From contig NZ_KB908384.1 of assembly GCF_000381005.1 (NCBI RefSeq), positions 1 through 64,000 on the forward strand: a DNA stretch of 64,000 nt, written 5' to 3'. Positions 1 through 64,000 of the stretch are shown in pieces. The first letter of the stretch is position 1. Every line of letters begins with the position of its first letter. The notes beneath the pieces are model-generated. The model did not search any database, had not been told where the DNA came from, and saw only the letters and a program-made list of their open reading frames with translations. A program made the position numbers and the translations under genes. Source of the stretch: Selenomonas bovis DSM 23594. Lineage in GTDB: Bacteria; Bacillota; Negativicutes; Selenomonadales; Selenomonadaceae.

Positions 1-143
1 AGTATAGTACATCTATATGTAGTAGTAAATACACGGTTCCCTTCTGGTATTGACTACTACATATAGATGTACTACTAGGCTGATAAGGGAATCTGATCCA
101 CTTCTGTGCTACCTAAAGTACCCACATCTATTACACTAAGGAG
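1..143. mobile_element. End of an insertion element (partial, cut by window edge)
   Basis: Homology to type IIG methyltransferases stops abruptly at base 144 inside the catalytic motif of the neighbouring gene, and the bases beyond it (1-143) are unrelated and AT-richer. This is what an insertion-sequence end looks like. The outer part holds a 22-bp perfect inverted repeat. No transposase is inside the window, so the family cannot be named. Confidence 0.5.
5..74. repeat. 22-bp perfect inverted repeat
   Basis: Bases 5-26 and 53-74 are exact reverse complements separated by 26 bases. The arms are AT-rich and there is no T-run, so this is not a typical terminator. It lies inside the putative insertion-element end and may be a subterminal hairpin of that element. 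Confidence 0.7.
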
Positions 144-1661
144 ATTCCCCATGATCTTGACATCATCGCTCGGCGGCAGGATTTCTTTCCAGTCCATCCT
201 GAGCGCGTTGCCCTCGTGGATGTTGGCGTTGGTCGTGAGCGGCAGGAAGTTCATTTCGCGGTGGACGATGCCCTCGGTCTCCTGCATCATCTGGCTTTCG
301 GCGATCCATATCGCTGTCTTGGCGACGGAGACGGCGAAGTCGTTGATCTCGATGCCGTAGAACTGCTGGATGCTGACCTTGATGGGGGAGTAGGCCGCTT
401 CGTCGAAGCCGAGGACGCCGCTGCCGGCCTTGTCGAGGACGGTCTCGCGCAGGATGTCGTTCTCGAGGCGGCGCAGGGAGAGGTAGCTCTCCGTGAGGAA
501 ATTCCCACTGCCGCACGCAGGATCGAAGCAGCGGATGGCGGCGAGTTTCTGCTGCAGGGCCTGGAGCTTTTCCGTGCGCGCCTTGATGGTCTTTTCCTGC
601 ATGGCGGCGTGGAATTCTTCTTTGTAGGCATCGAGGAACAGCGGGTCGATGACTTTGTGGATGTTCTCGATGCTCGTGTAGTGCATGCCGCCCGCGCGGC
701 GCGTGGCCGGGTTCAGCGTGCTCTCGAAGATGGCGCCGAAGATGGTCGGGGAGATCTGGCTCCAGTCGAAGTTGCAGGCATCCTCGAGGATGAGGCGGCG
801 CACCGCATCGTTCATCGGCGGCACGGGGACGCTTTCCGCGAAGAGGCCGCCGTTGACGTAGGGAAAGGCGGCGAGTCCGGCCTCGAGGAAGGGATCGCGC
901 GCTTCTGGCTTTTCGTCGAGCACCTGGAAGAGGTCGCTGAGGGCCTTGGCGAAGTGCTGCGGGCGGTAGTCGTCGAGGTAGTCGTGGAATATGTTGCGCC
1001 GACCGAAGATGCCGGCGTCCTCGGCGTAGAGGCAGAAGACGAGGCGCACGCAGAGCTTGTTGAGGTACTCGGTCGCCTGGGCTTCGCTGAGCTGCGGCGC
1101 GCCGAGGTAGAGGGGCTGGAGCGCGGTGTAGAGGCGGCCGACGAGCTCGCCCGCGCTCTTGCTGATCTCCATCTCCTTCGTGATGTGGCTGTCCTTCACA
1201 TCGACCATGAACTGGAGGCGGTAGGCCTCGTCCGCGAGGTCAGCGAGCTCGATGAGCTGCGGCGCGTCGTTGGGATGCTCCATGTCGAATACCTGGAACT
1301 GGCGGAAGTTGCAGGTGATGATCCAGCGCGGGCGCTCGGAGTACGGCAGCGCCGCGGCGTAGCGCTTCGCCTGTTCGGCGGGCTTGAGGAGCGTGCCGTC
1401 GCTCTGCCGGATGGGCTTTTCGAGGTCGACGCCGCGGCCTTTCTGCTCGATCATCGTGTGCGTCGCGGGGATCATGACGTCGATGAAGCTCGTGTGGCTG
1501 AGTTTCACGCGCGTCTCGAAGCGCACGAAGCTCGCGGGGTCCTCGACGCCGTATACTTTCTGCAAAAGCTCGATCCAGAACCGCTGGCTGTCCTGTTTCT
1601 CGTCGCCCTTTCCCTGCCATTTCGCGGCGAACGCCGCCGCCGCGCGCTTTTGTCGATCCAT
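75..1661 (-). pseudogene. Truncated MmeI-like type IIG restriction/DNA methyltransferase
   Basis: This is the N-terminal part of a class I SAM-dependent adenine methyltransferase of the MmeI/type IIG group, which fuses nuclease, methylase and target recognition in a protein usually well over 900 residues. The start at 1661 (MDRQKRAAAAF) follows a good Shine-Dalgarno AGGAAAGG. About 505 native residues remain. The SAM-binding motif FDPACGSGNFL is present, and then the catalytic NPPF motif is broken: the chain reads KIMGN followed by an unrelated tail (bases 75-143) instead of PPF. The rest of the methylase and all target recognition are missing, so the product should be inactive. The cause is probably insertion of the element at 1-143. 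Confidence 0.85.
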
Positions 1662-1753
1662 CGCTTTCCGTTCCTTTCCTTTGTATGTTCTGTGCCCATT
1701 GTAGCGCAGGGGGCAGGCGCGGCGCAAGGCGGGGCTTGCGTTTTCCATGACTA

Positions 1754-1772
1754 TGTATTACAATGTATTACA
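1754..1772. promoter_or_regulatory. Direct-repeat operator candidate before the toxin-antitoxin genes
   Basis: Two exact copies of TGTATTACA (1754-1762 and 1764-1772) sit 18 bases before the antitoxin start. Ribbon-helix-helix antitoxins commonly repress their own promoter through short repeats like these. The role is inferred from position. Confidence 0.5.
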
Positions 1773-1789
1773 GAAGGGAGGCGGGCGAA

Positions 1790-2011
1790 ATGACGGTATC
1801 GGTACGTTTGAATGATGACGATGCAGCACTGTTCCGTGACTATGCGGCGCTCCACGGGCTCACGATGTCCGAGCTCATCCGCCGTGCGGTGCTGGAGCGG
1901 ATCAATGATGCATATGATATGAGATGCTACGATCGCGCGATGGCGGAGTACCGTGCACACCCGGAGACGTTCACGCTCGACGAGGTGGAGAAGGAGCTGG
2001 GGCTTTCTTGA
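1790..2011 (+). CDS. RelB-type ribbon-helix-helix antitoxin
   Basis: A 73-residue acidic protein beginning TVSVRLNDDDAALF. The first 45 residues have the pattern of a ribbon-helix-helix DNA-binding domain (beta strand SVRL, then two helices with LTMSELIRRAVLERI), as in the RelB/DUF6290 antitoxins. The C-terminal half should wrap the partner toxin. The ATG at 1790 is chosen because it follows GAAGGGAGG; an upstream ATG at 1763 would lie inside the operator repeats. The gene overlaps the downstream toxin gene by 4 bases, so the two are translationally coupled. The pair probably autoregulates through the TGTATTACA repeats just upstream. Confidence 0.8.
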   Translation: MTVSVRLNDDDAALFRDYAALHGLTMSELIRRAVLERINDAYDMRCYDRAMAEYRAHPETFTLDEVEKELGLS

Positions 2012-2274
2012 CGTATCATGTGCTTTTTACGGCGGCGGCGAAAAAGTCCCTGAAGAAGCTCAATCGGCATACGGCGGCGCTGATCCTCGGGTGGATTCGC
2101 AAGAACCTCGAGGGCTGCGAGAATCCGAGGCTGCACGGCAAGGGGCTGACGGCGAACCGCAGCGGGGAGTGGCGCTACCGCGTCGGCGACTATCGCCTCA
2201 TCGCTGATATACAGGATTGCGACGTCGTAATCCTGATGCTCCACATCGGCCATCGCCGCGAAATCTATTCCTGA
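2008..2274 (+). CDS. RelE/ParE-superfamily toxin, TTG start
   Basis: An 88-residue basic protein (TYHVLFTAAAKKSLKKLN...) with the small toxin fold of the RelE family: an N-terminal helix pair, then a C-terminal sheet containing WRYRVGDYRLIADI and ending GHRREIYS. RelE toxins cut mRNA on the ribosome; ParE relatives poison gyrase, and the sequence alone does not separate them, although the GHRREIY ending is typical of RelE. The start is a TTG at 2008 that overlaps the antitoxin stop codon, giving tight coupling. Any longer reading would run back through the antitoxin gene. Confidence 0.8.
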   Translation: MTYHVLFTAAAKKSLKKLNRHTAALILGWIRKNLEGCENPRLHGKGLTANRSGEWRYRVGDYRLIADIQDCDVVILMLHIGHRREIYS

Positions 2275-2313
2275 TGCGCCTGCGCGCGGCCCGTTCCGAC
2301 GCGGCAGAAAAAC

Positions 2314-2344
2314 TTGCGATAGATCGTGCCTTCCATGTTATAAT
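2314..2344 (+). promoter_or_regulatory. metA promoter candidate
   Basis: A perfect TATAAT (2339-2344) lies about 40 bases before metA with TTGCGA (2314-2319) 19 bases upstream. The -10 overlaps a small inverted repeat, ATGGT...ACCAT (2343-2360), that could be an operator. I see no SAM riboswitch or T-box leader in the short 5' region. Confidence 0.5.
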
Positions 2345-2383
2345 GGTGTCATCATACCATCGTGACAAGGAGGCAATTTTTTT

Positions 2384-3319
2384 ATGCCAATCAAGATACC
2401 GAATGCTCTGCCGGCCGCGCATATTCTCGAGGGGGAGAATATCTTCGTCATGGATGCGGACAGGGCGTATGCACAGGACATCCGTCCGCTCAAAATCCTC
2501 ATCCTGAATCTCATGCCAATCAAGTACATCACGGAGACGCAGCTCCTGCGGCTGCTCGGCAACAGCGCGCTGCAGGTCGAGGTGGATTTTATCTATACGG
2601 AGAGCTATACGCCGAGCCACACGCCGATGGACTATCTCGCGCAGTTCTACGGGACGTTCGACGAGGTGCGCCACAAGAAGTACGACGGTATGATCATCAC
2701 GGGCGCGCCGGTCGAGAACATGGCGTTCGAGGAGGTCGCGTACTGGGACGAGATCGCGGAGATCATGGAGTGGAGCAAGTCGCATGTGTATTCGACGTTC
2801 CATATCTGCTGGGGCGCGCAGGCGGGGCTCTACTATCACTACGGCATCCCGAAGTACGAGGTGCCGGAGAAGATCTTCGGCGTGTTCAAGCATCATCTCT
2901 GCGTCGAGCATGAGAAGCTCCTGCGCGGCTTCGACGATGAGTTCTATGTGCCGCATTCGCGCCATACGGAGGAGCACAAGGAAGATATCCTGAAGGTGCC
3001 GGAGCTCACGATCCTCGCGGAGGCGGAGCAGCCAGCGGGCGTCTACGCCATTGCGAATCTCGAGAAACGCCAGTTCTTCATCACGGGCCACGCGGAGTAC
3101 GATCCGAATACCCTCAAGCAGGAGTACGACCGCGATGAAAAGGCGGGCCTGCATCCGCAGATTCCCGTGAACTACTATCCGAACGACGATCCGACGCAGA
3201 AGCCGATCGTGCGCTGGCGCAGCGTCGCGCATCTCCTCTTCGCGAACTGGCTCAACTACTATGTCTATCAGGAGACGCCGTACGAGATCGATGCCATCTG
3301 CAATGACAGGGACGATTGA
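2384..3319 (+). CDS. metA: Homoserine O-acetyltransferase (MetA family)
   Basis: This cytoplasmic enzyme acylates homoserine, the first committed step of methionine synthesis. The 311 residues match the full MetA length. The nucleophile is Cys142 in [10 protein letters not shown], and the His-Glu pair is H236/E238 in ITGHAEYD. Residue 111 is Glu (TGAPVEN); in characterised MetA proteins Glu here selects acetyl-CoA, whereas Gly selects succinyl-CoA, so I predict acetyl transfer despite the common succinyltransferase label. The start follows AAGGAGG with a spacer of about 9 bases. The gene stands alone with its own promoter and terminator. Confidence 0.93.
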
Positions 3320-3348
3320 GCGCGGGCGTTGCGCATGAGACTTTTTCC

Positions 3349-3379
3349 GTGCGACATGGGACACATGTCGCACTTTTTT
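3349..3379 (+). terminator. Rho-independent terminator of metA
   Basis: GTGCGACATG and CATGTCGCAC form a perfect 10-bp stem with a 5-base loop, followed by six T. Confidence 0.92.
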
Positions 3380-3419
3380 CAGATTCGTATGATATAATAA
3401 GAATGTTTGATTCCATGTG

Positions 3420-3527
3420 CTATGTAAATCCCCAAGAGCGCAAGCCGCAGGCGCAGCGCGATTGGCTGGATTTACTGTAAGGGCGATGCACAATGTCCAC
3501 GAAGTGGACGTTTGTGCATGTAGTTTG
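3420..3527 (+). repeat. 108-bp interspersed repeat, copy 1
   Basis: First of two head-to-tail copies. It carries GTAAATCC paired with GGATTTAC as an outer stem over the first half, and in the second half a hairpin built from ATGCACAA / TTTGTGCAT enclosing GTCCAC-GAA-GTGGAC. It begins 41 bases after the metA terminator. Three more copies occur at 3528, 23498 and 49438, all on this strand. There is no plausible coding function. Confidence 0.9.
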
Positions 3528-3635
3528 CTATGTAAATCCCCAAGAGCGCAAGCCGCAGGCGCAGCGCGATTGGCTGGATTTACTGTAAGGGCGGTGCACA
3601 ATGTCCACGGAGTGGACGTTTGTGCATGTAGTTTG
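3528..3635 (+). repeat. 108-bp interspersed repeat, copy 2 (tandem)
   Basis: Directly abuts copy 1 and differs from it at only a few positions; the hairpin loop reads GGA instead of GAA while both stems are kept. A degenerate third start (CGATGGAATC) follows immediately, suggesting expansion by slippage or unequal exchange. Confidence 0.9.
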
Positions 3636-3717
3636 CGATGGAATCTGTGGCGCTTGGGAAGGGCAGGGGAGGCTGTCGGTTTCCGGGGCCGCGAACATGA
3701 TTTGGGGAGGAAGTTTC

Positions 3718-4299
3718 ATGAGTCAATGGAAAGGAAAGCTGGCCGGGCTCGTCGCGGCGGGTCTGCTGGCCGTCTTGCCGCTCGCGGCGACGCCCGCGCT
3801 CGCTGAGCCGCCCGCGGTGCCGGAGGATATCTATCAGTGGGTGCAGTCGACGGCACGGCAGAATTATTATTTCAACAAGCAGCAGATGTGCTATGAGATT
3901 CGCGCGGACGGGACGGTGGATGAGCATGTGCTCATCGTGCCGACGCTGCGCACATACGACGATGTGCAGATCCAGGATGTCATCTCGAAGCGCCGCTGGA
4001 AGCTCGAGGATCTCACGGGCTACGACGCGCTCGCGGGCGCGGCGGAGTATCTGAAGATCGATCTCGCGGCGCAGACGGTCACGATCACGGAGCATGACGA
4101 CCTCGACGGCGACTGGGGCGTCATCCGCGAGGAGAAGGAGCCGGAGATCGTGCAGCTCGCGGAGCTCTCGGAGAAGGATGTGGACGCGTGCTTCTACCGC
4201 GCGATTATCCAGTATGCGCAGAAGCATGCGGCGGAGCTGCGCGCGCGGACGGAGCAGAAGGCGGCCGAGGCGGCGAGCGAAGAGAAAGGCAAAGGCTGA
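3718..4299 (+). CDS. Secreted protein of unknown function
   Basis: I do not recognise this 193-residue protein. It starts with a clear Sec signal peptide (MSQWKGKLAGLVAAGLLAVL, cleavage probably after ALA at residue 29). The mature part is acidic and mixed alpha/beta, has a YYFN...YEIRADGTVDEHV stretch and ends in a charged Glu/Lys/Ala helix. In a diderm cell it should reach the periplasm. The ATG at 3718 follows GGGGAGGAAG; an earlier in-frame ATG at 3601 would run through the repeat and hide the signal peptide. It lies just downstream of the tandem 108-bp repeats and 155 bases before hydE, so a shared transcript is possible but unproven. Confidence 0.7.
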   Translation: MSQWKGKLAGLVAAGLLAVLPLAATPALAEPPAVPEDIYQWVQSTARQNYYFNKQQMCYEIRADGTVDEHVLIVPTLRTYDDVQIQDVISKRRWKLEDLTGYDALAGAAEYLKIDLAAQTVTITEHDDLDGDWGVIREEKEPEIVQLAELSEKDVDACFYRAIIQYAQKHAAELRARTEQKAAEAASEEKGKG

Positions 4300-4453
4300 G
4301 CCGCCTGCCGTGCGGAAAGCGGCTGTCGGCGCTGCGCGATGGCGCGGCTGGGACGGACGCTGCGTGCGGCGATGCGCTGTCGGCAGCGCGTGCCTGGCAA
4401 CTGAGGATATGGCCGCTTTTGCGCTGGAGCGGCGGTAGAGGAGGAGGGAGCGC

Positions 4454-5488
4454 ATGGAGCAGCTCATCGAGCGAGCGGCGCGGACGCACCGCCTGACGGA
4501 GGAGGAGATTACAAGGCTCCTTGCAGCACCGGAGGCGGAGGAGGCGCTCGCGCGCGCTGCGGACGCGGTGCGGCGGCGCTATGTCGGCGACGGCGTGCAT
4601 CTGCGCGGGCTCATCGAGTTCTCGAATATCTGCCGGCAGGACTGCTGCTACTGCGGCCTGCGGCGCGAGAACGCGCGCGTCGAGCGCTACCGTCTCGACG
4701 CGGACGCCATCGTCGCGCTCGCGCGCAAGGCGAAGGGCTACGGCTATCAGACCGTCGTGCTGCAATCGGGCGAGGATGCCCATTTCACGGCGGAACGCCT
4801 CGCGGCCATCGTGCGCCGCATCAAGGCGCTCGATCTCGCGGTGACGCTCTCCGTCGGCGAGCGCAGCCACGAGACGTACGCGCTATGGCGCGCGGCGGGT
4901 GCCGACCGCTATCTGCTGCGCATCGAGACGACGGACGCGGCGCTCTATGAGCGGTACGATCCCGGCATGTCGCACGAGAACCGCCTGCGTTGCCTGCGCG
5001 ACCTGCGCGCGCTCGGCTATGAGGTTGGAACGGGCAGCCTCATCGGCCTGCCGGGGCAGGACGCGCGGTCGCTCGCGCGCGACATCCTGTTCTACCAGGA
5101 GATCGACGCGGACATGGTCGGCATCGGGCCGCTGATCCCGAACGGCGACACGCCGCTCGGCGGGGCCGCGCCCGGCGACTTCCACCTCACGCGGCGCATG
5201 GTGTCGCTGCTGCGCCTGCTGCTGCCCGAGGCGAACATCCCCGCGACGACGGCGATGGAGACGCTCGTACCGCGTGGCCGTGAGCTCATATTGACCTCGG
5301 GCGCGAACGTCGTGATGCCGAACGTCACGGAGGGCGACTACCGCAGGAAGTACGCGCTCTACCCCGGGAAGATCTGCGTCGCGGACACGCCCGAGGACTG
5401 CCGCGCCTGCATGGGCGGGCGCATCAAGGCGCTCGGCCGCTGTGTCGCGGCGGACAAGGGATATCGCCGTCATGGCGCGGCGCGCTGA
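4454..5488 (+). CDS. hydE: [FeFe]-hydrogenase maturase HydE, radical SAM
   Basis: HydE is a radical SAM enzyme that helps build the diiron H-cluster subunit of [FeFe] hydrogenase. The 344-residue length fits the family. The radical SAM cysteines are C60, C64 and C67 (CRQDCCYC), preceded by HLRGLIEFSNI, a HydE-like lead-in; biotin synthase and PylB are relatives. Family blocks VLQSGED, TGSLIGLPGQ and MVGIGPLIPNGDTPL follow. The start lies after GAGGAGGGAG. HydF, HydG and the hydrogenase are not in the window, so they must be elsewhere for the gene to have this function. Next to it is a flavin-fold protein. Confidence 0.9.
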   Translation: MEQLIERAARTHRLTEEEITRLLAAPEAEEALARAADAVRRRYVGDGVHLRGLIEFSNICRQDCCYCGLRRENARVERYRLDADAIVALARKAKGYGYQTVVLQSGEDAHFTAERLAAIVRRIKALDLAVTLSVGERSHETYALWRAAGADRYLLRIETTDAALYERYDPGMSHENRLRCLRDLRALGYEVGTGSLIGLPGQDARSLARDILFYQEIDADMVGIGPLIPNGDTPLGGAAPGDFHLTRRMVSLLRLLLPEANIPATTAMETLVPRGRELILTSGANVVMPNVTEGDYRRKYALYPGKICVADTPEDCRACMGGRIKALGRCVAADKGYRRHGAAR

Positions 5489-5539
5489 GCTTTGCGCGGC
5501 GCCTGGCCGGCAACAGGAAGCAGGACAGGAGGATCTGAC

Positions 5540-6016
5540 ATGAGGAGAAACGACAGGGAGATCAAGGACCGCGCGGAGATCCTCGCGGTCATGCGGCGCT
5601 GCGCCGTCTGCCATCTCGCGCTCAACGACGCAGACGGCTATCCGTATGTGCTGCCGCTCAACTACGGCATCGAGGAAAAGGACGGACAGGTTGTCCTCTA
5701 CTTCCACAGCGCGCTCGCGGGGAAGAAGCTCGACCTCCTCGTCCGCGACAGCCGCGCCGCCTTCGCGGTGGACACGAAGCACCAGCTCCAATACTTCGAG
5801 GAGAAGGGCTACTGCACCTACGCCTACGAGAGCGTGCTCGGGCGCGGGCGGCTGCGCCTGCTCGCGGAGGAGGAGAAGGCGGCGGCGCTCGACGCGCTCA
5901 TGGAGCACTACCATCCGGGCGAACATGCATGGTACAACCCCGCGGCCATCCCGCGCACGGCGGTCTATGCGCTCGAAGTCGAGGAAATGACGGGCAAGCG
6001 GAAGCTGCCGAAATAG
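5540..6016 (+). CDS. Pyridoxamine 5'-phosphate oxidase-fold protein (NimA-like)
   Basis: A 158-residue FMN split-barrel protein of the NimA/pyridoxamine phosphate oxidase-like group. Visible landmarks are the opening helix RAEILAVMRRCAVCHLALND, the strand pair YPYVLPLNYGIE, YFHSALAGKKLDLL, which forms the flavin phosphate site, and the C-terminal ALEVEEMTGKR. Members reduce nitroimidazoles or use unknown electron acceptors, and the substrate cannot be told from sequence. The ATG at 5540 follows GGAGGA. It lies 51 bases after hydE on the same strand with no terminator between, so the two are probably cotranscribed. Confidence 0.82.
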   Translation: MRRNDREIKDRAEILAVMRRCAVCHLALNDADGYPYVLPLNYGIEEKDGQVVLYFHSALAGKKLDLLVRDSRAAFAVDTKHQLQYFEEKGYCTYAYESVLGRGRLRLLAEEEKAAALDALMEHYHPGEHAWYNPAAIPRTAVYALEVEEMTGKRKLPK

Positions 6017-6113
6017 GGCAAGAGGTTCGCAAGGGGGCGGGCAGGGCACGGGCGGCAAAGCTCGCCAAAAGCCGACGCTGCGTCAGGCGTGCCGCCTTCC
6101 ATGCCTCGGGAAT

Positions 6114-6153
6114 GAGAGACCGCCCTCCAGCGCGTGTCGGAGGGCGGTCTCTT
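6114..6153. terminator. Bidirectional terminator between convergent genes
   Basis: GAGACCGCCCTCC (6116-6128) and GGAGGGCGGTCTC (6139-6151) form a perfect 13-bp stem between convergent genes; it can serve both strands. Confidence 0.85.
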
Positions 6154-6184
6154 GTCTGTGTCTTGCAGTTTGCGCGGCGTTTCT

Positions 6185-6943
6185 TCAGTGGAATAGCAGC
6201 AGGATGACGCCGCCGGCGGCTGACATGCCGACGATGCAGAATTTGAGCAGCGGCAGCGGGGCGAGATGGGTGGCCTTCGCGCCGAACCAGGCGCCGACCA
6301 TGAGGCCGAGCAGCGTCTCGAGGAAGAGCACTGGCTCGAGGTGGCCGCTCAGGAGGTAGCCGAGGCCGCCGGCCGCGGAGATGGGGATGATGACCATCAT
6401 GCAGGTGCCGACAGTCTGCAGGAGCGGCACGCCGAATACGACCATGAGTGCGAGCTGGATGAACGCGGCGGCGCCGATGCCGAACGCGGCGGAGAGGAAG
6501 CCGACGAGGACGCCTGTGACGCTGCCGTAGACGTAGAGGCGGCGTCCCGTGAGGAGCGTCTCTCGCACGGGGAAATGGCGCGCGAGCCACGCGCCCTGGT
6601 AGATGCGCAGGTAGAGGAGCACGGCGGAGAGGAGCATCATGGCGGAGGTGGCGAGGGTGAGATCGCCCGCGGGCATGATATTCGAGACAGCCGCGCCGAG
6701 GAACGCGCCTATGATGCCGAAGAGGCCGACGATGGCGCCCGTCCGGACGACGACCTCGTGCTGGCGGAAATGGCTGATGGCGCCGGAGAGCGTCGTGAAG
6801 ACCATCGAGGCGAGCGCGACGGCGAGTGCCTCGTGGATGGGGATGCCGAAACCGACATTGAGCAGTGTGATGGTGACGCCTGCGCCGCCGGCGCCGACGA
6901 AGCCGATGAGCGCGCCGAGCGCGAGCATGGAGAGAAAGATCAT
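6185..6943 (-). CDS. TSUP/TauE-type membrane permease
   Basis: A 252-residue integral membrane protein with about eight hydrophobic segments and the inverted duplicated architecture of the TSUP (TauE/SafE, DUF81) family. The glycine-rich first helix ALGALIGFVGAGGAGVTITL and the second-half copy GSVTGVLVGFLSAAFGIGAAAF mark the two repeats. These proteins export or import sulfite, sulfoacetate or other small organic anions; the substrate here is unknown. The start at 6943 follows AAGGAGG; the longer open frame upstream is not hydrophobic and lacks a ribosome site. A second, unrelated copy of the family is at 30603. Confidence 0.85.
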   Translation of the reverse strand: MIFLSMLALGALIGFVGAGGAGVTITLLNVGFGIPIHEALAVALASMVFTTLSGAISHFRQHEVVVRTGAIVGLFGIIGAFLGAAVSNIMPAGDLTLATSAMMLLSAVLLYLRIYQGAWLARHFPVRETLLTGRRLYVYGSVTGVLVGFLSAAFGIGAAAFIQLALMVVFGVPLLQTVGTCMMVIIPISAAGGLGYLLSGHLEPVLFLETLLGLMVGAWFGAKATHLAPLPLLKFCIVGMSAAGGVILLLFH

Positions 6944-7170
6944 GGGGAAGCCTCCTTGAGAGAAATCGCCGGGGAATCCTTCCTGCGTGACTGCGCAGCG
7001 CTCTGCCGCGGCAGGCGTGCCTGGCACGGCAGGCGGGGGCCTGCAAACGGCACGCAGGGGCCGTAGCCGGAAGCGTTCCTGCGCGGTCTTTGCGCGTGCA
7101 GCAGCGCGTCCGGCGGCATCGTGGCGTCGCGCGCGTGGTCTCAGCGATTCCGAAAGAAAAAATGATAAAC

Positions 7171-7199
7171 GAAAAGCCATGACCGCAGCCATGGCTTGT
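7171..7199 (-). terminator. Terminator after the tRNA-Glu pair
   Basis: On the minus strand AGCCATG and CATGGCT pair and are followed by TTTTC, 10 bases past the last tRNA. Confidence 0.7.
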
Positions 7200-7205
7200 A
7201 TTTGC

Positions 7206-7280
7206 TGGTGACACCTATGGGATTCGAACCCATGAACCCGGCGTGAGAGGCCGGTGTCTTAACCACTTGACGAAGGTGCC
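7206..7280 (-). tRNA. tRNA-Glu (anticodon CTC), copy 2
   Basis: A 75-nt cloverleaf with encoded CCA. The acceptor is GGCACCT/AGGTGTC (one G-U pair), the anticodon stem CCGGC/GCCGG holds loop CTCTCAC so the anticodon is CTC, and the T arm contains GGTTCGAATCC. It is identical to the copy one base away and reads GAG codons, the main Glu codon in this GC-rich genome. Confidence 0.95.
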
Positions 7281-7281
7281 C

Positions 7282-7356
7282 TGGTGACACCTATGGGATT
7301 CGAACCCATGAACCCGGCGTGAGAGGCCGGTGTCTTAACCACTTGACGAAGGTGCC
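7282..7356 (-). tRNA. tRNA-Glu (anticodon CTC), copy 1
   Basis: Same 75-nt sequence and fold as its neighbour, separated from it by a single base. It begins 54 bases after the gltX stop on the same strand, so synthetase and tRNA precursors may share a transcript. Confidence 0.95.
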
Positions 7357-7410
7357 ATCCTCTTTTGCACAACTCAGAGAGTATTGCGCTGAAGGACAGA
7401 TATTATTATA

Positions 7411-8871
7411 TTACAGAGATGCGAGCGCGTCAAGACTTTTTTTGAGGCGCGCGAGAGAATTTTCTTTGCCGAGCAGCGAGAGAATCTCCGTCGCGCCGCC
7501 GGGCGTGACCTTCTGGCCCGCGGCCGCGATGCGCACGACCCACATCAGGAGGCCTTTCTTGACACCGGTCGCCTCGATGTGCGCCTCTAGCTTCGCGTAG
7601 AGGTTCTCGTTGTTCCACTCCGCCTCGGGGATGGCTTCGAGCAGCGCGATGACAGCGGGCAAGAGCTCCTTGGCCTTCTCCGGCGTGACCTTGTTGCGCT
7701 TATTGACGTAGAGCTCGGCGTCAAAGGCGGGTGCCTCGATGAGGAAGCGGATCTCATCCGGGATCTGGCCGAGGCGCTCGATGCGCGTGCGCAGCAGGGC
7801 CGCGAGATAGTCCCAATGGGCTTCGAGATAGTCCGGCAGATCACCGGCGAAGGGGCGCGCCATAGCGGCGAATGCGGCATCGTCCATCGCCTTGAAATAC
7901 TCGCCGCTGACCCAGCCGAGCTTCGCGTAGTCGAAGACGGCCGGCGACTTGCTGAGGCCCTCGAGGCTGAAATGCTCGATGAGCTCCTGCATGGAGAAGA
8001 TCTCCTGGTTCGTGTTCTTCGGGTTCCAGCCGAGCAGCGCGACGTAGTTGACGATGGCCTGCGGCAGGTAGCCCATCTTCACGAGGTCGTCGAACGAGGT
8101 CGCGCCGTGGCGCTTCGAGAGCTTGCTGACGCTGCCGTCCTCGTTCTTGCCCATGACGGGGGCGAGGTGGATGAAGACGGGGACGTCCCAGCCGAACGAC
8201 TCGTAGAGCAGGATGTATTTCGGTGTGGAGGTGATGAACTCCGCGCCGCGCATGATGTGCGTGATGCCCATGAGGTGATCGTCGATGACGTTGGCGAAAT
8301 TGTAGGTCGGCATGCCGTCGCGCTTCAGCAGCACCTGATCCTCAAGCTCGCTGTTCGGGATGGTGATGCTCCCATGCAGCACGTCGGCGTAGGTCGTTGC
8401 GCCGTCAAGCGGCATCTTCTGGCGGATGACGTAGGGATCGCCGTTCCTTAGGTGCGCGTCGATGACGTCCTGCGGCAGGTCGCGGCAGGTGCGGTCGTAG
8501 CCGCCGAACTCGCCCGTCGAGTGGTCCTCATCGGGATCGCAGAAGCAGTAGTAGGCGTGGCCGGTCTTTACGAGCTCCTCCGCGTACTTCTTGTAGAGCG
8601 GCAGGCGCTCGCTTTGCACATAGGGACCGCAGTCGCCGCCGTAGCCGGGGCCCTCGTCGGGTACGATGCCCGCGAGCTTCAGCGTGCGCTCGATGAAATC
8701 GACGGCGTCGGCGACGTAGCGCGTGCGGTCGGTGTCCTCGATGCGCAGGATGAAATCGCCGCCCTGGGATTTCGCGTAGAGATATGCGTAGAGCGCCGTG
8801 CGCAGGTTGCCGATGTGCATGTAGCCCGTCGGGCTCGGCGCGAAGCGCGTGCGTACTTTCTTGTCTGTCAA
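7411..8871 (-). CDS. gltX: Glutamyl-tRNA synthetase
   Basis: A class I synthetase that charges tRNA-Glu in the cytoplasm. The 486 residues are the normal length. The HIGH motif appears as APSPTGYMHIGN (residues 11-22) and the KMSKS motif as KLSKR (250-254). The C-terminal half is the alpha-helical anticodon-binding region. The start is TTG at 8871, read as MTDKKVRTRF, preceded by AGGAGG about 8 bases upstream; there is no better ATG. Its substrate tRNA is encoded twice immediately downstream on the same strand. Confidence 0.95.
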   Translation of the reverse strand: MTDKKVRTRFAPSPTGYMHIGNLRTALYAYLYAKSQGGDFILRIEDTDRTRYVADAVDFIERTLKLAGIVPDEGPGYGGDCGPYVQSERLPLYKKYAEELVKTGHAYYCFCDPDEDHSTGEFGGYDRTCRDLPQDVIDAHLRNGDPYVIRQKMPLDGATTYADVLHGSITIPNSELEDQVLLKRDGMPTYNFANVIDDHLMGITHIMRGAEFITSTPKYILLYESFGWDVPVFIHLAPVMGKNEDGSVSKLSKRHGATSFDDLVKMGYLPQAIVNYVALLGWNPKNTNQEIFSMQELIEHFSLEGLSKSPAVFDYAKLGWVSGEYFKAMDDAAFAAMARPFAGDLPDYLEAHWDYLAALLRTRIERLGQIPDEIRFLIEAPAFDAELYVNKRNKVTPEKAKELLPAVIALLEAIPEAEWNNENLYAKLEAHIEATGVKKGLLMWVVRIAAAGQKVTPGGATEILSLLGKENSLARLKKSLDALASL

Positions 8872-8937
8872 GGTCGTTCCTCCTCTTGGATGGTCGTTGT
8901 TTCTTCTAAAGAGAAAGTATACTACAAATAAAGGAAA

Positions 8938-8953
8938 TAAGGAACCACTGTTT
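8938..8953 (+). repeat. REP-like motif copy
   Basis: TAAGGAACCACTG, one of the scattered intergenic copies of a motif with core GGAANCRCTGATGAA. Only the first half of the motif is kept here. Confidence 0.4.
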
Positions 8954-9081
8954 CCTTGGGGCGCTTCGGATTTGCGCAGATGCGTTGGACACGCGACGAG
9001 ATGCGCGGAGACGGAGTGCCGGATGGAACAGCGGTTCCCTGGGTGCGTGGGATTGCCTGCGAGGGATGGTGCAGACTCGTT

Positions 9082-9705
9082 TCAGCGGTTGAGGAACTGA
9101 TAGGCGGCGCGGAACATGAGCATAGAGCTCACGGCACCGGGGTCCTCGCAGCCGATGGAGCGCTCGCCGAGATAGCTCGCGCGTCCCTTGCGCGCGGCGA
9201 TGGTCTTCGTGTATTCAACGCCCTCGTTGGCGGCCTGGTTCGCGTCGGCGAGGCATTCGTAGAGCGTGCTGCCGTCGGCGTAAGGCGCAGTGAAGCATTC
9301 GTGGATGGGGATGAGCACGTCGAGCATCGTCTTGTCGCCGCGCCGGGCGTGACCGCGCTTCTCGATGCCCGCGATGGCGGCGCCGAGCAGGCGCTCTGCC
9401 GAGTCGATCGTGAGCCGTTCGTCCTCCGCGCAGACTTCGCTCGCGCAGAGGAAGCCCGTGCCGTAGAGCGGGCCGGCTGCGCCGCCGACGTTTTCAAGGA
9501 TGGCGGTGCCGACGGCATGCAGGACGGCTTTCGGATTTTCCGGATGCTCGAGCGTGTCGAGCGCCTCGAGCACAGCCTCGAAGCCGCGTGCCATGTTGAT
9601 GCCGTGGTCGCCGTCGCCGATCTTCGCGTCGAGATCCGAGAGATAGTTTTTTTCGCGCAGGATCATCTGCGCGACAGCCTCGATGGTTTCCGTGAGTTTC
9701 GACAT
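9082..9705 (-). CDS. dhaL: Dihydroxyacetone kinase nucleotide-binding subunit DhaL (orphan)
   Basis: DhaL binds ADP/ATP and phosphorylates dihydroxyacetone held covalently by DhaK; in PTS-dependent systems DhaM recharges it. The 207 residues are full length. The Mg-binding motif is LDAKIGDGDHGINM and the C-terminal hallmark is ASYLGERSIGCEDPGA. The usual His of that last motif (GHQDPGA) is Cys here, a possible specificity change. Neither DhaK nor DhaM is next door, which is unusual because the three are normally an operon. It could serve a distant DhaK or a related sugar kinase. Confidence 0.85.
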   Translation of the reverse strand: MSKLTETIEAVAQMILREKNYLSDLDAKIGDGDHGINMARGFEAVLEALDTLEHPENPKAVLHAVGTAILENVGGAAGPLYGTGFLCASEVCAEDERLTIDSAERLLGAAIAGIEKRGHARRGDKTMLDVLIPIHECFTAPYADGSTLYECLADANQAANEGVEYTKTIAARKGRASYLGERSIGCEDPGAVSSMLMFRAAYQFLNR

Positions 9706-9773
9706 GATTTGCAGTCTCCTATCTGACGATTCGTGTGGGAATATTGCCGGGGTAGGTGTTTTCTATTGTGATT

Positions 9774-9803
9774 ATTATAGCGCAGATAGAAATGCAGGCG
9801 CAA
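9774..9803 (-). promoter_or_regulatory. dhaL promoter candidate
   Basis: On the minus strand TTGCGC and a perfect TATAAT are 18 bases apart, about 70 bases before the dhaL start. Confidence 0.5.
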
Positions 9804-9892
9804 GCGTGAATTGTCGTGATATTCTTCCGAGCGAAAGAGCGGGAGCGGCAGTGTTTCCGCCGACACTTTTCTATGCAGATTCTGAAAAATAT

Positions 9893-9921
9893 TTGCGGGT
9901 ACTAGAAGAAAAACGTATAAT
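9893..9921 (+). promoter_or_regulatory. Promoter of the LysR regulator gene
   Basis: TTGCGG (9893-9898), a 17-base spacer and TATAAT (9916-9921), 85 bases before the coding start. It is divergent from the dhaL promoter. Confidence 0.65.
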
Positions 9922-10006
9922 ATAACCTGATGAGAAGAGGAGTTATGTTGTTCGTGTTATACGGCGGGACTGTTTCCGGCTGCCCCGCGGGAGGGAAAGC
10001 AATCGT

Positions 10007-10885
10007 ATGGAAATCAAGGATATGCGTGCGTTTTACGCCATTGTAGAGGAAGGGAACATCAGCCACGCGGCGCAGCGGCTCGATATCGCGCAGCCGGCGC
10101 TCTCGCGCCAGATGAAGAGGCTCGAGACGCAGCTCGGCGTGCAGCTTTTTGAGCGCGGCAGCCGCCGCATCCGTCTGACGGACGCGGGGCGCGTGCTCTA
10201 TTCGCGCGTTGAGCATATCCTCGGCATGGTGGACGGTACGGTGCGCGAGATCACGGAGATCGGCTCGGGCGTGGCGGGGTGCATCCGGCTCGGCACGATC
10301 ACGACGTCGGGTGCGATGCTGCTGCCGGAGCTCATCACGGAGTTCCATCGCCGCTATCCGCAGGTGACGTTCCAGCTCTGGGAGGGCGAGGGGACGCGCA
10401 TCCTCGAGCTGCTCGACAATCGCGTAATCGAGATCGGCATCACGCGCACGCAGGTCGATGCGCGCGTCTATGAGTCCATCGTGCTGCCGAACGAGCCGCT
10501 CGTGCTCATCATGAACAAGGCGCACGACATCGGCAGTGACGCGCAGAAGGTCCGCCTCGCGGAGCTTAAGGACCAGCCGCTCATCATCCCGCTGCGCTGG
10601 CAGTCAATGTTTACGGCGAATTGCCGCAAGCTCGGTTTCGAGCCGAATATCCTCTGCGTCTCGGACAGCATCGTGCAGGATCTCCTGCTCGCGAAGATGG
10701 GCATGGGCATGGCTATCCTGCCCATCTCCTCGAAGACGCTGCTCACGGACGGCGACCTCACCTATAAGAAGCTCGTGGATCCTGAGATCACGACGCATAC
10801 GGTCGTCGCCTGGCTCAAGAACCGCACGCTCTCCCAGTCGGCGAGCCATCTCATCGCGCTCTTCCGCGAGATGTTCCTCGCCTGA
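10007..10885 (+). CDS. LysR-family transcriptional regulator
   Basis: A 292-residue LysR-type regulator. Residues 1-60 form the winged helix-turn-helix (MRAFYAIVEEGNISHAAQRL, QPALSRQMKRLE), and about 90-290 the periplasmic-binding-like effector domain starting IRLGTITTSGAMLLPELI. The effector domain resembles the CidR/YwbI/CbbR-like group, but the inducer cannot be inferred. It is transcribed divergently from dhaL across a 301-base intergenic region with a promoter for each direction, so dhaL is a natural candidate target. It ends at its own terminator. Confidence 0.88.
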   Translation: MEIKDMRAFYAIVEEGNISHAAQRLDIAQPALSRQMKRLETQLGVQLFERGSRRIRLTDAGRVLYSRVEHILGMVDGTVREITEIGSGVAGCIRLGTITTSGAMLLPELITEFHRRYPQVTFQLWEGEGTRILELLDNRVIEIGITRTQVDARVYESIVLPNEPLVLIMNKAHDIGSDAQKVRLAELKDQPLIIPLRWQSMFTANCRKLGFEPNILCVSDSIVQDLLLAKMGMGMAILPISSKTLLTDGDLTYKKLVDPEITTHTVVAWLKNRTLSQSASHLIALFREMFLA

Positions 10886-10900
10886 GCGCGGTTCTCTTTT

Positions 10901-10929
10901 GGCGCACAGCATCCGCTGCGCGCCTTTTT
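10901..10929 (+). terminator. Terminator of the LysR gene
   Basis: GGCGCACAGC and GCTGCGCGCC pair around ATCC (two internal mismatches), followed by TTTTT. Confidence 0.8.
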
Positions 10930-11072
10930 CCTGTGCGGGCGCTCGGCGCGTGGGTGCATGATATTTCTGTTAAAAAAACGGGCGGGACTTTCTTTTCTCT
11001 TTCGTTCGTTATATAGTTATAAACAGGAAGATTAGAAAATCAAGCCGAAATTAAATATAATGGGAGGAAACG

Positions 11073-11765
11073 ATGATGTCAGATCAGCCTGTACGCATTT
11101 TCATTGTAGAGGATGAGCGCCGTATCGCGCGCTTCCTGCAGATCGAGCTCGAGCATGAGGGGTTCGAGACGGCGACGGAGGACAACGGCCAGCGCGCGTT
11201 CGAGCGCATCGGCCAGGAGAGGTTCGATCTCGTGCTCCTCGATGTCATGTTACCCGGGATCGACGGGTTCGAGGTCTGCCGCAAGGTGCGCGAGTTCTCG
11301 AGCGTGCCGATCATCATGCTTACGGCGAAAGATGAGCTCGAGGACAAGGTCACGGGTCTCGATATCGGTGCCGATGACTACATCACGAAGCCGTTCGCCA
11401 TCCAGGAGCTCATGGCGCGCATCCGCGCGGCGCTGCGCAAGCATCAGGCGCCGGAGACGCCGGAGGGCGAGCGCCTGACGTGCAAGAATCTCGTGCTCTA
11501 TCCGAGCCGCTACGAGGTGACGGTCAACGGTGAGGAAATCCATCTGACGAAGAAGGAGTATTCCCTGCTCGAGTATCTGCTGCGCAACAAGCGCAATGTG
11601 CTCACGCGCGATCAGATCCTGCAGGAGGTATGGGGCTACGACTACGCAGGCGATACGAACGTCGTCGATGTCTATATCCGCTATTTGCGCGCGAAGATCG
11701 ACGAGCGGTTCGGCGACAAGTATATCTATACGGTCCGCGGCGTAGGCTATGTCATCAAGGATTAA
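11073..11765 (+). CDS. OmpR-family response regulator
   Basis: A 230-residue two-component regulator. The receiver domain occupies residues 7-120 with phospho-acceptor D57 (VLLDVMLPGIDG), the acidic pair near residues 14-15 (VEDE) and the conserved Lys in ITKPF. The C-terminal OmpR/PhoB winged helix contains LTKKEYSLLEYLLRN and ends TVRGVGYVIKD. It overlaps the downstream histidine kinase gene by 17 bases, which fixes the partner. The arrangement and sequence resemble ArlRS/YkoG-type systems of Firmicutes, but the stimulus and regulon are unknown. A second ATG one codon inside (11076) is an equally possible start. Confidence 0.93.
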   Translation: MMSDQPVRIFIVEDERRIARFLQIELEHEGFETATEDNGQRAFERIGQERFDLVLLDVMLPGIDGFEVCRKVREFSSVPIIMLTAKDELEDKVTGLDIGADDYITKPFAIQELMARIRAALRKHQAPETPEGERLTCKNLVLYPSRYEVTVNGEEIHLTKKEYSLLEYLLRNKRNVLTRDQILQEVWGYDYAGDTNVVDVYIRYLRAKIDERFGDKYIYTVRGVGYVIKD

Positions 11766-13182
11766 ATACCGGCTTGCGTCGCTGCGGCGCAGCATGTGCG
11801 CGCCGCGTATCTCGACAAAGATTACGGCGCTTTACGCGCTCCTCCTGTCGCTGATCCTCATCATCACGATATTCAGCATGGGGCTTGGCATCTATTTCTC
11901 CATCTATCATCAGGCGGAGCGCGAGATCGATATCTCGGTGCAGCAGGTCCTGCAGAAGCTCGAGAACGGAGCGGACTTCACGCAGTCCTTCTGGGATGAT
12001 GATCCTGTGCTGCCAGGTGTCGTGCTGCGCGTGACGAATATCACGGGGCGCGTCGTCTTCGAGAACGACTCGCATTTCCCGCCGCTCGAGGAGGTGGCGG
12101 CGAACACGCGCGACTGGTCGCCGTTCTTGTCGGACAAGAACCTGCGCGTCGCTGATATCGGGAACTGGAGCATCTACCATGAGGAGATCGATGTCATGCA
12201 TGACGGCTCCATCTACACGCTGCATTTCCTGCGGACGATCACGGCGGAGCGCCAGTTCCTCAAGCATGTGCAGCAGTTCCTCATTTTCGCGATGATCGTC
12301 GGTTTCATCTTTGCGCTCGCCATGGGGTATCTCGCGAGCCGCCGCATCCTGAAGCCCATCCGGACGCTCACGGCGACAGCGCGCAAGATCGAGATCGAGC
12401 GCATGGACCGGCGCATCGAGGTGCCTGAGGCACGGGATGAACTCACAGAGCTCACGGTCACGTTCAACCACATGCTCGACCGCCTGCAGGATGGCATCAA
12501 CCAGCAGCAGCGTTTCGTCTCGGATGCCTCGCATGAGCTGCGCACGCCGGTGACGGTCATCCTCGGCTATTCGGATCTGCTCGCGCGCTGGGGGCAGTCA
12601 GATGCCGAGGTGCTCAAGGAGGGCATTTCCTCCATTCGCTCGGAGGCGGAGAATATGCAGCAGCTCATCGAGAAGCTGCTTTTCCTCGCGCGCGCCGACC
12701 AGAAACGGCAGGTGCTTCACAAGGAGGCTCTCGAGCTCTCGGAGCTGCTCGCGGATGTGATGAAGAAGATGAAGCTCGTGACGAAGCGGCATACGGTCGA
12801 GCTCCTGCGGAACGACCCGGGCACGATCTTTGCCGATCCGGTCATGATGCGGCAGATGATGCGCATCTTCCTGGAGAACAGCACGAAGTATACGCCGGCG
12901 GGCGGCCGCATCACGGCCGAGAGCGTGCGCGAGGGGGGCTTCTTCCGCGTGACGTTCGCCGATACGGGCATCGGCATTGCGCCGAAGGACCAGAAGAAGG
13001 TCTTCGAGCGGTTCTACCGCGTCGACACTTCCCGCACGAAAGCGGAGGGCGTGAGCGGCACGGGGCTGGGCCTCTCGATCGCGTCCTGGATTGCCGAGCA
13101 GCACGGCATCGAGATCTCGCTTGAGAGCAATCTCGGCGAGGGCACGCAGATCCACCTGAGAATCCCGCTCATGTGCGGCTGA
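11749..13182 (+). CDS. Membrane sensor histidine kinase
   Basis: A 477-residue kinase paired with the response regulator it overlaps. A first membrane helix spans about residues 26-52 and a second about 177-197; between them lies an extracytoplasmic sensor region of about 120 residues. A HAMP linker follows (ASRRILKPIRTLT), then the HisKA domain with H262 in SDASHELRTP. The ATPase domain has N-box FLENSTKYTP, G1 FADTGIGIAP, F-box FERFYRVDTSR and G2 GTGLGLSIA. All catalytic boxes are intact. The sensor region matches nothing I recognise. Confidence 0.93.
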   Translation: MSSRIKYRLASLRRSMCAPRISTKITALYALLLSLILIITIFSMGLGIYFSIYHQAEREIDISVQQVLQKLENGADFTQSFWDDDPVLPGVVLRVTNITGRVVFENDSHFPPLEEVAANTRDWSPFLSDKNLRVADIGNWSIYHEEIDVMHDGSIYTLHFLRTITAERQFLKHVQQFLIFAMIVGFIFALAMGYLASRRILKPIRTLTATARKIEIERMDRRIEVPEARDELTELTVTFNHMLDRLQDGINQQQRFVSDASHELRTPVTVILGYSDLLARWGQSDAEVLKEGISSIRSEAENMQQLIEKLLFLARADQKRQVLHKEALELSELLADVMKKMKLVTKRHTVELLRNDPGTIFADPVMMRQMMRIFLENSTKYTPAGGRITAESVREGGFFRVTFADTGIGIAPKDQKKVFERFYRVDTSRTKAEGVSGTGLGLSIASWIAEQHGIEISLESNLGEGTQIHLRIPLMCG

Positions 13183-13289
13183 GATGCGCCCCTGGCTGTT
13201 GCGGCGCCGACGCGATATGACGCCGCGAGGCATCTTGATCAAAATCGATTGGAAAGGAAGCGCTGGCTGCATCCGCGCTTCCGGAAAAG

Positions 13290-13336
13290 GAACGCCGCCT
13301 GCACCGATGAACATGGGTGCGGGCGGCGTTCTTTCT
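13290..13336. terminator. Terminator between convergent regulators
   Basis: GAACGCCGCCTGCACC pairs with GGGTGCGGGCGGCGTTC around a short loop, followed by TTTCT. It lies between the kinase gene and the convergent NarL-type gene, so it may act on both strands. Confidence 0.8.
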
Positions 13337-13390
13337 GCGTATTCTCACTCTGGCGGCAGGAGGCGGGCGGCGCCGCTTGCTGCAGGCAGG

Positions 13391-14062
13391 TCACTCGAGG
13401 GAAATGATCTTATGCTTGAGCACGTAGACGAGCGCCTGCGTGCGGTCGTTGACGTTGAGCTTGCGGAAGATGTTCGTGAGGTGGTTCTTGACCGTCTTCT
13501 CGCTCACGCAGAGCGCCTGCGCGATGTCCTGGTTGGAGAAGCCCTTCGCGATGCAGGCGAGCACGTCCATCTCGCGCGTCGTGAGCCGCTCGCTGCGGCT
13601 CTCGCGCCACATCTCGCGCGCCTTCTCCGTGAGGTCCTCGCCCTCGGCAGCGCCGCCGAAGAGGCGCTCGGAGAGCTTCGGATAGACGAAGGCGTTGCCC
13701 TCGTTGACGACGTGGATGGCCTTGATGAGGACGCTCGGTTCCACATCCTTGAGCAGGTAGCCGAGCGCGCCGTTCTTGAGCATCTCGAGTACGTAGTTGT
13801 CGCTGTCGTGAATGGTAAGCGCGATGATCTTCGTCTTGCACTTCGCGGCTTGCAGCTGCTTCGTGACCTCGAGGCCGCTGAGTCCCGGCATGTTGAGATC
13901 GAGCAGCAGGATGTCCGGCTGCAGGACGAGCGTGCGGGCAAGCGTCTCCTGCCCGTCCTCGGCCTCGCCGACCACCTCGAGATCGTCCTCGAAGTTCAGG
14001 ACACGCTTGATGCCCTGGCGCAGGAGTGCGTGATCGTCCGCGATGAGAATCTTGATAGCCAT
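13391..14062 (-). CDS. NarL/DegU-type response regulator without a local kinase
   Basis: A 223-residue two-component regulator: receiver domain with acidic pair D9-D10 and phospho-acceptor D55 (ILLLDLNMPG), then a C-terminal LuxR-type helix-turn-helix (LTTREMDVLACIAKGFSNQDIA, with VSEKTVKNHLTNIFRKL). The ATG at 14062 follows AGGGGAG. Its start is only 5 bases after the stop of the upstream secretin gene, so it is almost surely part of that operon. No sensor kinase is adjacent; pairing with a pilus or secretion gene set hints at control of surface functions, by inference only. Confidence 0.9.
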   Translation of the reverse strand: MAIKILIADDHALLRQGIKRVLNFEDDLEVVGEAEDGQETLARTLVLQPDILLLDLNMPGLSGLEVTKQLQAAKCKTKIIALTIHDSDNYVLEMLKNGALGYLLKDVEPSVLIKAIHVVNEGNAFVYPKLSERLFGGAAEGEDLTEKAREMWRESRSERLTTREMDVLACIAKGFSNQDIAQALCVSEKTVKNHLTNIFRKLNVNDRTQALVYVLKHKIISLE

Positions 14063-14066
14063 ACTT

Positions 14067-15458
14067 CTATTTCTCCCCTTTAGCTGGCGCTGTCTCAGGA
14101 AGGACATGCGCTGTTAAGAACATCATGATTTCTGAGTCTTCCTTGCTTTTCCGCTCGTTGCGGAAGAACGCCCCGAGCACGGGCAGGTCCCCGAGGAAGG
14201 GAATCTTGCTGAGACTCCTGGCCTCCTCGCTGCCGATGAGGCCGCCGATGACCATCGTCTCTCCGTCTCTGAGGCGGACGGTCGTGTCGGCACTGCGTTT
14301 CTGGAACCGGTAGGCTTTGAGGTCGGCGACGTAGAGCGGCGAGCTGACCTCCGTGTGAACGAGGGCCGTGATGCTGCCGTCGTCGCTCACCCAGGGCGTA
14401 TAGCGGAGGATGATGCCGGCTTTCTGATACGTAAAAGAGGTCGTCGTTGCCCGGTCGGTCGTCTCGGTCGTAGGAACAGGCACCTCGCCGCCAATCTCGA
14501 TGACGGCCTCCCGGCCCGTGAGCGTCGTGACATTGGGCCGCGAAAGGAGCTTGGCCTTGCCCTCGCTCACGAGGGCGTGGAGGTTCGCCTCGTAGTAGAA
14601 CTCGAAGGGATATCCTTCCGGCCCGCGCCCGAACTGGAGGACGCCGGGGATGGCGGAACCGCCGCGGAACGTCCGGCGGACCTCCCGTTTCGGCAGATCC
14701 TCGTACTCCGTGACGCGTTTGCCGTCCGCGGTCGTCGTGGTATGGCGGCGTGTCTCCCATGACTCGCTGACCTCGGGCGTCTGCGGCAGGGCGGACCAGT
14801 TCCACTCGACGCCGAGCTCCCGCGAGGCATCCTTGGAGAGGGAGACGACCTTCGCTTCGAGAGATACCTGGCGGGCTGGGACGTCCAGTGTCCGGAGCAA
14901 CTCGCGCACGGCCTCTGCCTCGTCCGGTGTGCCGTAGAAGATGAGGGACTGGCTGTCCGCATCGCAAGTCACGCGCGTCTGATCGCTCGGCTGTGCGGCA
15001 GTCCTAGGACGATTCTCTTTCTTTTCTGTATCACTATTACTATTCGTCACTTTTGGTTCAAATCCTGCCGAGGGAAAAGATAAATTTACGGCGGCGGCGA
15101 GCCGGTCCGGCGCGCCGTAGCGGATGGGAAAGACGTAGGGACGGCGCTGGGCGCTCCGGCGCGAGGCGGCGGAGATGTAGAACGTCGTGCCCTGTTGCTC
15201 GACGGCAAGCCCGTACATGCGTGCGAGCTGCGGGAGGAAAAGCGCGGGCTCGGCCTCCGTGTCGATGGTGACGCGGCCTTCGACCGCGCTGTCGAGCACG
15301 AGCCCGTAGCCGCCGAGCCGCGCTGCCGCGCGCAGGACGGCGGCGAGATCGGCATCGACGAAATGGAGTGAGACGGGCGCGGCAGCTGCGGGGAGCGGCA
15401 GGAGGAGTGCTGTGAGCAGGGCGGGGAGGATGAGGGCTTTCGAGAGTATCGGATGCAT
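14067..15458 (-). CDS. Secretin-family outer-membrane channel protein (PilQ/GspD type)
   Basis: A 463-residue secretin. After a signal peptide (ending AAAAPVS, about residue 28) comes an STN/N-terminal domain (LHFVDADLAAVLRAAARLGGYGLVLD), a short N domain, then the secretin core: VSLEAKVVSL, SRPNVTTLTGREAVIEIGGEVPVP, GIILRYTPWV, ADTTVRLRDGETMVIGGLI and IPFLGDLPVLGAFFR. Secretins form gated rings in the outer membrane for type IV pili or type II secretion, so the cell has an outer membrane. It is shorter than typical PilQ and lacks AMIN domains. It follows a PilP/GspC-like gene and precedes the NarL-type regulator. Confidence 0.9.
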   Translation of the reverse strand: MHPILSKALILPALLTALLLPLPAAAAPVSLHFVDADLAAVLRAAARLGGYGLVLDSAVEGRVTIDTEAEPALFLPQLARMYGLAVEQQGTTFYISAASRRSAQRRPYVFPIRYGAPDRLAAAVNLSFPSAGFEPKVTNSNSDTEKKENRPRTAAQPSDQTRVTCDADSQSLIFYGTPDEAEAVRELLRTLDVPARQVSLEAKVVSLSKDASRELGVEWNWSALPQTPEVSESWETRRHTTTTADGKRVTEYEDLPKREVRRTFRGGSAIPGVLQFGRGPEGYPFEFYYEANLHALVSEGKAKLLSRPNVTTLTGREAVIEIGGEVPVPTTETTDRATTTSFTYQKAGIILRYTPWVSDDGSITALVHTEVSSPLYVADLKAYRFQKRSADTTVRLRDGETMVIGGLIGSEEARSLSKIPFLGDLPVLGAFFRNERKSKEDSEIMMFLTAHVLPETAPAKGEK

Positions 15459-15567
15459 GGCGTCTCCTTTCCTGGCGGTTGCGTTGCGGTCGTCCTTGGG
15501 GGAATCGCTGGTCCATCATGCGAGTAGGTGCGCGGCAGCTGCCTGTTCCTCCGCTGACTGGCGGGCT

Positions 15568-16167
15568 TCAGTCATCCGGCAGGCGCAAGGTGAGCGTGGC
15601 GTCTGTGCCCGTGAGCGTGACGGAGCGTTCGCCGATGTCGGAGACCGTATAGCCGCCGACGGTGTCGCCGACGAAGAGCATGTGCGTCTGCGTGCCGTCG
15701 CTGATGGAGGCGGCAGCGGTGTCCGTGCTGCGCGCGATGCCCTTGAGCAGGAGCGGCACGGGCGCTGGTGCGGGCGGTGTGGGCGAGGTCGCCGCTGCGC
15801 TTCGGGGCGGCGGCCCTGCGGCCGTCGCGGGGGGAGCGGCTGCCGCGGGCCTTGCGTGAGCGGCGTCCGGCTGGCTGCGCGCCTGCCGCGTCTCATGCTG
15901 GAGGGAGAACGGGTTCGTGAGCGGCGTTCCAGCGCGCGCAGCCTCCGCGCCTAGGATTTTTTTCACAGGGGCGGGCGCTTGCTGTGGAGCACTCGGCTCT
16001 GAGGCGCTTGGCTGCGGCACCGCCGCCGCGCGCCGTAGCGCCGGTGTATCGCCTGCCGTCGTCTCATAGGCGAGCAGGGCGAGCAGCAGGCAGCAGGCCG
16101 CCGCGAGCAGCAACGGGCGGGGATGTGCGTGGAGGAAAGCGCGCAGCGCTTGCAGTTTCGTATCCAT
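15568..16167 (-). CDS. PilP/GspC-like inner-membrane pilus or secretion protein
   Basis: A 199-residue bitopic protein: short cytoplasmic N terminus, one membrane helix (PLLLAAACCLLLALLAYETT, about residues 17-36), a long Pro/Ala-rich periplasmic linker (about 40-130) and a small beta domain (LLLKGIARSTDTAAASI... GERSVTLTG) like the HR domain of GspC or the PilP beta-sandwich. These domains touch the secretin and tie it to the inner-membrane platform. The start at 16167 follows AAGGAGA; an earlier ATG at 16185 would place this site inside the gene. It is 109 bases upstream of the secretin gene. The other pilus genes are not nearby. Confidence 0.72.
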   Translation of the reverse strand: MDTKLQALRAFLHAHPRPLLLAAACCLLLALLAYETTAGDTPALRRAAAVPQPSASEPSAPQQAPAPVKKILGAEAARAGTPLTNPFSLQHETRQARSQPDAAHARPAAAAPPATAAGPPPRSAAATSPTPPAPAPVPLLLKGIARSTDTAAASISDGTQTHMLFVGDTVGGYTVSDIGERSVTLTGTDATLTLRLPDD

Positions 16168-16259
16168 CGGCAGTCTCCTTGACATAGATCCAGTGGCTTT
16201 CCCTGATACATTCGCGATGCAGGCAGGGGCTTCCTGCTTCGGATGAGTAGAAAATATAG

Positions 16260-16320
16260 TTTCATCACTGATTTCTTAAGTGCATGCGCAGTATCTCTAT
16301 TCATCAGTGGTTCCTTAAGC
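16260..16320 (-). repeat. Two REP-like motif copies
   Basis: TTCATCACTGATTTCTTAAG (16261-16280) and TTCATCAGTGGTTCCTTAAG (16300-16319) are near-identical copies 39 bases apart, in the reverse orientation of the family motif. Confidence 0.6.
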
Positions 16321-16348
16321 TGAGGTGAGCTGATGATTTGACAGCGGC

Positions 16349-16376
16349 TTGACATTTCGGGGCGCCATGTTAGAAT
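16349..16376 (+). promoter_or_regulatory. folT promoter
   Basis: TTGACA (16349-16354), a 16-base spacer and TAGAAT (16371-16376), placing transcription start about 40 bases before the riboswitch. Confidence 0.75.
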
Positions 16377-16422
16377 GAAGTGCGGCGGCCGTATGTGCTG
16401 CCGAAGAAAATAGTATCTGTTT

Positions 16423-16523
16423 CGGCAGAGTAGGTGCCTGCGCGTCAAGTGCCGGTCGGACGGGGAGTTGCCGACTGGACGAAGGGGGAGACCCCGCGGT
16501 GCAGGTGTTGCATCCCGCTGCTG
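16423..16523 (+). promoter_or_regulatory. Tetrahydrofolate riboswitch
   Basis: The 5' leader contains the conserved blocks of the THF (folT) riboswitch in order: GAGTAGGTG, GCGTCAAGTG, GGGGAGTTG, GACGAAGG, CGCGGTG and TTGCATCCCGCTG. CGGCAG (16423-16428) pairs with CTGCTG at the 3' end to close P1. The aptamer ends about 55 bases before the folate transporter start. Its 3' end is near the gene, so control is probably at translation or by a short downstream fold. Known members bind tetrahydrofolate and shut off uptake. Confidence 0.85.
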
Positions 16524-16577
16524 CATGGACGGGATCTTCTCGTGCTGCGGCAACGCTGAACGAGGAGGTCTTTTTTG

Positions 16578-17162
16578 ATGCAGAAATTTCGTCGTGCGCT
16601 CGGTTCGTCCCTTCCTGTGCCGCGGACAGAGGGGCAGGCGGCTGGCTTTGTCTGGTGCGCCGCGTCCCGCACGCGCTCGCTCGTGCTCGCGGGTGTCTTT
16701 GCGGCGCTCACGGTGCTGCTCACATACGTTTTCGCCGTGCAGACGCCGTTCGTGCGCTTCAGCTTCGGCTTTCTGCCGCTCGCGCTCTACGGGGCGCTCG
16801 CTGGGCCGTGGCGGGCGGCGCTCGTCGCGGCGGCGGCGGATCTCATCGGCGTGAGCCTGTTCGGCACGGGCGCGTTCTTCCCGGGCTTCACGTTCTCGGC
16901 GCTGCTCGTGGGGGCGGTCTACGGCGCGTCTTTCCACGGGCGGCCGCTGACGGTCTGGCGCGTGGCGCTGACGTTCCTCTTCGTGGACACGGCGGTGCAT
17001 CTCGTGCTCAATACACTCTGGCTCTATCTGCTCTACGGCAAGGGCGTTGCGGCCCTGCTCGCGAGCCGAGTGCCGAAGATCGTCCTCTGCTATCCGCTGC
17101 GCGTCGCGATGTTCCTCATCGTCAGCCGACCGCTGCTGCAGTTCGCAGCCGGTCGCCGCTGA
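16578..17162 (+). CDS. folT: ECF transporter S component, folate-type (FolT)
   Basis: A 194-residue membrane protein with about six helices, the size and layout of an ECF substrate-binding S component. It has the first-helix motif RSLVLAGVFAALTVLLTYVF, used to dock the shared EcfT subunit, and a loop pattern FSFGFLPLALYGALAGPWRA typical of FolT. The tetrahydrofolate riboswitch just upstream supports folate as the substrate. The shared EcfAA'T module must be encoded elsewhere. The ATG at 16578 follows GAGGAGG; a strong terminator follows at 17222. Confidence 0.88.
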   Translation: MQKFRRALGSSLPVPRTEGQAAGFVWCAASRTRSLVLAGVFAALTVLLTYVFAVQTPFVRFSFGFLPLALYGALAGPWRAALVAAAADLIGVSLFGTGAFFPGFTFSALLVGAVYGASFHGRPLTVWRVALTFLFVDTAVHLVLNTLWLYLLYGKGVAALLASRVPKIVLCYPLRVAMFLIVSRPLLQFAAGRR

Positions 17163-17221
17163 GGCGGCGGAGCGCGAGGGAATCTATTCCCGCCGATTCA
17201 TGGCGGTCTCGTGGGATCAGA

Positions 17222-17268
17222 CGGGGGCTGCCGCATGCATTCTTGCGTGCGGCAGCCCCCGGTTTTTT
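17222..17268 (+). terminator. Terminator of folT
   Basis: GGGGGCTGCCGCATGC pairs with GCGTGCGGCAGCCCCC around ATTCTT, followed by GGTTTTTT. The stem is one of the strongest in the window. Confidence 0.93.
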
Positions 17269-17481
17269 ATGAAGTTTCTGCGGGATCACTGCTTTGCGTT
17301 TTCGCGGTGCGCTGGGCGGAGGCAGGCGCGCTGACTCTGGCGCACGGCAGGGCGTAGGTCTGAGCGCCGTTACGTTCGGATGGTGCGCGCAGGTGCCGCA
17401 TGGGCGTTTGGGAGGGTGTAGTGTCCGCCCATCGCCGCTTGCGGCTGATCGCGAGGATTTGCAAGAATTTTTTTTCCGCTC

Positions 17482-17556
17482 TTGACAGATGACGGACAGC
17501 ATGCTATCATCAAAATAACAAAAGATAACATAATATAACAAAATATAAAAATAAAA
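17482..17556 (+). promoter_or_regulatory. Promoter and repeat operator of the four-carbon acid operon
   Basis: TTGACA (17482-17487), a 17-base spacer and TATCAT (17505-17510). From 17511 to 17556 the strand is AT-rich with ATAACAAAA-like repeats about 10 bases apart (one helical turn), a usual pattern for DeoR-family operators. Position just after the -10 suggests repression by the regulator encoded at 17573. Confidence 0.75.
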
Positions 17557-17572
17557 CGCTAGGGAGGCTGCT

Positions 17573-18331
17573 ATGATATCAGCGGATCGTCAGAAACTTA
17601 TTTTGGAATATTTGCGTCAGAAGGAAACGGTTCTGAGCAGTGCATTGGCGAAAGAGTTCGGCGTCACGTTGATGACGATCGGACGCGATCTCAAGCAGCT
17701 GGAGGAAAAGGGACTCTTGGTGCGCACGCATGGGGGTGCGATGTTGCCGGGATTCATGGAGGCGGAGACCAGCTATGCGAAGAAAAAATCGAGCGCCATA
17801 GATGTGAAGAGACGCCTTGCCGCGGCGGCGTTGCCCTTTCTCCATCCTGGTATGACGCTCTTCCTGGATGCGGGCACCACGACGTATGAGATCGCGGAGC
17901 AGCTCGTCAGCGAGAAACTCAACGATCTGACGGTCATCACGAACGACTTGCGGATCGCCTTGCTCTTGTATCCGTCGAAGGAACTCCGGACCATCATGCT
18001 CGGGGGGCGGATCCTGCGGGAGACGGGCGGCGTAGCCGGAGCCCTGGCGGCGGAGGAGCTGGCCTCGTATGTGATCGACCTTGCGATCCTGGGGACTTCG
18101 GCGGTCACGGAGGATCTCTACCTGGTCGTGCCGACGGAGGCCAAGATGATGTTCAAGCGCCAGGCGATAGAGAAGAGCGGCGCGGCCATCCTAGTCGCGG
18201 ATCACACGAAGTTCCATAAAAAGAAGTGCTATAAGGTTGCCCCGCTGCAGGCATTCACGCATATCATCACGGATGTGAAGGAGGATGCGCTCGTGCAGGC
18301 GGGGCTGGAGGAAAAGCTGATCATCGCATAA
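17573..18331 (+). CDS. DeoR-family repressor of the sugar-acid operon
   Basis: A 252-residue DeoR-type regulator. Residues 1-55 form the helix-turn-helix (RQKLILEYLRQKETVLSSAL, TLMTIGRDLKQLEEKGLLVRTHGGA). The C-terminal ISOCOT-like sensor has the family motifs FLDAGTTTYEIAEQL and ITNDLRIALLL, LGGRILRETGG, and the terminal VADHTKF. These regulators sense phosphorylated sugars. It is first in a cluster with a tetronate-type kinase, PdxA2 and a GntP permease, so the inducer is probably a phosphorylated four-carbon acid. The repeats upstream are a likely autoregulatory site. Confidence 0.9.
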   Translation: MISADRQKLILEYLRQKETVLSSALAKEFGVTLMTIGRDLKQLEEKGLLVRTHGGAMLPGFMEAETSYAKKKSSAIDVKRRLAAAALPFLHPGMTLFLDAGTTTYEIAEQLVSEKLNDLTVITNDLRIALLLYPSKELRTIMLGGRILRETGGVAGALAAEELASYVIDLAILGTSAVTEDLYLVVPTEAKMMFKRQAIEKSGAAILVADHTKFHKKKCYKVAPLQAFTHIITDVKEDALVQAGLEEKLIIA

Positions 18332-18344
18332 GGGGGTGCGAGTC

Positions 18345-19613
18345 ATGAAGGGAATCATTGTTGCGGATGACCTCACGGGGGCGAATGCTTCGGGGGCGCT
18401 CGTGAAGAAGCTGGGGCTTTCTGTCTGCAGCCTGTTCTCGTTGCAGGACGCGCCGGAGGTGGATGTGCTGTCCTATTCGACGGACTCGAGGGGCGTGGCG
18501 CCGCAGGAGGCTTACCGCCGCGTCTACGATGCGTTCACGCGCTTGGGGAAAGGCGCGGATTTCTGCAACAAGCGCATCGATTCGACGCTGCGCGGCAATA
18601 TCGGCGCGGAGATTGACGGCGCGCTGGATGCTTTGGGGGAGGACTACCGCGCCATCGTCGTGCCGGCGTATCCGGACTCCGGCCGCGTCGTGGTCAACAG
18701 GACTATGCTCGTGAACGGCATGCTCCTGACAGACTCCGACGCGGGCCGCGATCCGAAGATGCCGGTGACGTCGGATGATGTCGTAGCGCTCGTCAAGGCG
18801 CAGACGAAGCGTCAGGTCGCCTACATCCCGCTGAAGGAGATCGCCAGAGGCGAGGACAGCCTGGCCTCGCTCGTGCGCGAGAAAGCGGCGTCGGCGCCGA
18901 TTCTCGTCTTTGACGCCGTGCGCAACGAGGATATCCGCACGGTCGCGAGAGCCGTCCGGAAGGCGTCTCTCAAGGTGCTCACCGTCGATCCGGGCCCGCT
19001 GACGATGCAGTATGTGCATGTGATGCAGGTGTCGGAGCAGCGCGAGCAGAAGGTCCTGCTCGTCATCGGCAGCGTCACGCAGACGACGCAGCGCCAGATC
19101 GCCTATATCCTGAAGGCGCGCCGCGTGTTCCTCGTCCAGATGCAGGTGGCTGCGTTCTGGGAGGAAGGGCGGCGCAGGGAGGAGATTCGCCGGACGGTGG
19201 AGAAGATCCGCGCGGCCGTCGATCAGGAGGATGTCCTGATGGTGACGACGACGCCGCTCGATGCGGCGGATGTCGTCGACCTCCATGCGGCCGCGGCGCA
19301 GTATGGGAAAACGATGGAGGAGATCTCCCAGCTGCTCTCGGGCACGCTGACGGAGGCCGCGGCGGAGATCCTGGAAAAGGAGCCAAAGCTCAAGGGGGTG
19401 TACTGCTCCGGCGGCGATATCACGGTCGCGCTCCTGGCGCGGCTCAAGGCCTCCGGCATCGAGATCCGCGATGAGGTTCTGCCGCTCGCCGTCTACGGGC
19501 GCATCCAGGGCGGCGAGAAGCCGGAACTGCGCATCGTGACCAAGGGCGGCATGATTGGCGGCGACGACGCAATCGCGCTCTGCCTGAACAAGATTGCCAA
19601 GGATGTGGATTGA
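18345..19613 (+). CDS. Four-carbon acid sugar kinase (DUF1537; D-threonate/D-erythronate type)
   Basis: A 422-residue kinase of the DUF1537 family, which phosphorylates four-carbon sugar acids such as D-threonate or D-erythronate at O4 using ATP. The N-terminal domain opens IIVADDLTGANASGALV and has KRIDSTLRGNIGAEI; the C-terminal nucleotide domain has VYCSGGDITVAL and the terminal VTKGGMIGGDDAI. The ATG at 18345 has AAGGGGG at a spacing of 8; a GTG at 18336 overlaps that site. It is followed 71 bases later by pdxA2, whose enzyme uses its product. Close relatives act on 3-oxo-tetronates, but the PdxA2 partner favours threonate or erythronate. Confidence 0.87.
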   Translation: MKGIIVADDLTGANASGALVKKLGLSVCSLFSLQDAPEVDVLSYSTDSRGVAPQEAYRRVYDAFTRLGKGADFCNKRIDSTLRGNIGAEIDGALDALGEDYRAIVVPAYPDSGRVVVNRTMLVNGMLLTDSDAGRDPKMPVTSDDVVALVKAQTKRQVAYIPLKEIARGEDSLASLVREKAASAPILVFDAVRNEDIRTVARAVRKASLKVLTVDPGPLTMQYVHVMQVSEQREQKVLLVIGSVTQTTQRQIAYILKARRVFLVQMQVAAFWEEGRRREEIRRTVEKIRAAVDQEDVLMVTTTPLDAADVVDLHAAAAQYGKTMEEISQLLSGTLTEAAAEILEKEPKLKGVYCSGGDITVALLARLKASGIEIRDEVLPLAVYGRIQGGEKPELRIVTKGGMIGGDDAIALCLNKIAKDVD

Positions 19614-19684
19614 ATGAGGAATATCGCTGCGGCAGCAGAAGGCAGCCAGGAAGCGGCGGTTGATTTTGAAAGGAGCGTTTTTTT

Positions 19685-20689
19685 ATGAAAAAGCCATTGA
19701 TCGGAGTACCTATGGGAGATCCTGCCGGCGTCGGTGCGGAGATCACAGTCAAGTCGCTCATGAGCGACAAGGTCAAGGACGTTGCCGATGTCATCGTGGT
19801 CGGCGACAAGGAGGTCTTGGCGCAGGCGCTGAAGGTCTGCGGCCTGACGGCAGAGCTGAACTGCGTGGATGATCCGGCGGACGGCCGCTATGAGGATGGC
19901 GTCATCAACGTCATCGACCTCGACAATATCGACATGGCGTCGCTGCAGATGGGCAAGGTGCAGGCGATGTGCGGCAAGGCGGCCTTCGAGTACATCGAGA
20001 AATGCGTGGAGCTCGCCATGGCGCACAAGATCGACGCCATCGCCACCACGCCGATCAACAAGGAGGCGCTGCGGGCGGCGCATGTCAACTACATCGGACA
20101 TACGGAGATCCTGGGCGCGTTGTCGCACTCCCGCGATCCGCTGACGATGTTCGAGGTGGATGGCCTGCGTGTCTTCTTCCTCACGCGCCACATGTCCCTG
20201 CGCGAGGCCTGCGATGCGGTCAAGAAGGATCGCGTGCTGGAATACATCCGCCGCTGCACGAAGGCGCTGCAGCAGCTCGGCGTCAAGGGCAAGATGGCGG
20301 TGGCCGGATTGAACCCGCATTCCGGTGAGCACGGGCTCTTCGGCTGGGAAGAAGTGAAGGAGATCGCGCCCGCCGTCGCGCAGGCACAGCAGGAGGGCTA
20401 CGACGTCGTCGGCCCGATCGGCCCGGACTCCGTCTTCCATCAGGCGCTCCAGGGGCGCTATCAGGCGGTGCTCTCCCTCTATCACGATCAGGGCCATATC
20501 GCGACCAAGACGTATGATTTCGAGCGGACGATCGCCGTTACGCTCGACATGCCGTTCCTGCGCACGTCGGTGGATCATGGCACGGCCTTCGATATCGCTG
20601 GCAAGGGCATCGTCAGCGACATCAGCATGATCGAAGCCATCCGGCTCGCGGCGAAATACGCACCGAATTTCGTGCAAAAGCAGGCATGA
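19685..20689 (+). CDS. pdxA2: 4-phospho-D-threonate/erythronate 3-dehydrogenase PdxA2
   Basis: A 334-residue member of the PdxA family. The enzyme oxidises the 4-phosphorylated acid at C3 with NAD and the product loses CO2 to give dihydroxyacetone phosphate. Landmarks are [13 protein letters not shown], the metal-binding histidine regions YIGHTEILG and [11 protein letters not shown], and [13 protein letters not shown]. True PdxA serves vitamin B6 synthesis; the kinase before it and the permease after it argue for the catabolic PdxA2 role. AAGGAG is upstream of the ATG. Confidence 0.88.
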
Positions 20690-20815
20690 GCAAGGGAGCC
20701 CTGCCAAGCGTGCGCGGTGGCGCCATGGGTACCTGAGGGGACAGGGAGCGCGTGACTTCGCGTCTTGGCAGGGCGCAGGAGGAATTTCTGGGTATTTGAA
20801 TGGGAGATGGTTTTC

Positions 20816-22180
20816 ATGAATGCGGATACGCAAATCCTTGTGGGGCTTGGAATTGGTATTGTCTGCCTGATTTACATGATCATGAAGACGAAAATCCATA
20901 CGTTCCTCGCTCTCATCATCGCGACAGTCATCGTCGGCATCATCGGCGGCATCGGCTATCAGCAGATCGTCGCGAGCATCACCAAGGGGTTCGGCGGCAC
21001 GCTCGGCAGCATCGGCATCATCATCGGCTTCGGCGTCATGATGGGGCAGCTGTTCGAGGTCTCCGGCGCCGCGAAGCGCATGGCGCTCTCCTTCCTGAAG
21101 CTTTTCGGCAAGGGACGCGAGGAGATCGCCATGGCCATCACGGGCTTCCTCGTCTCGATTCCGATTTTTTGCGACTCCGGCTTCATCATCCTGACGCCGC
21201 TGGCCAAGGCAATCTCCTCTGAGACGCGGAAATCCATCGTGTCGATCGGCATCGCTCTGGCATGCGGCCTCGTCATCACGCATACGATGGTGCCGCCGAC
21301 GCCGGGCCCTGTCGGCGTCGCCGGTATCTTCGAGGTCAATGTCGGCTCTCTGATCCTCTGGGGGCTCGTGCTCGCGGTTCCCATGCTCATCGGCCCGATT
21401 CTCTTCGCGCGCTGGGCGGGCAAGAAGATCTGGCAGATTCCTACGGAGGAGGGCGGCTGGACGCGTGACAAGAACTACCGGCCGGTTTCCGATCAGAGCA
21501 TCTATGATGAGGCGCATCTGCCGTCTGCGTTCCTTTCCTTCGCACCGATTTTCACGCCGATCCTCCTGATCTTGCTCGGGACGGTCTCGACCGCGCTCGG
21601 CTACAAGGGCGGCCCGATCCCGAACCTGATCCAGTTCCTGGGCACGCCGGTCATCGCGGTCGGCATCGGCCTGCTCATCACGATCTACGGGCTGACGAGC
21701 AGCCTGCCGCGCAAACGCGTCCTCGACGAGATGGAGAAAGGTATCCGTTCCGCGGGCATCATCATCCTCATCACTGGCGGCGGCGGCGCGTTCGGCATGC
21801 TGATCCGCGACAGCGGCGTCGGCACGGTCATCGCGGAGGCCATGGTAGAGACGAGTCTGCCGGCAATCCTCCTGCCGTTCCTGATCGCGACGATCATCCG
21901 CTTCATCCAGGGCTCCGGCACGGTGGCGATGATCACGGCGGCCTCGATCACGGCGCCCATCATCGCGAATATGTCGGTGAATCCGGTCTTCGCGGCTCTG
22001 GCAGCCTGCGTCGGATCCCTGTTCTACTCGTACTTCAACGATAGCTTCTTCTGGGTGGTCAATCGCTCGATCGGCATCACGGAGGGCCGGGAGCAGTTGC
22101 GGCTCTACTCGGTGGCCAGCACGATCGCCTGGGCCATCGGCATCGTCGTCCTGCTGATTCTGAACGCGCTGTTCGGCTGA
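20816..22180 (+). CDS. GntP-family permease, probably for a four-carbon sugar acid
   Basis: A 454-residue membrane protein with about twelve hydrophobic segments. GntP-family blocks include GFGGTLGSIGIIIGFG, SIPIFCDSGFIIL (where the family keeps charged substrate-site residues), HTMVPPTPGPVGVAG and GSGTVAMITAASI. GntP permeases take up gluconate and related hydroxy acids by proton symport. With the kinase and PdxA2 upstream, D-threonate or D-erythronate is the best guess. The start at 20816 follows GGGAGATGG. A terminator closes the operon 22 bases after the stop. Confidence 0.88.
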   Translation: MNADTQILVGLGIGIVCLIYMIMKTKIHTFLALIIATVIVGIIGGIGYQQIVASITKGFGGTLGSIGIIIGFGVMMGQLFEVSGAAKRMALSFLKLFGKGREEIAMAITGFLVSIPIFCDSGFIILTPLAKAISSETRKSIVSIGIALACGLVITHTMVPPTPGPVGVAGIFEVNVGSLILWGLVLAVPMLIGPILFARWAGKKIWQIPTEEGGWTRDKNYRPVSDQSIYDEAHLPSAFLSFAPIFTPILLILLGTVSTALGYKGGPIPNLIQFLGTPVIAVGIGLLITIYGLTSSLPRKRVLDEMEKGIRSAGIIILITGGGGAFGMLIRDSGVGTVIAEAMVETSLPAILLPFLIATIIRFIQGSGTVAMITAASITAPIIANMSVNPVFAALAACVGSLFYSYFNDSFFWVVNRSIGITEGREQLRLYSVASTIAWAIGIVVLLILNALFG

Positions 22181-22201
22181 GGGATCGTGGGGAGACGAAA
22201 G

Positions 22202-22256
22202 GGCTCCTGATGCCTGCGGGGGTGCCATCCCGCCAGGCATCAGGAGCCTTTCTTTT
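22202..22256 (+). terminator. Terminator of the sugar-acid operon
   Basis: GGCTCCTGATGCCTG and CAGGCATCAGGAGCC form a perfect 15-bp stem followed by TTTCTTTT. Confidence 0.93.
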
Positions 22257-22378
22257 GCAGGGGCTGCCTCAGTCGGCGCTGCCTTGCGAGAGATGCGCCG
22301 GGGCTTCTATACAATTCGGCGAGATGGTGTATAATATTTATTGGAAAATGCAAAATGGCATAGGGAGGAACAGCATCC

Positions 22379-23356
22379 ATGGATAATGATATGATCCGGC
22401 AAAAGGCGGTTGATACGCTGAAACTGGAATCGGAAGCAGTTGCAAAACTCGTGAGCAATGTGAATGATGAGTTCGTGAAGGTGGTTCGGTGCATCCTGGA
22501 CTGCCCGGCGCGCGTCATCGTGACCGGCATGGGCAAGTCAGGGCATATCGCGCGCAAGATGGCGGCGACGTTCGCCAGCACGGGGACGCCGTCGTTCTTC
22601 CTGCATCCGGCCGAGGCGTTCCACGGCGATCTGGGCATGGTGACGGAGAAGGATATCGTGATCGCGATCTCCAACAGCGGCGAGTCCGCAGAGACGATCA
22701 AGATCCTGCCGATCATCCGCCGCATCGGCGCGACCATCGTGGCGATGACGGGCGGCATGCAGTCGCAGCTCGCGCAGGCGGCTGACTACGTCATCGACAT
22801 CGGACATGAGAAGGAGGCCTGCCCGCTGAACCTGGCGCCGACGACGAGCACGACCTGCACGCTGGCGATGGGCGATGCGCTGGCCGTGGCGGTCATGTCC
22901 GCGCGCAACTTCACGAAGCAGGATTTCGCGGTCTTCCATCCGGGCGGAGCGCTGGGGCGCAGGCTGCTGCTGAAGGTGGAGAACGTGATGCATACGGACG
23001 AGGAGAACCCGGTCATCGCCGCCGAGCAGACGGTCAAAGATGCACTCTTCGTCATGACGGAGAAAGGTCTCGGCGCCGTCTCTGTCGTGGACGCGGACGG
23101 GAAGTTCGTCGGTCTGCTGACCGATGGCATCGTGCGCAGGGCGCTGGCGAAGGACTACAATTTCCTCGATAAGACGGTCGGGTCGATCATGTTCGCGGAG
23201 CCGCTGACGATTGCCAAAAACAAGATGGCAACGGAGGCGCTCTCGGTCATGGAGAAGCATAAGCCGCGGCCGGTCACGGTGCTGCCGGTGCTCGAGGACG
23301 GGAAGCCCATCGGCATGGTGCATCTCACGGATCTCTTGAAACAGGGCGTCGTCTGA
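22379..23356 (+). CDS. kpsF: D-arabinose-5-phosphate isomerase (KpsF/KdsD/GutQ family)
   Basis: This cytoplasmic enzyme converts ribulose 5-phosphate into arabinose 5-phosphate, the precursor of Kdo in lipopolysaccharide. The 325 residues hold an N-terminal SIS domain (VIVTGMGKSGHIARKMAATF, HPAEAFHGDLG, AISNSGES) and two C-terminal CBS domains (from about residues 205 and 270), with FHPGGALGRRL before them. A TATAAT (22330-22335) precedes the gene. It could instead be a sugar-linked GutQ paralogue given the sugar-acid operon next door, but the terminator between them separates the units. Either way it supports a diderm envelope. Confidence 0.92.
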   Translation: MDNDMIRQKAVDTLKLESEAVAKLVSNVNDEFVKVVRCILDCPARVIVTGMGKSGHIARKMAATFASTGTPSFFLHPAEAFHGDLGMVTEKDIVIAISNSGESAETIKILPIIRRIGATIVAMTGGMQSQLAQAADYVIDIGHEKEACPLNLAPTTSTTCTLAMGDALAVAVMSARNFTKQDFAVFHPGGALGRRLLLKVENVMHTDEENPVIAAEQTVKDALFVMTEKGLGAVSVVDADGKFVGLLTDGIVRRALAKDYNFLDKTVGSIMFAEPLTIAKNKMATEALSVMEKHKPRPVTVLPVLEDGKPIGMVHLTDLLKQGVV

Positions 23357-23433
23357 GGCACTCGTCGAGTCGTCGCGTCTGACGCCTGCCGTTTTTTGGG
23401 GGGGGCGTTATTTGGCGCTTGCCGTTTGAAAAA

Positions 23434-23496
23434 AGCCGCTCTGACGCGGAGAAACCTTTTTGCAAGGTGTTTTCTCCGTGGTCAGGGCGGCTCTTT
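23434..23496 (+). terminator. Long hairpin terminator of kpsF
   Basis: A 21-base arm from AGCCGCTCTGACG to GGAGAAA pairs imperfectly with TTTCTCC to GGCGGCT, followed by CTTT. The 108-bp repeat copy 3 starts two bases later. Confidence 0.75.
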
Positions 23497-23497
23497 G

Positions 23498-23605
23498 CTA
23501 GTAAATCCCCAAGTGCGCAAGCCGTAGGCGCAGCGCGATTGGCTGGATTTACTGCAAGGGCGAGACACAATGTCCACGCAGTGGACGTTTGTGCATGTAG
23601 CTTTG
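23498..23605 (+). repeat. 108-bp interspersed repeat, copy 3
   Basis: Same length and strand as copies 1 and 2. The outer stem GTAAATCC/GGATTTAC and the inner stem GTCCAC/GTGGAC are kept, with loop GCA. The middle stem has changed to GAGACACAA, which can pair with TTTGTGTCTC just past the repeat end, so a long hairpin is preserved by a different partner. Confidence 0.9.
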
Positions 23606-23619
23606 TGTCTCGCGGGAGG

Positions 23620-24393
23620 TCAGATGTAGTATTCCGTCTTGTCCTCGGGTTTTAGCGAGAAGGCGGTGAAGACCCGGTCGCGGATGTGGAGGAAGTCGGG
23701 GCTCGTGCGGTCGCGGCGGCCGTGGAGGTCGACGGGGAGGACGGTCTTGATCTTGCCGGGGTTCGGCGTCATGATGGCGATGCGGTCGGCGAGGACGACG
23801 GCTTCGTCGATGTCGTGCGTGACGAAGATGATGGTTTTCTTCTGCTCGCGGCAGATGGCGGAGATCTCGTCCTGGAGCTTCATGCGCGTGATGGCGTCGA
23901 GCGCGGCGAACGGCTCGTCCATGAAAAGGATGTCGGGGTCGACGGCGAGGGCGCGCGCGATGGCGACGCGCTGCTGCATGCCGCCTGATAGCTCAGCGGG
24001 ATAGTGATCGAAGAAGCTCTCGAGGCCGACGAGCTTCAGGTAGCGGCGGGCTTTCTCCTCGCGCTCTTCCCTGGGGAACTGTAGGCTCTCGAGGCCGAGC
24101 TCGACGTTCTTGCCGACGGTGCGCCAGGGGAGCAGGCCGTAGTTCTGGAAGATGGTGACGCGGCGGATGGAAGGGGCCTCGATGGTCTCTCCGTCGATCT
24201 TCGCGCTGCCGCTCGTCGGCCGGTCGAAGCCCGCGAGGATGGAGAGCAGCGTGCTCTTGCCGCAGCCGGAGGGGCCGAGCAGGCAGATGAATTCGCCGCG
24301 CTCGATGGTGAGGCTGACGTGGTCGAGGGCGGTGAAGTCACCGCCCTTTTTCGGGTAGACGCGCGAGACGTCCTCGATGGTGATGTAGCTCAT
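23620..24393 (-). CDS. ABC transporter ATPase, NitT/TauT (SsuB/TauB) type
   Basis: A 257-residue ATP-binding subunit. Walker A is GPSGCGKSTLL, the signature LSGGMQQRVAIARAL, Walker B ILFMDEPFAALDA, and the switch histidine lies in FVTHDIDEAV. The length and blocks such as TIFQNYGLLPWRTV fit importers of nitrate, sulfonates, taurine or other small anions. It is last in a minus-strand run permease-binding protein-CooS (reading upstream), and its stop is 15 bases from repeat copy 3. Confidence 0.92.
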   Translation of the reverse strand: MSYITIEDVSRVYPKKGGDFTALDHVSLTIERGEFICLLGPSGCGKSTLLSILAGFDRPTSGSAKIDGETIEAPSIRRVTIFQNYGLLPWRTVGKNVELGLESLQFPREEREEKARRYLKLVGLESFFDHYPAELSGGMQQRVAIARALAVDPDILFMDEPFAALDAITRMKLQDEISAICREQKKTIIFVTHDIDEAVVLADRIAIMTPNPGKIKTVLPVDLHGRRDRTSPDFLHIRDRVFTAFSLKPEDKTEYYI

Positions 24394-24490
24394 GGGGTGC
24401 TCCTTTCTCTTCTTATCTGACGCAGGCGGGTCGGATTTGCCGCCAGGGCGCTGTGCGATGGCTGCGAAGCGGACGCTGTGCTTCTTCCTG

Positions 24491-25255
24491 TCAGGCGACG
24501 CGGCTGCCGAAGCGGCGACTCACGGCGCGCTCGACGAGCGTGACGCCGCCGTCTAGAAGCAGGCCGAGCACGCCGATGGTGATGATGGCGGCCATGAGGA
24601 GGTCGGCGCGCAGGTTGTTGCGTGCGTCGATGATGAGGAAGCCGAGGCCCGACTGCGCACCGACCATCTCGCCCGCGACGAGGAAGACCCAGGCGGTGCC
24701 GAGCGCGAGGTGGAGACCGGTCGCGATGCGCGGGAAGACGGCGGGGAAGACGATCTTCGCGAGGAGCGCGGGCTGGCGGATGCCGAAGTTCTGCGCGACC
24801 TTGAGGTAGACGGGCGCGATGTCATGCACGGCGGCGACGGTCGCGAGCAGCACGGGGAAGAAGGCCGCGATGAAGATGATGACGAGCGCGGGCATCTCGC
24901 CGATGCCGAAGATGAGGACGATGAAGGGCAGCCAGGCCATCGGCGAGATGGGCCGGAGCACCTGCGCGATGGGATTGAGATAGGCCCAGACGCCGCGGTA
25001 CCAGCCGAGCACGAGGCCGAGCAGCATCGCGAGCAGGACGGAGGAGAAGTAGCCGACGGCGAAGCGGTAGAGGCTCGCGCCGATGTCCTTGAGCAGCACA
25101 CCGTCCGCGATGAGCTCATGGAGCCCCTGGAGCGTCGCGAGCGGCGAGGGGAAGAGCGCCTCGTTGTAGCCGCCGAGGGAGAGCAGCGCCTGCCAGGCGA
25201 GGAGTACGAGGAGGAGCGCGCCGAGCAGATGGCGCGCGGTTTTCTGAAGGTTCAT
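24491..25255 (-). CDS. ABC transporter permease, NitT/TauT (SsuC/TauC) type
   Basis: A 254-residue inner-membrane permease with six predicted helices. The ATPase-contact EAA loop appears as LKVAQNFGIRQPALLAKIVFP, followed by FPRIATGLHLALGTAWVFLVAGEM, the characteristic ending of the SsuC/TauC branch. It is 4 bases downstream of the binding-protein gene, so the two are coupled, and 97 bases upstream of the ATPase gene. Confidence 0.92.
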   Translation of the reverse strand: MNLQKTARHLLGALLLVLLAWQALLSLGGYNEALFPSPLATLQGLHELIADGVLLKDIGASLYRFAVGYFSSVLLAMLLGLVLGWYRGVWAYLNPIAQVLRPISPMAWLPFIVLIFGIGEMPALVIIFIAAFFPVLLATVAAVHDIAPVYLKVAQNFGIRQPALLAKIVFPAVFPRIATGLHLALGTAWVFLVAGEMVGAQSGLGFLIIDARNNLRADLLMAAIITIGVLGLLLDGGVTLVERAVSRRFGSRVA

Positions 25256-25259
25256 GGGA

Positions 25260-26231
25260 TCACGTCCTTTCGGAGGAGGCGGGGAGCAGCGTGGGGTCGA
25301 CGAAGTCCTCGTAGGCGGGGGCGTTCTGGATGAGGCCCGTGTCCGTCATGCGGCGGATGAGCTCGTCGTAGGCGTCCGGGCGGATGGCGAGGTCGTCGTA
25401 GGAGATCCACCGGAGAGAGAGGTCGAGCACGGCGGGCTTGGCCTTGAAGACGCTCTGCGCGAGGTCGGCGGCCTCGTCTGGGTGCGCGGCAAGCTCTTCG
25501 CCTGCCGCGAGGTAGCCCTGCGTCACGCTCCGTGCGAGGTCGTGGTTCGCGCGCGCGAAGGCGCCGTTGAAGACGAGGGCGCAGCAGAGGCTGCCGGGCC
25601 AGAGGTCCTCGGAGCGCGCGAGGATGTGGCCGGTGCCGAGTGTGACCGCCTTCGCGCCGAAGGGCTCGGCGACGCAGTAGCCCGCGATCTGTCCCTGCGC
25701 GAGGCCCGCGGGCATCTCAGGCGGCGACATCTCGACGACGGTGAGGTCGCGCTCCGTCATGCCGTGCTCCGCGAGGAGCTGGTCGAGCAGGAGCTTGTGG
25801 GAGGATTGCTTGTGCGGGATGGCGAAGATCTTCCCCCGGAGGTCCTCGACGCGCTCGATGCCGTTTCCCGCGATGATGACGTTGCCGTCGCGGTGGCCGA
25901 GCGCGGCGGCTGTGAGGTCGATGCCCTGCTCGCGCGCCTTGACCGCGAGCTCGATGAGCACGGAGGCGCCGTCGACCTTGCCGGTGTTGAGCGCGTCCAT
26001 GAGCTCGGGCCAGGAGCCGTAGCGGATGAGCTCGATCCTGACGGGGCCGCCCGCTGCCGCGAGCGTCTGCGACGCCTCGAAAAGAGGCAGCGCGTGCGTG
26101 ATGGGCAGGTAGGCGATGCGGACGGTCCTGACGCCGTCTTTTGCCGCGCGCGGCGCGCCGGGCTGCTCGCCGCAGCCCGCGATAAGGAGCGCGAGCAGGA
26201 GTGTGAGGATGAGAATGGGCAGACGCTTCAT
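25260..26231 (-). CDS. ABC transporter substrate-binding lipoprotein, NitT/TauT type
   Basis: A 323-residue solute-binding protein. The lipobox is LLIAGC, so Cys20 would be lipid-anchored. The mature part has the SsuA/TauA-like opening VRTVRIAYLPITHALPLFEA, a KVDGASVLIELAVKA loop, and GYCVAEPFGAKAV. The ligand is not evident. The start at 26231 follows AAAGGAGG; the longer open frame upstream overlaps the CooS gene and is spurious. It lies 124 bases after cooS on the same strand. The group also includes binding proteins for riboflavin and pyrimidine precursors, so sulfonate should not be assumed. Confidence 0.88.
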   Translation of the reverse strand: MKRLPILILTLLLALLIAGCGEQPGAPRAAKDGVRTVRIAYLPITHALPLFEASQTLAAAGGPVRIELIRYGSWPELMDALNTGKVDGASVLIELAVKAREQGIDLTAAALGHRDGNVIIAGNGIERVEDLRGKIFAIPHKQSSHKLLLDQLLAEHGMTERDLTVVEMSPPEMPAGLAQGQIAGYCVAEPFGAKAVTLGTGHILARSEDLWPGSLCCALVFNGAFARANHDLARSVTQGYLAAGEELAAHPDEAADLAQSVFKAKPAVLDLSLRWISYDDLAIRPDAYDELIRRMTDTGLIQNAPAYEDFVDPTLLPASSERT

Positions 26232-26287
26232 AGAGCGGCCTCCTTTCGGTGGAGCAGATGGCGGCGCATACGGCAGGCCGCGTGGAG

Positions 26288-26304
26288 TTAGGGAATCACT
26301 GTTT
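26288..26304 (+). repeat. REP-like motif copy
   Basis: TTAGGGAATCACTGTTTAT, a partial match to the scattered family, in the gap between cooS and the transporter. Confidence 0.35.
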
Positions 26305-26355
26305 ATGCGAGGGCTTAGCCTCTTGCTGTCGGGTGGCTGCGCCCAGAAGCTTTGC

Positions 26356-28419
26356 TTACTTCCAGCCGAGTGCCTGGCGCGCCTTCTCGATGTCGGCGAT
26401 AATCTGCTTCGCGAGGGCTTTCGGATCGGTGTTGACGACCATGACGGCGCCGAGGGTTTCCTTCGTGTCGTGCTTGAGGAACCGCTCGACGTTCGGCGCG
26501 CCCTGCACGGGCGGCTCGACGCAGTGGTAGGAGTCGATGCCGAAGAGGCGGAACGCGAGGGAGGCGTCGAGGCCTTTCTCGTTCGACCATTCGGGGCTCG
26601 CGAACGCGTAGGGCATGTCCTTGATGGCGTGGCCCGCGGCCTGCGCGATGCCGCCGAAGACGGTCGAGGCGCGCGTGTTGTCGATGCACTCGCCCATGTG
26701 CCAGACGGGCGGCAGCTTGCCCGCGAGGAATTGCTGCAGGTGCGCGCCGGCCTTCGCCGCCCCCGCCTTGCTGCAGTAGCCGAGCTTGAGCAGCGGGAAC
26801 GAGGCGCAGCCGTTCGTGAAAATGAGGATGTCGTTTTTGAGCAGTTCGTCGGCGACGTCGACGACGGCGCGCTCGTAGACGACGCGCGGGTTGCTGCAGC
26901 CGACCATGTTGACGATGCCGCGGATCTCGCCGCTCTTGAGCGCCGCTGCGAGCGTGCCGAAGCCGCCGAACTCCTCGGCGATGTTCTCCGCGTTGAAGCC
27001 GACATCTGCGGTGACCTCATAGGCCGGGATGAAGACGGGGACGTCGCGGCGGGCCGCGAAGCTCTCGATGCCGCGCGTGACGATCTTGCGCGCGAGCTTT
27101 TCCGTGTCCTCGATGTTCGAGTGATGGTGGTCGTAGGCGTAGTGCTCGGCCCCGGGCAGGCGGGCGCTGTCGCTCGTCGTGACGACGGTCGTCTTGAAGC
27201 AGCGCGCGACGTCCATGATGGCCGGATAGACGTCTTGCACGTCCGCGACCCAGAGGTCGAGCGCGCCCGTGCCGAGCACGAGCTCCGCGCCGACGGCGTT
27301 CGAGAGCGGGATGACGCCCTCGTAGCGGTACATGGCGGCGAGACACGAGCAGCAGATGCCGTAGAACTGGATGCCCTTCGCGCCGGCCTTTTTCGCCTTT
27401 TCCTGGAATTCCTCCGAGCGGCCGATGCGCACGATCTCGGAGACGAGCGTCGGCAGGTGGCCGTGCACGGCGATGTTGACGTAGCCCTTCTTGAGCGCGC
27501 CGATGTTGACTTTCGACGTCGCGCGGTGGCCGATGCCGAACATCGCGTCGGTGCCGATGTTCGAGGCGACGACGCCCGTGAAGCAGAACGCGAGGCCGCA
27601 GCGCAGGAACTGCTGCATGATGCTCCGCCAGTCGCCGTCCGTGCCGACGCCCGTGCGGTGGTAGGCGTCGAAGACCTCGTTGTAGGCGCTGATGGGCAGG
27701 ATGTCGAGCTTCTGCCAGACCTCCTGCCGCTCCTTCGGCGCGAGCGCCTTGATCGTCTCGTAGTCGTCGGGCGTCGGGCGCGAGAGGTCGGCGAGCAGGA
27801 CGTCCGCGAGCTTGCCCGCGAGGCGCTTCGCGCTCTGGCCGCGCGTCTCGATGCCGAACGCGCGGCAGACCTCGCGGATGCGCTTCTCGCCGAGCAGCGG
27901 CAGCGCGAGCCGCCCTTCGGCGATGAATTTCAGCGAGAGCAGGATCTCCCGTGCGTGCGCGCCGTGCTGCGCCACGCCCGCCGCCGCGCTGCGCAGCAGA
28001 TTGCGGCTGACGATGAGGTCGGCGTCGGCGCCGCAGACGCCGCGCGGGCTCTTCGGCGTGATCTTGCACGGCCCCATATTGCAGATCTTGCAGCAGACGC
28101 CCGCGAGACCGAACGAGCACTGCGGCTTCTGCGCGTCGAAGCGGTCGAAGACCGTCGAGATGCCGATCTGCTCCATGCGCAGCATCATCTCGCGCACGGC
28201 CGGGTCCGGCGTGTGGTCGAGGACGTCCTGCTTCGAGGCGAACGTCTTGCGGTACTCGGCGACCGCCTTCATGTAGTCGGCCACGCCGCCGTGGACATGC
28301 GGATGGCTGTGGTCATGCCTGTGCGCGTGGTCGTGTGCGTGGTCATGCGGATGCGCATGGTCGTGTGCGTGGAGGTGTTCCTGCTCGTGCGTGTGCTCGT
28401 GGCGATCGTTCGTGCTCAT
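26356..28419 (-). CDS. CooS-family CODH-fold protein with a substituted active-site ligand and a His-rich N terminus
   Basis: A 687-residue member of the Ni,Fe CO dehydrogenase (CooS) family. Cysteines for clusters D and B are present: C101, C109, C110, C113, C118 and C129. At the active-site C-cluster, His319/321 (VHGH), Cys356/357 (GICC), Cys508 (VGCSN), Cys538 (TNGCA), Cys578 (HMGEC) and Lys615 (NEKG) are kept. The cysteine that bridges the unique iron in Carboxydothermus CODH-II (Cys333, in YQC) is Asp396 here (DVQDVYP, codon GAC). From memory, the CooS-V paralogue lacks one such cysteine, holds an Fe/S/O cluster and does not turn over CO. Residues 1-43 hold 18 histidines, a probable metal-binding tail. 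No acsB, cooF or cooC is nearby. Confidence 0.9.
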   Translation of the reverse strand: MSTNDRHEHTHEQEHLHAHDHAHPHDHAHDHAHRHDHSHPHVHGGVADYMKAVAEYRKTFASKQDVLDHTPDPAVREMMLRMEQIGISTVFDRFDAQKPQCSFGLAGVCCKICNMGPCKITPKSPRGVCGADADLIVSRNLLRSAAAGVAQHGAHAREILLSLKFIAEGRLALPLLGEKRIREVCRAFGIETRGQSAKRLAGKLADVLLADLSRPTPDDYETIKALAPKERQEVWQKLDILPISAYNEVFDAYHRTGVGTDGDWRSIMQQFLRCGLAFCFTGVVASNIGTDAMFGIGHRATSKVNIGALKKGYVNIAVHGHLPTLVSEIVRIGRSEEFQEKAKKAGAKGIQFYGICCSCLAAMYRYEGVIPLSNAVGAELVLGTGALDLWVADVQDVYPAIMDVARCFKTTVVTTSDSARLPGAEHYAYDHHHSNIEDTEKLARKIVTRGIESFAARRDVPVFIPAYEVTADVGFNAENIAEEFGGFGTLAAALKSGEIRGIVNMVGCSNPRVVYERAVVDVADELLKNDILIFTNGCASFPLLKLGYCSKAGAAKAGAHLQQFLAGKLPPVWHMGECIDNTRASTVFGGIAQAAGHAIKDMPYAFASPEWSNEKGLDASLAFRLFGIDSYHCVEPPVQGAPNVERFLKHDTKETLGAVMVVNTDPKALAKQIIADIEKARQALGWK

Positions 28420-28439
28420 GGTGACTCTCCTTTTTATTT

Positions 28440-28501
28440 GTAAGCATATATATTTACTATGAATTGCTTTTCACTATACAGCATTTTGCGGCGTGTGTCA
28501 A
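28440..28501 (-). promoter_or_regulatory. cooS promoter with an adjacent inverted repeat
   Basis: On the minus strand TTGACA (28501-28496), a 17-base spacer and TATAGT (28478-28473). Downstream of the -10, bases 28440-28457 form an imperfect palindrome with GTAA...TTAC ends (14 of 18 match), a candidate operator for an unknown regulator. Confidence 0.7.
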
Positions 28502-28682
28502 TGTGTAACCTGCGCGGTGGTGAAGAAATTTCTGAGGCGTGGTGCGTCCGCTGGAAAAGAGGGGTGCGGCGGCAACGCTCCGCGCGGAGGAGAGGGGGCT
28601 GAAAGGAGGTTGCCCGCAGCGATAGAGAGGAATCGGCGGCGCGGCGTCGAATGAGAGATAGCGAAGGGAGATGCATTTTTTT

Positions 28683-29111
28683 ATGAAGCCTTGGCTTTTT
28701 TACGCGCTGCTGTCGGCGGTCAGCGCGGCGTTCGTATCGATTTTCGGAAAGATGGGGCTGGCGGGACTCGATAGCAACGCGGCGACGGCGGTGCGCGCTG
28801 TTATCATGGCGGCGTTCCTCGTCGGCGTCGTCGCCGTCGAGGGGCACGGCGCGAGCATGGCGGCGGTATTCGCCGACCGCAGGGCGCTGCTCTGGATCGC
28901 GCTCAGCGGTATCGCGGGCGCGCTGTCGTGGCTGTTCTATTTCCTGGCGCTCAAGTACGGCAAGGTCTCCGAGGTCGCGCCCATCGACAAGCTCAGCGTC
29001 GTCTTCGCCGTCCTGCTCGCCGTGGTGCTCTTCGGCGAGCGCGTGAGCGCCCTGCACGCCGTCGCAATCGGGCTCATCGCCGCGGGCGGCCTCATGCTGG
29101 CGGTGTTCTAG
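28683..29111 (+). CDS. EamA/DMT-family membrane protein, half-size
   Basis: A 142-residue protein of the drug/metabolite transporter superfamily. It has about five hydrophobic segments and one EamA domain (FYALLSAVSAAFVSIFGKMG, VSEVAPIDKLSVVFAVLLA, FGERVSALHAVAIGLIAAGG). Full-length members carry two such domains, so this one must pair with itself, as small EamA proteins do. The ATG at 28683 is 12 bases from GAAGGGAG. The substrate is unknown. Its stop codon is the first base triplet of a REP-like motif. Confidence 0.82.
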   Translation: MKPWLFYALLSAVSAAFVSIFGKMGLAGLDSNAATAVRAVIMAAFLVGVVAVEGHGASMAAVFADRRALLWIALSGIAGALSWLFYFLALKYGKVSEVAPIDKLSVVFAVLLAVVLFGERVSALHAVAIGLIAAGGLMLAVF

Positions 29112-29134
29112 GGAAACGCTGATGAAATGGAATG
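29109..29134 (+). repeat. REP-like motif copy, extended subtype
   Basis: Starts at the stop codon of the EamA gene with TAGGGAAACGCTGATGAAAT and continues GGAATGTCCTGAAAGC. The extension matches the copy at 42709, so the repeat is longer than the core there. Confidence 0.6.
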
Positions 29135-29341
29135 TCCTGAAAGCATCTTTCCTCGGCGTTTCCCTGCGGCCGCGCGGCGGGCATATTTTGCAATGGTCTT
29201 GGCAGGATGCGGCTTTTCCTGTCAAATGTTTCCTGATATAATAGTATCTCGGCAAGCTGAGTTGCGGGGGCGCGCGGCTGCTGGCATGACGGTGCCGCGC
29301 AGGTTTCGCGCGCGTCCTGAGATAGAAAGGGGAAGGTTTCG

Positions 29342-30454
29342 ATGCCGAATCGTGCCGCTTGGGCGGAGGTCAATCTCGCCGCGTACGCGCAGAATATCGA
29401 GGAGATCAAGAAGTGTGTGAGGCCGGGGGCGCGGCTCTGCATGGTGGTGAAGGCGGACGCCTACGGACACGGCGCCATCCCGTGCGCGCGCGTCGCCGTC
29501 GCGCACGGCGCGTCGTATCTGGCGGTTGCGACGATCTCCGAGGGCGTCGAGCTGCGCGAAGCGGGCTTCACGCAGCCGATCCTGCTGCTCGGACTGATCC
29601 TGCCGGAGGAGGCGGCGGACGTCGTCGCCTATGACATCACGCAGACGGTCTGCACGCGGGAGCTCGCGGCGGCGCTCTCGGCGGCGGCTGTGGCGCAGGG
29701 GAAGACGGCCAAGGTGCATCTCAAGGTCGAGACGGGCATGGGGCGCATCGGCGTCCGCCCGGAGGAGGCGGCGGAGCTCGCCGCGTACGTCGCGGGGCTG
29801 CCGGGGCTCGTGCTCGAGGGGGCCTTCTCCCATTTCGCGACGGCGGACGACCGGGACAAGACGTACGCGCGGGCGCAGCTCGCGGCGTTCCAGCGGGCGC
29901 TCGCGGCCATCGAGGCGCGCGGCATCCATGTGCAGCTCCGCCATATCGCGGAGAGCGCCGCGATCCTCGAGCTGCCGGAGGCGCATCTCGATATGGTGCG
30001 CGTGGGCATCATCCAGCACGGCCTCTGGCCGTCGGCCGAGGTCGCGCATCCCATCGCGCTGCGCGAGACGATGCGGCTCCTCGCGCGCGTCGTGTTCCTG
30101 AAGCGCGTGCACGCGGGCGAGAGCATCGGCTACGGTCGCGCGTTCGTGGCGCGGCGCGAGAGCGTCGTCGCGACGCTGCCCATCGGCTACGCGGACGGCT
30201 ATATCCGCGCCTACGGGGCGGAGGGCTATGCCGTGATCCGCGGGCAGCGCGCGCCCATCTGCGGCCGCGTCTGCATGGACCAGGTCATGGTCGATGTGAC
30301 GGATATCCCTGGCGTCGCCGTCGGCGATACGGCGCTGCTCTTCGGCGGTGAAGCGCTGCCGACGGATACGGCCGCGCGCTGGCTCGATACCATCAACTAC
30401 GAGGTGACCTGCCTCGTCGCGCCGCGCGTGCCGCGCGTGTATGTAGGGGGATGA
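29342..30454 (+). CDS. alr: Alanine racemase
   Basis: A PLP-dependent enzyme that makes D-alanine for peptidoglycan. The 370 residues are full length. PLP binds Lys37 in VVKADAYGHG. The second catalytic residue is the Tyr in HAGESIGYGR. The TIM barrel (1-240) is followed by the C-terminal beta domain with TLPIGYADGYIRAYG and ICGRVCMDQVMVDVTD. The start follows GAAAGGGGAAGG. A TATAAT lies about 100 bases upstream in the gap after the REP-like motif, so it probably has its own promoter. Confidence 0.95.
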   Translation: MPNRAAWAEVNLAAYAQNIEEIKKCVRPGARLCMVVKADAYGHGAIPCARVAVAHGASYLAVATISEGVELREAGFTQPILLLGLILPEEAADVVAYDITQTVCTRELAAALSAAAVAQGKTAKVHLKVETGMGRIGVRPEEAAELAAYVAGLPGLVLEGAFSHFATADDRDKTYARAQLAAFQRALAAIEARGIHVQLRHIAESAAILELPEAHLDMVRVGIIQHGLWPSAEVAHPIALRETMRLLARVVFLKRVHAGESIGYGRAFVARRESVVATLPIGYADGYIRAYGAEGYAVIRGQRAPICGRVCMDQVMVDVTDIPGVAVGDTALLFGGEALPTDTAARWLDTINYEVTCLVAPRVPRVYVGG

Positions 30455-30602
30455 ACCGCGCAGGAAGACGCCGCGCGTGTCTGCGGCGTGAGGCGCGGCG
30501 GTTCCCGCGCTGACATTGCCGCATGCGTGTGCGCTGCGCGGCAGGCAGCTTGCAGGTAGATTTTGCGTCGCGTCCTGCGGGACGCGCGAAAAGGAGGATT
30601 TC

Positions 30603-31367
30603 ATGGAGACGCTTTCACCGGAACTATTGGCATTCCTCGTCGTGTTCGGATTCGGCGCGGCGTTCATCGACTCGGTGGTCGGCGGCGGCGGTCTGATCTC
30701 GCTGCCCGCGCTGCTCTGGATCGGTCTGCCGCCGCATCTCGCGCTCGGCACGAACAAGGCGGCAGCCGTGATGGGCGCGCTCGCGAGTTTCGCGACGTTC
30801 GTGCGCTCGGGGCGCGTGAACGGCTGGCTCATCCGCCGGCTGTTCCCGCTCTCGCTCATCGGTTCGGCGGCCGGCGTGCTCGTCGTGCGGCAGATCTCGC
30901 CGGACGTGCTGCGGCCGCTCGTCGTCGTCATGCTCGCGGTCGTGCTCGTCTACAGCGTGCTCAAGAAGGACTGGGGGCGGGAGAACCGCTACCACGGCAT
31001 GACGCGCCGGATGCTCCTGCTCTCTGGGTGCGTGGCGTTCTCGTTCGGTTTCTACGATGGCTTTTTCGGCCCCGGTACGGGCTCTTTCCTGCTCTTTTCG
31101 TTCCTGCTCGTGGGATTTGATTTCCTCGGGGCGGCGGCGAACGCGCGCGCGCTCAATTTCGCGAGCAATATCGCGGGCGTCGTGATGTTCGGCATTCTGG
31201 GACTCATTGATTTCTCGTATGCGCTGCCGATGGGGCTCTCGATGATCGTGGGCGCCTGGTGCGGCGCGCACATGGCGCTCAAAAAGGGCACGGGCTATGT
31301 GCGTCCGCTCTTCATCGTGATGACGACGGTGCTCATCGGCAAGCAGATCATTGACTTGCTGAAATAG
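30603..31367 (+). CDS. TSUP/DUF81-family permease
   Basis: A 254-residue membrane protein of the TauE/SafE family. The two related halves are marked by VFGFGAAFIDSVVGGGGLISLPALLWIGLP, read in two pieces (DSVVGGGGLISLPALL and the second-half GFYDGFFGPGTGSFLLFSFL), and a LALGTNKAAAVMGAL motif that is diagnostic of this branch. Substrates are sulfur-containing or carboxylate anions and cannot be specified. The ATG at 30603 follows AAAAGGAGG; the longer frame upstream is soluble-looking. It is followed 11 bases later by a Nudix gene. Confidence 0.88.
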   Translation: METLSPELLAFLVVFGFGAAFIDSVVGGGGLISLPALLWIGLPPHLALGTNKAAAVMGALASFATFVRSGRVNGWLIRRLFPLSLIGSAAGVLVVRQISPDVLRPLVVVMLAVVLVYSVLKKDWGRENRYHGMTRRMLLLSGCVAFSFGFYDGFFGPGTGSFLLFSFLLVGFDFLGAAANARALNFASNIAGVVMFGILGLIDFSYALPMGLSMIVGAWCGAHMALKKGTGYVRPLFIVMTTVLIGKQIIDLLK

Positions 31368-31378
31368 GAGGTGGGCAG

Positions 31379-31873
31379 GTGAAAGGCAGGAAGAAGACGA
31401 ATCTCACGACGCTCTGCTATCTCGAGCGCGACGGTGCGTATCTCATGATGCACCGCGTGAAGAAGGCGCACGATATCAACCATGACAAGTGGGTGGGCGT
31501 CGGCGGCCATTTCGAGCCGGACGAGAGTCCGGAGGAATGTCTGCTGCGCGAGGTGCGCGAGGAGGCGGGCGTCGTGCTCGATTGCTACCGGCTGCGCGGC
31601 GTCATCACGTTCTCGTCGGATGCGTGGCAGACGGAGTACATGTTCCTCTACACGGCGGACGCCTGGCATGGCGAGCTCGCCGGGCCGGAGGACTGCGATG
31701 AGGGGCGGCTCGCCTGGGTGAAGAAGGAGGCGGTCTGCCGCCTGCCCCTCTGGGAGGGGGACAAGATCTTCTTCCGCCTGCTCGCGGCGGAGCGGCCGTT
31801 CTTCTCGTTGAAGCTGCGGTATGAGGGCGACGCGCTCGTCGAAAAGGCGCTTGACGGTAGGCCGCTGCCTTGA
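31379..31873 (+). CDS. Nudix hydrolase, MutT/8-oxo-dGTPase-like, GTG start
   Basis: A 164-residue Nudix protein. The Nudix box is intact at about residues 41-63 (GGHFEPDESPEECLLREVREE, catalytic REVREEAG). The lead-in TTLCYLERDGAYLMMHRVKK and the insertion HDINHDKWVGVG fit 8-oxo-dGTP diphosphatases of Firmicutes that clean the nucleotide pool. The GTG at 31379 is preceded by AGGAGG. It shares a transcript with the TSUP gene and lies 40 bases before the jetABC operon, with no terminator between. Confidence 0.87.
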   Translation: MKGRKKTNLTTLCYLERDGAYLMMHRVKKAHDINHDKWVGVGGHFEPDESPEECLLREVREEAGVVLDCYRLRGVITFSSDAWQTEYMFLYTADAWHGELAGPEDCDEGRLAWVKKEAVCRLPLWEGDKIFFRLLAAERPFFSLKLRYEGDALVEKALDGRPLP

Positions 31874-31913
31874 GCGGCGGTCTTGCGTGTTCCGGAATTT
31901 TCAGGAGGAAACA

Positions 31914-33425
31914 TTGAACGAAACGGATGTCAGTCTCTACAGCAGCCTGCGCGCCCTGCGTCAGGGGCATGCCGCCTGGCGGCTCCTCGCAGCGGATCAG
32001 GCTGCTTTTATCGTGTCGTTTTTCGAGCGGGAGTTCCTGCGGCCGGGGCGCCGCGCCATCCCGGAGGCGGAGCTCCTGCGCGATCTCGAGGCGTATCTCG
32101 GCGAGGTGCAGCAGGCGGCGGGCGAGGGCCTGCTGCGCCCGGCGCGCGCGTATCTGCTCGCGTGGGCGGACGCGGAGCACGGCTGGCTCACGCGGTTCCA
32201 CGGGGCGGACGATGTGCCCTGCTACGATCTCACGGCGGCTGCGGAGCAGGCGGTGGGGTTCGTGCGCTCGCTGACGCGCGAGGAGGTGCTCGGCACGGAG
32301 TCACGCCTGCGCACGGTGGTCTCGCTGCTCGATGAGATCGCGGAGGACCGCGACGAGGATGCCGGACGGCGGGAGCAGCGGCTCCTCGCGCGGCGCGCGG
32401 AGATCGACGCGGAGCTCTCGGAGCTGCGGCGCACGGGAAAGGTACGGCCGCGGCTCACGGCGGGGCAGGTGCGCGAGCGCTACCAGCAGGCGCGCGAGAC
32501 GGCAGCGGGCATCGTGCGCGATTTCCGCGCGCTCGAGGAGGAGTTCTCCGCGCTCGAGCGCGGGCTCATGCAGGAAGTCGTGACGTGGCAGGAGGGCAAG
32601 GGCGAGCTTTTGCGGCGTGTGTTCGCGCAGGGGGATGTCATCCGCGAGTCGCCGCAGGGGCGGAGCTTCGCGCTCTTCTGGCAGTTCCTCATGCAGCCGG
32701 AGGAGCAGGCGTCGCTCGCGCGTCTGCTCGAGGAGGTCGCGCGCGTGCCGGAGCTAAAAGACCTCGCGGCGGTGGACGGCGCGAGGCTCGAGGATCTGCC
32801 GCGCACGTGGATCCGCGGCGCGGCGGCGGTGCAGCAGACGATCGCGCAGCTCTCGCGTCAGCTGCGCCGCTATGTGGACGAGCGGTTCCTCACGCAGGAG
32901 CGCGCGATCTTCCGCCGCATCCAGTCCCTCGAGGGCGCGGCGATGGCGGTGCGCGAGGCGCCGCCGCAGGGAGAGTTCCTCGCCATCGATCTGCCGCGCG
33001 CGGCGGTCAATCTGCCGCTCGACCGCCGGCTCTTCCAGCCGCCGTTCCGCCTGCGCCTGCGCGACCATGCGCTTGCGGGCGGCGAGCAGGCGGCGGGGGC
33101 GGCGCGCGGCAGGGAGGCGCTTGGTCGCGCGCTCTCGCAGCCGCATGTCGACCGCAGGGCGCTGCGCGGCTATATCGAGGAGGCGCGGGTGGCCGCGGGC
33201 GGGCGCGCCGTGACGCTCACGGAGGTGCTCGCGCGCCATCCGCTCACGCAGGGCCTTTCCGAGCTGCTCGCGTATTTCGTGCTCGCGGGGCATCAGGCAG
33301 GGGCGGTGCAGCGGACGGCGGTGCCGCTCGCGTCTGTCGCGTATGAGCAGGCGGGGCATCGCCTGCGCGCGCGGTGCGAAGAGGTCGTGTTTTATCCGGC
33401 AGAGGAGAAAGGCGGTAAGCAGTGA
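31914..33425 (+). CDS. jetA: JetA/MksF-like kleisin subunit (DUF3375), TTG start
   Basis: A 503-residue DUF3375 protein, the kleisin-like (MukF-type) subunit of the JetABC/MksBEF condensin. The N-terminal winged-helix region begins NETDVSLYSSLRALRQGHAAWRLL; a long charged coiled coil spans about residues 120-270 (RREQRLLARRAEIDAELSEL); the C terminus holds VTLTEVLARHPLTQGLSELLAYF. The start is TTG at 31914 after AGGAGG, because no ATG fits the homology. It overlaps jetB by 4 bases. JetA bridges the SMC-like heads of JetC. Confidence 0.85.
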   Translation: MNETDVSLYSSLRALRQGHAAWRLLAADQAAFIVSFFEREFLRPGRRAIPEAELLRDLEAYLGEVQQAAGEGLLRPARAYLLAWADAEHGWLTRFHGADDVPCYDLTAAAEQAVGFVRSLTREEVLGTESRLRTVVSLLDEIAEDRDEDAGRREQRLLARRAEIDAELSELRRTGKVRPRLTAGQVRERYQQARETAAGIVRDFRALEEEFSALERGLMQEVVTWQEGKGELLRRVFAQGDVIRESPQGRSFALFWQFLMQPEEQASLARLLEEVARVPELKDLAAVDGARLEDLPRTWIRGAAAVQQTIAQLSRQLRRYVDERFLTQERAIFRRIQSLEGAAMAVREAPPQGEFLAIDLPRAAVNLPLDRRLFQPPFRLRLRDHALAGGEQAAGAARGREALGRALSQPHVDRRALRGYIEEARVAAGGRAVTLTEVLARHPLTQGLSELLAYFVLAGHQAGAVQRTAVPLASVAYEQAGHRLRARCEEVVFYPAEEKGGKQ

Positions 33426-34225
33426 ACGAGGAAGATCTGGAGTTTTCGCGCGCGGCGGTAGCGCTCCTGCGCGGCGTCGTCGAGCGGCGCGCGGATGAGG
33501 CGCTCTATCAGACGATATGCGCACAGGAGCAGGCGCTCAAGGAGTATTTCCATCGGCTCGGGCTCCTGCTCACGGTGGACGCAGCGGATGAGTACGCGTA
33601 CTTGCGCCAGGATGAGGCGTCCGGCGTGCCGCGGCTCATGGCGCGCACGCAGCTCAGCTATCCATTGAGCCTACTCCTGCTGCTCCTGCGGAAGCGGCTC
33701 GGCGAGTACGACGCGCTCGAGGGAGACAGCCGCCTCATCCTCTCGAGCGCGCAGATGGCGGAGATCCTCGCGCCGTTCTTCCCGCAGGTGACGGATCGGG
33801 TGCGGTTCCTCGCGCGCGTGCGCCAGCAGGCGGAGCGCGCGGCGTCGCTGGGCTTTTTGCACCGCCTCGCGGGCGAGGATGCCTATGAGGTGCTGCCGCT
33901 CCTGCGCAGCTTCGTTACGGGCGCGTGGCTCGAGGAGTTCTCCGAGCGGCTCGCGCAGTACCGCGCCTACGGCGCCGCGCAGCAAGAGATCGCGGCGGAG
34001 CCGTCAGAGGAGGCGGCTCTGTCGCTCGCGCCGGCAGAGGAGGCACCGGAAGAGACAGCGCTGCCGCGCACGTCGGCAGAAGAGAGGCCGGAGGAAACGG
34101 CGCAGCCGCATGCGCCGGAGCATACGCCGGAGGAAACGACGCTGCCGCTCATGACGGCAGGGAAGACGCGGCCGCGGGGGCTGAGAATCGCGGAGAAAGA
34201 GGAGGATGACGATGGACTTGTTTGA
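33422..34225 (+). CDS. jetB: JetB/MksE-like subunit (DUF4194) with a repetitive acidic tail
   Basis: A 267-residue DUF4194 protein, the MukE-like partner in the condensin. Residues 1-190 form the conserved winged-helix part (FSRAAVALLRGVVERRADEAL, YAYLRQDE, YPLSLLLLLLRKRLGEYD, LAEDAYEVLPLLRSF-like block). The rest is an odd low-complexity tail of repeated P-E-E-T units rich in Glu, Ala and Pro (about 195-255) that is not part of the domain. The start is GTG overlapping the jetA stop (GTGA), and the gene overlaps jetC by 20 bases, so all three are translationally coupled. Confidence 0.85.
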   Translation: MNEEDLEFSRAAVALLRGVVERRADEALYQTICAQEQALKEYFHRLGLLLTVDAADEYAYLRQDEASGVPRLMARTQLSYPLSLLLLLLRKRLGEYDALEGDSRLILSSAQMAEILAPFFPQVTDRVRFLARVRQQAERAASLGFLHRLAGEDAYEVLPLLRSFVTGAWLEEFSERLAQYRAYGAAQQEIAAEPSEEAALSLAPAEEAPEETALPRTSAEERPEETAQPHAPEHTPEETTLPLMTAGKTRPRGLRIAEKEEDDDGLV

Positions 34226-37200
34226 GGAGGCGGCGCGCCCGCCGCAGCTCGGGTTCCGCCTCGCGCGGCTCGAGGTCTACAACTGGGGCACGTTTGACGG
34301 CGAGGTCTGGTCGCTCGCGCCCGAGGGCGCGACGTCGCTGCTCACGGGCGATGTCGGCTCGGGCAAATCGACGCTCGTCGACGCCATCATCACGCTGCTC
34401 GTGCCGCCGCGCCGCATCACCTACAACAAGGCGGCGGACGCGAGTGCAAAGGAGCGCAGTCTGAGCTCCTACGTGCGCGGCTACTACGCGCACCATTCGA
34501 CGGCGGAGGGGACGAGCCGCCCCGAGGCGCTGCGCGACAAGCGGGAATACAGCGTGATCCTCGGCGTGTTCACCGACGAGAATTTCGGCCGCTCGGTCAC
34601 GCTCGCACAGGTTTTCTGGTACAAGTCGGAGAGTGCGGCGACGCCGTCGCGCCTCTATGTGCTCGCGGAAAAGCCGCTCTCCATCGCGGAGCGTTTCTCG
34701 CGCCTCGGCGGCGATATGCGCGCGTTCCGCAAGCGGCTCGAGGCGGACGATTTCATCCATACCTACGACGACTATCCGCTCTACGGTCGCGACTTCCGCA
34801 AGCTCTTCGGCATCCGGCAGGAGCAGGCGCTCGACCTCTTCCAGCAGACGATCTCTCTGAAGAAGGTGGACTCGCTCACGGAGTTCGTGCGCGCGAACAT
34901 GCTCGAGACGCCGGACGCCGAGGGCCTGCTCGCGGGGCTCCTGCACCAGTTCCGCGATCTCGAGGCGGCGCATGCCTCGGTCGTGCGGGCCAGGGAGCAG
35001 CAGCAGCTCCTCGTGCCGGTGCGCGAGACGGGTGCGCGCTACCGCAGGCTGCGCAGTGAGCGAGAGACGTACGAGCGCATGGGTGAGGTGCTGCCCGCCT
35101 GGCTCGCACGGCGCGATATCGCCGCGCTCGCGGCGCAAGCGGAGGCGGCGGAGCAGCAGCGGCAGACGCTCTCGGGTGAGATTGCCGCGCTCGCGGATGA
35201 GCGGCGGGCGGCGGAGCGCAGGCTAGCCGCCGTGCGCGCAGGCCTTGCGCAGCAGGGCGGCGCGCGTCTCGCGGCACTCGAGGGGCAGCTCGCAGCGCTC
35301 GAGGAAAAGCAGGAAGCCCGGCGCGCGGCCGCCGCGCGCTATGAGGAAAGCGCGGCGGTGCTGGGGCTTGCCGTGCCGGAGACGGCGGCGGCGTTCGCGG
35401 CGAACCGCGCGCAGGCGCAGGCGGCTGCGGCTGCTGCGGAGGAAGAACTCGAGCAGGCGGAGGAGGAGCTCGCGGACCAGCAGGGGAATCTCAAGGAGGT
35501 CGAGGCGCGTCTCGCGCGGCTCGATGAGGAGATTGCCTCGCTGGCCGCGCGCAAGTCGAGCATCCCCTCGGCTTTCGTGCGCCTGCGCGACGCGCTCGCG
35601 GAGGATCTCGGCCTCGCGGCGGCGGAGCTGCCGTTCGCGGGCGAGCTCATGGAGGTCCGCGCGGAGGAGTGCGCCTGGGAAGGGGCGCTCGAGCGTCTGC
35701 TGCACGGCTTCGCGCTCTCGTTGCTCGTGCCGGAGGCACACTACGGCGAGGTCGTCGGCTGGATGGAACAGCATCGCCTCGCCGTGCGCCTCGTCTATTA
35801 CCGCGCGGAGGACGCGCTGCCGCTCGCGGATTTCTCCGCGCTTTCGGAGGATGCTGCCTGCTGCAAGCTCGCCGTGCGGCAGGAGAGCCCGCTCGCGGGC
35901 TGGCTCACGCAGGAGCTCGCGCGGCGGTTCCGCCATACCTGCTGCGAGTCGCTGCGTGCGTTCCGCGCCGAGGACTATGCGCTCACGCGTGCGGGACAGG
36001 TGAAGACCGGCGGCCGCCGCCATGAGAAGGACGACCGCCGCGCCATCGACGACCGCCGCCAGTACGTCATGGGCTTCTCCAACCTGCGCAAGGTTGAGGC
36101 GCTTCGCCAGGAGGCCGCCGATCAGGCGCAGGAGCGCGAGGATTTAAAGGCGCTCCTGCGGCGCTGCAAGGCGCAGCGGAAAAAGGCACGCCAGTGCGGC
36201 GAGGCGGGCATGCGCCTCTCTGCAGCCGCTGCGTTCACGGCCATCGATACGGCCGATGTGGCGCGGGATATTCAGACGGCGCGCGCGGAGATCGCCGCGC
36301 TTCGGGCGGAGGATGACGCGGGTCAGAAGCTGCGCGGCGAGGAGCAGGAACTGCTCACGCGACTCAGCGGCCTGCGCCGCGCCATCGAGAGCAGGCAGCG
36401 CACGCTGAGTCGCTGCGAGCTCGTGCTCGAGCAGCTGCAGGCCGACCGCGCGGCCGACCAGGCGGAGCTCGCGCGCACGGACGCGCTGGCCCTCGCGAAG
36501 GCGGAGCCGTTGCTCACGGCACACGCAGCAGACGCCTGGGGCGGGCGCACGTTCGCACACGAGGAGCGGCAGTCCCTGCAGAATAGTTACCAGAACTGGC
36601 TCGGGGCGCGGCAACGCGAGACGGCGCGGGAGCTCGAGACGGAGACGAGCCGCCTCGCGGCAGCGATGGAGGCGTTTAACCGCTCGTTCCCCGCGCAGGC
36701 GCGCGATCTCCTGCCGCGCCCCGAGGCGCAGGCGGAGTACGAGGCGCTCCTCGAGGATCTCGAGCGCGACGGCCTGCCTCAGTACGAGCGGCGGTTCCGC
36801 GCGCTGCTCGAGGAGAACACCATCAACCAGATGGCGCTCTTCTACGCGAATCTCAAACTGCGCGCGCAGGAAATCAAGGAACGCATCGCGAGCATCAACG
36901 CCTCGCTCAAGGGCATCGACTACGACGCGGGCCGCTACATCGAGATTTCCTGCGTGCATACGCACGTGCGTGCGGTGCAGGAATTCCGCCGCGCGCTCGA
37001 CGCCTGCATGGCGGCGGCCGCCGATGCGCCGGACGGCTGCGGCGAGCAGCAGTACGCGCAGGTCGCGGCGCTCGCCTCGCGCCTGCGCGCCGACACCGAG
37101 GAGGACAAGCGCTGGCGGCGCGAGGTCGTCGACGTGCGCAACTGGTTCGACTTCGCGGCGGCCGAGTGCTGGCGCGAGACGGGTGAGGAGTACGAGCATT

Positions 37201-37562
37201 TCACCGACTCGGGCGGCAAGTCCGGCGGGCAGAAGGAAAAGCTCGCCTACACCATCCTCGCGGCGAGCATCGTCTATAACTTCGGCCTCGAGGGCAGCCA
37301 CGCGGGCGAGCAGTCACTGCGCTTCGCCGTCATCGACGAGGCGTTCCTCAAGAGCTCCGACGCCTCCGCGCGCTTCGGCCTCAAGCTCTTCCAGCAGCTC
37401 GACCTCCAGCTCCTCGTCGTCACCCCGCTGCTCAAGATCCCGACCATCGCCCCCTTCGTCCAGCACGTCGGCTTCGTCTGGCAGGACGACGTGCAGCACC
37501 GCTCGTATCTCCGGAACATCAGCATCGAGGAATTCACGGCGGAGCAGGAGGGGCAGCGCTGA
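34206..37562 (+). CDS. jetC: JetC/MksB-like SMC ATPase
   Basis: A 1118-residue SMC-like ATPase. The N-terminal head starts LGFRLARLEVYNWGTFDG with Walker A GDVGSGKSTL at about residues 48-57. Two long coiled-coil arms (about 270-480 and 640-930) flank a hinge region. The C-terminal head has the signature TDSGGKSGGQKEKLAY and Walker B RFAVIDEAFLKS. Together with JetA and JetB it forms a loop-extruding motor. In Wadjet systems a fourth protein, JetD, cleaves the looped plasmid; here the next gene downstream is an unrelated convergent gene. So the set is either an MksBEF-type chromosome organiser or a Wadjet that has lost its nuclease. Confidence 0.9.
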   Translation: MTMDLFEEAARPPQLGFRLARLEVYNWGTFDGEVWSLAPEGATSLLTGDVGSGKSTLVDAIITLLVPPRRITYNKAADASAKERSLSSYVRGYYAHHSTAEGTSRPEALRDKREYSVILGVFTDENFGRSVTLAQVFWYKSESAATPSRLYVLAEKPLSIAERFSRLGGDMRAFRKRLEADDFIHTYDDYPLYGRDFRKLFGIRQEQALDLFQQTISLKKVDSLTEFVRANMLETPDAEGLLAGLLHQFRDLEAAHASVVRAREQQQLLVPVRETGARYRRLRSERETYERMGEVLPAWLARRDIAALAAQAEAAEQQRQTLSGEIAALADERRAAERRLAAVRAGLAQQGGARLAALEGQLAALEEKQEARRAAAARYEESAAVLGLAVPETAAAFAANRAQAQAAAAAAEEELEQAEEELADQQGNLKEVEARLARLDEEIASLAARKSSIPSAFVRLRDALAEDLGLAAAELPFAGELMEVRAEECAWEGALERLLHGFALSLLVPEAHYGEVVGWMEQHRLAVRLVYYRAEDALPLADFSALSEDAACCKLAVRQESPLAGWLTQELARRFRHTCCESLRAFRAEDYALTRAGQVKTGGRRHEKDDRRAIDDRRQYVMGFSNLRKVEALRQEAADQAQEREDLKALLRRCKAQRKKARQCGEAGMRLSAAAAFTAIDTADVARDIQTARAEIAALRAEDDAGQKLRGEEQELLTRLSGLRRAIESRQRTLSRCELVLEQLQADRAADQAELARTDALALAKAEPLLTAHAADAWGGRTFAHEERQSLQNSYQNWLGARQRETARELETETSRLAAAMEAFNRSFPAQARDLLPRPEAQAEYEALLEDLERDGLPQYERRFRALLEENTINQMALFYANLKLRAQEIKERIASINASLKGIDYDAGRYIEISCVHTHVRAVQEFRRALDACMAAAADAPDGCGEQQYAQVAALASRLRADTEEDKRWRREVVDVRNWFDFAAAECWRETGEEYEHFTDSGGKSGGQKEKLAYTILAASIVYNFGLEGSHAGEQSLRFAVIDEAFLKSSDASARFGLKLFQQLDLQLLVVTPLLKIPTIAPFVQHVGFVWQDDVQHRSYLRNISIEEFTAEQEGQR

Positions 37563-37589
37563 CAACTGTTCTCGTTCGGCGATAGCAGG

Positions 37590-37633
37590 AAGAGCCTCCA
37601 TTGATAGGCTTTATCAATGGAGGCTCTTTTTCA
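37590..37633. terminator. Terminator of jetABC
   Basis: AGAGCCTCCATTGATA pairs with TTATCAATGGAGGCTC around a 4-base loop, followed by TTTTT. It reaches the last codon of the convergent gene, so it may serve both. Confidence 0.92.
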
Positions 37634-39430
37634 CGGTGCCAATGCAACCGATGCTTGCCCGCCCTGCGGCTCGGCAACCGCGGGCGGCGTGATGGCAAGC
37701 TTGCCGTGCTCGGTGCGGAAACGTTCCGGTCGGGCGTCATATTCCGGTCTGGCGATGTCGTTCTCCGGCAGCATGTGCCCTGTCTGGATGCCCATGAGTG
37801 AACATATGAGGTCATAGAGGAGATCGTTCGTGAAATAGGCGCTGCGGTGCGAGGCGAGCGTGGCCCATTGATCCTGGTGAGCGCTGCGGAAGGCCGGCGA
37901 AGCGAGGATGTAGAAAGGGATATAGGTCATTTCCGGGAGATAGCTATTGCTGTCGTGCATTATCCCATGGTCGATGCCCTCGCTGTGGTCAGAGAGATAA
38001 ATCAGGCATTGGAAGTTGGGAAACCAGCGGACGCTCTCGTAAATCTGGTTCATGATTTTGTCATTGTAGGCGACAGTATTGTCATATTGGTCTGTGATAG
38101 TTGCGGTGCCGAAGGGGTGAAAGTCTTCGGGGTATCTGCAAGGATAGGGATTATGAGAGCCGTTCAGATGAAGGATCAGCAATGTTCTGTCTGTCGAGGC
38201 GATAGGGATGGATTTTAGTTCCTTTACGATATCGCCGTCTTCCACACGGAAATTTAACCGTTCCTGCCCCCGGTTGGAAAACTGCTGGGGATGAAGCCAG
38301 AGCGCATCATCGCATTCATCTTCGATTGCAGTGACTGCGGTTGAGTACAGGCCAAATTTTCCTTGGTTGCTACGCATGATGGTGCGGATTCCCGCGGCCC
38401 GCGCCGTCTCTGGGAGGGTAGCCGCATCCTGCAGGGACAGGTCCATGTACTGGTTTTTTTCCGTAAGGGCATAGGAGAGCGCTTGGACTGTGCTCACATA
38501 ATTAGCATACGCGTTGGTGAAAAGAAGGCAATCGTCGTCCGCTGCCTTGGCGCGCAGCCAAGGTGTAGTATCGCGTTCGTAGCCGTAGGCAGACATGTGA
38601 AGCCGGTTCTCTGACTCGCCGATGACGAGGACGAAGAGGCCGGGACGAGTCTCCTGACTGAGCTCTTTCAGGCGCGCCTGCCGCGTCGGCGCTGCCTGCA
38701 GAAAAGTTTCTTGTGTCTTGAGCGCTTCAGAGGTGTCGTTTACGACAGTTACATAGAGGTTGTTCGAGGTGTGAGGCAGGAGGACACAGACGAGCAGTAA
38801 GTATAATGCGGTATAGCGTCTCTTTGGGGGGGGACATGTGTCAGCGCAGTTGCGGGAAAACCAGGAGGCTGTGGCGTAGAGGAGGCAGAGGAGGACGACG
38901 AGAAGACCGGAATGCAGCGGCGTCAGGGTGTCCTTGAGGTATTGCAGGGCTTCTACGGGATATGTCTGGAGAATCACCAATACCGTATCGGCACTCAGGA
39001 GCGCGTGGGTGTGCAGTCCGTATGCCCAGAAGAGTAGTGGTGGGAAGAAGAAGAGTACTGCTGCCGTGAAGCGTACGAGGCATAGCAGGAGGTTCCGGCC
39101 GCAACTGGCCAAAAGTTGCAGAAGGCAAAGGACGAGGGAGGAGAGTAGCATGCTGAAGGCAAGTGTGATGAGGGAGAGCTCTATGGGGAATGCCTGCGTG
39201 CGTGCCGTCAGCATGGGCAGCAGGAGCACAGAGGCATAGAACGCGGTGCCGACGAGCCAGCGCTGCAGGAAGGCGCGTGTGGGGAAGAGCATATAGCCTA
39301 CGATGCCTCCGATGCCTCCGATGCAAAGAGTGAGGCAGGGAATCGAAAAGGAAGGGAGCAGCCACAGGCTGAGAAAGCATAGGATCAGGCAGAGCTCTAG
39401 ACAGCGGAATGTTTTTTTGCGAATGATCAT
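37631..39430 (-). CDS. Phosphoethanolamine transferase-like membrane sulfatase-fold protein
   Basis: A 599-residue protein of the EptA/CptA/OpgE family. Five membrane helices occupy about residues 10-220; the periplasmic catalytic domain follows. Catalytic landmarks are VLVIGESENRLHMSAYGYERDTTPW, seen as GESENR and YGYERDTTPW, the presumed nucleophile Thr in ANYVSTVQALSY, HLNGSHNPY and YLSDHSEGI for metal binding. These enzymes transfer phosphoethanolamine from lipid to lipid A, LPS core or glucans, fitting an outer membrane. The gene is visibly less GC-rich than its neighbours, a sign of recent acquisition. The exact acceptor cannot be read from sequence. Confidence 0.82.
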   Translation of the reverse strand: MIIRKKTFRCLELCLILCFLSLWLLPSFSIPCLTLCIGGIGGIVGYMLFPTRAFLQRWLVGTAFYASVLLLPMLTARTQAFPIELSLITLAFSMLLSSLVLCLLQLLASCGRNLLLCLVRFTAAVLFFFPPLLFWAYGLHTHALLSADTVLVILQTYPVEALQYLKDTLTPLHSGLLVVLLCLLYATASWFSRNCADTCPPPKRRYTALYLLLVCVLLPHTSNNLYVTVVNDTSEALKTQETFLQAAPTRQARLKELSQETRPGLFVLVIGESENRLHMSAYGYERDTTPWLRAKAADDDCLLFTNAYANYVSTVQALSYALTEKNQYMDLSLQDAATLPETARAAGIRTIMRSNQGKFGLYSTAVTAIEDECDDALWLHPQQFSNRGQERLNFRVEDGDIVKELKSIPIASTDRTLLILHLNGSHNPYPCRYPEDFHPFGTATITDQYDNTVAYNDKIMNQIYESVRWFPNFQCLIYLSDHSEGIDHGIMHDSNSYLPEMTYIPFYILASPAFRSAHQDQWATLASHRSAYFTNDLLYDLICSLMGIQTGHMLPENDIARPEYDARPERFRTEHGKLAITPPAVAEPQGGQASVALAP

Positions 39431-39585
39431 GAGGACCTCCCGGAGAGATAGCGTGCAACTTTGCAGGTTGCGTTTTCAAGGCGGGGAAACGAGGATACAT
39501 ATACTGATTCTAATAAGAAAATAATTAAAAGTCAAGGAGTCCGATCAAGTGAAGCGAGGAGCGTGCGTCGGCGCGCTGCTCTGGT

Positions 39586-40476
39586 TCAGCCGCGGCAGCG
39601 GATGAGTTCCTCGGAGAGGCGGCGGTATTTCCCGCCGTAGATGCTTTCTTTCGCCCAGAGGAAGTCGAAGTCATGCCGGATGGGGAAGCCCGGGAGCGGG
39701 AGATCCCGCAGGACGCCGCGCGCGATGCCGTCCTGCGCCGCGATGCGGTAGAGGAAGGAGATGCCGCAGTCCTCCTCGAGGAGGGAGAGGATGGAGTGCA
39801 TGTTGCCGATCTCGAGGAAGTGGCGGAAGTCCTCCACGCGCAGGCCCGCGAGCGCGAGGCTGCGCGTGAGGATCTCGCGCGTACCGGAGCCCTGTTCCCG
39901 CACGAGCAGGCGCTCGGCGAGGAGGTCGGAGAAGGCGCGCGGCGCGCCGTCTGGGAACTGGTGCGCGGCGGCGCAGACGCCGATGAAGTCCTCGCGGCCG
40001 AAGCGCAGGTGGGCGTAGCGCTCCTTCGGGTAGTAGCCCTCGACGAGTGCGAGCTGGATGCGGCCGGCGTCGAGCAGGTGCAGGAGCTGCTGCGTGTTGG
40101 CGAAGCGCAGGTGGATGTTGAGTTCCGGGTGCGCGGCGAGGAGGCGGGCGAGCGGCTGGACGATGGCGTATTCGCCGATGGTCATCGTGACGCCGAGCGA
40201 GAGCTCCTCGATGCCCGCGGGGAGGCTCGAGAGCTCGGCTCGGAGGGCGCGCTCGTCGTTTTCGAGCGCGGTGAGGCGGCGGCGCAGGATCTCGCCGGCG
40301 CGCGTGAGCGTGAGCTGCTTGCCCTCATAGAGGAAGAGGCGGACGCGGTAGGCGGCCTCGAGGCAGCGGATGTGCTGGGAGACGGCGGGCTGGGTGATGT
40401 TGAGGCGATGCGCGGCCTGGGTGTAGTTCATCGTTTCGCAGACGGTCAGGAAGGTCCTGACGCGGTAGTCGAGCAT
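39586..40476 (-). CDS. LysR-family transcriptional regulator
   Basis: A 296-residue LysR-type regulator with the N-terminal helix-turn-helix YRVRTFLTVCETMNYTQAAH and TQPAVSQHIRCLEA, and an effector domain from about residue 92 (LSLGVTMTIGEYAIVQPLARLL). The domain resembles the CysB/CbbR-like group, but the inducer is unknown. The ATG at 40476 follows AAAGGAACG; the longer open frame upstream lacks homology. No divergent partner suggests its target: nfo starts 322 bases away on the other strand. Confidence 0.88.
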   Translation of the reverse strand: MLDYRVRTFLTVCETMNYTQAAHRLNITQPAVSQHIRCLEAAYRVRLFLYEGKQLTLTRAGEILRRRLTALENDERALRAELSSLPAGIEELSLGVTMTIGEYAIVQPLARLLAAHPELNIHLRFANTQQLLHLLDAGRIQLALVEGYYPKERYAHLRFGREDFIGVCAAAHQFPDGAPRAFSDLLAERLLVREQGSGTREILTRSLALAGLRVEDFRHFLEIGNMHSILSLLEEDCGISFLYRIAAQDGIARGVLRDLPLPGFPIRHDFDFLWAKESIYGGKYRRLSEELIRCRG

Positions 40477-40798
40477 GGCGGTCACGTTCCTTTCGGGAAT
40501 CTTGTGCGGGAACTGCGGCTGGAAAGAGGCATGCCTGTTGGCGGGGGCGTTCTTCCAGGCTGTTGTTTCCATCCTAGCACGGCGCAGGCGGCGCGGCAAG
40601 CGGACGGTGCGAGGCGGTGCAGATTCTCGCCTGCAAGAAACGGCAAATCCTGTGGATTGCCTGCATGCAAGCGGCGGTGCGCGGATTTTCCCGCCGCCGT
40701 CTTGTTGCCGCGTGCGGTTGGTGGTAGGATAGGGGAGGTATGGCCCGCGGCGCTTGTTTTGCCGTGGGCGGAGCGCAGGCTTGCGGGGAGGAGACAGG

Positions 40799-41698
40799 AT
40801 GGAGACATTTTACATCGGGGCGCATGTGTCGTCCGCGAAGGGCTATGAGGCGATGGGGCGCGAGGCGGTCGCGCTCGGCGCGAATACGCTCGCGTTTTTC
40901 ACGCGCAATCCGCGCGGCGGCCGCGCGAAGGCGCTCGCTGCGGAGGATGTGGCGGCGTTTCGCGCGCTTGCGCGCGCGCAGGGCTTCGGGCCAATCGTCG
41001 CGCACGCGCCGTATACGCTGAACGCCTGCGCGGCGAAGGAGTCGCTGCGGACGTTCGCGCGGGAGACGCTCGCGGATGATCTCGCGCGTCTCGAGGCGAC
41101 GCCGGGGAATCTCTACAATTTCCATCCGGGCAGCCATGTAGGGCAGGGCGCGGCGCGCGGCATCGAGCTCATCGCGGCGGCGCTCAACGCGGTGCTCCGC
41201 TCGGAACAGCATACGACGGTGCTGCTCGAGACGATGGCGGGCAAGGGCACGGAGGTCGGACGGAGCTTCGAGGAGCTCGCGGCCATCCTCGCGCGCGTCG
41301 AGCGCAGGGAGAAGATGGGCGTCTGTCTCGATACCTGCCATGTCTGGGACGCGGGCTACGATATCGCGGGCGATCTCGACGGCGTGCTCGCCGAGTTCGA
41401 CGCGGTCATCGGGCTCGGGCGGCTGCGCGCCATTCATCTCAACGACAGCCTGAACGAACGCGGCGCGCGCAAGGACCGCCACGCGCGTATCGGCGAGGGC
41501 TGCATCGGCCTCGCGGCGCTCACGCGCGTCGTGAATCATCCGCGGCTGCGCGGCCTGCCGTTCATCCTCGAGACGCCGAACGACCACGCGGGCTACGCGC
41601 GAGAGATCGCGCTGCTGCGCGCGGCGCGGCAGACATCAGGCGAGGCGCACTCAGCATGCGCCGCAGAAGTTGCAGGAAAGGAAGGGAGCGCAGTATGA
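40799..41698 (+). CDS. nfo: Endonuclease IV (apurinic/apyrimidinic)
   Basis: A 299-residue tri-zinc AP endonuclease of base-excision repair. It has the TIM-barrel start [16 protein letters not shown], zinc ligands in [70 protein letters not shown] and FILETPND. It is somewhat longer than Escherichia coli Nfo through a short C-terminal tail. The start at 40799 follows GGGGAGGAGAC. It overlaps the next gene by 4 bases. Confidence 0.94.
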
Positions 41699-42591
41699 TG
41701 GGGAAACGATGGTTGGCCGGGCTGCTCTTTGGCGTGCTGCTCGTAGCGGCGGCAGGCTGCGGAGCACCTGCGGGCGCGGGAGACGACACGGGAGACGGCG
41801 CAGCGCAGGAGGACGCAGAGCGCGCGGCGGCAGAGGAGCCCGCGCGCGTGCTGGCGGCGGATGATCTCTCGAATCTGCAGCTTGCGGCGCCTGACGTGCC
41901 GGTCTATGACACGCATACGCTCGCAGAGCGGCAGGCGCAGGGCCTCGCGGTGACGCTGCCGGAGCTCGCGCCGTACCGCGAGGGCAAGGTCGCGTATCTG
42001 ACGTTCGACGACGGCCCCGATGACAAGAATACGCCGGCGGTGCTCGATGTGCTCAAGGAGGCGGGCATCAAGGCGACGTTCTACGTCACGGGCGCGCAGG
42101 CGAAGGCGCATCCCGAGGTCCTGCGGCGCATCTACGATGATGGCCACGCGATCGGCAACCACAGCTACGACCACCGCTATGAGAAACTCTATCCGTCGGT
42201 GGACGGGTTTTTCCGCGAGATGGCGCAGACGGATGAGATCATCTATGAGATCCTCGGCGTGCGCCCGCTCATCCTGCGTGCGCCGGGCGGGCGCATCGGC
42301 CATTTCACAGCCGCCTACGCGCCCGCGCTCAAGGTGCACGGCTACGTCGAGCACGACTGGAACGTGAGCTCGGCGGACGCCGCGCCCGGCCATCCCGTCG
42401 CGCAGGATTTCATCGACAACATCGCGGGCGAGACGGAGGGCGAGGCGACGGCGCACACGGCCATCATCCTCATGCATTCCTCCGAAGGACACGAGGAGAC
42501 GGTCAAGGCGCTGCCCGAGATCATCCGTCTCCTCAGGGAAAAGGGCTATGTGTTCGGCGTCGTGACGCCGATGACGCCGCAGCCTTGGTGA
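41695..42591 (+). CDS. Polysaccharide deacetylase lipoprotein (NodB domain)
   Basis: A 298-residue CE4 deacetylase anchored by a lipobox (LVAAAGC, near residue 20). After a spacer of about 75 residues the NodB domain begins [12 protein letters not shown] with the catalytic Asp105 and metal-binding Asp106; the metal histidines are H156 and H160 (GNHSYDH). Later motifs are [11 protein letters not shown] and [13 protein letters not shown]. Likely substrates are acetylated sugars of peptidoglycan or exopolysaccharide in the envelope. Start ATG at 41695 overlaps the nfo stop codon; a second ATG follows directly. Confidence 0.9.
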
Positions 42592-42618
42592 GCCGCGGAA
42601 GCGCGCGGCGCATGATAT

Positions 42619-42659
42619 CCGCTCGGCGGGAATCTCCCTGCCGAGTGGATTTTCTTTTT
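42619..42659 (+). terminator. Terminator of nfo and the deacetylase
   Basis: CCGCTCGGCGGG pairs with CCCTGCCGAGTGG around AATCT, followed by ATTTTCTTTTT. Confidence 0.85.
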
Positions 42660-42708
42660 CCTCGGGCGGATTTTTATAGTATAATGGATGCGTATGCTTG
42701 ATTTTGTG

Positions 42709-42743
42709 TAAGGAACTGCTGATGAAATGAGGTGCCCTGGAGC
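42709..42743 (+). repeat. REP-like motif copy, extended subtype
   Basis: TAAGGAACTGCTGATGAAAT then GAGGTGCCCTGGAGC. It matches the copy at 29109 over its full length. A TATAAT at 42680-42685 lies just upstream, so the copy falls in the 5' leader of iorA. Confidence 0.6.
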
Positions 42744-42820
42744 CGCGCGTCTGCGCGGCTGGGGCGCGAGGCGCGGCAGGAAAGCCGCGCGCAGCGGTTC
42801 CGTGTAGGGGAGACAGGAGA

Positions 42821-44707
42821 ATGCAGAAAGCGTATTTGATGGGCAATGAGGCCATCGGACTCGGCGCGCTCGCGGCAGGCGTGAATTTCGTGAGCGGCTA
42901 TCCGGGCACGCCGTCGACGGAGGTGCTCGAGACGATCGCGCGGGAGAACCGGGACGGGCGCGTGCACGTCGAGTGGTCGACGAACGAGAAGACGGGGCTC
43001 GAGGCGGCGGCGGGCGCGGCGTACGCGGGGGCGCGCTCCCTCGTGACGATGAAGCAGGTCGGGCTGAACGTCGCGGCCGATCCGCTCATGAGTCTCGCGT
43101 ATCTCGGCGTCGCGGGCGGCATGGTCGTGCTCGTCGCCGACGATCCGGGGCCGATCTCGTCGCAGACGGAGCAGGACACGCGCACGTTCGCGCGCTTCGC
43201 GAAGGTGCCGTGCTTCGATCCGACGGGCGTCGCGGAGGCGTATGAGATGATCCAGGAGGCGTTCGAGTTCTCGGAGAAATATCATACGCCGGTCTTTTTC
43301 CGGCCGACGACGCGCGTCGACCACGGCTACGCGTCGCTCACAGTGAAGGAGCCCGCGGAGTACACGGTGCACGAGGCAAAGGGCTTCGCGCGCGATCCCG
43401 GCCGCTGGGTGATCTTTCCGCGGCTCTCGAGGCGCGCGCACGCGGCCATCGAGCAGCGCAACGCGGAGCTCACGCAGGTCTTTTCGCGCTATGAGCGCAA
43501 CGTCGAGCTCACGGCGGGCGACGTGCACTGCCGCAAGGGCATCGCGTCGCACGGTGTCTCGTGGACATATCTTGAAGAGACGCTGCGCGAGTTCGCGGTC
43601 GCCGGGCACGCGCAGCGGCTGCCGCGCCTGCTGAAGGTCGCGACGCCGTTCCCGTTCCCCGAGCAGAAGGCGGTCGCGTTCCTCCGCGGGCTCGACGAGG
43701 TGCTCTGCATCGAGGAGCTCGATCCCGTGATCGAGCGGGAGCTCACGTATCTCTGTGGGAAGTATCACCTGTCCGTGAGGATCCGCGGCAAGCTCACAGG
43801 CGATGTGCCCGCCGCGGGCGAGAATACGCGCGACAGCGTGTACGAGGAGGCAGCGGCGTTCCTCGGCATCGCGCCGCACCCGCAGCGCGCGCTGCCGGAG
43901 CCGCCGGTCGCGGTCGTGCGTCCGCCGGTGCTCTGCGCCGGCTGTCCGCACCGCGCCTCGTTCTACGCGGTGAAGCAGGCGATGAAGGGGCAGAAATGCC
44001 TCTTCGCCGGCGATATCGGCTGCTATACGCTGGGCAACGCGATGCCGCTCGACATGGTGGATACGTGCCTCTGCATGGGCGCGGGGCTCGGCATCGCGCA
44101 GGGCATCGGCGCCGTCGACGCGGGGACGAAATGCTTCGCGTTCGTCGGGGATTCGACGTTCTTCGCGGCGGCCATCCCGGGCGCGGTGAACGGCGTGTAC
44201 AACCAGGCGGATATGACGCTCGTCGTGCTCGACAATTCAACGACGGCGATGACGGGCCATCAGCCGCATCCCGGCACGGGACGCACGATGATGGGCGAGG
44301 TGGTCGAGAAGGTCTCCATCGAGGAAACGCTCGCGGGCATCGGCGTGCGGACGGTGCGCACGGTCGATCCGCTCGATCTGCCGCGCGCCGTCGAGGCGGT
44401 GCGCGAGGTCGCGGCGCAGCCGGGCGTGAAGGCGCTGATCTTCCGCTCGCCGTGCATCGCGCTCGTAAAGCCCCTGGGGCGCGCGGCGGTCGATCAGGAG
44501 AAATGCCGGAAGTGCAAGAAGTGCATCCGTGAGATCGGCTGCCCCGGCATCGTGGTCGAGGAGGGGAAGGTCGTCATCGACATGTCCCAGTGCACGGGCT
44601 GCGGCATCTGCGCGGAGATCTGTCCGTTCGATGCCATCGAGGTGACGCGGCTGCCGGGCGGCGGAGAGCCGAAGCGTGCGCAGCAGGGGAAAGGAGGCCG
44701 TGCGTGA
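42821..44707 (+). CDS. iorA: Indolepyruvate:ferredoxin oxidoreductase, alpha subunit
   Basis: A 628-residue thiamine-diphosphate enzyme that interconverts aryl pyruvates and aryl acetyl-CoA with ferredoxin. It has an N-terminal pyrimidine-binding domain (GNEAIGLGALAAGVNFVSGYPGTPSTEV, in parts), a central linker, and the TPP-binding domain with GDIGCYTLG and GDSTFF...DNSTTAMTG. The C-terminal tail carries two [4Fe-4S] ferredoxin motifs (CRKCKKCIREIGCP and CTGCGICAEICP). All are intact. It shares one base with iorB and lies in a cluster with paaK; together they could make aromatic amino acid precursors by reductive carboxylation, or degrade them. Confidence 0.93.
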   Translation: MQKAYLMGNEAIGLGALAAGVNFVSGYPGTPSTEVLETIARENRDGRVHVEWSTNEKTGLEAAAGAAYAGARSLVTMKQVGLNVAADPLMSLAYLGVAGGMVVLVADDPGPISSQTEQDTRTFARFAKVPCFDPTGVAEAYEMIQEAFEFSEKYHTPVFFRPTTRVDHGYASLTVKEPAEYTVHEAKGFARDPGRWVIFPRLSRRAHAAIEQRNAELTQVFSRYERNVELTAGDVHCRKGIASHGVSWTYLEETLREFAVAGHAQRLPRLLKVATPFPFPEQKAVAFLRGLDEVLCIEELDPVIERELTYLCGKYHLSVRIRGKLTGDVPAAGENTRDSVYEEAAAFLGIAPHPQRALPEPPVAVVRPPVLCAGCPHRASFYAVKQAMKGQKCLFAGDIGCYTLGNAMPLDMVDTCLCMGAGLGIAQGIGAVDAGTKCFAFVGDSTFFAAAIPGAVNGVYNQADMTLVVLDNSTTAMTGHQPHPGTGRTMMGEVVEKVSIEETLAGIGVRTVRTVDPLDLPRAVEAVREVAAQPGVKALIFRSPCIALVKPLGRAAVDQEKCRKCKKCIREIGCPGIVVEEGKVVIDMSQCTGCGICAEICPFDAIEVTRLPGGGEPKRAQQGKGGRA

Positions 44708-45294
44708 TGCAGAAGAATATCATCCTCACGGGTGTTGGCGGGCAGGGAACGGTGCTCGCGTCGAAGCTCATCGCGGCGGCATCGCTCGCGAAGGGCTATG
44801 AGGTCATGAGCGCCGAGACGATCGGCATGGCGCAGAAGGGCGGCTCGGTGTTCAGCCATCTGCGCGTGGGCGAGGGACTGTACAGTCCGATGATCCGCAA
44901 GGGGACGGCGGATCTCCTGCTCGCGTTCGAGCCCGCGGAGGCGGTGCGGATGCTGCCGTATCTGCGCGAGACGGGGACGCTCGTCGTGAGCAGCCACCCC
45001 GTGATGCCGGTGACGGCGGCGCTCGCGGGAACGGACTATACGGGCAGCGAGATGGTGGCGTATCTGCGGCGCGAGGTGCGCGAGCTCCATGTGCTCGACG
45101 GGGCGGCCGCCGCGCGCGAGGTCGGCAGTCCGAAGGCGCTCAACGTCATCATGCTCGGCGCGGCGCTCGCGAGCGGGGCGCTCGATTTCCTCACGGAGGA
45201 GGATGTGCGCGCGGCCATCCGGCAGAAGGTGAAGCCGCAGTTCGTCGAGATGAATGAAAAGGCGCTGCGGTATGCGAGGGAGCATGGAGTATAA
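44707..45294 (+). CDS. iorB: Indolepyruvate:ferredoxin oxidoreductase, beta subunit
   Basis: A 195-residue gamma-domain subunit that completes the IorAB complex. Landmarks are ILTGVGGQGTVLASKLIAAAS, AETIGMAQKGGSVFSHLR and PKALNVIMLGAALASGAL. The ATG overlaps the iorA stop as TGATG, giving strict coupling. The start follows AAAGGAGG. Confidence 0.93.
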   Translation: MQKNIILTGVGGQGTVLASKLIAAASLAKGYEVMSAETIGMAQKGGSVFSHLRVGEGLYSPMIRKGTADLLLAFEPAEAVRMLPYLRETGTLVVSSHPVMPVTAALAGTDYTGSEMVAYLRREVRELHVLDGAAAAREVGSPKALNVIMLGAALASGALDFLTEEDVRAAIRQKVKPQFVEMNEKALRYAREHGV

Positions 45295-45307
45295 AAGAAG
45301 GGGCGGC

Positions 45308-45586
45308 TGGTTCGAGGCGGAACTAGAGCACTAGGCTGAATGGTTCGAGGCGGACGGCTTTTCGCGGCGGATGCGGGCGACAAGCACCGGACGACTCGCT
45401 GCGCGGCGGCACTCTCGTCGGCGCTGGAGGCCTGGGAAAGCTCGCTGGCTGTCGTGCCTCCGAATAGGCGCCTTGCTGCGCTCGCTGCCCGGCACCTGCC
45501 GCCCTGGCGGAGGTAGGGAGGCGGGACGGTTCGAGACGAGTTGGTTCGAGGCGGGACGGTTCGAGGCAGGATATTCGAGGCAGAAG
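45308..45586 (+). repeat. 15-bp degenerate repeats between iorB and paaK
   Basis: Units of the form YGGTTCGAGGCRGRA. Four are exactly in tandem at 45527-45586 (period 15), and two isolated units sit at 45308-45322 and 45341-45355. The 335-base gap has no gene and no terminator I can see, so iorAB and paaK may be one transcript that passes through these repeats. Confidence 0.75.
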
Positions 45587-45629
45587 GTAATTTGCGGCGG
45601 TGCGCCGCTTCTGGGAGGCATCTGGATTT

Positions 45630-46865
45630 ATGGAGATTTCAAAAGAACAGCTTGCGCTCGTCAACGAGCGGATCACTCAGCTCTTGCGGGCGGACAGCTT
45701 TTACGGGCATCGCCTGCGGCAGCGTGGGGTAGATGGCGTGGCGTCGGCGGAGGATTTTCGCCGGCTACCGTTTTCGGAGAAGAAGGATCTGCGCGATGCG
45801 TATCCGCTCGGGCTCATGAGCGTGCCGGAGGAGAAGATCGTGCGCATCCATTCCTCGTCCGGTACGACGGGCAAGCCGGTCATCATTCCCTATACGGCGA
45901 AGGATGTCGAGGACTGGGCCATCCAGTTCGCGCGCTGCTATGAGATGGCAGGCGTGACGAACCGCGACCGCGTGCAGATCACGCCGGGCTACGGGCTCTG
46001 GACGGCGGGCATCGGCTTTCAGGCGGGCTGCGAGCGGCTCGGCGCGATGGCGGTGCCGATGGGGCCGGGCAATACGGAGAAGCAGCTGCAGATGATGATG
46101 GACATGGAGAGCACGGTGCTCTGCGCGACGAGCTCCTATGCGCTGCTGCTCGCCGAGGCCATCGAGGCGCGCGGTATCAAGGATCGCATCCACCTGCGCA
46201 AGGGCGTCATCGGCTCGGAGCGCTGGAGCGAGAAGATGCGCCGTTCCATCGAGGAGAAGCTCGGCATTGAGGCGTATGATATCTACGGGCTCACGGAGAT
46301 CTACGGGCCGGGCATCGGCATCAGCTGCGACGCGCATGACGGCATCCATTACTGGGATGACTACATCTACCTCGAGATTATCGACCCGCAGACGGGCGAG
46401 AACCTGCCGGACGGCGAGTGGGGCGAGATCGTCATCACGACGCTGCGCAAGGAGGGCGCACCGCTCATCCGCTTCCGCACGCACGATCTCTCGCGTATCC
46501 TGCCGGGCGACTGCCCGTGCGGCAGCCGCTTCCCGCGCATCGACACGATCCAGGGGCGCACGGACGACATGGTGAAGATCAAGGGTGTCAATCTCTTCCC
46601 GAGCCAGATCGAGGAGATCCTGAGGACGTTCCCCGAGGTGTCGAGCGAGTACCAGATCCATATCTCGCATCTCGAAGGCAAGGACACGATGCGCCTCTAT
46701 GTCGAGACGAACGGCAGCGTCGATTTCCTCGACCTCGCGAAGCGCATCGCGGAGCGCGTCAAGAGCCGCATCGGTTTCACGCCGCTCGTGAAGGTCGTCG
46801 AGATCGGCGTCTTGCCGCGCTCAGAGAAAAAGACGAAGCGTGTTATCGATACGAGATATCAGTAA
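45630..46865 (+). CDS. paaK: Phenylacetate-CoA ligase-family enzyme
   Basis: A 411-residue AMP-forming ligase that activates phenylacetate or another aryl acetate. The ATP motif is IHSSSGTTGKPVIIPYT (about residues 72-88), followed by PGYGLWTAGIGFQAG, IYGLTEIYGPGI, RTHDLSRILPGDCPCG and the C-terminal VNLFPSQIEEIL. It is full length. In an anaerobe beside iorAB its aryl-acetyl-CoA can be reductively carboxylated to aryl pyruvate and so to Phe, Tyr or Trp. The start follows GGGAGG. Confidence 0.93.
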   Translation: MEISKEQLALVNERITQLLRADSFYGHRLRQRGVDGVASAEDFRRLPFSEKKDLRDAYPLGLMSVPEEKIVRIHSSSGTTGKPVIIPYTAKDVEDWAIQFARCYEMAGVTNRDRVQITPGYGLWTAGIGFQAGCERLGAMAVPMGPGNTEKQLQMMMDMESTVLCATSSYALLLAEAIEARGIKDRIHLRKGVIGSERWSEKMRRSIEEKLGIEAYDIYGLTEIYGPGIGISCDAHDGIHYWDDYIYLEIIDPQTGENLPDGEWGEIVITTLRKEGAPLIRFRTHDLSRILPGDCPCGSRFPRIDTIQGRTDDMVKIKGVNLFPSQIEEILRTFPEVSSEYQIHISHLEGKDTMRLYVETNGSVDFLDLAKRIAERVKSRIGFTPLVKVVEIGVLPRSEKKTKRVIDTRYQ

Positions 46866-46968
46866 TCCATTAGAAAAACAAAGGATGTACATTCAGAATA
46901 GATTCACCTGAAAAAGACTATCGCTTGTTTGAGAGAGACAGAAATCTGATTTTTCTTTTGATGATGTG

Positions 46969-47009
46969 GCAGATTGTTCCGATTTACAATTGGGATAATC
47001 TGCTTTTTT
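46969..47009 (+). terminator. Terminator of paaK
   Basis: GCAGATT and AATCTGC pair across a 21-base loop, followed by TTTTTT. The stem is short, so the call is moderate. Confidence 0.6.
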
Positions 47010-47023
47010 ATTGTATAAACGAA

Positions 47024-47059
47024 GGTAACCGTTTACAAATTGAGAATTTATGCTATAAT
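47024..47059 (+). promoter_or_regulatory. OPT transporter promoter with an overlapping cre-like site
   Basis: TTTACA (47032-47037), a 16-base spacer and TATAAT (47054-47059). Bases 47024-47037 read GGTAACCGTTTACA, one mismatch from the CcpA cre consensus, and cover the -35. This would mean catabolite repression of peptide uptake. Confidence 0.65.
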
Positions 47060-47267
47060 AATGTTTATGATTTGTCCATTAGGAAAGGACAAATGAGGGA
47101 ATGGCATGTAGATGGGGACGGGATGCCATTTCGAAGGGGAGTCGCTGCCGGATCCGGCAGGCCGCTTCGGACGCTTGCCGCGCGAGGGGATTGGCGCGGT
47201 TTTGCTCGTGGGGGCAGGCCGGTCGGCAGCGATTTTCCAGCAATTTTTTATCAGAGGAGTTTTTCAA

Positions 47268-49289
47268 ATGCAAACGGAAGAAAATGAGTTCATGCAGCAC
47301 GAGCTTCGGCTGCCGGAGCTCACAGTCCGCGGCATGGTGCTCGGCGCGATTCTCACGGTGATTTTCACGGCGTCGAATGTCTACCTCGGACTCAAGGTCG
47401 GGCTGACCTTCTCGTCGGCCATCCCGGCAGCGGTGATCTCCATGGCCATTCTCAAGATGGCGAAGGGATCCAACATTCTCGAGAACAACATGGTGCAGAC
47501 GCAGGCGTCCGCAGCCGGTACGCTGTCTGCCATCATCTTCATCATCCCGGGCATGCTCATGATTGGCTACTGGCAGGGCTTCGAGTTCTGGCAGACGCTC
47601 ATCGTGTCGGCCTGCGGCGGCTGCCTCGGCGTGCTCTTCACGATCCCGCTGCGCCGCGCGATGGTCGTGCACAGCGACCTCGCGTACCCGGAGGGCGTCG
47701 CGGCGGCTGAGATCCTGAAGGTCGGCAGCACGTCGGGCGGCAAGAGCGGCGGGGGATCCGGCATCCGCGAGATCGCTTCGGGCGGTTTCGTGGCAGGACT
47801 CATCACGCTGTTCACGAACGCGTTTCAGGTGCTCGGCTCCCAGCTGTCGCTCTGGGTGCATGTCGGACGCGGCATGACGCAGATGCCGCTCGGCTACTCG
47901 ACGGCGCTCGTCGGCGCGGGCTACCTCATCGGCATCGCGGCGGGCCTCTCGATGCTCGTCGGCATCCTCATCGCGTGGGCGGGCTTCGTGCCGTACTATA
48001 CGATGACGGGCACGGTGCCGGATGGCATGACGCTGCAGAAATTCGCGGGCGCCGTCTATCAGGAGCGCGTGCGCCTCATCGGCGCGGGCGCGATGGGCGT
48101 CGCGGCTGTCTGGACTCTGCTCATGCTCGCGCGTCCGGTCATCGACGGCGTGCGCGAGTCGCTCGCGGCCGTGCGTATGCCAGACGCGGATAAGGGCAAG
48201 CAACGCATGGACATCGACATGAGCGCGAAGAGCGTCGGGCTCGTGTTCCTCGTGACGGTCGTAGGCCTGCTCGCGATCTTCTACGCGTTCGTCTCGCCGG
48301 AGCAGCTGCCGGCGGGCGAGACGCTGACGTTCACGGTCGTCGGCGTCGGCGTCGCCGTGCTCATGGGCTTCTTCGTCGCCGCGGCCTGCGCCTATATGGC
48401 GGGTCTCGTCGGCACGAGCTCGAGCCCGATCTCGGGCATCGGCATCCTCGCCATCATCGTGGCGTCGCTCGTGATGTACGCGCTCTGCGAGTCGTTCGGC
48501 ATCTTCGCGCTGCCGGGCGGCGAGAAGTTCGCGACGGCGACGGCGATCTTCACGACGTCCATCATCATGGCGATCGCCTGCATCTCGAACGACAACATGC
48601 AGGATCTCAAGACGGGCTATCTCGTCGGCGCGACGCCTTGGTGTCAGCAGGTCGCGCTGCTGCTCGGCTGCATCGTCGGCGCGCTCGTCATCGCGCCGGT
48701 GCTGAATCTGCTCTATGAGGCCTACGGCTTCCCGGGCGCCATGCCGCGTCCTGGCATGGATCCGGCGCAGGCGCTCGCAGCGCCGCAGGCGGCCCTCATG
48801 ACGACGATCGCGCAGGGCATTTTCTCGAGCTCGCTCCACTGGGAGTACATCTACATCGGCCTGGCGCTCGGCGTCGTGCTCGTCGTCGTCGACCGCGTGC
48901 TGCGCCGCACGATGCGGAGCCTCTGCCTGCCGCCGCTCGCCGTCGGCATGGGCATCTATCTGCCGCCCTCCGTGCAGACGCCGCTCGTCGTCGGCGCTGT
49001 GCTCGGCTACTTCCTCAAGAAGCATCTGCGCGCGCGCGGCGGCAAAGAGGCTGAGCGCGCGGGCAGCCGCCGCGGCACGCTCTTCGCGTCGGGCCTCATC
49101 GTCGGCGAGTCCATCGTCGGCGTCGTGCTCGCAGGCATCATCGTCGTCTCCGTCACGAACGGCGGCAGCGAGGCACCGCTCGCACTCGTCGGCAAGGATT
49201 TCGCCGCGACGGCTGAATACCTCGGCCTCGCCGTCTTTGCGGCGTTTCTCGTGATTTTCTCCAAGGTTGTGCTCAGCGGCAAGCGCTGA
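47268..49289 (+). CDS. OPT-family oligopeptide transporter
   Basis: A 673-residue membrane protein of the OPT superfamily, proton-coupled importers of peptides or metal chelates. About 14-16 hydrophobic segments are visible. Family blocks: LTVRGMVLGAILTVIFTASNVYLGLKVGL (in part), IPAAVISMAILKMA, NMVQTQASAAGTLSAIIFIIPG, AYPEGVAAAEILKVG and AGLVGTSSSPISGIGI. The ATG at 47268 follows GAGGAG; the longer frame upstream crosses the promoter. Genes of this bacterial clade are usually peptide transporters. It may be repressed through the cre-like site. Confidence 0.9.
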   Translation: MQTEENEFMQHELRLPELTVRGMVLGAILTVIFTASNVYLGLKVGLTFSSAIPAAVISMAILKMAKGSNILENNMVQTQASAAGTLSAIIFIIPGMLMIGYWQGFEFWQTLIVSACGGCLGVLFTIPLRRAMVVHSDLAYPEGVAAAEILKVGSTSGGKSGGGSGIREIASGGFVAGLITLFTNAFQVLGSQLSLWVHVGRGMTQMPLGYSTALVGAGYLIGIAAGLSMLVGILIAWAGFVPYYTMTGTVPDGMTLQKFAGAVYQERVRLIGAGAMGVAAVWTLLMLARPVIDGVRESLAAVRMPDADKGKQRMDIDMSAKSVGLVFLVTVVGLLAIFYAFVSPEQLPAGETLTFTVVGVGVAVLMGFFVAAACAYMAGLVGTSSSPISGIGILAIIVASLVMYALCESFGIFALPGGEKFATATAIFTTSIIMAIACISNDNMQDLKTGYLVGATPWCQQVALLLGCIVGALVIAPVLNLLYEAYGFPGAMPRPGMDPAQALAAPQAALMTTIAQGIFSSSLHWEYIYIGLALGVVLVVVDRVLRRTMRSLCLPPLAVGMGIYLPPSVQTPLVVGAVLGYFLKKHLRARGGKEAERAGSRRGTLFASGLIVGESIVGVVLAGIIVVSVTNGGSEAPLALVGKDFAATAEYLGLAVFAAFLVIFSKVVLSGKR

Positions 49290-49398
49290 GCCGGTGTCTT
49301 GGCTGTGTTCTTTTCTCGCAGGCGCGCTGCGAAACGCCCCGTGATGTTGGCTTTGCGGTTTGACTTCGAGGCGCGTCCTTTCGTACCCTGCAAAAAAG

Positions 49399-49436
49399 GC
49401 GGTCCGCTTTCCAGAAATGGTCAGCGGACCGCTTTT
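49399..49436 (+). terminator. Terminator of the OPT gene
   Basis: GCGGTCCGCT and AGCGGACCGC form a perfect 10-bp stem with a 14-base loop, followed by TTTT. Repeat copy 4 starts one base later. Confidence 0.9.
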
Positions 49437-49437
49437 A

Positions 49438-49546
49438 CTATGTAAATCCCCAAGAGCGCAAGCCGCAGGCGCAGCGCGATTGGCTGGAAATCCTCCAAGG
49501 ACGGGCGCACAATGTCCGCGAAGTGGACGTTTGTGCGTTGAGTTTG
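49438..49546 (+). repeat. 108-bp interspersed repeat, copy 4 (divergent)
   Basis: The most divergent copy. The inner hairpin is kept with changes on both sides: middle stem CGCACAA/TTTGTGCG instead of TGCACAA/TTTGTGCA, and GTCCGC/GTGGAC with a G-U pair. The outer stem is lost because GGATTTAC has become GGAAATCC. Confidence 0.88.
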
Positions 49547-49648
49547 CTGCACATCCGACGCACGACATCCGCTGCGCGGATGATTCGTACGCCAAGGCAG
49601 GAGCGAGGAAGCACGGCATGGTGCGTCTCCTTTGCTCGCCCATAATAT

Positions 49649-49690
49649 AAAAGAGACCGTGAAGCAAATGCTTTGGCATGCTTCACGGCC
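49649..49690 (-). terminator. Terminator of tRNA-Val
   Basis: On the minus strand CCGTGAAGCATGC pairs with AGCATTTGCTTCACGG (small bulge), followed by TCTCTTTTAT. Confidence 0.8.
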
Positions 49691-49705
49691 TCTTGGAAGT
49701 TCAAA

Positions 49706-49782
49706 TGGTGGGGTTAACAAGATTCGAACTTGTGACCTCCTCGATGTCAACGAGACACTCTAACCAACTGAGCTATAACCCC
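49706..49782 (-). tRNA. tRNA-Val (anticodon GAC)
   Basis: A 77-nt cloverleaf with encoded CCA. Acceptor GGGGTTA/TAACCCC, D arm GCTCAGTTGGTTAGAG, anticodon stem around loop TTGACAT (anticodon GAC), T arm CACAAGTTCGAATCTTGT in parts. It reads GUC and GUU codons. Confidence 0.94.
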
Positions 49783-50141
49783 GATGTCTTAACGACAAGA
49801 CTTATTATAGTGGCAGACATCGTTTTTGTCAACACTTTTTTTGAAAAAATTGCGGCTTTGCTGTAGTCGCGGAACGGACGTGCGGAGATGGCTTTGCTCC
49901 GTTCTATCCGCCTGCAAGAGGCGTTGTTGTCTTATGCGATTCTGCGCAGCCAGCATGGAATGCGATGCATCGTTCTGTCGCGTGGCCTTCGTGCTGCGGC
50001 TGTTTTGGGGATTTATTCCTACTTATTATTATCTATTAATGTTTTTGCGCTATAATGTAGAGTAAGGAGTAGGATGGCAGAGGTATATAGATTTAAAAGT
50101 CCTTTGCCGGTCATGAGGGTCTTATCGTTGGGGGAATCGCT
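49783..50141. other. Gene-free gap before the RpiR regulator
   Basis: No convincing coding frame. The right part is AT-rich and holds a perfect TATAAT at 50051-50056, without a clear -35, about 90 bases before the regulator start; that is the probable promoter. The left part should carry the tRNA-Val promoter on the other strand. I see no repeat or RNA here. Confidence 0.6.
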
Positions 50142-50936
50142 ATGCAGCTAGATGAAATCATCAACAAACACAAGCAGGATCTCAATGCCACAGATATGGT
50201 CATTTGGAAGTATATCGTGATGCATCGGCAGACGGTGCGTCATATTTCCATTCACGAGCTCGCGCGCGCCTGCTCGGTGTCATCGACGACCATCGTCCGC
50301 TTTGCCCAGAAGCTCGGCCTTGACGGCTTCGGTGAGCTCAAGGCCGTGCTCAAGATGGAGGAGGCGACGGGGGAGGTCTACCATGAGGATGTACTGAAAG
50401 ACCTCGGGAATTTCTATATCCAGACGGGGCAGAAGCTCATGGCGCGCAATTTCGACGCGGCGAGCAAGCTCGTCCACGAGGCGAACCGCATCTTCACGTA
50501 TGCCTCGGGATATGTGCAGAGCAACGTCGTGCAGGAGCTCAAACGGCTCTTTTTCTATGATAATGTGCTCATCTATGAGATTCGCGGGCGTGAGGAGTTC
50601 AATGCCACCGTGCAGAATGTCACGAAGGACGATTGCTTCATATTCGTTTCGTTCTCCGGCGAGTCGCCGAATGTCACGGACTTTGCGCAGCAGCTCCAGC
50701 TGCGCGATATTCCGCTCATCTCGATTACGAAGCTGCACGACAATACGCTCGCGAGCCTCTCGACGGTCAATCTCTACGTGTCTCCGGCGCGCTTCCAGCT
50801 CTATAAAGAGGATGACGGTCGGCCGCCGTTCCAGTCGATGATGCCGTATTTCCTGCTGCTCGAGATTTGGTATGTCAAGTATCGTATGTATCTCCACCAG
50901 AAAGAGATGGAGGAGCCGCAGGATAAGGCGCGATGA
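50142..50936 (+). CDS. RpiR/MurR-family transcriptional regulator
   Basis: A 264-residue regulator with an N-terminal helix-turn-helix of the RpiR type (ARACSVSSTTIVRFAQKLGL, DGFGELKAVL) and a C-terminal SIS domain for phosphosugars (about residues 115-245; TYASGYVQSNVVQELKRLF, VSFSGESPNVTDFAQQ, SITKLHDNTLAS). It is 386 bases upstream of the alpha-glucoside PTS genes with a terminator in between, so it probably controls them from its own transcript. The likely effector is a phosphorylated glucoside. Confidence 0.9.
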   Translation: MQLDEIINKHKQDLNATDMVIWKYIVMHRQTVRHISIHELARACSVSSTTIVRFAQKLGLDGFGELKAVLKMEEATGEVYHEDVLKDLGNFYIQTGQKLMARNFDAASKLVHEANRIFTYASGYVQSNVVQELKRLFFYDNVLIYEIRGREEFNATVQNVTKDDCFIFVSFSGESPNVTDFAQQLQLRDIPLISITKLHDNTLASLSTVNLYVSPARFQLYKEDDGRPPFQSMMPYFLLLEIWYVKYRMYLHQKEMEEPQDKAR

Positions 50937-51000
50937 CAGTACACTCGTATTGATTTTCATAAAATGTAACAAATTGCGTCCTCTGCGCGGACGTGCCCAA

Positions 51001-51036
51001 AAGCCGCGGAACTATTGATTTCGCGGCTCTTTTTTT
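51001..51036 (+). terminator. Terminator of the RpiR gene
   Basis: AGCCGCGGA and TTCGCGGCT pair around a 9-base loop, followed by CTTTTTTT. Confidence 0.88.
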
Positions 51037-51137
51037 GTATTCTTTAGTCATAAGATATCTTGTCTGGGGAGCCGGGAGGCAGGATGCCGAAGGCTGCCAA
51101 GCAAAGCAATGATTTAGATTCTCAAACATCAAGAAGC

Positions 51138-51199
51138 GCTGAATGAATCGGTGCTTCCGCAGGGAACTGCTGAATGGATCGGCGGTTTCGCAGGGGATT
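51138..51199 (+). repeat. 31-bp tandem repeat in the PTS gene leader
   Basis: Two adjacent 31-base units (51138-51168 and 51169-51199) sharing GCTGAATGRATCGG, TTYCGCAGGG and flanking bases. They lie 125 bases before the PTS gene. They contain a degenerate REP-like core (GGAACTGCTGAATG). Confidence 0.65.
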
Positions 51200-51322
51200 T
51201 GAAGCAAGCGGTGTCGGTCGCCGCGCCTGGGAAGCGTTCCGCGCGTCGAAGCGGGAACGGGTGCAGGCGCGGGCGGCAGACGCGCGGGCGTCAGGCCTTT
51301 ATGAGAAACGGAGGTAAGGGAA

Positions 51323-53440
51323 ATGTCAAAGGACCGCGTTATGCAGGAATTGCAGCGGTTTGGCGGCGCGATGTACACGCCGGTCATCCTGTTTGCATTC
51401 TTTGGTCTTACGGTTGCAATTTCCATCATCTGCAAGAACACGATGCTCCTGGGCTCGATTGCGGATAAGGGAACTGTCTGGTATGATTTCTGGTATGTCG
51501 TAGAGCAGGGCGGCTGGGCTGTCTTTGCGCAGATGCCGATTCTCTTCGCCATCGCCGTGCCGATCGGCTTCGCGAAGAAGGAACCGGGTCGTGCAGCGAT
51601 GGAATCGTTCATGATTTACATGGTGTTCAACTACTTCATCTCGGCGTTCCTCGCGCTGCACGGCGATTTCTTCGGCGTGGACTACAGCGCCAAGGCGGGC
51701 GCCGGTACGGGTCTCGCGATGATCGCGAACATCAAGACGCTCGACATGGGCATGCTCGGCGCGATCTTCATCGCTTGCGTCTCGAGCTACCTGCACAACC
51801 ACTTTTATGATACTGAGATTCCTGAGTGGCTCGGTATCTTCAAGGGCCCGGCGTTTGTCGTGGCGGTTGGCTTCGCTCTCATGATTCCAATGGCACTCGT
51901 GTTCTGCTTTGTCTGGCCCGCCATCCAGCATGTCATCGAGAACTTCCAGTTCTTCCTCAAAACGAGCGGCATCGTCGGCGTCTGGTGCTACACGTTCGCA
52001 GAACGTATCCTCCTGCCTGCCGGCTTGCATCACTTCATCTATCTGCCGTTCATCTTCGGCCCGGCCGTCTGCGATGGCGGCATCCAGGCTTACTGGCTGC
52101 AGCACCTCAATGATTTCGCAACGAGCGCACATTCCCTGAAGGAGATGTTCCCGCAGGGCGGTTTCGCACTCCATGGTTCTTCCAAGGTTTTCGGTCTCCC
52201 GGGCGCGGCGCTCGCGATGTATGTCTGCGCGCGTCCTGAGAAGAAGAAGAAGGTCGCAACGCTCCTCATCCCCGCAACGCTCACGGCTGTTCTCTGCGGT
52301 ATCACGGAGCCTCTCGAGTTCACGTTCCTCTTTGTTGCGCCGCTCCTTTATGCAGTGCATGCACTGCTCGCGGCAACGCTTTCCGCAACGCTCTATTTCT
52401 TCGGCCTCTCCGGCAACTTCGGCGGCGGCCTCATCGACTGCTTCGTTCAGAACTGGATCCCGCTCTTCAAGTATCACGCTGGCACGTACATCATGCAGAT
52501 CGTGATCGGCGCTGCGTTCTTTTGCATCTACTTCGTCGTGTTCCGTTATCTCATCCTCAAGAACGACTATCCGACGCCGGGCCGCACGTCCGACGACACG
52601 GAGGACAAGCTTTTCTCCAAGGCCGAGTATCAGGCGAAGAAAGAGATGGAGCAGATGGGCCTTGCGGGCAACAAGCTCGCGATCCAGGCGCGCGTCTATC
52701 TCGACAGCCTCGGCGGCCCGTCCAACATCAAGGAAGTCACGAACTGCGCGACGCGCCTGCGCGTCACGGTCGCGGATCCCGACAAAGTCTCGTCCTCGAG
52801 CAAGTTCACGAAGGCCGGCGCCTACGGCCTCGTGAAGAACGGCCACGCGATTCAGGTCATCGTCGGCATGAACGTCCCGCAGGTGCGCGGCTACTTCGAC
52901 GCGCTCCTCAAGGGCGGCGACGTCTCCGAGATCTCCGCACCGTCCGCACCGACGGCGGCAGCGCCGGATCACGCCGACAAGGGCCTCGCGATGGGCATCA
53001 AGGCCTGCGTCAGCGGCCAGCTCATCGATATGACTGAAGTCAAGGACGAGATGTTCTCCAAGAAGATGATGGGCGACGGCGTCGCCATCGAGCCGACGGG
53101 TGACACGGTCGTCGCACCGGCGGACGCCGAGGTCACGATGGTCATGGTGGACAGCAACCATGCCGTCGGCCTGCGCTTCGAGAACGGCGCGGAGCTCCTC
53201 ATCCACATCGGCATCGATACGGTGAACCTCAAAGGTCAGGGCTTCGAATGCTACGTCAAGCAGGGCGACAAGGTCAAGGCCGGCCAGAAGCTCATCAAGT
53301 TCGACAAGCAGGTCATCGCGGACGCTGGCTACGCGAACACCGTCATGATGGCCATTACGAACTCTGCGGAATATTCGCAGCTCAAGAAAGCTGAGGATCA
53401 GAAAGTCGTGGCGAACGAGACGACCGTCATCTCTTTCTAA
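51323..53440 (+). CDS. PTS alpha-glucoside transporter, IICBA fusion
   Basis: A 705-residue phosphotransferase permease of the glucose/maltose group that imports and phosphorylates an alpha-glucoside such as maltose, isomaltose or sucrose isomers. IIC spans about residues 1-415 with some ten helices (PILFAIAVPIGFAKKEPGRA, ERILLPAGLHHFIYLPF, GITEPLEFTFLFVAPLLY). IIB follows with phospho-Cys475 (VTNCATRLRV). The C-terminal IIA has phospho-His628 (LLIHIGIDTV). All three domains are intact. It starts after GGAGG. The alpha-glucosidase and HAD genes follow, making a sugar-use operon probably under the RpiR regulator. Confidence 0.93.
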   Translation: MSKDRVMQELQRFGGAMYTPVILFAFFGLTVAISIICKNTMLLGSIADKGTVWYDFWYVVEQGGWAVFAQMPILFAIAVPIGFAKKEPGRAAMESFMIYMVFNYFISAFLALHGDFFGVDYSAKAGAGTGLAMIANIKTLDMGMLGAIFIACVSSYLHNHFYDTEIPEWLGIFKGPAFVVAVGFALMIPMALVFCFVWPAIQHVIENFQFFLKTSGIVGVWCYTFAERILLPAGLHHFIYLPFIFGPAVCDGGIQAYWLQHLNDFATSAHSLKEMFPQGGFALHGSSKVFGLPGAALAMYVCARPEKKKKVATLLIPATLTAVLCGITEPLEFTFLFVAPLLYAVHALLAATLSATLYFFGLSGNFGGGLIDCFVQNWIPLFKYHAGTYIMQIVIGAAFFCIYFVVFRYLILKNDYPTPGRTSDDTEDKLFSKAEYQAKKEMEQMGLAGNKLAIQARVYLDSLGGPSNIKEVTNCATRLRVTVADPDKVSSSSKFTKAGAYGLVKNGHAIQVIVGMNVPQVRGYFDALLKGGDVSEISAPSAPTAAAPDHADKGLAMGIKACVSGQLIDMTEVKDEMFSKKMMGDGVAIEPTGDTVVAPADAEVTMVMVDSNHAVGLRFENGAELLIHIGIDTVNLKGQGFECYVKQGDKVKAGQKLIKFDKQVIADAGYANTVMMAITNSAEYSQLKKAEDQKVVANETTVISF

Positions 53441-53454
53441 TAAGCAAACTCTCC

Positions 53455-53528
53455 GAAACCACTGACAAGCTGACATCGCCTGGTGCCCCGACGCAAGGGC
53501 GCGTGGCGGAAGGCCTGTCAGTGGTTTC
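53455..53528 (+). other. Long hairpin between the PTS and alpha-glucosidase genes
   Basis: GAAACCACTGACA (53455-53467) and TGTCAGTGGTTTC (53516-53528) are a perfect 13-bp inverted repeat with a 48-base loop and no T-run. It may stabilise or process the mRNA between the two cistrons. The rest of the 249-base gap shows no gene. Confidence 0.55.
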
Positions 53529-53689
53529 CTGGGTCTTGTGGAAAGTTATCCAGGAACACAAAAAGAATTTCGAGGATGGCAGCTGTTACAAGATACAGAA
53601 AGTGGCTGACGCAAACGCACTCTCCGCGGCCAGGCCGCGGGGGACGGGTGCAGCCGCCGGCGCATCCTTGTGATGGAAGGAATGTATGT

Positions 53690-55372
53690 ATGAAAAGCAA
53701 GCTCAAATGGTGGCAGACACATCAGGTCTATCAGGTCTATCCCAAAAGTTTCCTCGATACGACGGGGAGCGGTACGGGCGACCTCCGGGGCATCACGGCG
53801 CGCCTCGACTACCTGCGGACGCTCGGCGTTGGGGCGGTCTGGCTCACGCCGATGTACCCGTCGCCGATGGTGGATAACGGCTATGACATCGCTGACTACG
53901 AAGCAGTCGATCCCTCCTATGGCACGATGGCGGATATGGAGCACCTGATCCGCGAGGCGAAGCGCCGCGACATCCGCATCGTCATGGATCTCGTGTTCAA
54001 CCACTCCTCGGATCAGCACGCCTGGTTCCGGGAGTCGCGGCGGAGCCGCACGAATCCGAAAGCCGACTGGTACATCTGGCGCGACGCGAAGCCGGACGGT
54101 TCGGCGCCGACGAACTGGCGCGCGATTTTCGGTGGCTCCGCGTGGACGTGGTGCGAGGAGCGGCAGCAGTATTACCTCCACACCTTCGCCGAGCAGCAGC
54201 CGGATCTCAACTGGGCGAATCCCGAGGTGCGCAAGGCGCTCTACCGCGCGGCGAACTTCTGGCTGGAAAAGGGCGTGGGCGGTTTCCGCATCGACGCGAT
54301 CGTCTACATCAAGAAGCCGGACTTCGTCGACGGCGAGCCGGACGGTGCGGACGGTCTCGTGAGCATCCACACGATGACGGCGGATACGCCGGGCATCCTC
54401 GACTATCTGCACGAGATGCGCCGCGAGGTCTTCGAGGGGCACGATATCTTCACCGTCGCCGAGGCGAACGGCGTGAGCCCCGAGGAACTCTCTGACTGGG
54501 TGGGAGAGAAGGGCGTCTTTTCCATGCTCTTCGAGTTCAGCCATATGGGCCTCCAGTTCCCCGAGGGTGAGGAGATCTGGTGCCGCGCCCAGCCCTGGAA
54601 GCTCACGGCGCTCAAGCAGGCGCTTACGGCGAGCCAGCAGGCGACGGCGAAGAACGGCTGGTATCCGATCTTCTTCGAGAACCATGACCAGCCACGCTCC
54701 ATCTGCCATTACTTCCCGCAGGGCGCGGACCGCGCGCGTGCGGCGAAGGCGCTTGCAACCGTGTTGCTCACGCTGCGCGGTACGCCTTTCATCTACGAGG
54801 GTGAGGAGATCGGCATGACGAATGTCGCGTGGCCGAGCATCGACTGCTACGACGATATCTCCTCGCACGGCCAGTACCAGATGGCGCTCGACGAGGGCCA
54901 CACCGAGGCAGAGGCGCTTGCGGCCGTCCATGCCTACAGCCGCGACAACGCGCGCACGCCGATGCAGTGGACGCGCGAGGTACAGGCGGGGTTCACGACG
55001 GGGAAGCCCTGGCTGCCCGTAGAGAAGGACTATCGCCATTGGTGCGTCGAGGCCGAGGCCGAGAGCGAGGAATCCGTCCTTTCCTACTACCGCCGCCTCA
55101 CAGCCCTGCGCGCGCGTCTCGCTGTTCTCACGGCGGGCGACTACGAGGAGCTCCTGCCGGACGATGAACGCATCTACGCGTTCCGGCGCACGCTCGGAGG
55201 GGAAAAGACGGTGACGCTTGTCAATTTCACGCTTGAACCCGTGAACTACGACATGGCGCTCGTCGACGGCCTCACGCGCGCGGATGGCAGCTATCCGGAG
55301 GAAACGGAGGAGCCGGGGACGCTGCAGCCGCTCGAAGCCGTGATCTATACGAATTGCCAGAAAAAGGAGTGA
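53690..55372 (+). CDS. GH13 alpha-glucosidase (oligo-1,6-glucosidase/trehalose-6-phosphate hydrolase group)
   Basis: A 560-residue glycoside hydrolase family 13 enzyme. Catalytic residues are Asp202 (FRIDAI), Glu258 (VAEANG) and Asp333 (ENHDQPR). Landmarks also include VDNGYDIADY, VMDLVFNHSSDQH and EGEEIGMTN. It acts in the cytoplasm on the phosphorylated or free alpha-glucoside delivered by the PTS. TreC and MalL relatives are close and cannot be separated by eye. A good Shine-Dalgarno GGAAGG precedes ATG 53690. It is 7 bases before the HAD gene. Confidence 0.92.
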   Translation: MKSKLKWWQTHQVYQVYPKSFLDTTGSGTGDLRGITARLDYLRTLGVGAVWLTPMYPSPMVDNGYDIADYEAVDPSYGTMADMEHLIREAKRRDIRIVMDLVFNHSSDQHAWFRESRRSRTNPKADWYIWRDAKPDGSAPTNWRAIFGGSAWTWCEERQQYYLHTFAEQQPDLNWANPEVRKALYRAANFWLEKGVGGFRIDAIVYIKKPDFVDGEPDGADGLVSIHTMTADTPGILDYLHEMRREVFEGHDIFTVAEANGVSPEELSDWVGEKGVFSMLFEFSHMGLQFPEGEEIWCRAQPWKLTALKQALTASQQATAKNGWYPIFFENHDQPRSICHYFPQGADRARAAKALATVLLTLRGTPFIYEGEEIGMTNVAWPSIDCYDDISSHGQYQMALDEGHTEAEALAAVHAYSRDNARTPMQWTREVQAGFTTGKPWLPVEKDYRHWCVEAEAESEESVLSYYRRLTALRARLAVLTAGDYEELLPDDERIYAFRRTLGGEKTVTLVNFTLEPVNYDMALVDGLTRADGSYPEETEEPGTLQPLEAVIYTNCQKKE

Positions 55373-55379
55373 GCTCGCA

Positions 55380-56153
55380 ATGAAAATCGCAGCCAGTGAC
55401 TATGACGGCACCCTTTTCCGCAACGATGAAATCGCGGCGGAGGACGCGAGAGGCGTCCACGCCTGGCGCGCCGCGGGACATAAATTCGGTGTCGTGACGG
55501 GGCGCGACTACGGCATGCTCGTGCCGCAGCTCCATCACTACGGAGTGGAATTCGACTACGCGGTCTGCAACAACGGCGGCATCATCCACGACGCTGCGGG
55601 GCATGTGCTCCATCAGGAGAAGATTGCCGCACGCGTCCTGCACGCCATCGTGGCAGAGCCGGGCGTGCGCCGCTCGCTGCATTTCGCGTTCTCCGCGCCG
55701 GGGCGCACCTTCCTCTGCCATGACCGCGAGGGATCGTGGATCATGCGGGAGGCGGAGCAGTGGGACTTCCCCGTCGTGAAGATCACGGAAGAGGAAATCG
55801 TGAAGCTCCCCGACATCCATCAGTTCTCCCTCGGTTACGACGACCCGCGGGAGGCGGCGGAAGTCGCCTCCATCCTCAATGCGAAATACGGCGCGGACGT
55901 CCACGCCTATCCGAACCGCGGCAGTGTCGACATCACGCCGCCGGACGTCAGCAAGAGGAACGGCATCGAGAAGCTCAAGCAGGTCATGGGCTGGCAGGGC
56001 GCCGTGATCTACGCCATCGGCGACGAGGTGAACGATCTGCCGATGATCGAGGCGTACCGAGGATTCACCGTCGACACGGCGCGCGATGTCATCAAGGCGA
56101 AGGCGCGCGCATCTTACGCAAGCGTCGGTGCCATGCTCGAAGCCAATCTCTAA
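55380..56153 (+). CDS. HAD-superfamily phosphatase, Cof type
   Basis: A 257-residue HAD hydrolase with motif I DYDGTLF (Asp7 and Asp9), motif II VVTGRDYG, cap domain from about residues 85-190, motif III Lys in ISKRNGIEKL-type position (DVSKRNGIEKL) and motif IV IGDEVNDLPMIEAY. Cof-type members dephosphorylate sugar phosphates or flavin mononucleotide. Being coupled to the alpha-glucosidase gene (7 bases), it may remove phosphate from a PTS-derived sugar. It ends at a REP-like motif. Confidence 0.9.
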   Translation: MKIAASDYDGTLFRNDEIAAEDARGVHAWRAAGHKFGVVTGRDYGMLVPQLHHYGVEFDYAVCNNGGIIHDAAGHVLHQEKIAARVLHAIVAEPGVRRSLHFAFSAPGRTFLCHDREGSWIMREAEQWDFPVVKITEEEIVKLPDIHQFSLGYDDPREAAEVASILNAKYGADVHAYPNRGSVDITPPDVSKRNGIEKLKQVMGWQGAVIYAIGDEVNDLPMIEAYRGFTVDTARDVIKAKARASYASVGAMLEANL

Positions 56154-56196
56154 GGAACCGCTGATGAATGCAAGACTTTTACCACTTACAGTTGAG
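56151..56196 (+). repeat. REP-like motif copy, long subtype
   Basis: Starts at the HAD stop codon: TAAGGAACCGCTGATGAATG then CAAGACTTTTACCACTTAC and AGTTGA. The long extension matches the copy at 57864. Confidence 0.7.
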
Positions 56197-56260
56197 TGAA
56201 TGTGCGGCATCTATCAATCAGTGCCTCCCTAACGTATGCGGACAGCGCGAAACCTCTCTG

Positions 56261-56299
56261 AGGATGTGTCAGGCAGAAATGCCGGGCACATCCTTTTTT
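56261..56299 (+). terminator. Terminator of the alpha-glucoside operon
   Basis: AGGATGTG and CACATCCT pair across an 18-base loop, followed by TTTTT. Confidence 0.8.
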
Positions 56300-56417
56300 C
56301 TGCCTGCTAGGTGCTGGCTCTGCGGGCGCGACGCGAAAACTCCTTTTCAGTCAGGCCGAACAATGCTAGAATAAGAGCAGACAGGTGCAAAGAAAAGGAA
56401 ATCGGAGGGATTACACC

Positions 56418-57599
56418 ATGCAAAGCTTTCAATTCAAATGCCCGACGGAGATCATTTTCGGCTGTGGCGCAGAGCTCAAGGTGGGAGAGAAGATCAAGGC
56501 GTACGGCGGCACGCACGTCTACATCGTCTACGGCGGCGGCAGCGTCATCCGCTCGGGACTCCTCGCGCGTGTCGAGCGCACGCTGACGGAGAGCGGCATC
56601 GCGTTCGACGTACGCGGCGGCGTCCAGCCGAATCCGCTAGTCTCCCACGCGCGCGAGGGCGTGCGCGAGGCGCTGCGCTTCGGCGCGGACTTCATCCTCG
56701 CCATCGGCGGCGGCTCTGTCATCGACACGGCGAAGGCCATCGCGCACGGCGTCGCGAACCCTGAGACGGACATCTGGGATTTCTGGTGCGGCCGCGAGAG
56801 GCTCACGCGCTCGACGCCCGTCGCCGTCGTCCTCACGCTCGCGGCAGCGGGCAGTGAGACGAGCGACTCCGCCGTTCTCACGAACGAGGAGACCGGCGTC
56901 AAGGGCGGCATCAACACGCCGTTTAACCGGCCCGCGCTCGCGTTCATGAACCCGGAGCTCACCTACACCGTGCCGAAGAAGCAGCTCACAGCCGGCATCA
57001 GCGACATCCTCATGCACACGCTCGAGCGCTACTTCACGAAGATCCAGGGCAACGAGCTCACCGATCTCATCGCCGAAGCCCTGCTGCGCGATGTCATCGC
57101 GAGCGCGCGCGTCGCCGTCCGCGATCAGCACGACTACGACGCCATGAGCGAGATCATGTGGTGCGGCAGCGTCTCCCACTCGAACGTCACGGAATGGGGC
57201 CGCTGCAAGGATTTCTCCTGCCACAAGCTCGGCCACGCCATCAGCGCGAAATACGACGCGACGCACGGCGAGACGCTCACCTCCGTCTGGGGCTGGTGGG
57301 CGCAGTACGTCTATCAGGACGACCTTCCCCGCTTCGCGCGCTTCGCGGAGAAGGTCTGGGACGTTCACGAGGGCACGGAGGAAGAACGCGCCCGCGAGGG
57401 CATCCGCCGCCAGGTCGCGTTTTTTAAGGAGATCGGCATGCCGTGCTGCTTCACGGAACTCGGCATCGGTGTCCTGAACGAGGCCACCATTCACGAGCTC
57501 GCGGATGCTGTCACCGCAGGCGGCACGAAAACCGTCGGCAACTTCCACCCCATCGGCCGCAAGGAAGCCATCGACATCTACACGCTCGCGAATCATTGA
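56418..57599 (+). CDS. Iron-containing alcohol dehydrogenase (YqhD/BdhA type)
   Basis: A 393-residue group III alcohol dehydrogenase using NAD(P)H to reduce aldehydes such as butyraldehyde or methylglyoxal. It starts FQFKCPTEIIFGCGAE, with GGGSVIDTAKAIA for nucleotide binding. The metal ligands lie in GISDILMHTLERYF (Asp and His) and HKLGHAISAKYDATHGE (two His). It is full length. ATG 56418 follows CGGAGGG. A TAGAAT with TTTTCA 17 bases upstream forms a weak promoter before it. Confidence 0.92.
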   Translation: MQSFQFKCPTEIIFGCGAELKVGEKIKAYGGTHVYIVYGGGSVIRSGLLARVERTLTESGIAFDVRGGVQPNPLVSHAREGVREALRFGADFILAIGGGSVIDTAKAIAHGVANPETDIWDFWCGRERLTRSTPVAVVLTLAAAGSETSDSAVLTNEETGVKGGINTPFNRPALAFMNPELTYTVPKKQLTAGISDILMHTLERYFTKIQGNELTDLIAEALLRDVIASARVAVRDQHDYDAMSEIMWCGSVSHSNVTEWGRCKDFSCHKLGHAISAKYDATHGETLTSVWGWWAQYVYQDDLPRFARFAEKVWDVHEGTEEERAREGIRRQVAFFKEIGMPCCFTELGIGVLNEATIHELADAVTAGGTKTVGNFHPIGRKEAIDIYTLANH

Positions 57600-57625
57600 G
57601 GTGCGCGCATAAAATTATTGACCTA

Positions 57626-57653
57626 TTGACATTTTGATTATTTGATGTATAAT
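57626..57653 (+). promoter_or_regulatory. Strong promoter of the candidate small RNA
   Basis: TTGACA (57626-57631), a 16-base spacer and TATAAT (57648-57653), both boxes perfect. It is the best match to the sigma-A consensus in the window. Confidence 0.85.
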
Positions 57654-57658
57654 GGGAG

Positions 57659-57777
57659 TTGCAGATGGGAAAGCAACCAGCTGCACCTCCTATTCTCTAT
57701 TCCCCATATAGATACTACATGCAGATAACTGCATGGCGGACACAAGCAGCGGCGTCACGTATGGCCGCTGCTTTTTA
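57659..57777 (+). ncRNA. Candidate small RNA, about 118 nt
   Basis: A perfect promoter ends 6 bases before this segment and a terminator (AGCAGCGGC/GCCGCTGCT then TTTTT, 57745-57776) ends it. Hairpins: GTTGC/GCAAC (57658-57677) and CATGCAG/CTGCATG with loop ATAA (57718-57735). Between them lies a single-stranded C-rich stretch with CACCTCCT (57684-57691) and CCCC (57702-57705), the complement of Shine-Dalgarno sequences. No start codon with a ribosome site gives a believable peptide. The form suggests a trans-acting RNA that blocks ribosome-binding sites, as C-rich sRNAs of other Firmicutes do. I do not recognise the family. Confidence 0.65.
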
Positions 57778-57863
57778 CGTTTCTCATACAGCGTCAGCCT
57801 TGACCGCGAGAAGGTTCCCTCACAATCACCTTGCGCCGCTTGTCCTTCGGCTGTTGAAACGAT

Positions 57864-57906
57864 GGGAAGCACTGATGAATGCAAAGATTTTTCCACTTAC
57901 GGTTGA
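57864..57906 (+). repeat. REP-like motif copy, long subtype
   Basis: GGGAAGCACTGATGAATG then CAAAGATTTTTCCACTTAC and GGTTGA; matches the copy at 56151 over its length. A short reverse copy (ATGAATCAGTGGTTAAGG) lies at 57961-57978. The remainder of the 57778-58188 gap shows no gene. Confidence 0.7.
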
Positions 57907-58188
57907 ATAGGGGGAGAACATACCTTCCTTCAGGAGAAGGGGGGCTGCGTAGCGGTGCACTATGAATCAGTGGTTAAGGACGGCATGCTCTCCCTCCCCT
58001 GCGAGATGCGGCGAAGAAAGTCGGCAGGATGGAGGCAGAGCTCCGCAAGGCGGTGATGCTCTGTGTTGGTGGAGGTGCGGTTTCGTTTGCTGGACAAAGC
58101 CGTTCCAAATATGCTATTCTGAAAGAAACCGACTGGGAGAATCGGTAAAAAGGGAAAGAAAAGAGGACCATTGTAGGAGGTAGGCTTT

Positions 58189-59205
58189 ATGGCAGAGCAG
58201 GAAATTCGCCTGCAGGATATTTTTGACATGGACTTCATCCAGAAATTCCAGGATGATTTCGCGCGGGCGGTCGGCATGACGGCCGTGACCGTCGATCTCG
58301 ACGGTACGCCGGTCACGCATCCGACGGACTGGACGGACTTCTGCATGAAGTACACGCGCGGCTGCCCGAAGGGCAAGGCTCGCTGCGAGAAGTGCGACGC
58401 CGATAACGGCGCGAAGGCCGCGCGCGAGGGACGCCCGCAGGTCTACGAGTGCCACGCGGGCCTCATGGACTTCGCCGCGCCCATCATGCTCAACGGCAAA
58501 CAGGTCGGCTCCATCCTCGGCGGCCAGGTGCTCACGCAGCCGCTCGACGAGGAAAAATACCGCAGGGTCGCACAGGAGATCGGCGTAGACCCTGACGAAT
58601 ACATCGCCGCCGCGCGCAAGATCCAGGTCGTCGATCGCACGCGTCTCGATCATGCGGCGCAGACGCTCTACCTCTTCGCGGGCGCGTTCTCGAAGATGGG
58701 CTACTACCAGCACCGGCTTCGGCAGATGTCGGAGAGCATCAACGACACGACGATGCATGTCTCCGCGGCGATGCAGGAGCTTGCCGCCTCGGCGCATGAC
58801 GTCGACTCGAACCAGAAAGCGCTCAACACGGAGATCAAGACCGTCAGCGAAGTCGCGGGCAAGATTACCGAGTTCACGCGCCTCATCGAGGACATCGCGA
58901 AGCAGACGCAGCTCCTCGGCCTCAACGCCTCCATCGAGGCCGCGCGCGCCGGGGCGGCAGGCGCCGGCTTCAGCGTCGTCGCCGAGGAGATCCGCAAGCT
59001 CGCGGAGAACTCCAAGAGTGCCGTTGCGGAAATCCAGAATTTCACGGGCCAGATCGGCCACTCCGTGGACAAGACCGTTGAGAAAGGGGCGAACACCTCG
59101 GAGATCGTGAGCCAGCAGGCCAAGGCCATCGAGGAATGCGCGAACGACCTCATGGGACTCTCCGAGACCTCTACGGAGCTCTTCAACCTCGCGCACGATA
59201 AATAA
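58189..59205 (+). CDS. Cytoplasmic chemoreceptor: PocR sensor plus methyl-accepting domain
   Basis: A 338-residue soluble protein. Residues 1-170 are a PocR domain (VTVDLDGTPVTHPTDWTDFC, a Cys-rich CPKGKARCEKCDADNG, VYECHAGLMDFAAPIMLNG), which senses small hydrocarbon derivatives or metals. Residues 190-338 are a short methyl-accepting signalling coil with IEDIAKQTQLLGLNASIEAA, GFSVVAEEIRKLAE. There is no membrane helix, so it should sense inside the cell. The coil is shorter than in transmembrane receptors. No cheA or cheW is nearby. Confidence 0.85.
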   Translation: MAEQEIRLQDIFDMDFIQKFQDDFARAVGMTAVTVDLDGTPVTHPTDWTDFCMKYTRGCPKGKARCEKCDADNGAKAAREGRPQVYECHAGLMDFAAPIMLNGKQVGSILGGQVLTQPLDEEKYRRVAQEIGVDPDEYIAAARKIQVVDRTRLDHAAQTLYLFAGAFSKMGYYQHRLRQMSESINDTTMHVSAAMQELAASAHDVDSNQKALNTEIKTVSEVAGKITEFTRLIEDIAKQTQLLGLNASIEAARAGAAGAGFSVVAEEIRKLAENSKSAVAEIQNFTGQIGHSVDKTVEKGANTSEIVSQQAKAIEECANDLMGLSETSTELFNLAHDK

Positions 59206-59217
59206 AGGAAGTACCGA

Positions 59218-59237
59218 ATGAATCAGTGATTCCTAAA
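59218..59237 (-). repeat. REP-like motif copy, reverse orientation
   Basis: ATGAATCAGTGATTCCTAAA, just after the chemoreceptor gene. Confidence 0.5.
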
Positions 59238-59270
59238 GACTTGTCTGAGATAGGAGCCGTGGTTCTTTCA

Positions 59271-59299
59271 GGGGCACCGATGCACTCGGCGCCCCTTTT
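59271..59299 (+). terminator. Terminator of the chemoreceptor gene
   Basis: GGGGC-A-CCGA pairs with TCGG-C-GCCCC around a 5-base loop, followed by TTTT. Confidence 0.8.
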
Positions 59300-59393
59300 C
59301 GTGCGTCTTCAGGTAATTTTCGCAAGAGTGTGCTACAATGATTCCGTAACGACGCCGGGGCTCCCGGCGTTCCTGAGAAAGGGAGGGAATCCA

Positions 59394-61211
59394 TTGCAGC
59401 ACTCTTTTTTTGGCCTGCGTGACGTCCTGCGGCGGCTGACGCGCCCCGTATTCGCCCTGGGACTGGCGGCCGCGATCCTCCTGCCTGCGCCCCGCGTCTC
59501 GGCCGGCGCGTCAGGCTGGGAGCTCGCGGCCTCGGCCATCTCCGGGCTCATTGCCTACAAATCGACACTCGACACGATGCTCGACATCGGCAACAACGCA
59601 AACTATCAGCGACAGAGCCTCCTGCAGGATCGGAGCGCGAACGGCACGGACGCGAACGCGTCTGACGTACGCGCCGTAGACAACGTCATGCAGCGGCTCA
59701 CAGCGGACGGCATGTACGTGCTGCCCGCGAACAATCTGCCGTTTACCTGGCATGTCAACAACAGCGCGCTCTTCAATGCCGCCTGCTATCCGACGGACTA
59801 CATCTCCGTGAACCGCGGCCTTGTGCGCGTGCTCGGCGGCAATGAGGCGGAGCTTGCGGCCGTGCTCGGCCACGAGATGACGCACGGGCTCGCTCACCAC
59901 AGCGCCGAGACCTATGCCAAGACCATGGCCGCCTACTATGGCCTTTCCCTTCTCAACATGGCGACAGGCGTCATGGACTGGCAGCAGCTCCAGGCGCTCA
60001 CAGCTTACTCGAGTGCCAAGCTCTTCACCCTGCCGAAGGAATACGAGGCCGATGAGGGCGGCTTCTACCTCGCAGCGCGCGCAGGCTTCAATCCCGGCGG
60101 TGGTGCCGCGGCGATGGCGCGCATGGACGCATATCTGAGCCAGCAGAGCCGCAACTTCGAGGAATACCAGGATCCTGAGGAACAGAAAAGGGAAAACTAC
60201 AACGATCATCCCGATACGCTGCTGCGCGAGAAGCGTCTGCTCGGCCTGCTCACGGATTACAGCGCCGGGCATGTGACCGTGCGGGAAAGGAAGACCGTCT
60301 GCATCGACGGCAAGGAACTGCTTACGGGGCGTTTCACCGCCGAAGACTACGACGACACGGCGGAGAATGCCGACCTGCTGGCAGGCGAGCTCGGCCGGCT
60401 CTTCCACGATGAGGCGCAGGTCTCCGGCTGGGGCTTTGTCGCGGGAAAGCCCTGGGCGGACCAGCGGGCGCCGCTCCTCACCGAAGCCGTCGCACGCGAG
60501 GGGCTCACGGCAAAGCTCAGCGCGCTCGTGCATGCTGCCTACGCAGGCGAAGCGGCCTCCGGCGCGCGGGAGAAGCTCGTGCAGCGCGAGCAGCAGCAGG
60601 CAGCCGAGAGCGAAAAGGCGCGCCAGGCGCTCGAGCATGCGAGCGAGAAGGATATCAAGCGCATGCGCATGAACAGCGATATTTACAGCGACTACGGCGA
60701 TAGCGACAAAGCCCTCGCGCTCATCGACCGCGCGATCTCCCTGCCGAACCTTGACGACAGGGCGGAGAGCCTCGCCATCCGCGGTCGCGCGCTCGCCGTC
60801 CGCGGCGATTTCGCCGCAGCCCTGCACGACGCTGACGCAGGTTGCGCGCAGGACGCGAAGAATGCCTACAACTTCCTCAACCGCGCGGACATCTACTGGA
60901 TGAAGGGCGACCGTGCCGCCGCACTCGCGGACTGCGCGCGCGCGGCTGAGGCCGATGAGAAGAACCCTTACAGCTATCTCATGAGCGGTATGCTCTACGA
61001 CGAGCAGGGTGACCGCGCGCAGGCCCTCGCGAGCTATCGCAAGCTCCACGAGGTCGCCCCCAAGCTGCGCCGCATCCCCGATGAATATCTGAAGGAAATC
61101 GACCCCGCGGCGCTCGCGCAGATCGAGAAAGAACGCGCCGCAGCCAAGAAAGCCGCAGCGGAGAAAAAGCAGCAGGAGGAAAAGGAGAAAAAAGAACAGA
61201 AGCGGGCATAG
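59394..61211 (+). CDS. Periplasmic M48 metalloprotease with TPR repeats (BepA-like)
   Basis: A 605-residue zinc protease. The N-terminal signal peptide ends near VSAGASG (residue 42). The zinc motif is H160-E-M-T-H164 with third ligand Glu218 (EYEADEGG). A disordered, Gln-rich coil follows (about 400-430), then three TPR-like repeats (IYSDYGDSDKALALIDRAIS, RGDFAAALHDADAG, KGDRAAALADCARAAE), and a Lys/Glu tail. BepA-type proteases police outer-membrane protein assembly in diderm cells. The TTG at 59394 is the start, since GGGAGG precedes it by 7 bases and the upstream frame is non-homologous. Confidence 0.88.
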   Translation: MQHSFFGLRDVLRRLTRPVFALGLAAAILLPAPRVSAGASGWELAASAISGLIAYKSTLDTMLDIGNNANYQRQSLLQDRSANGTDANASDVRAVDNVMQRLTADGMYVLPANNLPFTWHVNNSALFNAACYPTDYISVNRGLVRVLGGNEAELAAVLGHEMTHGLAHHSAETYAKTMAAYYGLSLLNMATGVMDWQQLQALTAYSSAKLFTLPKEYEADEGGFYLAARAGFNPGGGAAAMARMDAYLSQQSRNFEEYQDPEEQKRENYNDHPDTLLREKRLLGLLTDYSAGHVTVRERKTVCIDGKELLTGRFTAEDYDDTAENADLLAGELGRLFHDEAQVSGWGFVAGKPWADQRAPLLTEAVAREGLTAKLSALVHAAYAGEAASGAREKLVQREQQQAAESEKARQALEHASEKDIKRMRMNSDIYSDYGDSDKALALIDRAISLPNLDDRAESLAIRGRALAVRGDFAAALHDADAGCAQDAKNAYNFLNRADIYWMKGDRAAALADCARAAEADEKNPYSYLMSGMLYDEQGDRAQALASYRKLHEVAPKLRRIPDEYLKEIDPAALAQIEKERAAAKKAAAEKKQQEEKEKKEQKRA

Positions 61212-61360
61212 AGGCATCCCTGATTCCTTCGGCACTCCGTTTTCGCGCGTCTGTACTGTCTTCTCGCCGCCCTGCCATCCTCAGCACAAACGCGATGGAG
61301 CGTTTTGCCGCTGCGCCTGCGGTGATACAGCGCATCCACGCAAATCCGGAGCACCTCGTT

Positions 61361-61377
61361 GCATCAGCGTTTCCTAG
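61361..61377 (-). repeat. REP-like motif copy, reverse orientation
   Basis: GCATCAGCGTTTCCTAG, immediately before the terminator stem between convergent genes. Confidence 0.4.
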
Positions 61378-61391
61378 AATCGCGTTTGGCA

Positions 61392-61452
61392 GCACGATGC
61401 CCCTGGGTAGAGAGTTGTTTGCTCTTCTGCCCAGGGGCATCGTGCTGTTTTA
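61392..61452. terminator. Terminator between the protease and permease genes
   Basis: GCACGATGCCCCTGGG and GCCCAGGGGCATCGTGC form a 16-bp stem with a 21-base loop, followed by TGTTTTATTT. Convergent genes flank it. Confidence 0.88.
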
Positions 61453-61483
61453 TTTGTGTGGTCTTGTGCATGGGGGCAGGCGT

Positions 61484-62896
61484 CTATTCCTCGTGTTTTG
61501 CATAGTCCTCCCGCCGCTGCGCGCGGCCGAGGGTGCTGTGCTGGTAGCTGTAGCCGAAGTAGACGAGGCAGCCGATGGCGCACCAGACGACGAAGCGGAT
61601 CCAGGTCTCGTAGGGGAGGTGGGCCATGAGGTAGCCGCAGGCGAGGATGGCGAGCGGGGCGATGAGCCAGACGGCGGGGCAGCGGAAGGTGCGGTGGATG
61701 TCAGGCTTCGTCACGCGCAGCACGAGGACGCCGAGCGAGGCGACGGTGAAGGCGGAGAGGGTGCCGATGTTCGCCATCTCCGCGATGACGCCGATGGGCG
61801 CGAGGCCGGCGATGATGGAGACGAATACGGCGCCCGCGACGGTCACGATGTAGGGCGTGTGGTAGCGCTTGTGGATTTTGCAGACGTTCGCGGGGACCAT
61901 GCCGTCGCGGCTCATCGCGAAGAAGATGCGCGCCTGCCCGTAGAGCAGGACGAGCAGGACGGTCGTGATGCCCGCGATGGCGCCGACGCCGACGAGCGCC
62001 GAGCCGAGGCGGTAGCCGATGTAGCGCAGCGCGAAGGCGACGGGCTCGGGGTTGTTGAGCTCTGTGTAGGGGACGACGCCCGTGAGCACGCCGGCGACGA
62101 CGACGTAGAGCGCCGTGCAGACGAAGAGCGAGCCGATGATGCCGATGGGGAGGTCGCGCGCGGGATCCTTGCACTCCTCGGCGCTCGTCGCGACAGCGTC
62201 GAAGCCGATGTAGGCGAAAAAGACGATGGCCGCGCCGCCGAAGATGCCGGAGACGCCGAACGGCATGAAGGGCTCCCAGTTCGCCGGATCGACATGCGGC
62301 GCCGCGAGCAGCAGAAAGAGGAAGACGGCCGCGAGCTTGATGAAGACGAGGATGCGGTTGAGCCGTGCGCTCTCCTGCGTGCCGTGGATGAGGAAGAAGG
62401 AGAGCAAGAGCGTGATGAAGATGGCAGGCACGTTGATCACTCCGCCGTCTGCCGGCACATGCGTGAGCGCGTGCGGGAGGTCGATGCCCGCCGAGAGCAT
62501 GAGGCCAGTCACATAGCCCGACCAGCCCGAGGCGACGGCGCTCGCCGTGACGGTGTACTCGAGGATGAGGTTCCAGCCTACGATGAACGCGATGAATTCG
62601 CCGAGCGAGGCGTAGGTGTAGGTATAGGCGCTGCCCGACGCGGGCACGATGGAGGAGAACTCCGCGTAGGCGAGGCCCGCGAGCGCGCAGGCGAGCCCTG
62701 ATAGGACGAAGGAGACGGTGACGGCGGGACCCGCGTATTTCGCTGCGGCGACGCCCGTGAGGACGAAGATGCCCGTGCCGATAACGCAGCCGATGCCGAG
62801 CAGGACGAGGTCGAGCGCGCCGAGCGACTTCACCATGCCGGAGGTGGCGGCGGCCGTCTGGAGCTGCTCGATGCTCTTGGTGCGAAATAGATTCAT
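61484..62896 (-). CDS. APC-superfamily amino acid permease (YfnA/cationic type)
   Basis: A 470-residue permease with twelve helices. The start LFRTKSIEQLQ and GALDLVLLGIGCVIGTGIFVLTG fit the cationic amino acid transporter group. The family blocks YAEFSSIVPASGSAYTYTY, AYIGFDAVATSAEECKDP and GQARIFFAMSRDGMVP are present. It probably exchanges or imports arginine, lysine or related amino acids. The ATG at 62896 follows AAGGAAG, since the longer frame upstream has no ribosome site. Its promoter should lie in the short gap before the lac remnant, transcribed divergently. Confidence 0.9.
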   Translation of the reverse strand: MNLFRTKSIEQLQTAAATSGMVKSLGALDLVLLGIGCVIGTGIFVLTGVAAAKYAGPAVTVSFVLSGLACALAGLAYAEFSSIVPASGSAYTYTYASLGEFIAFIVGWNLILEYTVTASAVASGWSGYVTGLMLSAGIDLPHALTHVPADGGVINVPAIFITLLLSFFLIHGTQESARLNRILVFIKLAAVFLFLLLAAPHVDPANWEPFMPFGVSGIFGGAAIVFFAYIGFDAVATSAEECKDPARDLPIGIIGSLFVCTALYVVVAGVLTGVVPYTELNNPEPVAFALRYIGYRLGSALVGVGAIAGITTVLLVLLYGQARIFFAMSRDGMVPANVCKIHKRYHTPYIVTVAGAVFVSIIAGLAPIGVIAEMANIGTLSAFTVASLGVLVLRVTKPDIHRTFRCPAVWLIAPLAILACGYLMAHLPYETWIRFVVWCAIGCLVYFGYSYQHSTLGRAQRREDYAKHEE

Positions 62897-63009
62897 ACGA
62901 TGACTTCCTTTCCATAAAACAGACAGCATTCATTATAGTGGACGGAATGAGTGCCGTCAATGGAGAGCGGTCTGGGGAATGGGCGCGTCAATGGCAGGGG
63001 GATTGCGGC

Positions 63010-63061
63010 TGAAAGCGTTTTCAAAACATGAAAACAAAGCGCGCCCGCGCCACTCTATAAT
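63010..63061 (+). promoter_or_regulatory. cre site and -10 box of the lac remnant
   Basis: TGAAAGCGTTTTCA (63010-63023) matches the CcpA cre consensus perfectly. A TATAAT at 63056-63061 follows, about 58 bases before the coding start. The -35 is not evident. The site shows that the operon was under carbon catabolite repression. Confidence 0.85.
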
Positions 63062-63118
63062 GAATACAGAAAGTGAAACAGGGGGCGCATCCTCCGGAGG
63101 AGAAAAGGGGAAAGAACC

Positions 63119-63325
63119 ATGAAAGTTGCGATTGCGGCCAACAAGGCCGGCCAGGAACTCAAGGATTGCGTCAAGGCGTATCTTACGAAAAAAGGCTATG
63201 AGATGGTGGATTTCTCTGACGATGATATCTTCACGGCGACGACGAATGTCGTCAAGGCCATCCAGGAGCAGGACATCACGCGCGGCATCGTCGTCGATGT
63301 CCTCAGAAAGAAGGCCGGGAAATGA
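63119..63325 (+). pseudogene. Truncated LacA-like galactose-6-phosphate isomerase subunit
   Basis: The 68-residue product matches the first 60 residues of LacA (MKVAIAANKAGQELKDC, KGYEMVDFSDDD, TTNVVKAIQEQ, RGIVVD), a subunit of about 142 residues. It then switches to VLRKKAGK and stops. The catalytic second half is gone, so it is not functional. The foreign tail may be the end of the gene that originally preceded lacG. The stop overlaps the start of the next frame by 4 bases. Confidence 0.75.
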
Positions 63326-63903
63326 GCGCAAAAGAGAAAACGTTCCCTGAGGATTTCATCTTCGGCGGCTCGACAGCGGCCTATCAGGTCGAGGGCACGA
63401 CGCGCGAGGACGGCCGCGGCCCGTGCTCGTGGGACGAGGACATGGCGCGCCCGGGGAGCCGCTTCACGGCGGATCCCGCGAGTGATTTCTATCATAAATA
63501 TCCCGAGGATCTCGCGCTCTGCGAGCAGTTCGGCATCAAGGGCATCCGCATCTCGCTCTCGTGGACGCGCATCCTGCCCGAGGGCGAAGGACGCGTGAAC
63601 CAGAAGGGCATCGACTACTACAACAAGCTCATCGATGCCTGCATCGCGCATGGCGTCGAGCCGTTCGCGCAGGTGGCGAAGGAGATCGACTTCCTCGGCA
63701 TGAACTACTACTCGAGCCATTTCCTCAAAGCGTGGGACGGCGAGAGCCAGGTCATCAACAACTCGACGGGCGAGAAGGGCACGAGCGTCTTCGCGCTCAA
63801 GGGCGTCGGCGCGCGCGTCTCGAACCCCGCCGTGCCGACGACGGACTGGGATTGGCCCATCTACCCGCAGGGCATGCATGACCAGCTCGTGCGCGTGCAC
63901 CGC
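63322..63903 (+). pseudogene. Internally deleted 6-phospho-beta-galactosidase (LacG, GH1)
   Basis: The N terminus (FPEDFIFGGSTAAYQVEG, IRISLSWTRILPEG) reads well to IDACIAHGVEPF near residue 113, then jumps in frame to AKEIDFLGMNYYSSH and TDWDWPIYPQGMHDQLVRV. About 180 residues of the normal 470 are missing, including the acid/base Glu. The end joins a different gene at about 63900, losing the nucleophile motif ENG. It should be inactive. Confidence 0.8.
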
Positions 63904-64000
63904 GACAGCCCTCGCGCGCGGCGAGGACACGCAGGGCATCCTGCGCCTCGCTGCCGCTTGCAGCACGGCCAACGCCCTCGAGGAGGAAAGCGACTTCGTG
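63902..64000 (+). pseudogene. Fragment of a PfkB-type kinase C terminus (LacC-like), cut by window edge
   Basis: In the frame one base after the LacG remnant, 33 codons read ATALARGEDTQGILRLAAAC then STANALEEESDFV. This is the last-helix region of tagatose-6-phosphate kinase or 1-phosphofructokinase, without the rest of the gene. The reading continues past the window end. Confidence 0.5.

Follow-up and report, generated by a model that had tools for sequence, protein, structure and literature searches.

A protein classed as a CO dehydrogenase (CODH), encoded at positions 26356–28419 of the window (the whole 64,000-nucleotide stretch of DNA that was analysed), probably helps the cell to obtain sulfur rather than to use CO. 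Across its clade, clade B of the CooS proteins, the gene is associated with genes of cysteine and methionine metabolism by shared sites, by gene order and by riboswitches. A sulfur role for clade B CooS is likely on these grounds, and since sets of genes like this one are induced when cysteine runs short, the enzyme should supply sulfur. More specifically, we lean slightly towards an enzyme of sulfur acquisition that, under cysteine shortage, frees reduced sulfur from a compound brought into the cell.

A recent survey (2026; PMC13056359) stated that the function of clade B could not be deduced, and a survey of the human gut lists the clade with possible users of CO and gives 'cysteine synthase' and 'ABC transporter' contexts as separate types (PMC11338639). 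No link between clade B and sulfur was found in the titles and abstract openings searched, a coverage mostly outside subscription journals, nor in PMC2940859; within the literature covered the assignment to sulfur acquisition is, as far as this shows, new. If so, an entire clade that carries the name CO dehydrogenase may hardly be concerned with CO, the question of what clade B does could be put to a direct test, and the CODH/HCP fold would gain a member that acquires sulfur.

The CooS-type protein and its altered active site

The gene and the residues discussed here are as follows.

26356..28419, minus strand: CooS-type protein, clade B group B-1, 687 amino acids (open reading frame, profile matches, tree)
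28291..28398, minus strand: His-rich N-terminal region, residues 8–43 (translation)
27232..27234, minus strand: Asp396 codon GAC, at the CODH-II Cys333 position (alignment to CODH-II)
26689..26691, minus strand: Glu577 codon GAG, at the CODH-II Ser525 position, adjoining the Cys526 ligand (alignment)

The open reading frame begins with an ATG at 28419 and ends with a TAA at 26356–26358. Its product scores 490.2 bits against TIGR01702, above the curated cut-off of 478, and matches the Prismane domain of Pfam, which bears out the CooS homologue recognized at this place in a first-pass annotation. The same annotation had reported that genes for ACS, CooF, CooC or a hydrogenase were lacking nearby, and a Pfam search likewise found none among the eight genes searched between 22.4 and 31.4 kb. 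It had passed over the His-rich N-terminus, the ABC genes downstream and the regulatory site, and gave no functional lead for the protein. The predicted model has a mean pLDDT of 78.5, with residues 100–130 below 50; in a fold comparison CooS-type structures came out on top (Z 43–49), with hybrid-cluster protein (HCP) structures at Z 26.8 and 22.2.

Alignment to CODH-II was made with the 7err sequence, an A559W variant of which position 559 was not used. The set of ligands of functional Ni-CODH, one histidine and five cysteines, is incomplete in the window protein, Cys333 being replaced by Asp396; the remaining five C-cluster ligands are present as H319, C357, C508, C538 and C578, and both observations agree with the first reading by eye. 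K615 and H152 occupy the positions of the acid-base residues Lys563 and His93, the D-cluster is of type II (Cys-X7-13-Cys-Cys; C101, C109 and C110), and 18 histidines lie among residues 1–45.

We then compared 101 clade B proteins (109 loci less eight duplicates, window protein included) with 32 non-clade-B CooS controls. At position 333, 95 of the clade B proteins carry Asp and six carry Glu, versus Cys in all 32 controls, and for this reason Asp396 is, judged from the alignment, neither a slip nor a chance event. His261, Cys295, Cys446, Cys476, Cys526 and Lys563 are invariant (101/101) and His93 is kept in 100, the remaining protein having a gap there. Other pocket residues have changed together: Asp219 to Phe (100 proteins) or Tyr (one), and in every one of the 101 Asn298 to Leu, Glu299 to Ser, Ala or Thr, Ser525 to Glu and Ile567 to Ala. 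Ile567 of CODH presumably lines the substrate site, and Asp219 and Glu299 we take to be part of its proton network. Given such constancy at the changed sites, the clade B pocket looks selected and uniform rather than decayed. A literature search for an I567A variant of CODH-II found no paper.

The first-pass annotation had raised the objection that a cysteine elsewhere might fill the ligand position. There is an extra cysteine in the window protein, Cys359 (in CCSC; CODH-II position 297, close to C357), which may be a C-cluster ligand in this protein itself. It is present in only 23 of the 101 clade B proteins and so fails to explain a loss of Cys333 across the clade, and compensation by it was rejected as the explanation; at clade level the substitution stands.

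Group B-1 of clade B has been described by a carboxylate residue (Asp or Glu) in place of the second C-cluster cysteine and by a His-rich N-terminus (Inoue 2019, Table 2, PMC6344411), and NitT/TauT transporters accompany clade B CooS (Inoue 2019, PMC6344411). Every feature listed for the group is found in the window protein, namely the aspartate, the His-rich N-terminus, the type II D-cluster, the acid-base His and Lys, and neighbouring NitT/TauT ABC genes, and no difference between the proteins was seen; by these sequence features it is a member of structural group B-1. The Asp/Glu variant itself is therefore already published and not new; the link to a sulfur regulon is absent from the parts of PMC6344411 that were available. 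Among the 59 proteins placed in a tree, the 26 of clade B are split off by a branch of length 1.53 with support of 100/100. The clade B protein is the sole CooS found in 15 of 19 genomes searched, a point in favour of the sulfur reading; in an Oscillospirales sample a match at E <= 1e-120 occurred in one of 345 genomes, the centre genome itself, and no relative was found among 49 pattern-matched stretches of viral contigs.

Regulatory sites and gene order shared with sulfur genes

Two candidate control elements lie upstream of cooS.

28473..28501, minus strand: sigma-70-type promoter TTGACA-17-TATAGT, 11 of 12 matches, the sole one found in 23500–28800
28442..28464, minus strand: operator-like imperfect palindrome ATTCATA-N9-TATGCTT, 3 of 14 mismatches to AAACATA-N9-TATGTTT

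The palindrome sits just downstream of the -10 box and is the best match to the pattern in the 64 kb window; an imperfect palindrome after the -10 box is common to Selenomonadaceae cooS upstream regions, and the pattern was derived solely by footprinting these regions, with the Selenomonadaceae loci L033, L041, L053 and L054 left out. When the 2.69 Mb of the same genome were searched with up to two mismatches, there were 20 strand matches versus 20 for the reversed control. The sites with no more than one mismatch, or with a match on both strands, belong to cooS, cysK (C21), metY (C28), metNIQ (C8) and a run of genes with a sulfite reductase (C19), gene names being by NCBIfam in this genome and by 68–100% identity to its proteins in others. 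They end 47 bp before the start codon of cysK (a chosen ATG), 41 bp before that of metY and 23 bp before that of metN; the C19 site ends 393 bp before a ThiF-like gene, in a run comprising ThiF/MoeB-like, JAMM peptidase (by reading, with no NCBIfam match), sulfite reductase-like and O-acetylhomoserine sulfhydrylase-like (PLP enzyme) genes. The cooS palindrome is thus common to cysteine and methionine genes of its own genome, the cooS copy being the weaker one with three mismatches. An Rfam scan of the window found no riboswitch near cooS.

A refined pattern, AAACATA-N9-TATGTTT, was then searched in 15 genomes. The matches listed cover G023, G044, G016, G056, G035, G008, G000 and the first part of G005; later G005 sites and those of G009, G032, G001, G004, G006, G063 and G093 lie outside them. 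Among these listed matches there are 31 places with no more than one mismatch. Twelve are perfect, all in cooS-bearing genomes (G000, G005, G008, G016 and G044): ten of these precede cysK, metY or metN, and two precede a Mitsuokella MFS gene that itself directly precedes cooS. Leaving cooS and the MFS gene aside, 25 of the 31 listed places remain, of which 15 are at cysK, metY, metN or the sulfite-reductase run, two at an amino-acid binding protein (GlnH, Lys/Arg and cystine NCBIfam models, all below cut-off), four at uncertain genes (a UroD-like and a GST-like one, both by reading, and two M20 amidohydrolases) and four at genes unrelated to sulfur. Counts for the refined pattern were mixed against the reversed control (G000, 9 versus 10; G016, 21 versus 11; G009, 11 versus 4; G063, 6 versus 23), and we therefore take matches at up to two mismatches as background, from which only the best sites stand out.

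A site with up to three mismatches lies upstream of 14 of the 16 Selenomonadaceae cooS genes used, a partly circular count as the motif was built from them; the other two (L046 and L047) have no good site, with four and five mismatches. Among the matches listed, no site with up to two mismatches is near cooS in G035 or G056, and none with up to three was found upstream of cooS in two Megasphaera and in Veillonella ratti. An Rrf2 gene that adjoins cysK in divergent orientation in G016, G023 and G044 has relatives at 61–100% in all 11 searched genomes of the family of the window, and only weak matches in two Megasphaera-type genomes. The protein scores 94 bits against the CymR model, below the cut-off of 195; from its place next to cysK, this CymR-like Rrf2 protein is probably the repressor at the cooS palindrome.

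Outside this family the association takes other forms. SAM riboswitches precede cooS in Clostridium luticellarii (89.5 bits, Rfam) and Clostridium sp. D53t1 (68.5 bits, Rfam), both on the cooS strand and with pattern starts 293 and 386 bp away from the beginning of the cooS ORF; across the 1.94 Mb of clade B and control loci the pattern found no further copy. Rfam scans covered 20 of 80 named loci and the rest were scanned with our own S-box and T-box patterns, which can miss; Rfam found no riboswitch at L193–L196, L214, L226 or L258. A Megasphaera locus (L037) has a T-box, cysE, cysK and cooS in a row, an order repeated at L040 with a T-box by pattern only. At L055 an Rfam-confirmed T-box is on the opposite strand, toward a MetY-like gene (36% identity), and at L045 and three controls T-boxes by pattern only are not upstream of cooS.

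In Pseudobutyrivibrio the ABC genes and cooS are followed by metY and cysK; in Ruminococcus the order is cooS, ABC genes and cysK, one locus having a LysR regulator and metY beyond. In Butyrivibrio (G102, L076) a single strand carries cysK, patB-like, metB-like, nifB-like, nifH-like, cysK, nifD-like, nifK-like and nifX-like genes, followed by ABC genes, cooS, an amino-acid ABC transporter and a LysR gene; here nifD-like was named by NCBIfam below cut-off, one cysK by BLAST, and patB, metB, nifB, nifH, nifK and nifX by reading. Counted over all loci, CysK, MetY, CysE or MetE is encoded within about 7 kb at 14 of the 101 clade B loci, in 13 of them on the same strand as cooS, versus none of 32 controls (Fisher p 0.022), a value that counts as supporting only, since these classes were picked once the first 80 loci had been looked at, many of the loci are closely related and locus lengths differ.

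The transporter, the proposed function and its alternatives

Three genes of an ABC transporter follow cooS downstream, in the same orientation.

25260..26231, minus strand: NMT1_2 / SsuA-like substrate-binding lipoprotein (profile matches; nearest solved relative 3un6)
24491..25255, minus strand: NitT/TauT-type ABC permease (profile matches)
23620..24393, minus strand: NitT/TauT-type ABC ATPase (profile matches)

NitT/TauT genes adjoin cooS at 70 of the 101 clade B loci versus 0 of 32 controls, and matches to the binding protein above 400 bits, among the best matches listed, occur in seven of 100 genomes (its own included), each beside cooS. Of the NCBIfam models, that of the SsuA sulfonate subfamily fits the binding protein best (at 113 bits, below the cut-off of 163.5), and among solved structures 3un6 scores 219 bits and the next best 51.6. 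We take 3un6, by locus-tag equivalence, to be a product of the Staphylococcus aureus SA0166–0168 operon. This is helped by the naming of S. aureus as the source of 3un6, there called a metal-binding relative (Inoue 2019, PMC6344411), and by the listing of SAUSA300_0175 as an NMT1_2 lipoprotein (PMC5020093). SA0166–0168 (putative TauBAC) has been assigned to the CymR regulon and is thought to import taurine, a sulfonate (PMC5480029).

From these data we infer import of a sulfur compound, reductive release of its sulfur, and sulfide as the product. With plentiful cysteine, the palindrome at 28442–28464 would be occupied by a repressor, for which the CymR-like Rrf2 protein is the probable candidate, and cooS expression would be held down. 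In sulfur shortage the NitT/TauT (Ssu/Tau-like) transporter would bring in an anionic sulfur compound, from which the CooS-like enzyme, with its C-cluster modified by Asp or Glu for Cys333 and by the other pocket changes, would reductively free sulfide or a thiol; CysK and MetY would then fix this into cysteine and homocysteine. Regarding the product, a protein of the sulfite-reductase type (NIR_SIR) is present in nine of 13 cooS genomes, where sulfite may be the product. The other four (G008, G023, G035 and G056; 99–100% complete) have no NIR_SIR match, so that sulfite is unlikely as a necessary product there. Sulfide or a thiol also fits CysK and MetY better than sulfite does, and together these points favour reductive sulfide release from an imported anion.

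Nickel may be part of the clade B cluster: Cys526, its ligand in CODH, is conserved, the N-terminus is rich in His, and three Clostridiales loci that lack NitT/TauT genes (L095, L130 and L131) have a CbiM-type cobalt/nickel ECF gene in the cooS orientation, 2.5–3.1 kb upstream of that gene. Against this, almost all clade B operons are without maturases (PMC13056359). A bolder proposal, put forward tentatively and with less than even confidence, is that clade B proteins are anaerobic desulfurases, in which a carboxylate-ligated Ni/Fe/S cluster on the CODH scaffold cuts C–S (or S–O) bonds in a sulfur compound taken up by the transporter under cysteine limitation. If true, rumen, gut and oral bacteria would widely possess a counterpart, independent of oxygen, to Ssu/Tau desulfonation and to the salvage of sulfur by nitrogenase-like enzymes.

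The same sulfur evidence applies to a reductase of inorganic sulfur oxyanions such as sulfite or thiosulfate, in the same regulon but with inorganic import and no C–S cleavage. The NitT/TauT transporter type also serves inorganic anions, and the four cooS genomes without a NIR_SIR match have no such protein for the job; however, NIR_SIR proteins are present in the other nine and the binding protein matches the SsuA sulfonate subfamily best, and we regard this alternative as rather unlikely. It is less probable still that the protein remains a CO dehydrogenase, with Asp replacing Cys333 as an iron ligand and CO/CO2 turnover mattering under sulfur stress. The nickel ligand Cys526, His261 and Lys563 (all 101/101) and His93 (100/101) are kept, the TIGR01702 score is above cut-off, the His-rich N-terminus suggests metal handling, and cobalt/nickel ECF genes stand beside cooS at the three Clostridiales loci; but Asp219, Glu299 and Ile567 have given way to Phe, Ser/Ala and Ala across the clade, CO-metabolism genes were not seen nearby, and maturases are lacking from nearly all clade B operons (PMC13056359).

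A metal role, in which the transporter imports nickel or another metal for storage or use by the His-rich CooS-like protein, follows a published suggestion (Inoue 2019) and would account for the N-terminus, for the description of 3un6 as a metal-binding relative (PMC6344411) and for the ECF genes beside cooS at the three loci without the transporter; set against the cysteine and methionine sites, the riboswitches, the gene neighbours and CymR control of S. aureus genes of the same type (PMC5480029), it appears very improbable. Least credible is a hydroxylamine or NO scavenger after CooS-V or HCP, as modelled in the first-pass annotation, which shares the fold (HCP match, Z 26.8) and the exchange of one C-cluster cysteine for a carboxylate seen in CooS-V, but the cysteine replaced is a different one, a second Prismane-family protein in the genome has a Pfam score above that of the window protein and is the one we take to be HCP, and the context is one of sulfur, not nitrogen oxides.

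Comparison with known systems

Known systems resemble the window protein or its gene neighbourhood in part. CODH-II (PDB 1su6/7err) has the same fold (VIA Z 44.9 to 1su6), five of the six C-cluster ligands, Lys563 and His93; it differs from clade B at Asp/Glu333, Phe219, Ser/Ala299, Glu525 and Ala567, and CO partners were not seen near the window gene. Methylthio-alkane reductase is a nitrogenase-like system of sulfur salvage, and in one Butyrivibrio genome cooS has nitrogenase-like, cysK and metB-like genes as neighbours, which may belong to such a system; the metalloenzyme there is a different one and is absent from the window.

CooS-V of Carboxydothermus hydrogenoformans (PDB 7b7q) likewise combines the CODH fold with replacement of one C-cluster cysteine by a carboxylate, but it belongs to group D-1 and the residue replaced is Cys295, by Glu (PMC9311411; PMC6344411, Table 2), whereas the window protein has Asp for Cys333. 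Group D-1 further differs in a type III D-cluster and a Tyr at the acid-base His (PMC6344411); the window protein keeps Cys295 (C357), the acid-base His and a type II D-cluster. Of the first-pass reading, the non-canonical site is upheld, as is the view that the protein probably does something else than oxidize CO, and the CooS-V analogy is not; genome context points to sulfur acquisition rather than hydroxylamine reduction. The S. aureus CymR regulon resembles the window genes in gene content: a single regulator responding to cysteine governs cysK, the transporters of cystine and methionine and one of TauABC-like type, although no CooS appears in the tables of PMC5480029.

Other features of the window

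At 2.1 kb from cooS, the clade B CODH-like gene, and on the opposite strand lies a TauE/SafE family gene, followed by Wadjet-type genes; a THF riboswitch was also found in the window.

16424-16522, +, THF riboswitch (90.6 bits)
30516-31367, +, membrane protein of the TauE/SafE (sulfite exporter) family (family match)
31821-37562, +, JetA, JetB and JetC genes (Wadjet-type; PADLOC)

The riboswitch precedes an ORF for a small membrane protein (16575-17162), which looks like an ECF S component. Reading of the ORFs directly after JetC in the window revealed no JetD-like ORF. By the same reading, a sulfatase-like membrane protein on the opposite strand takes this place.

cooS and its neighbours in other genomes

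In a same-genus genome (locus L014; G005:C43:12195-14214), cooS is split over two overlapping frames with 92% and 96% identity; this is a frameshift or an assembly error. A relative with 56-57% identity (L159) carries a gene for LarE, a sacrificial sulfur transferase, at 11581-12405, downstream of cooS and its ABC genes. In three Campylobacterales loci (L154, L155 and L157), BLAST with the binding protein of the window missed that of the cooS-adjoining ABC genes; one of these binding proteins had an SsuA-like score, below the cut-off.

Replacement of the transporter and nitrogenase-like genes

In Mitsuokella, the ABC transporter is replaced by an MFS transporter upstream of cooS (L212, 2887-4098; L220, 3911, minus strand), which scored above the cut-off of the L-lactate MFS model; two operator-like sites (AAACATA-N9-TATGTTT) were located at this gene. 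In Butyrivibrio (L258), cooS is adjoined by nitrogenase-like genes, themselves within a run of cysteine/methionine genes, and this set is possibly a sulfur-salvage reductase.
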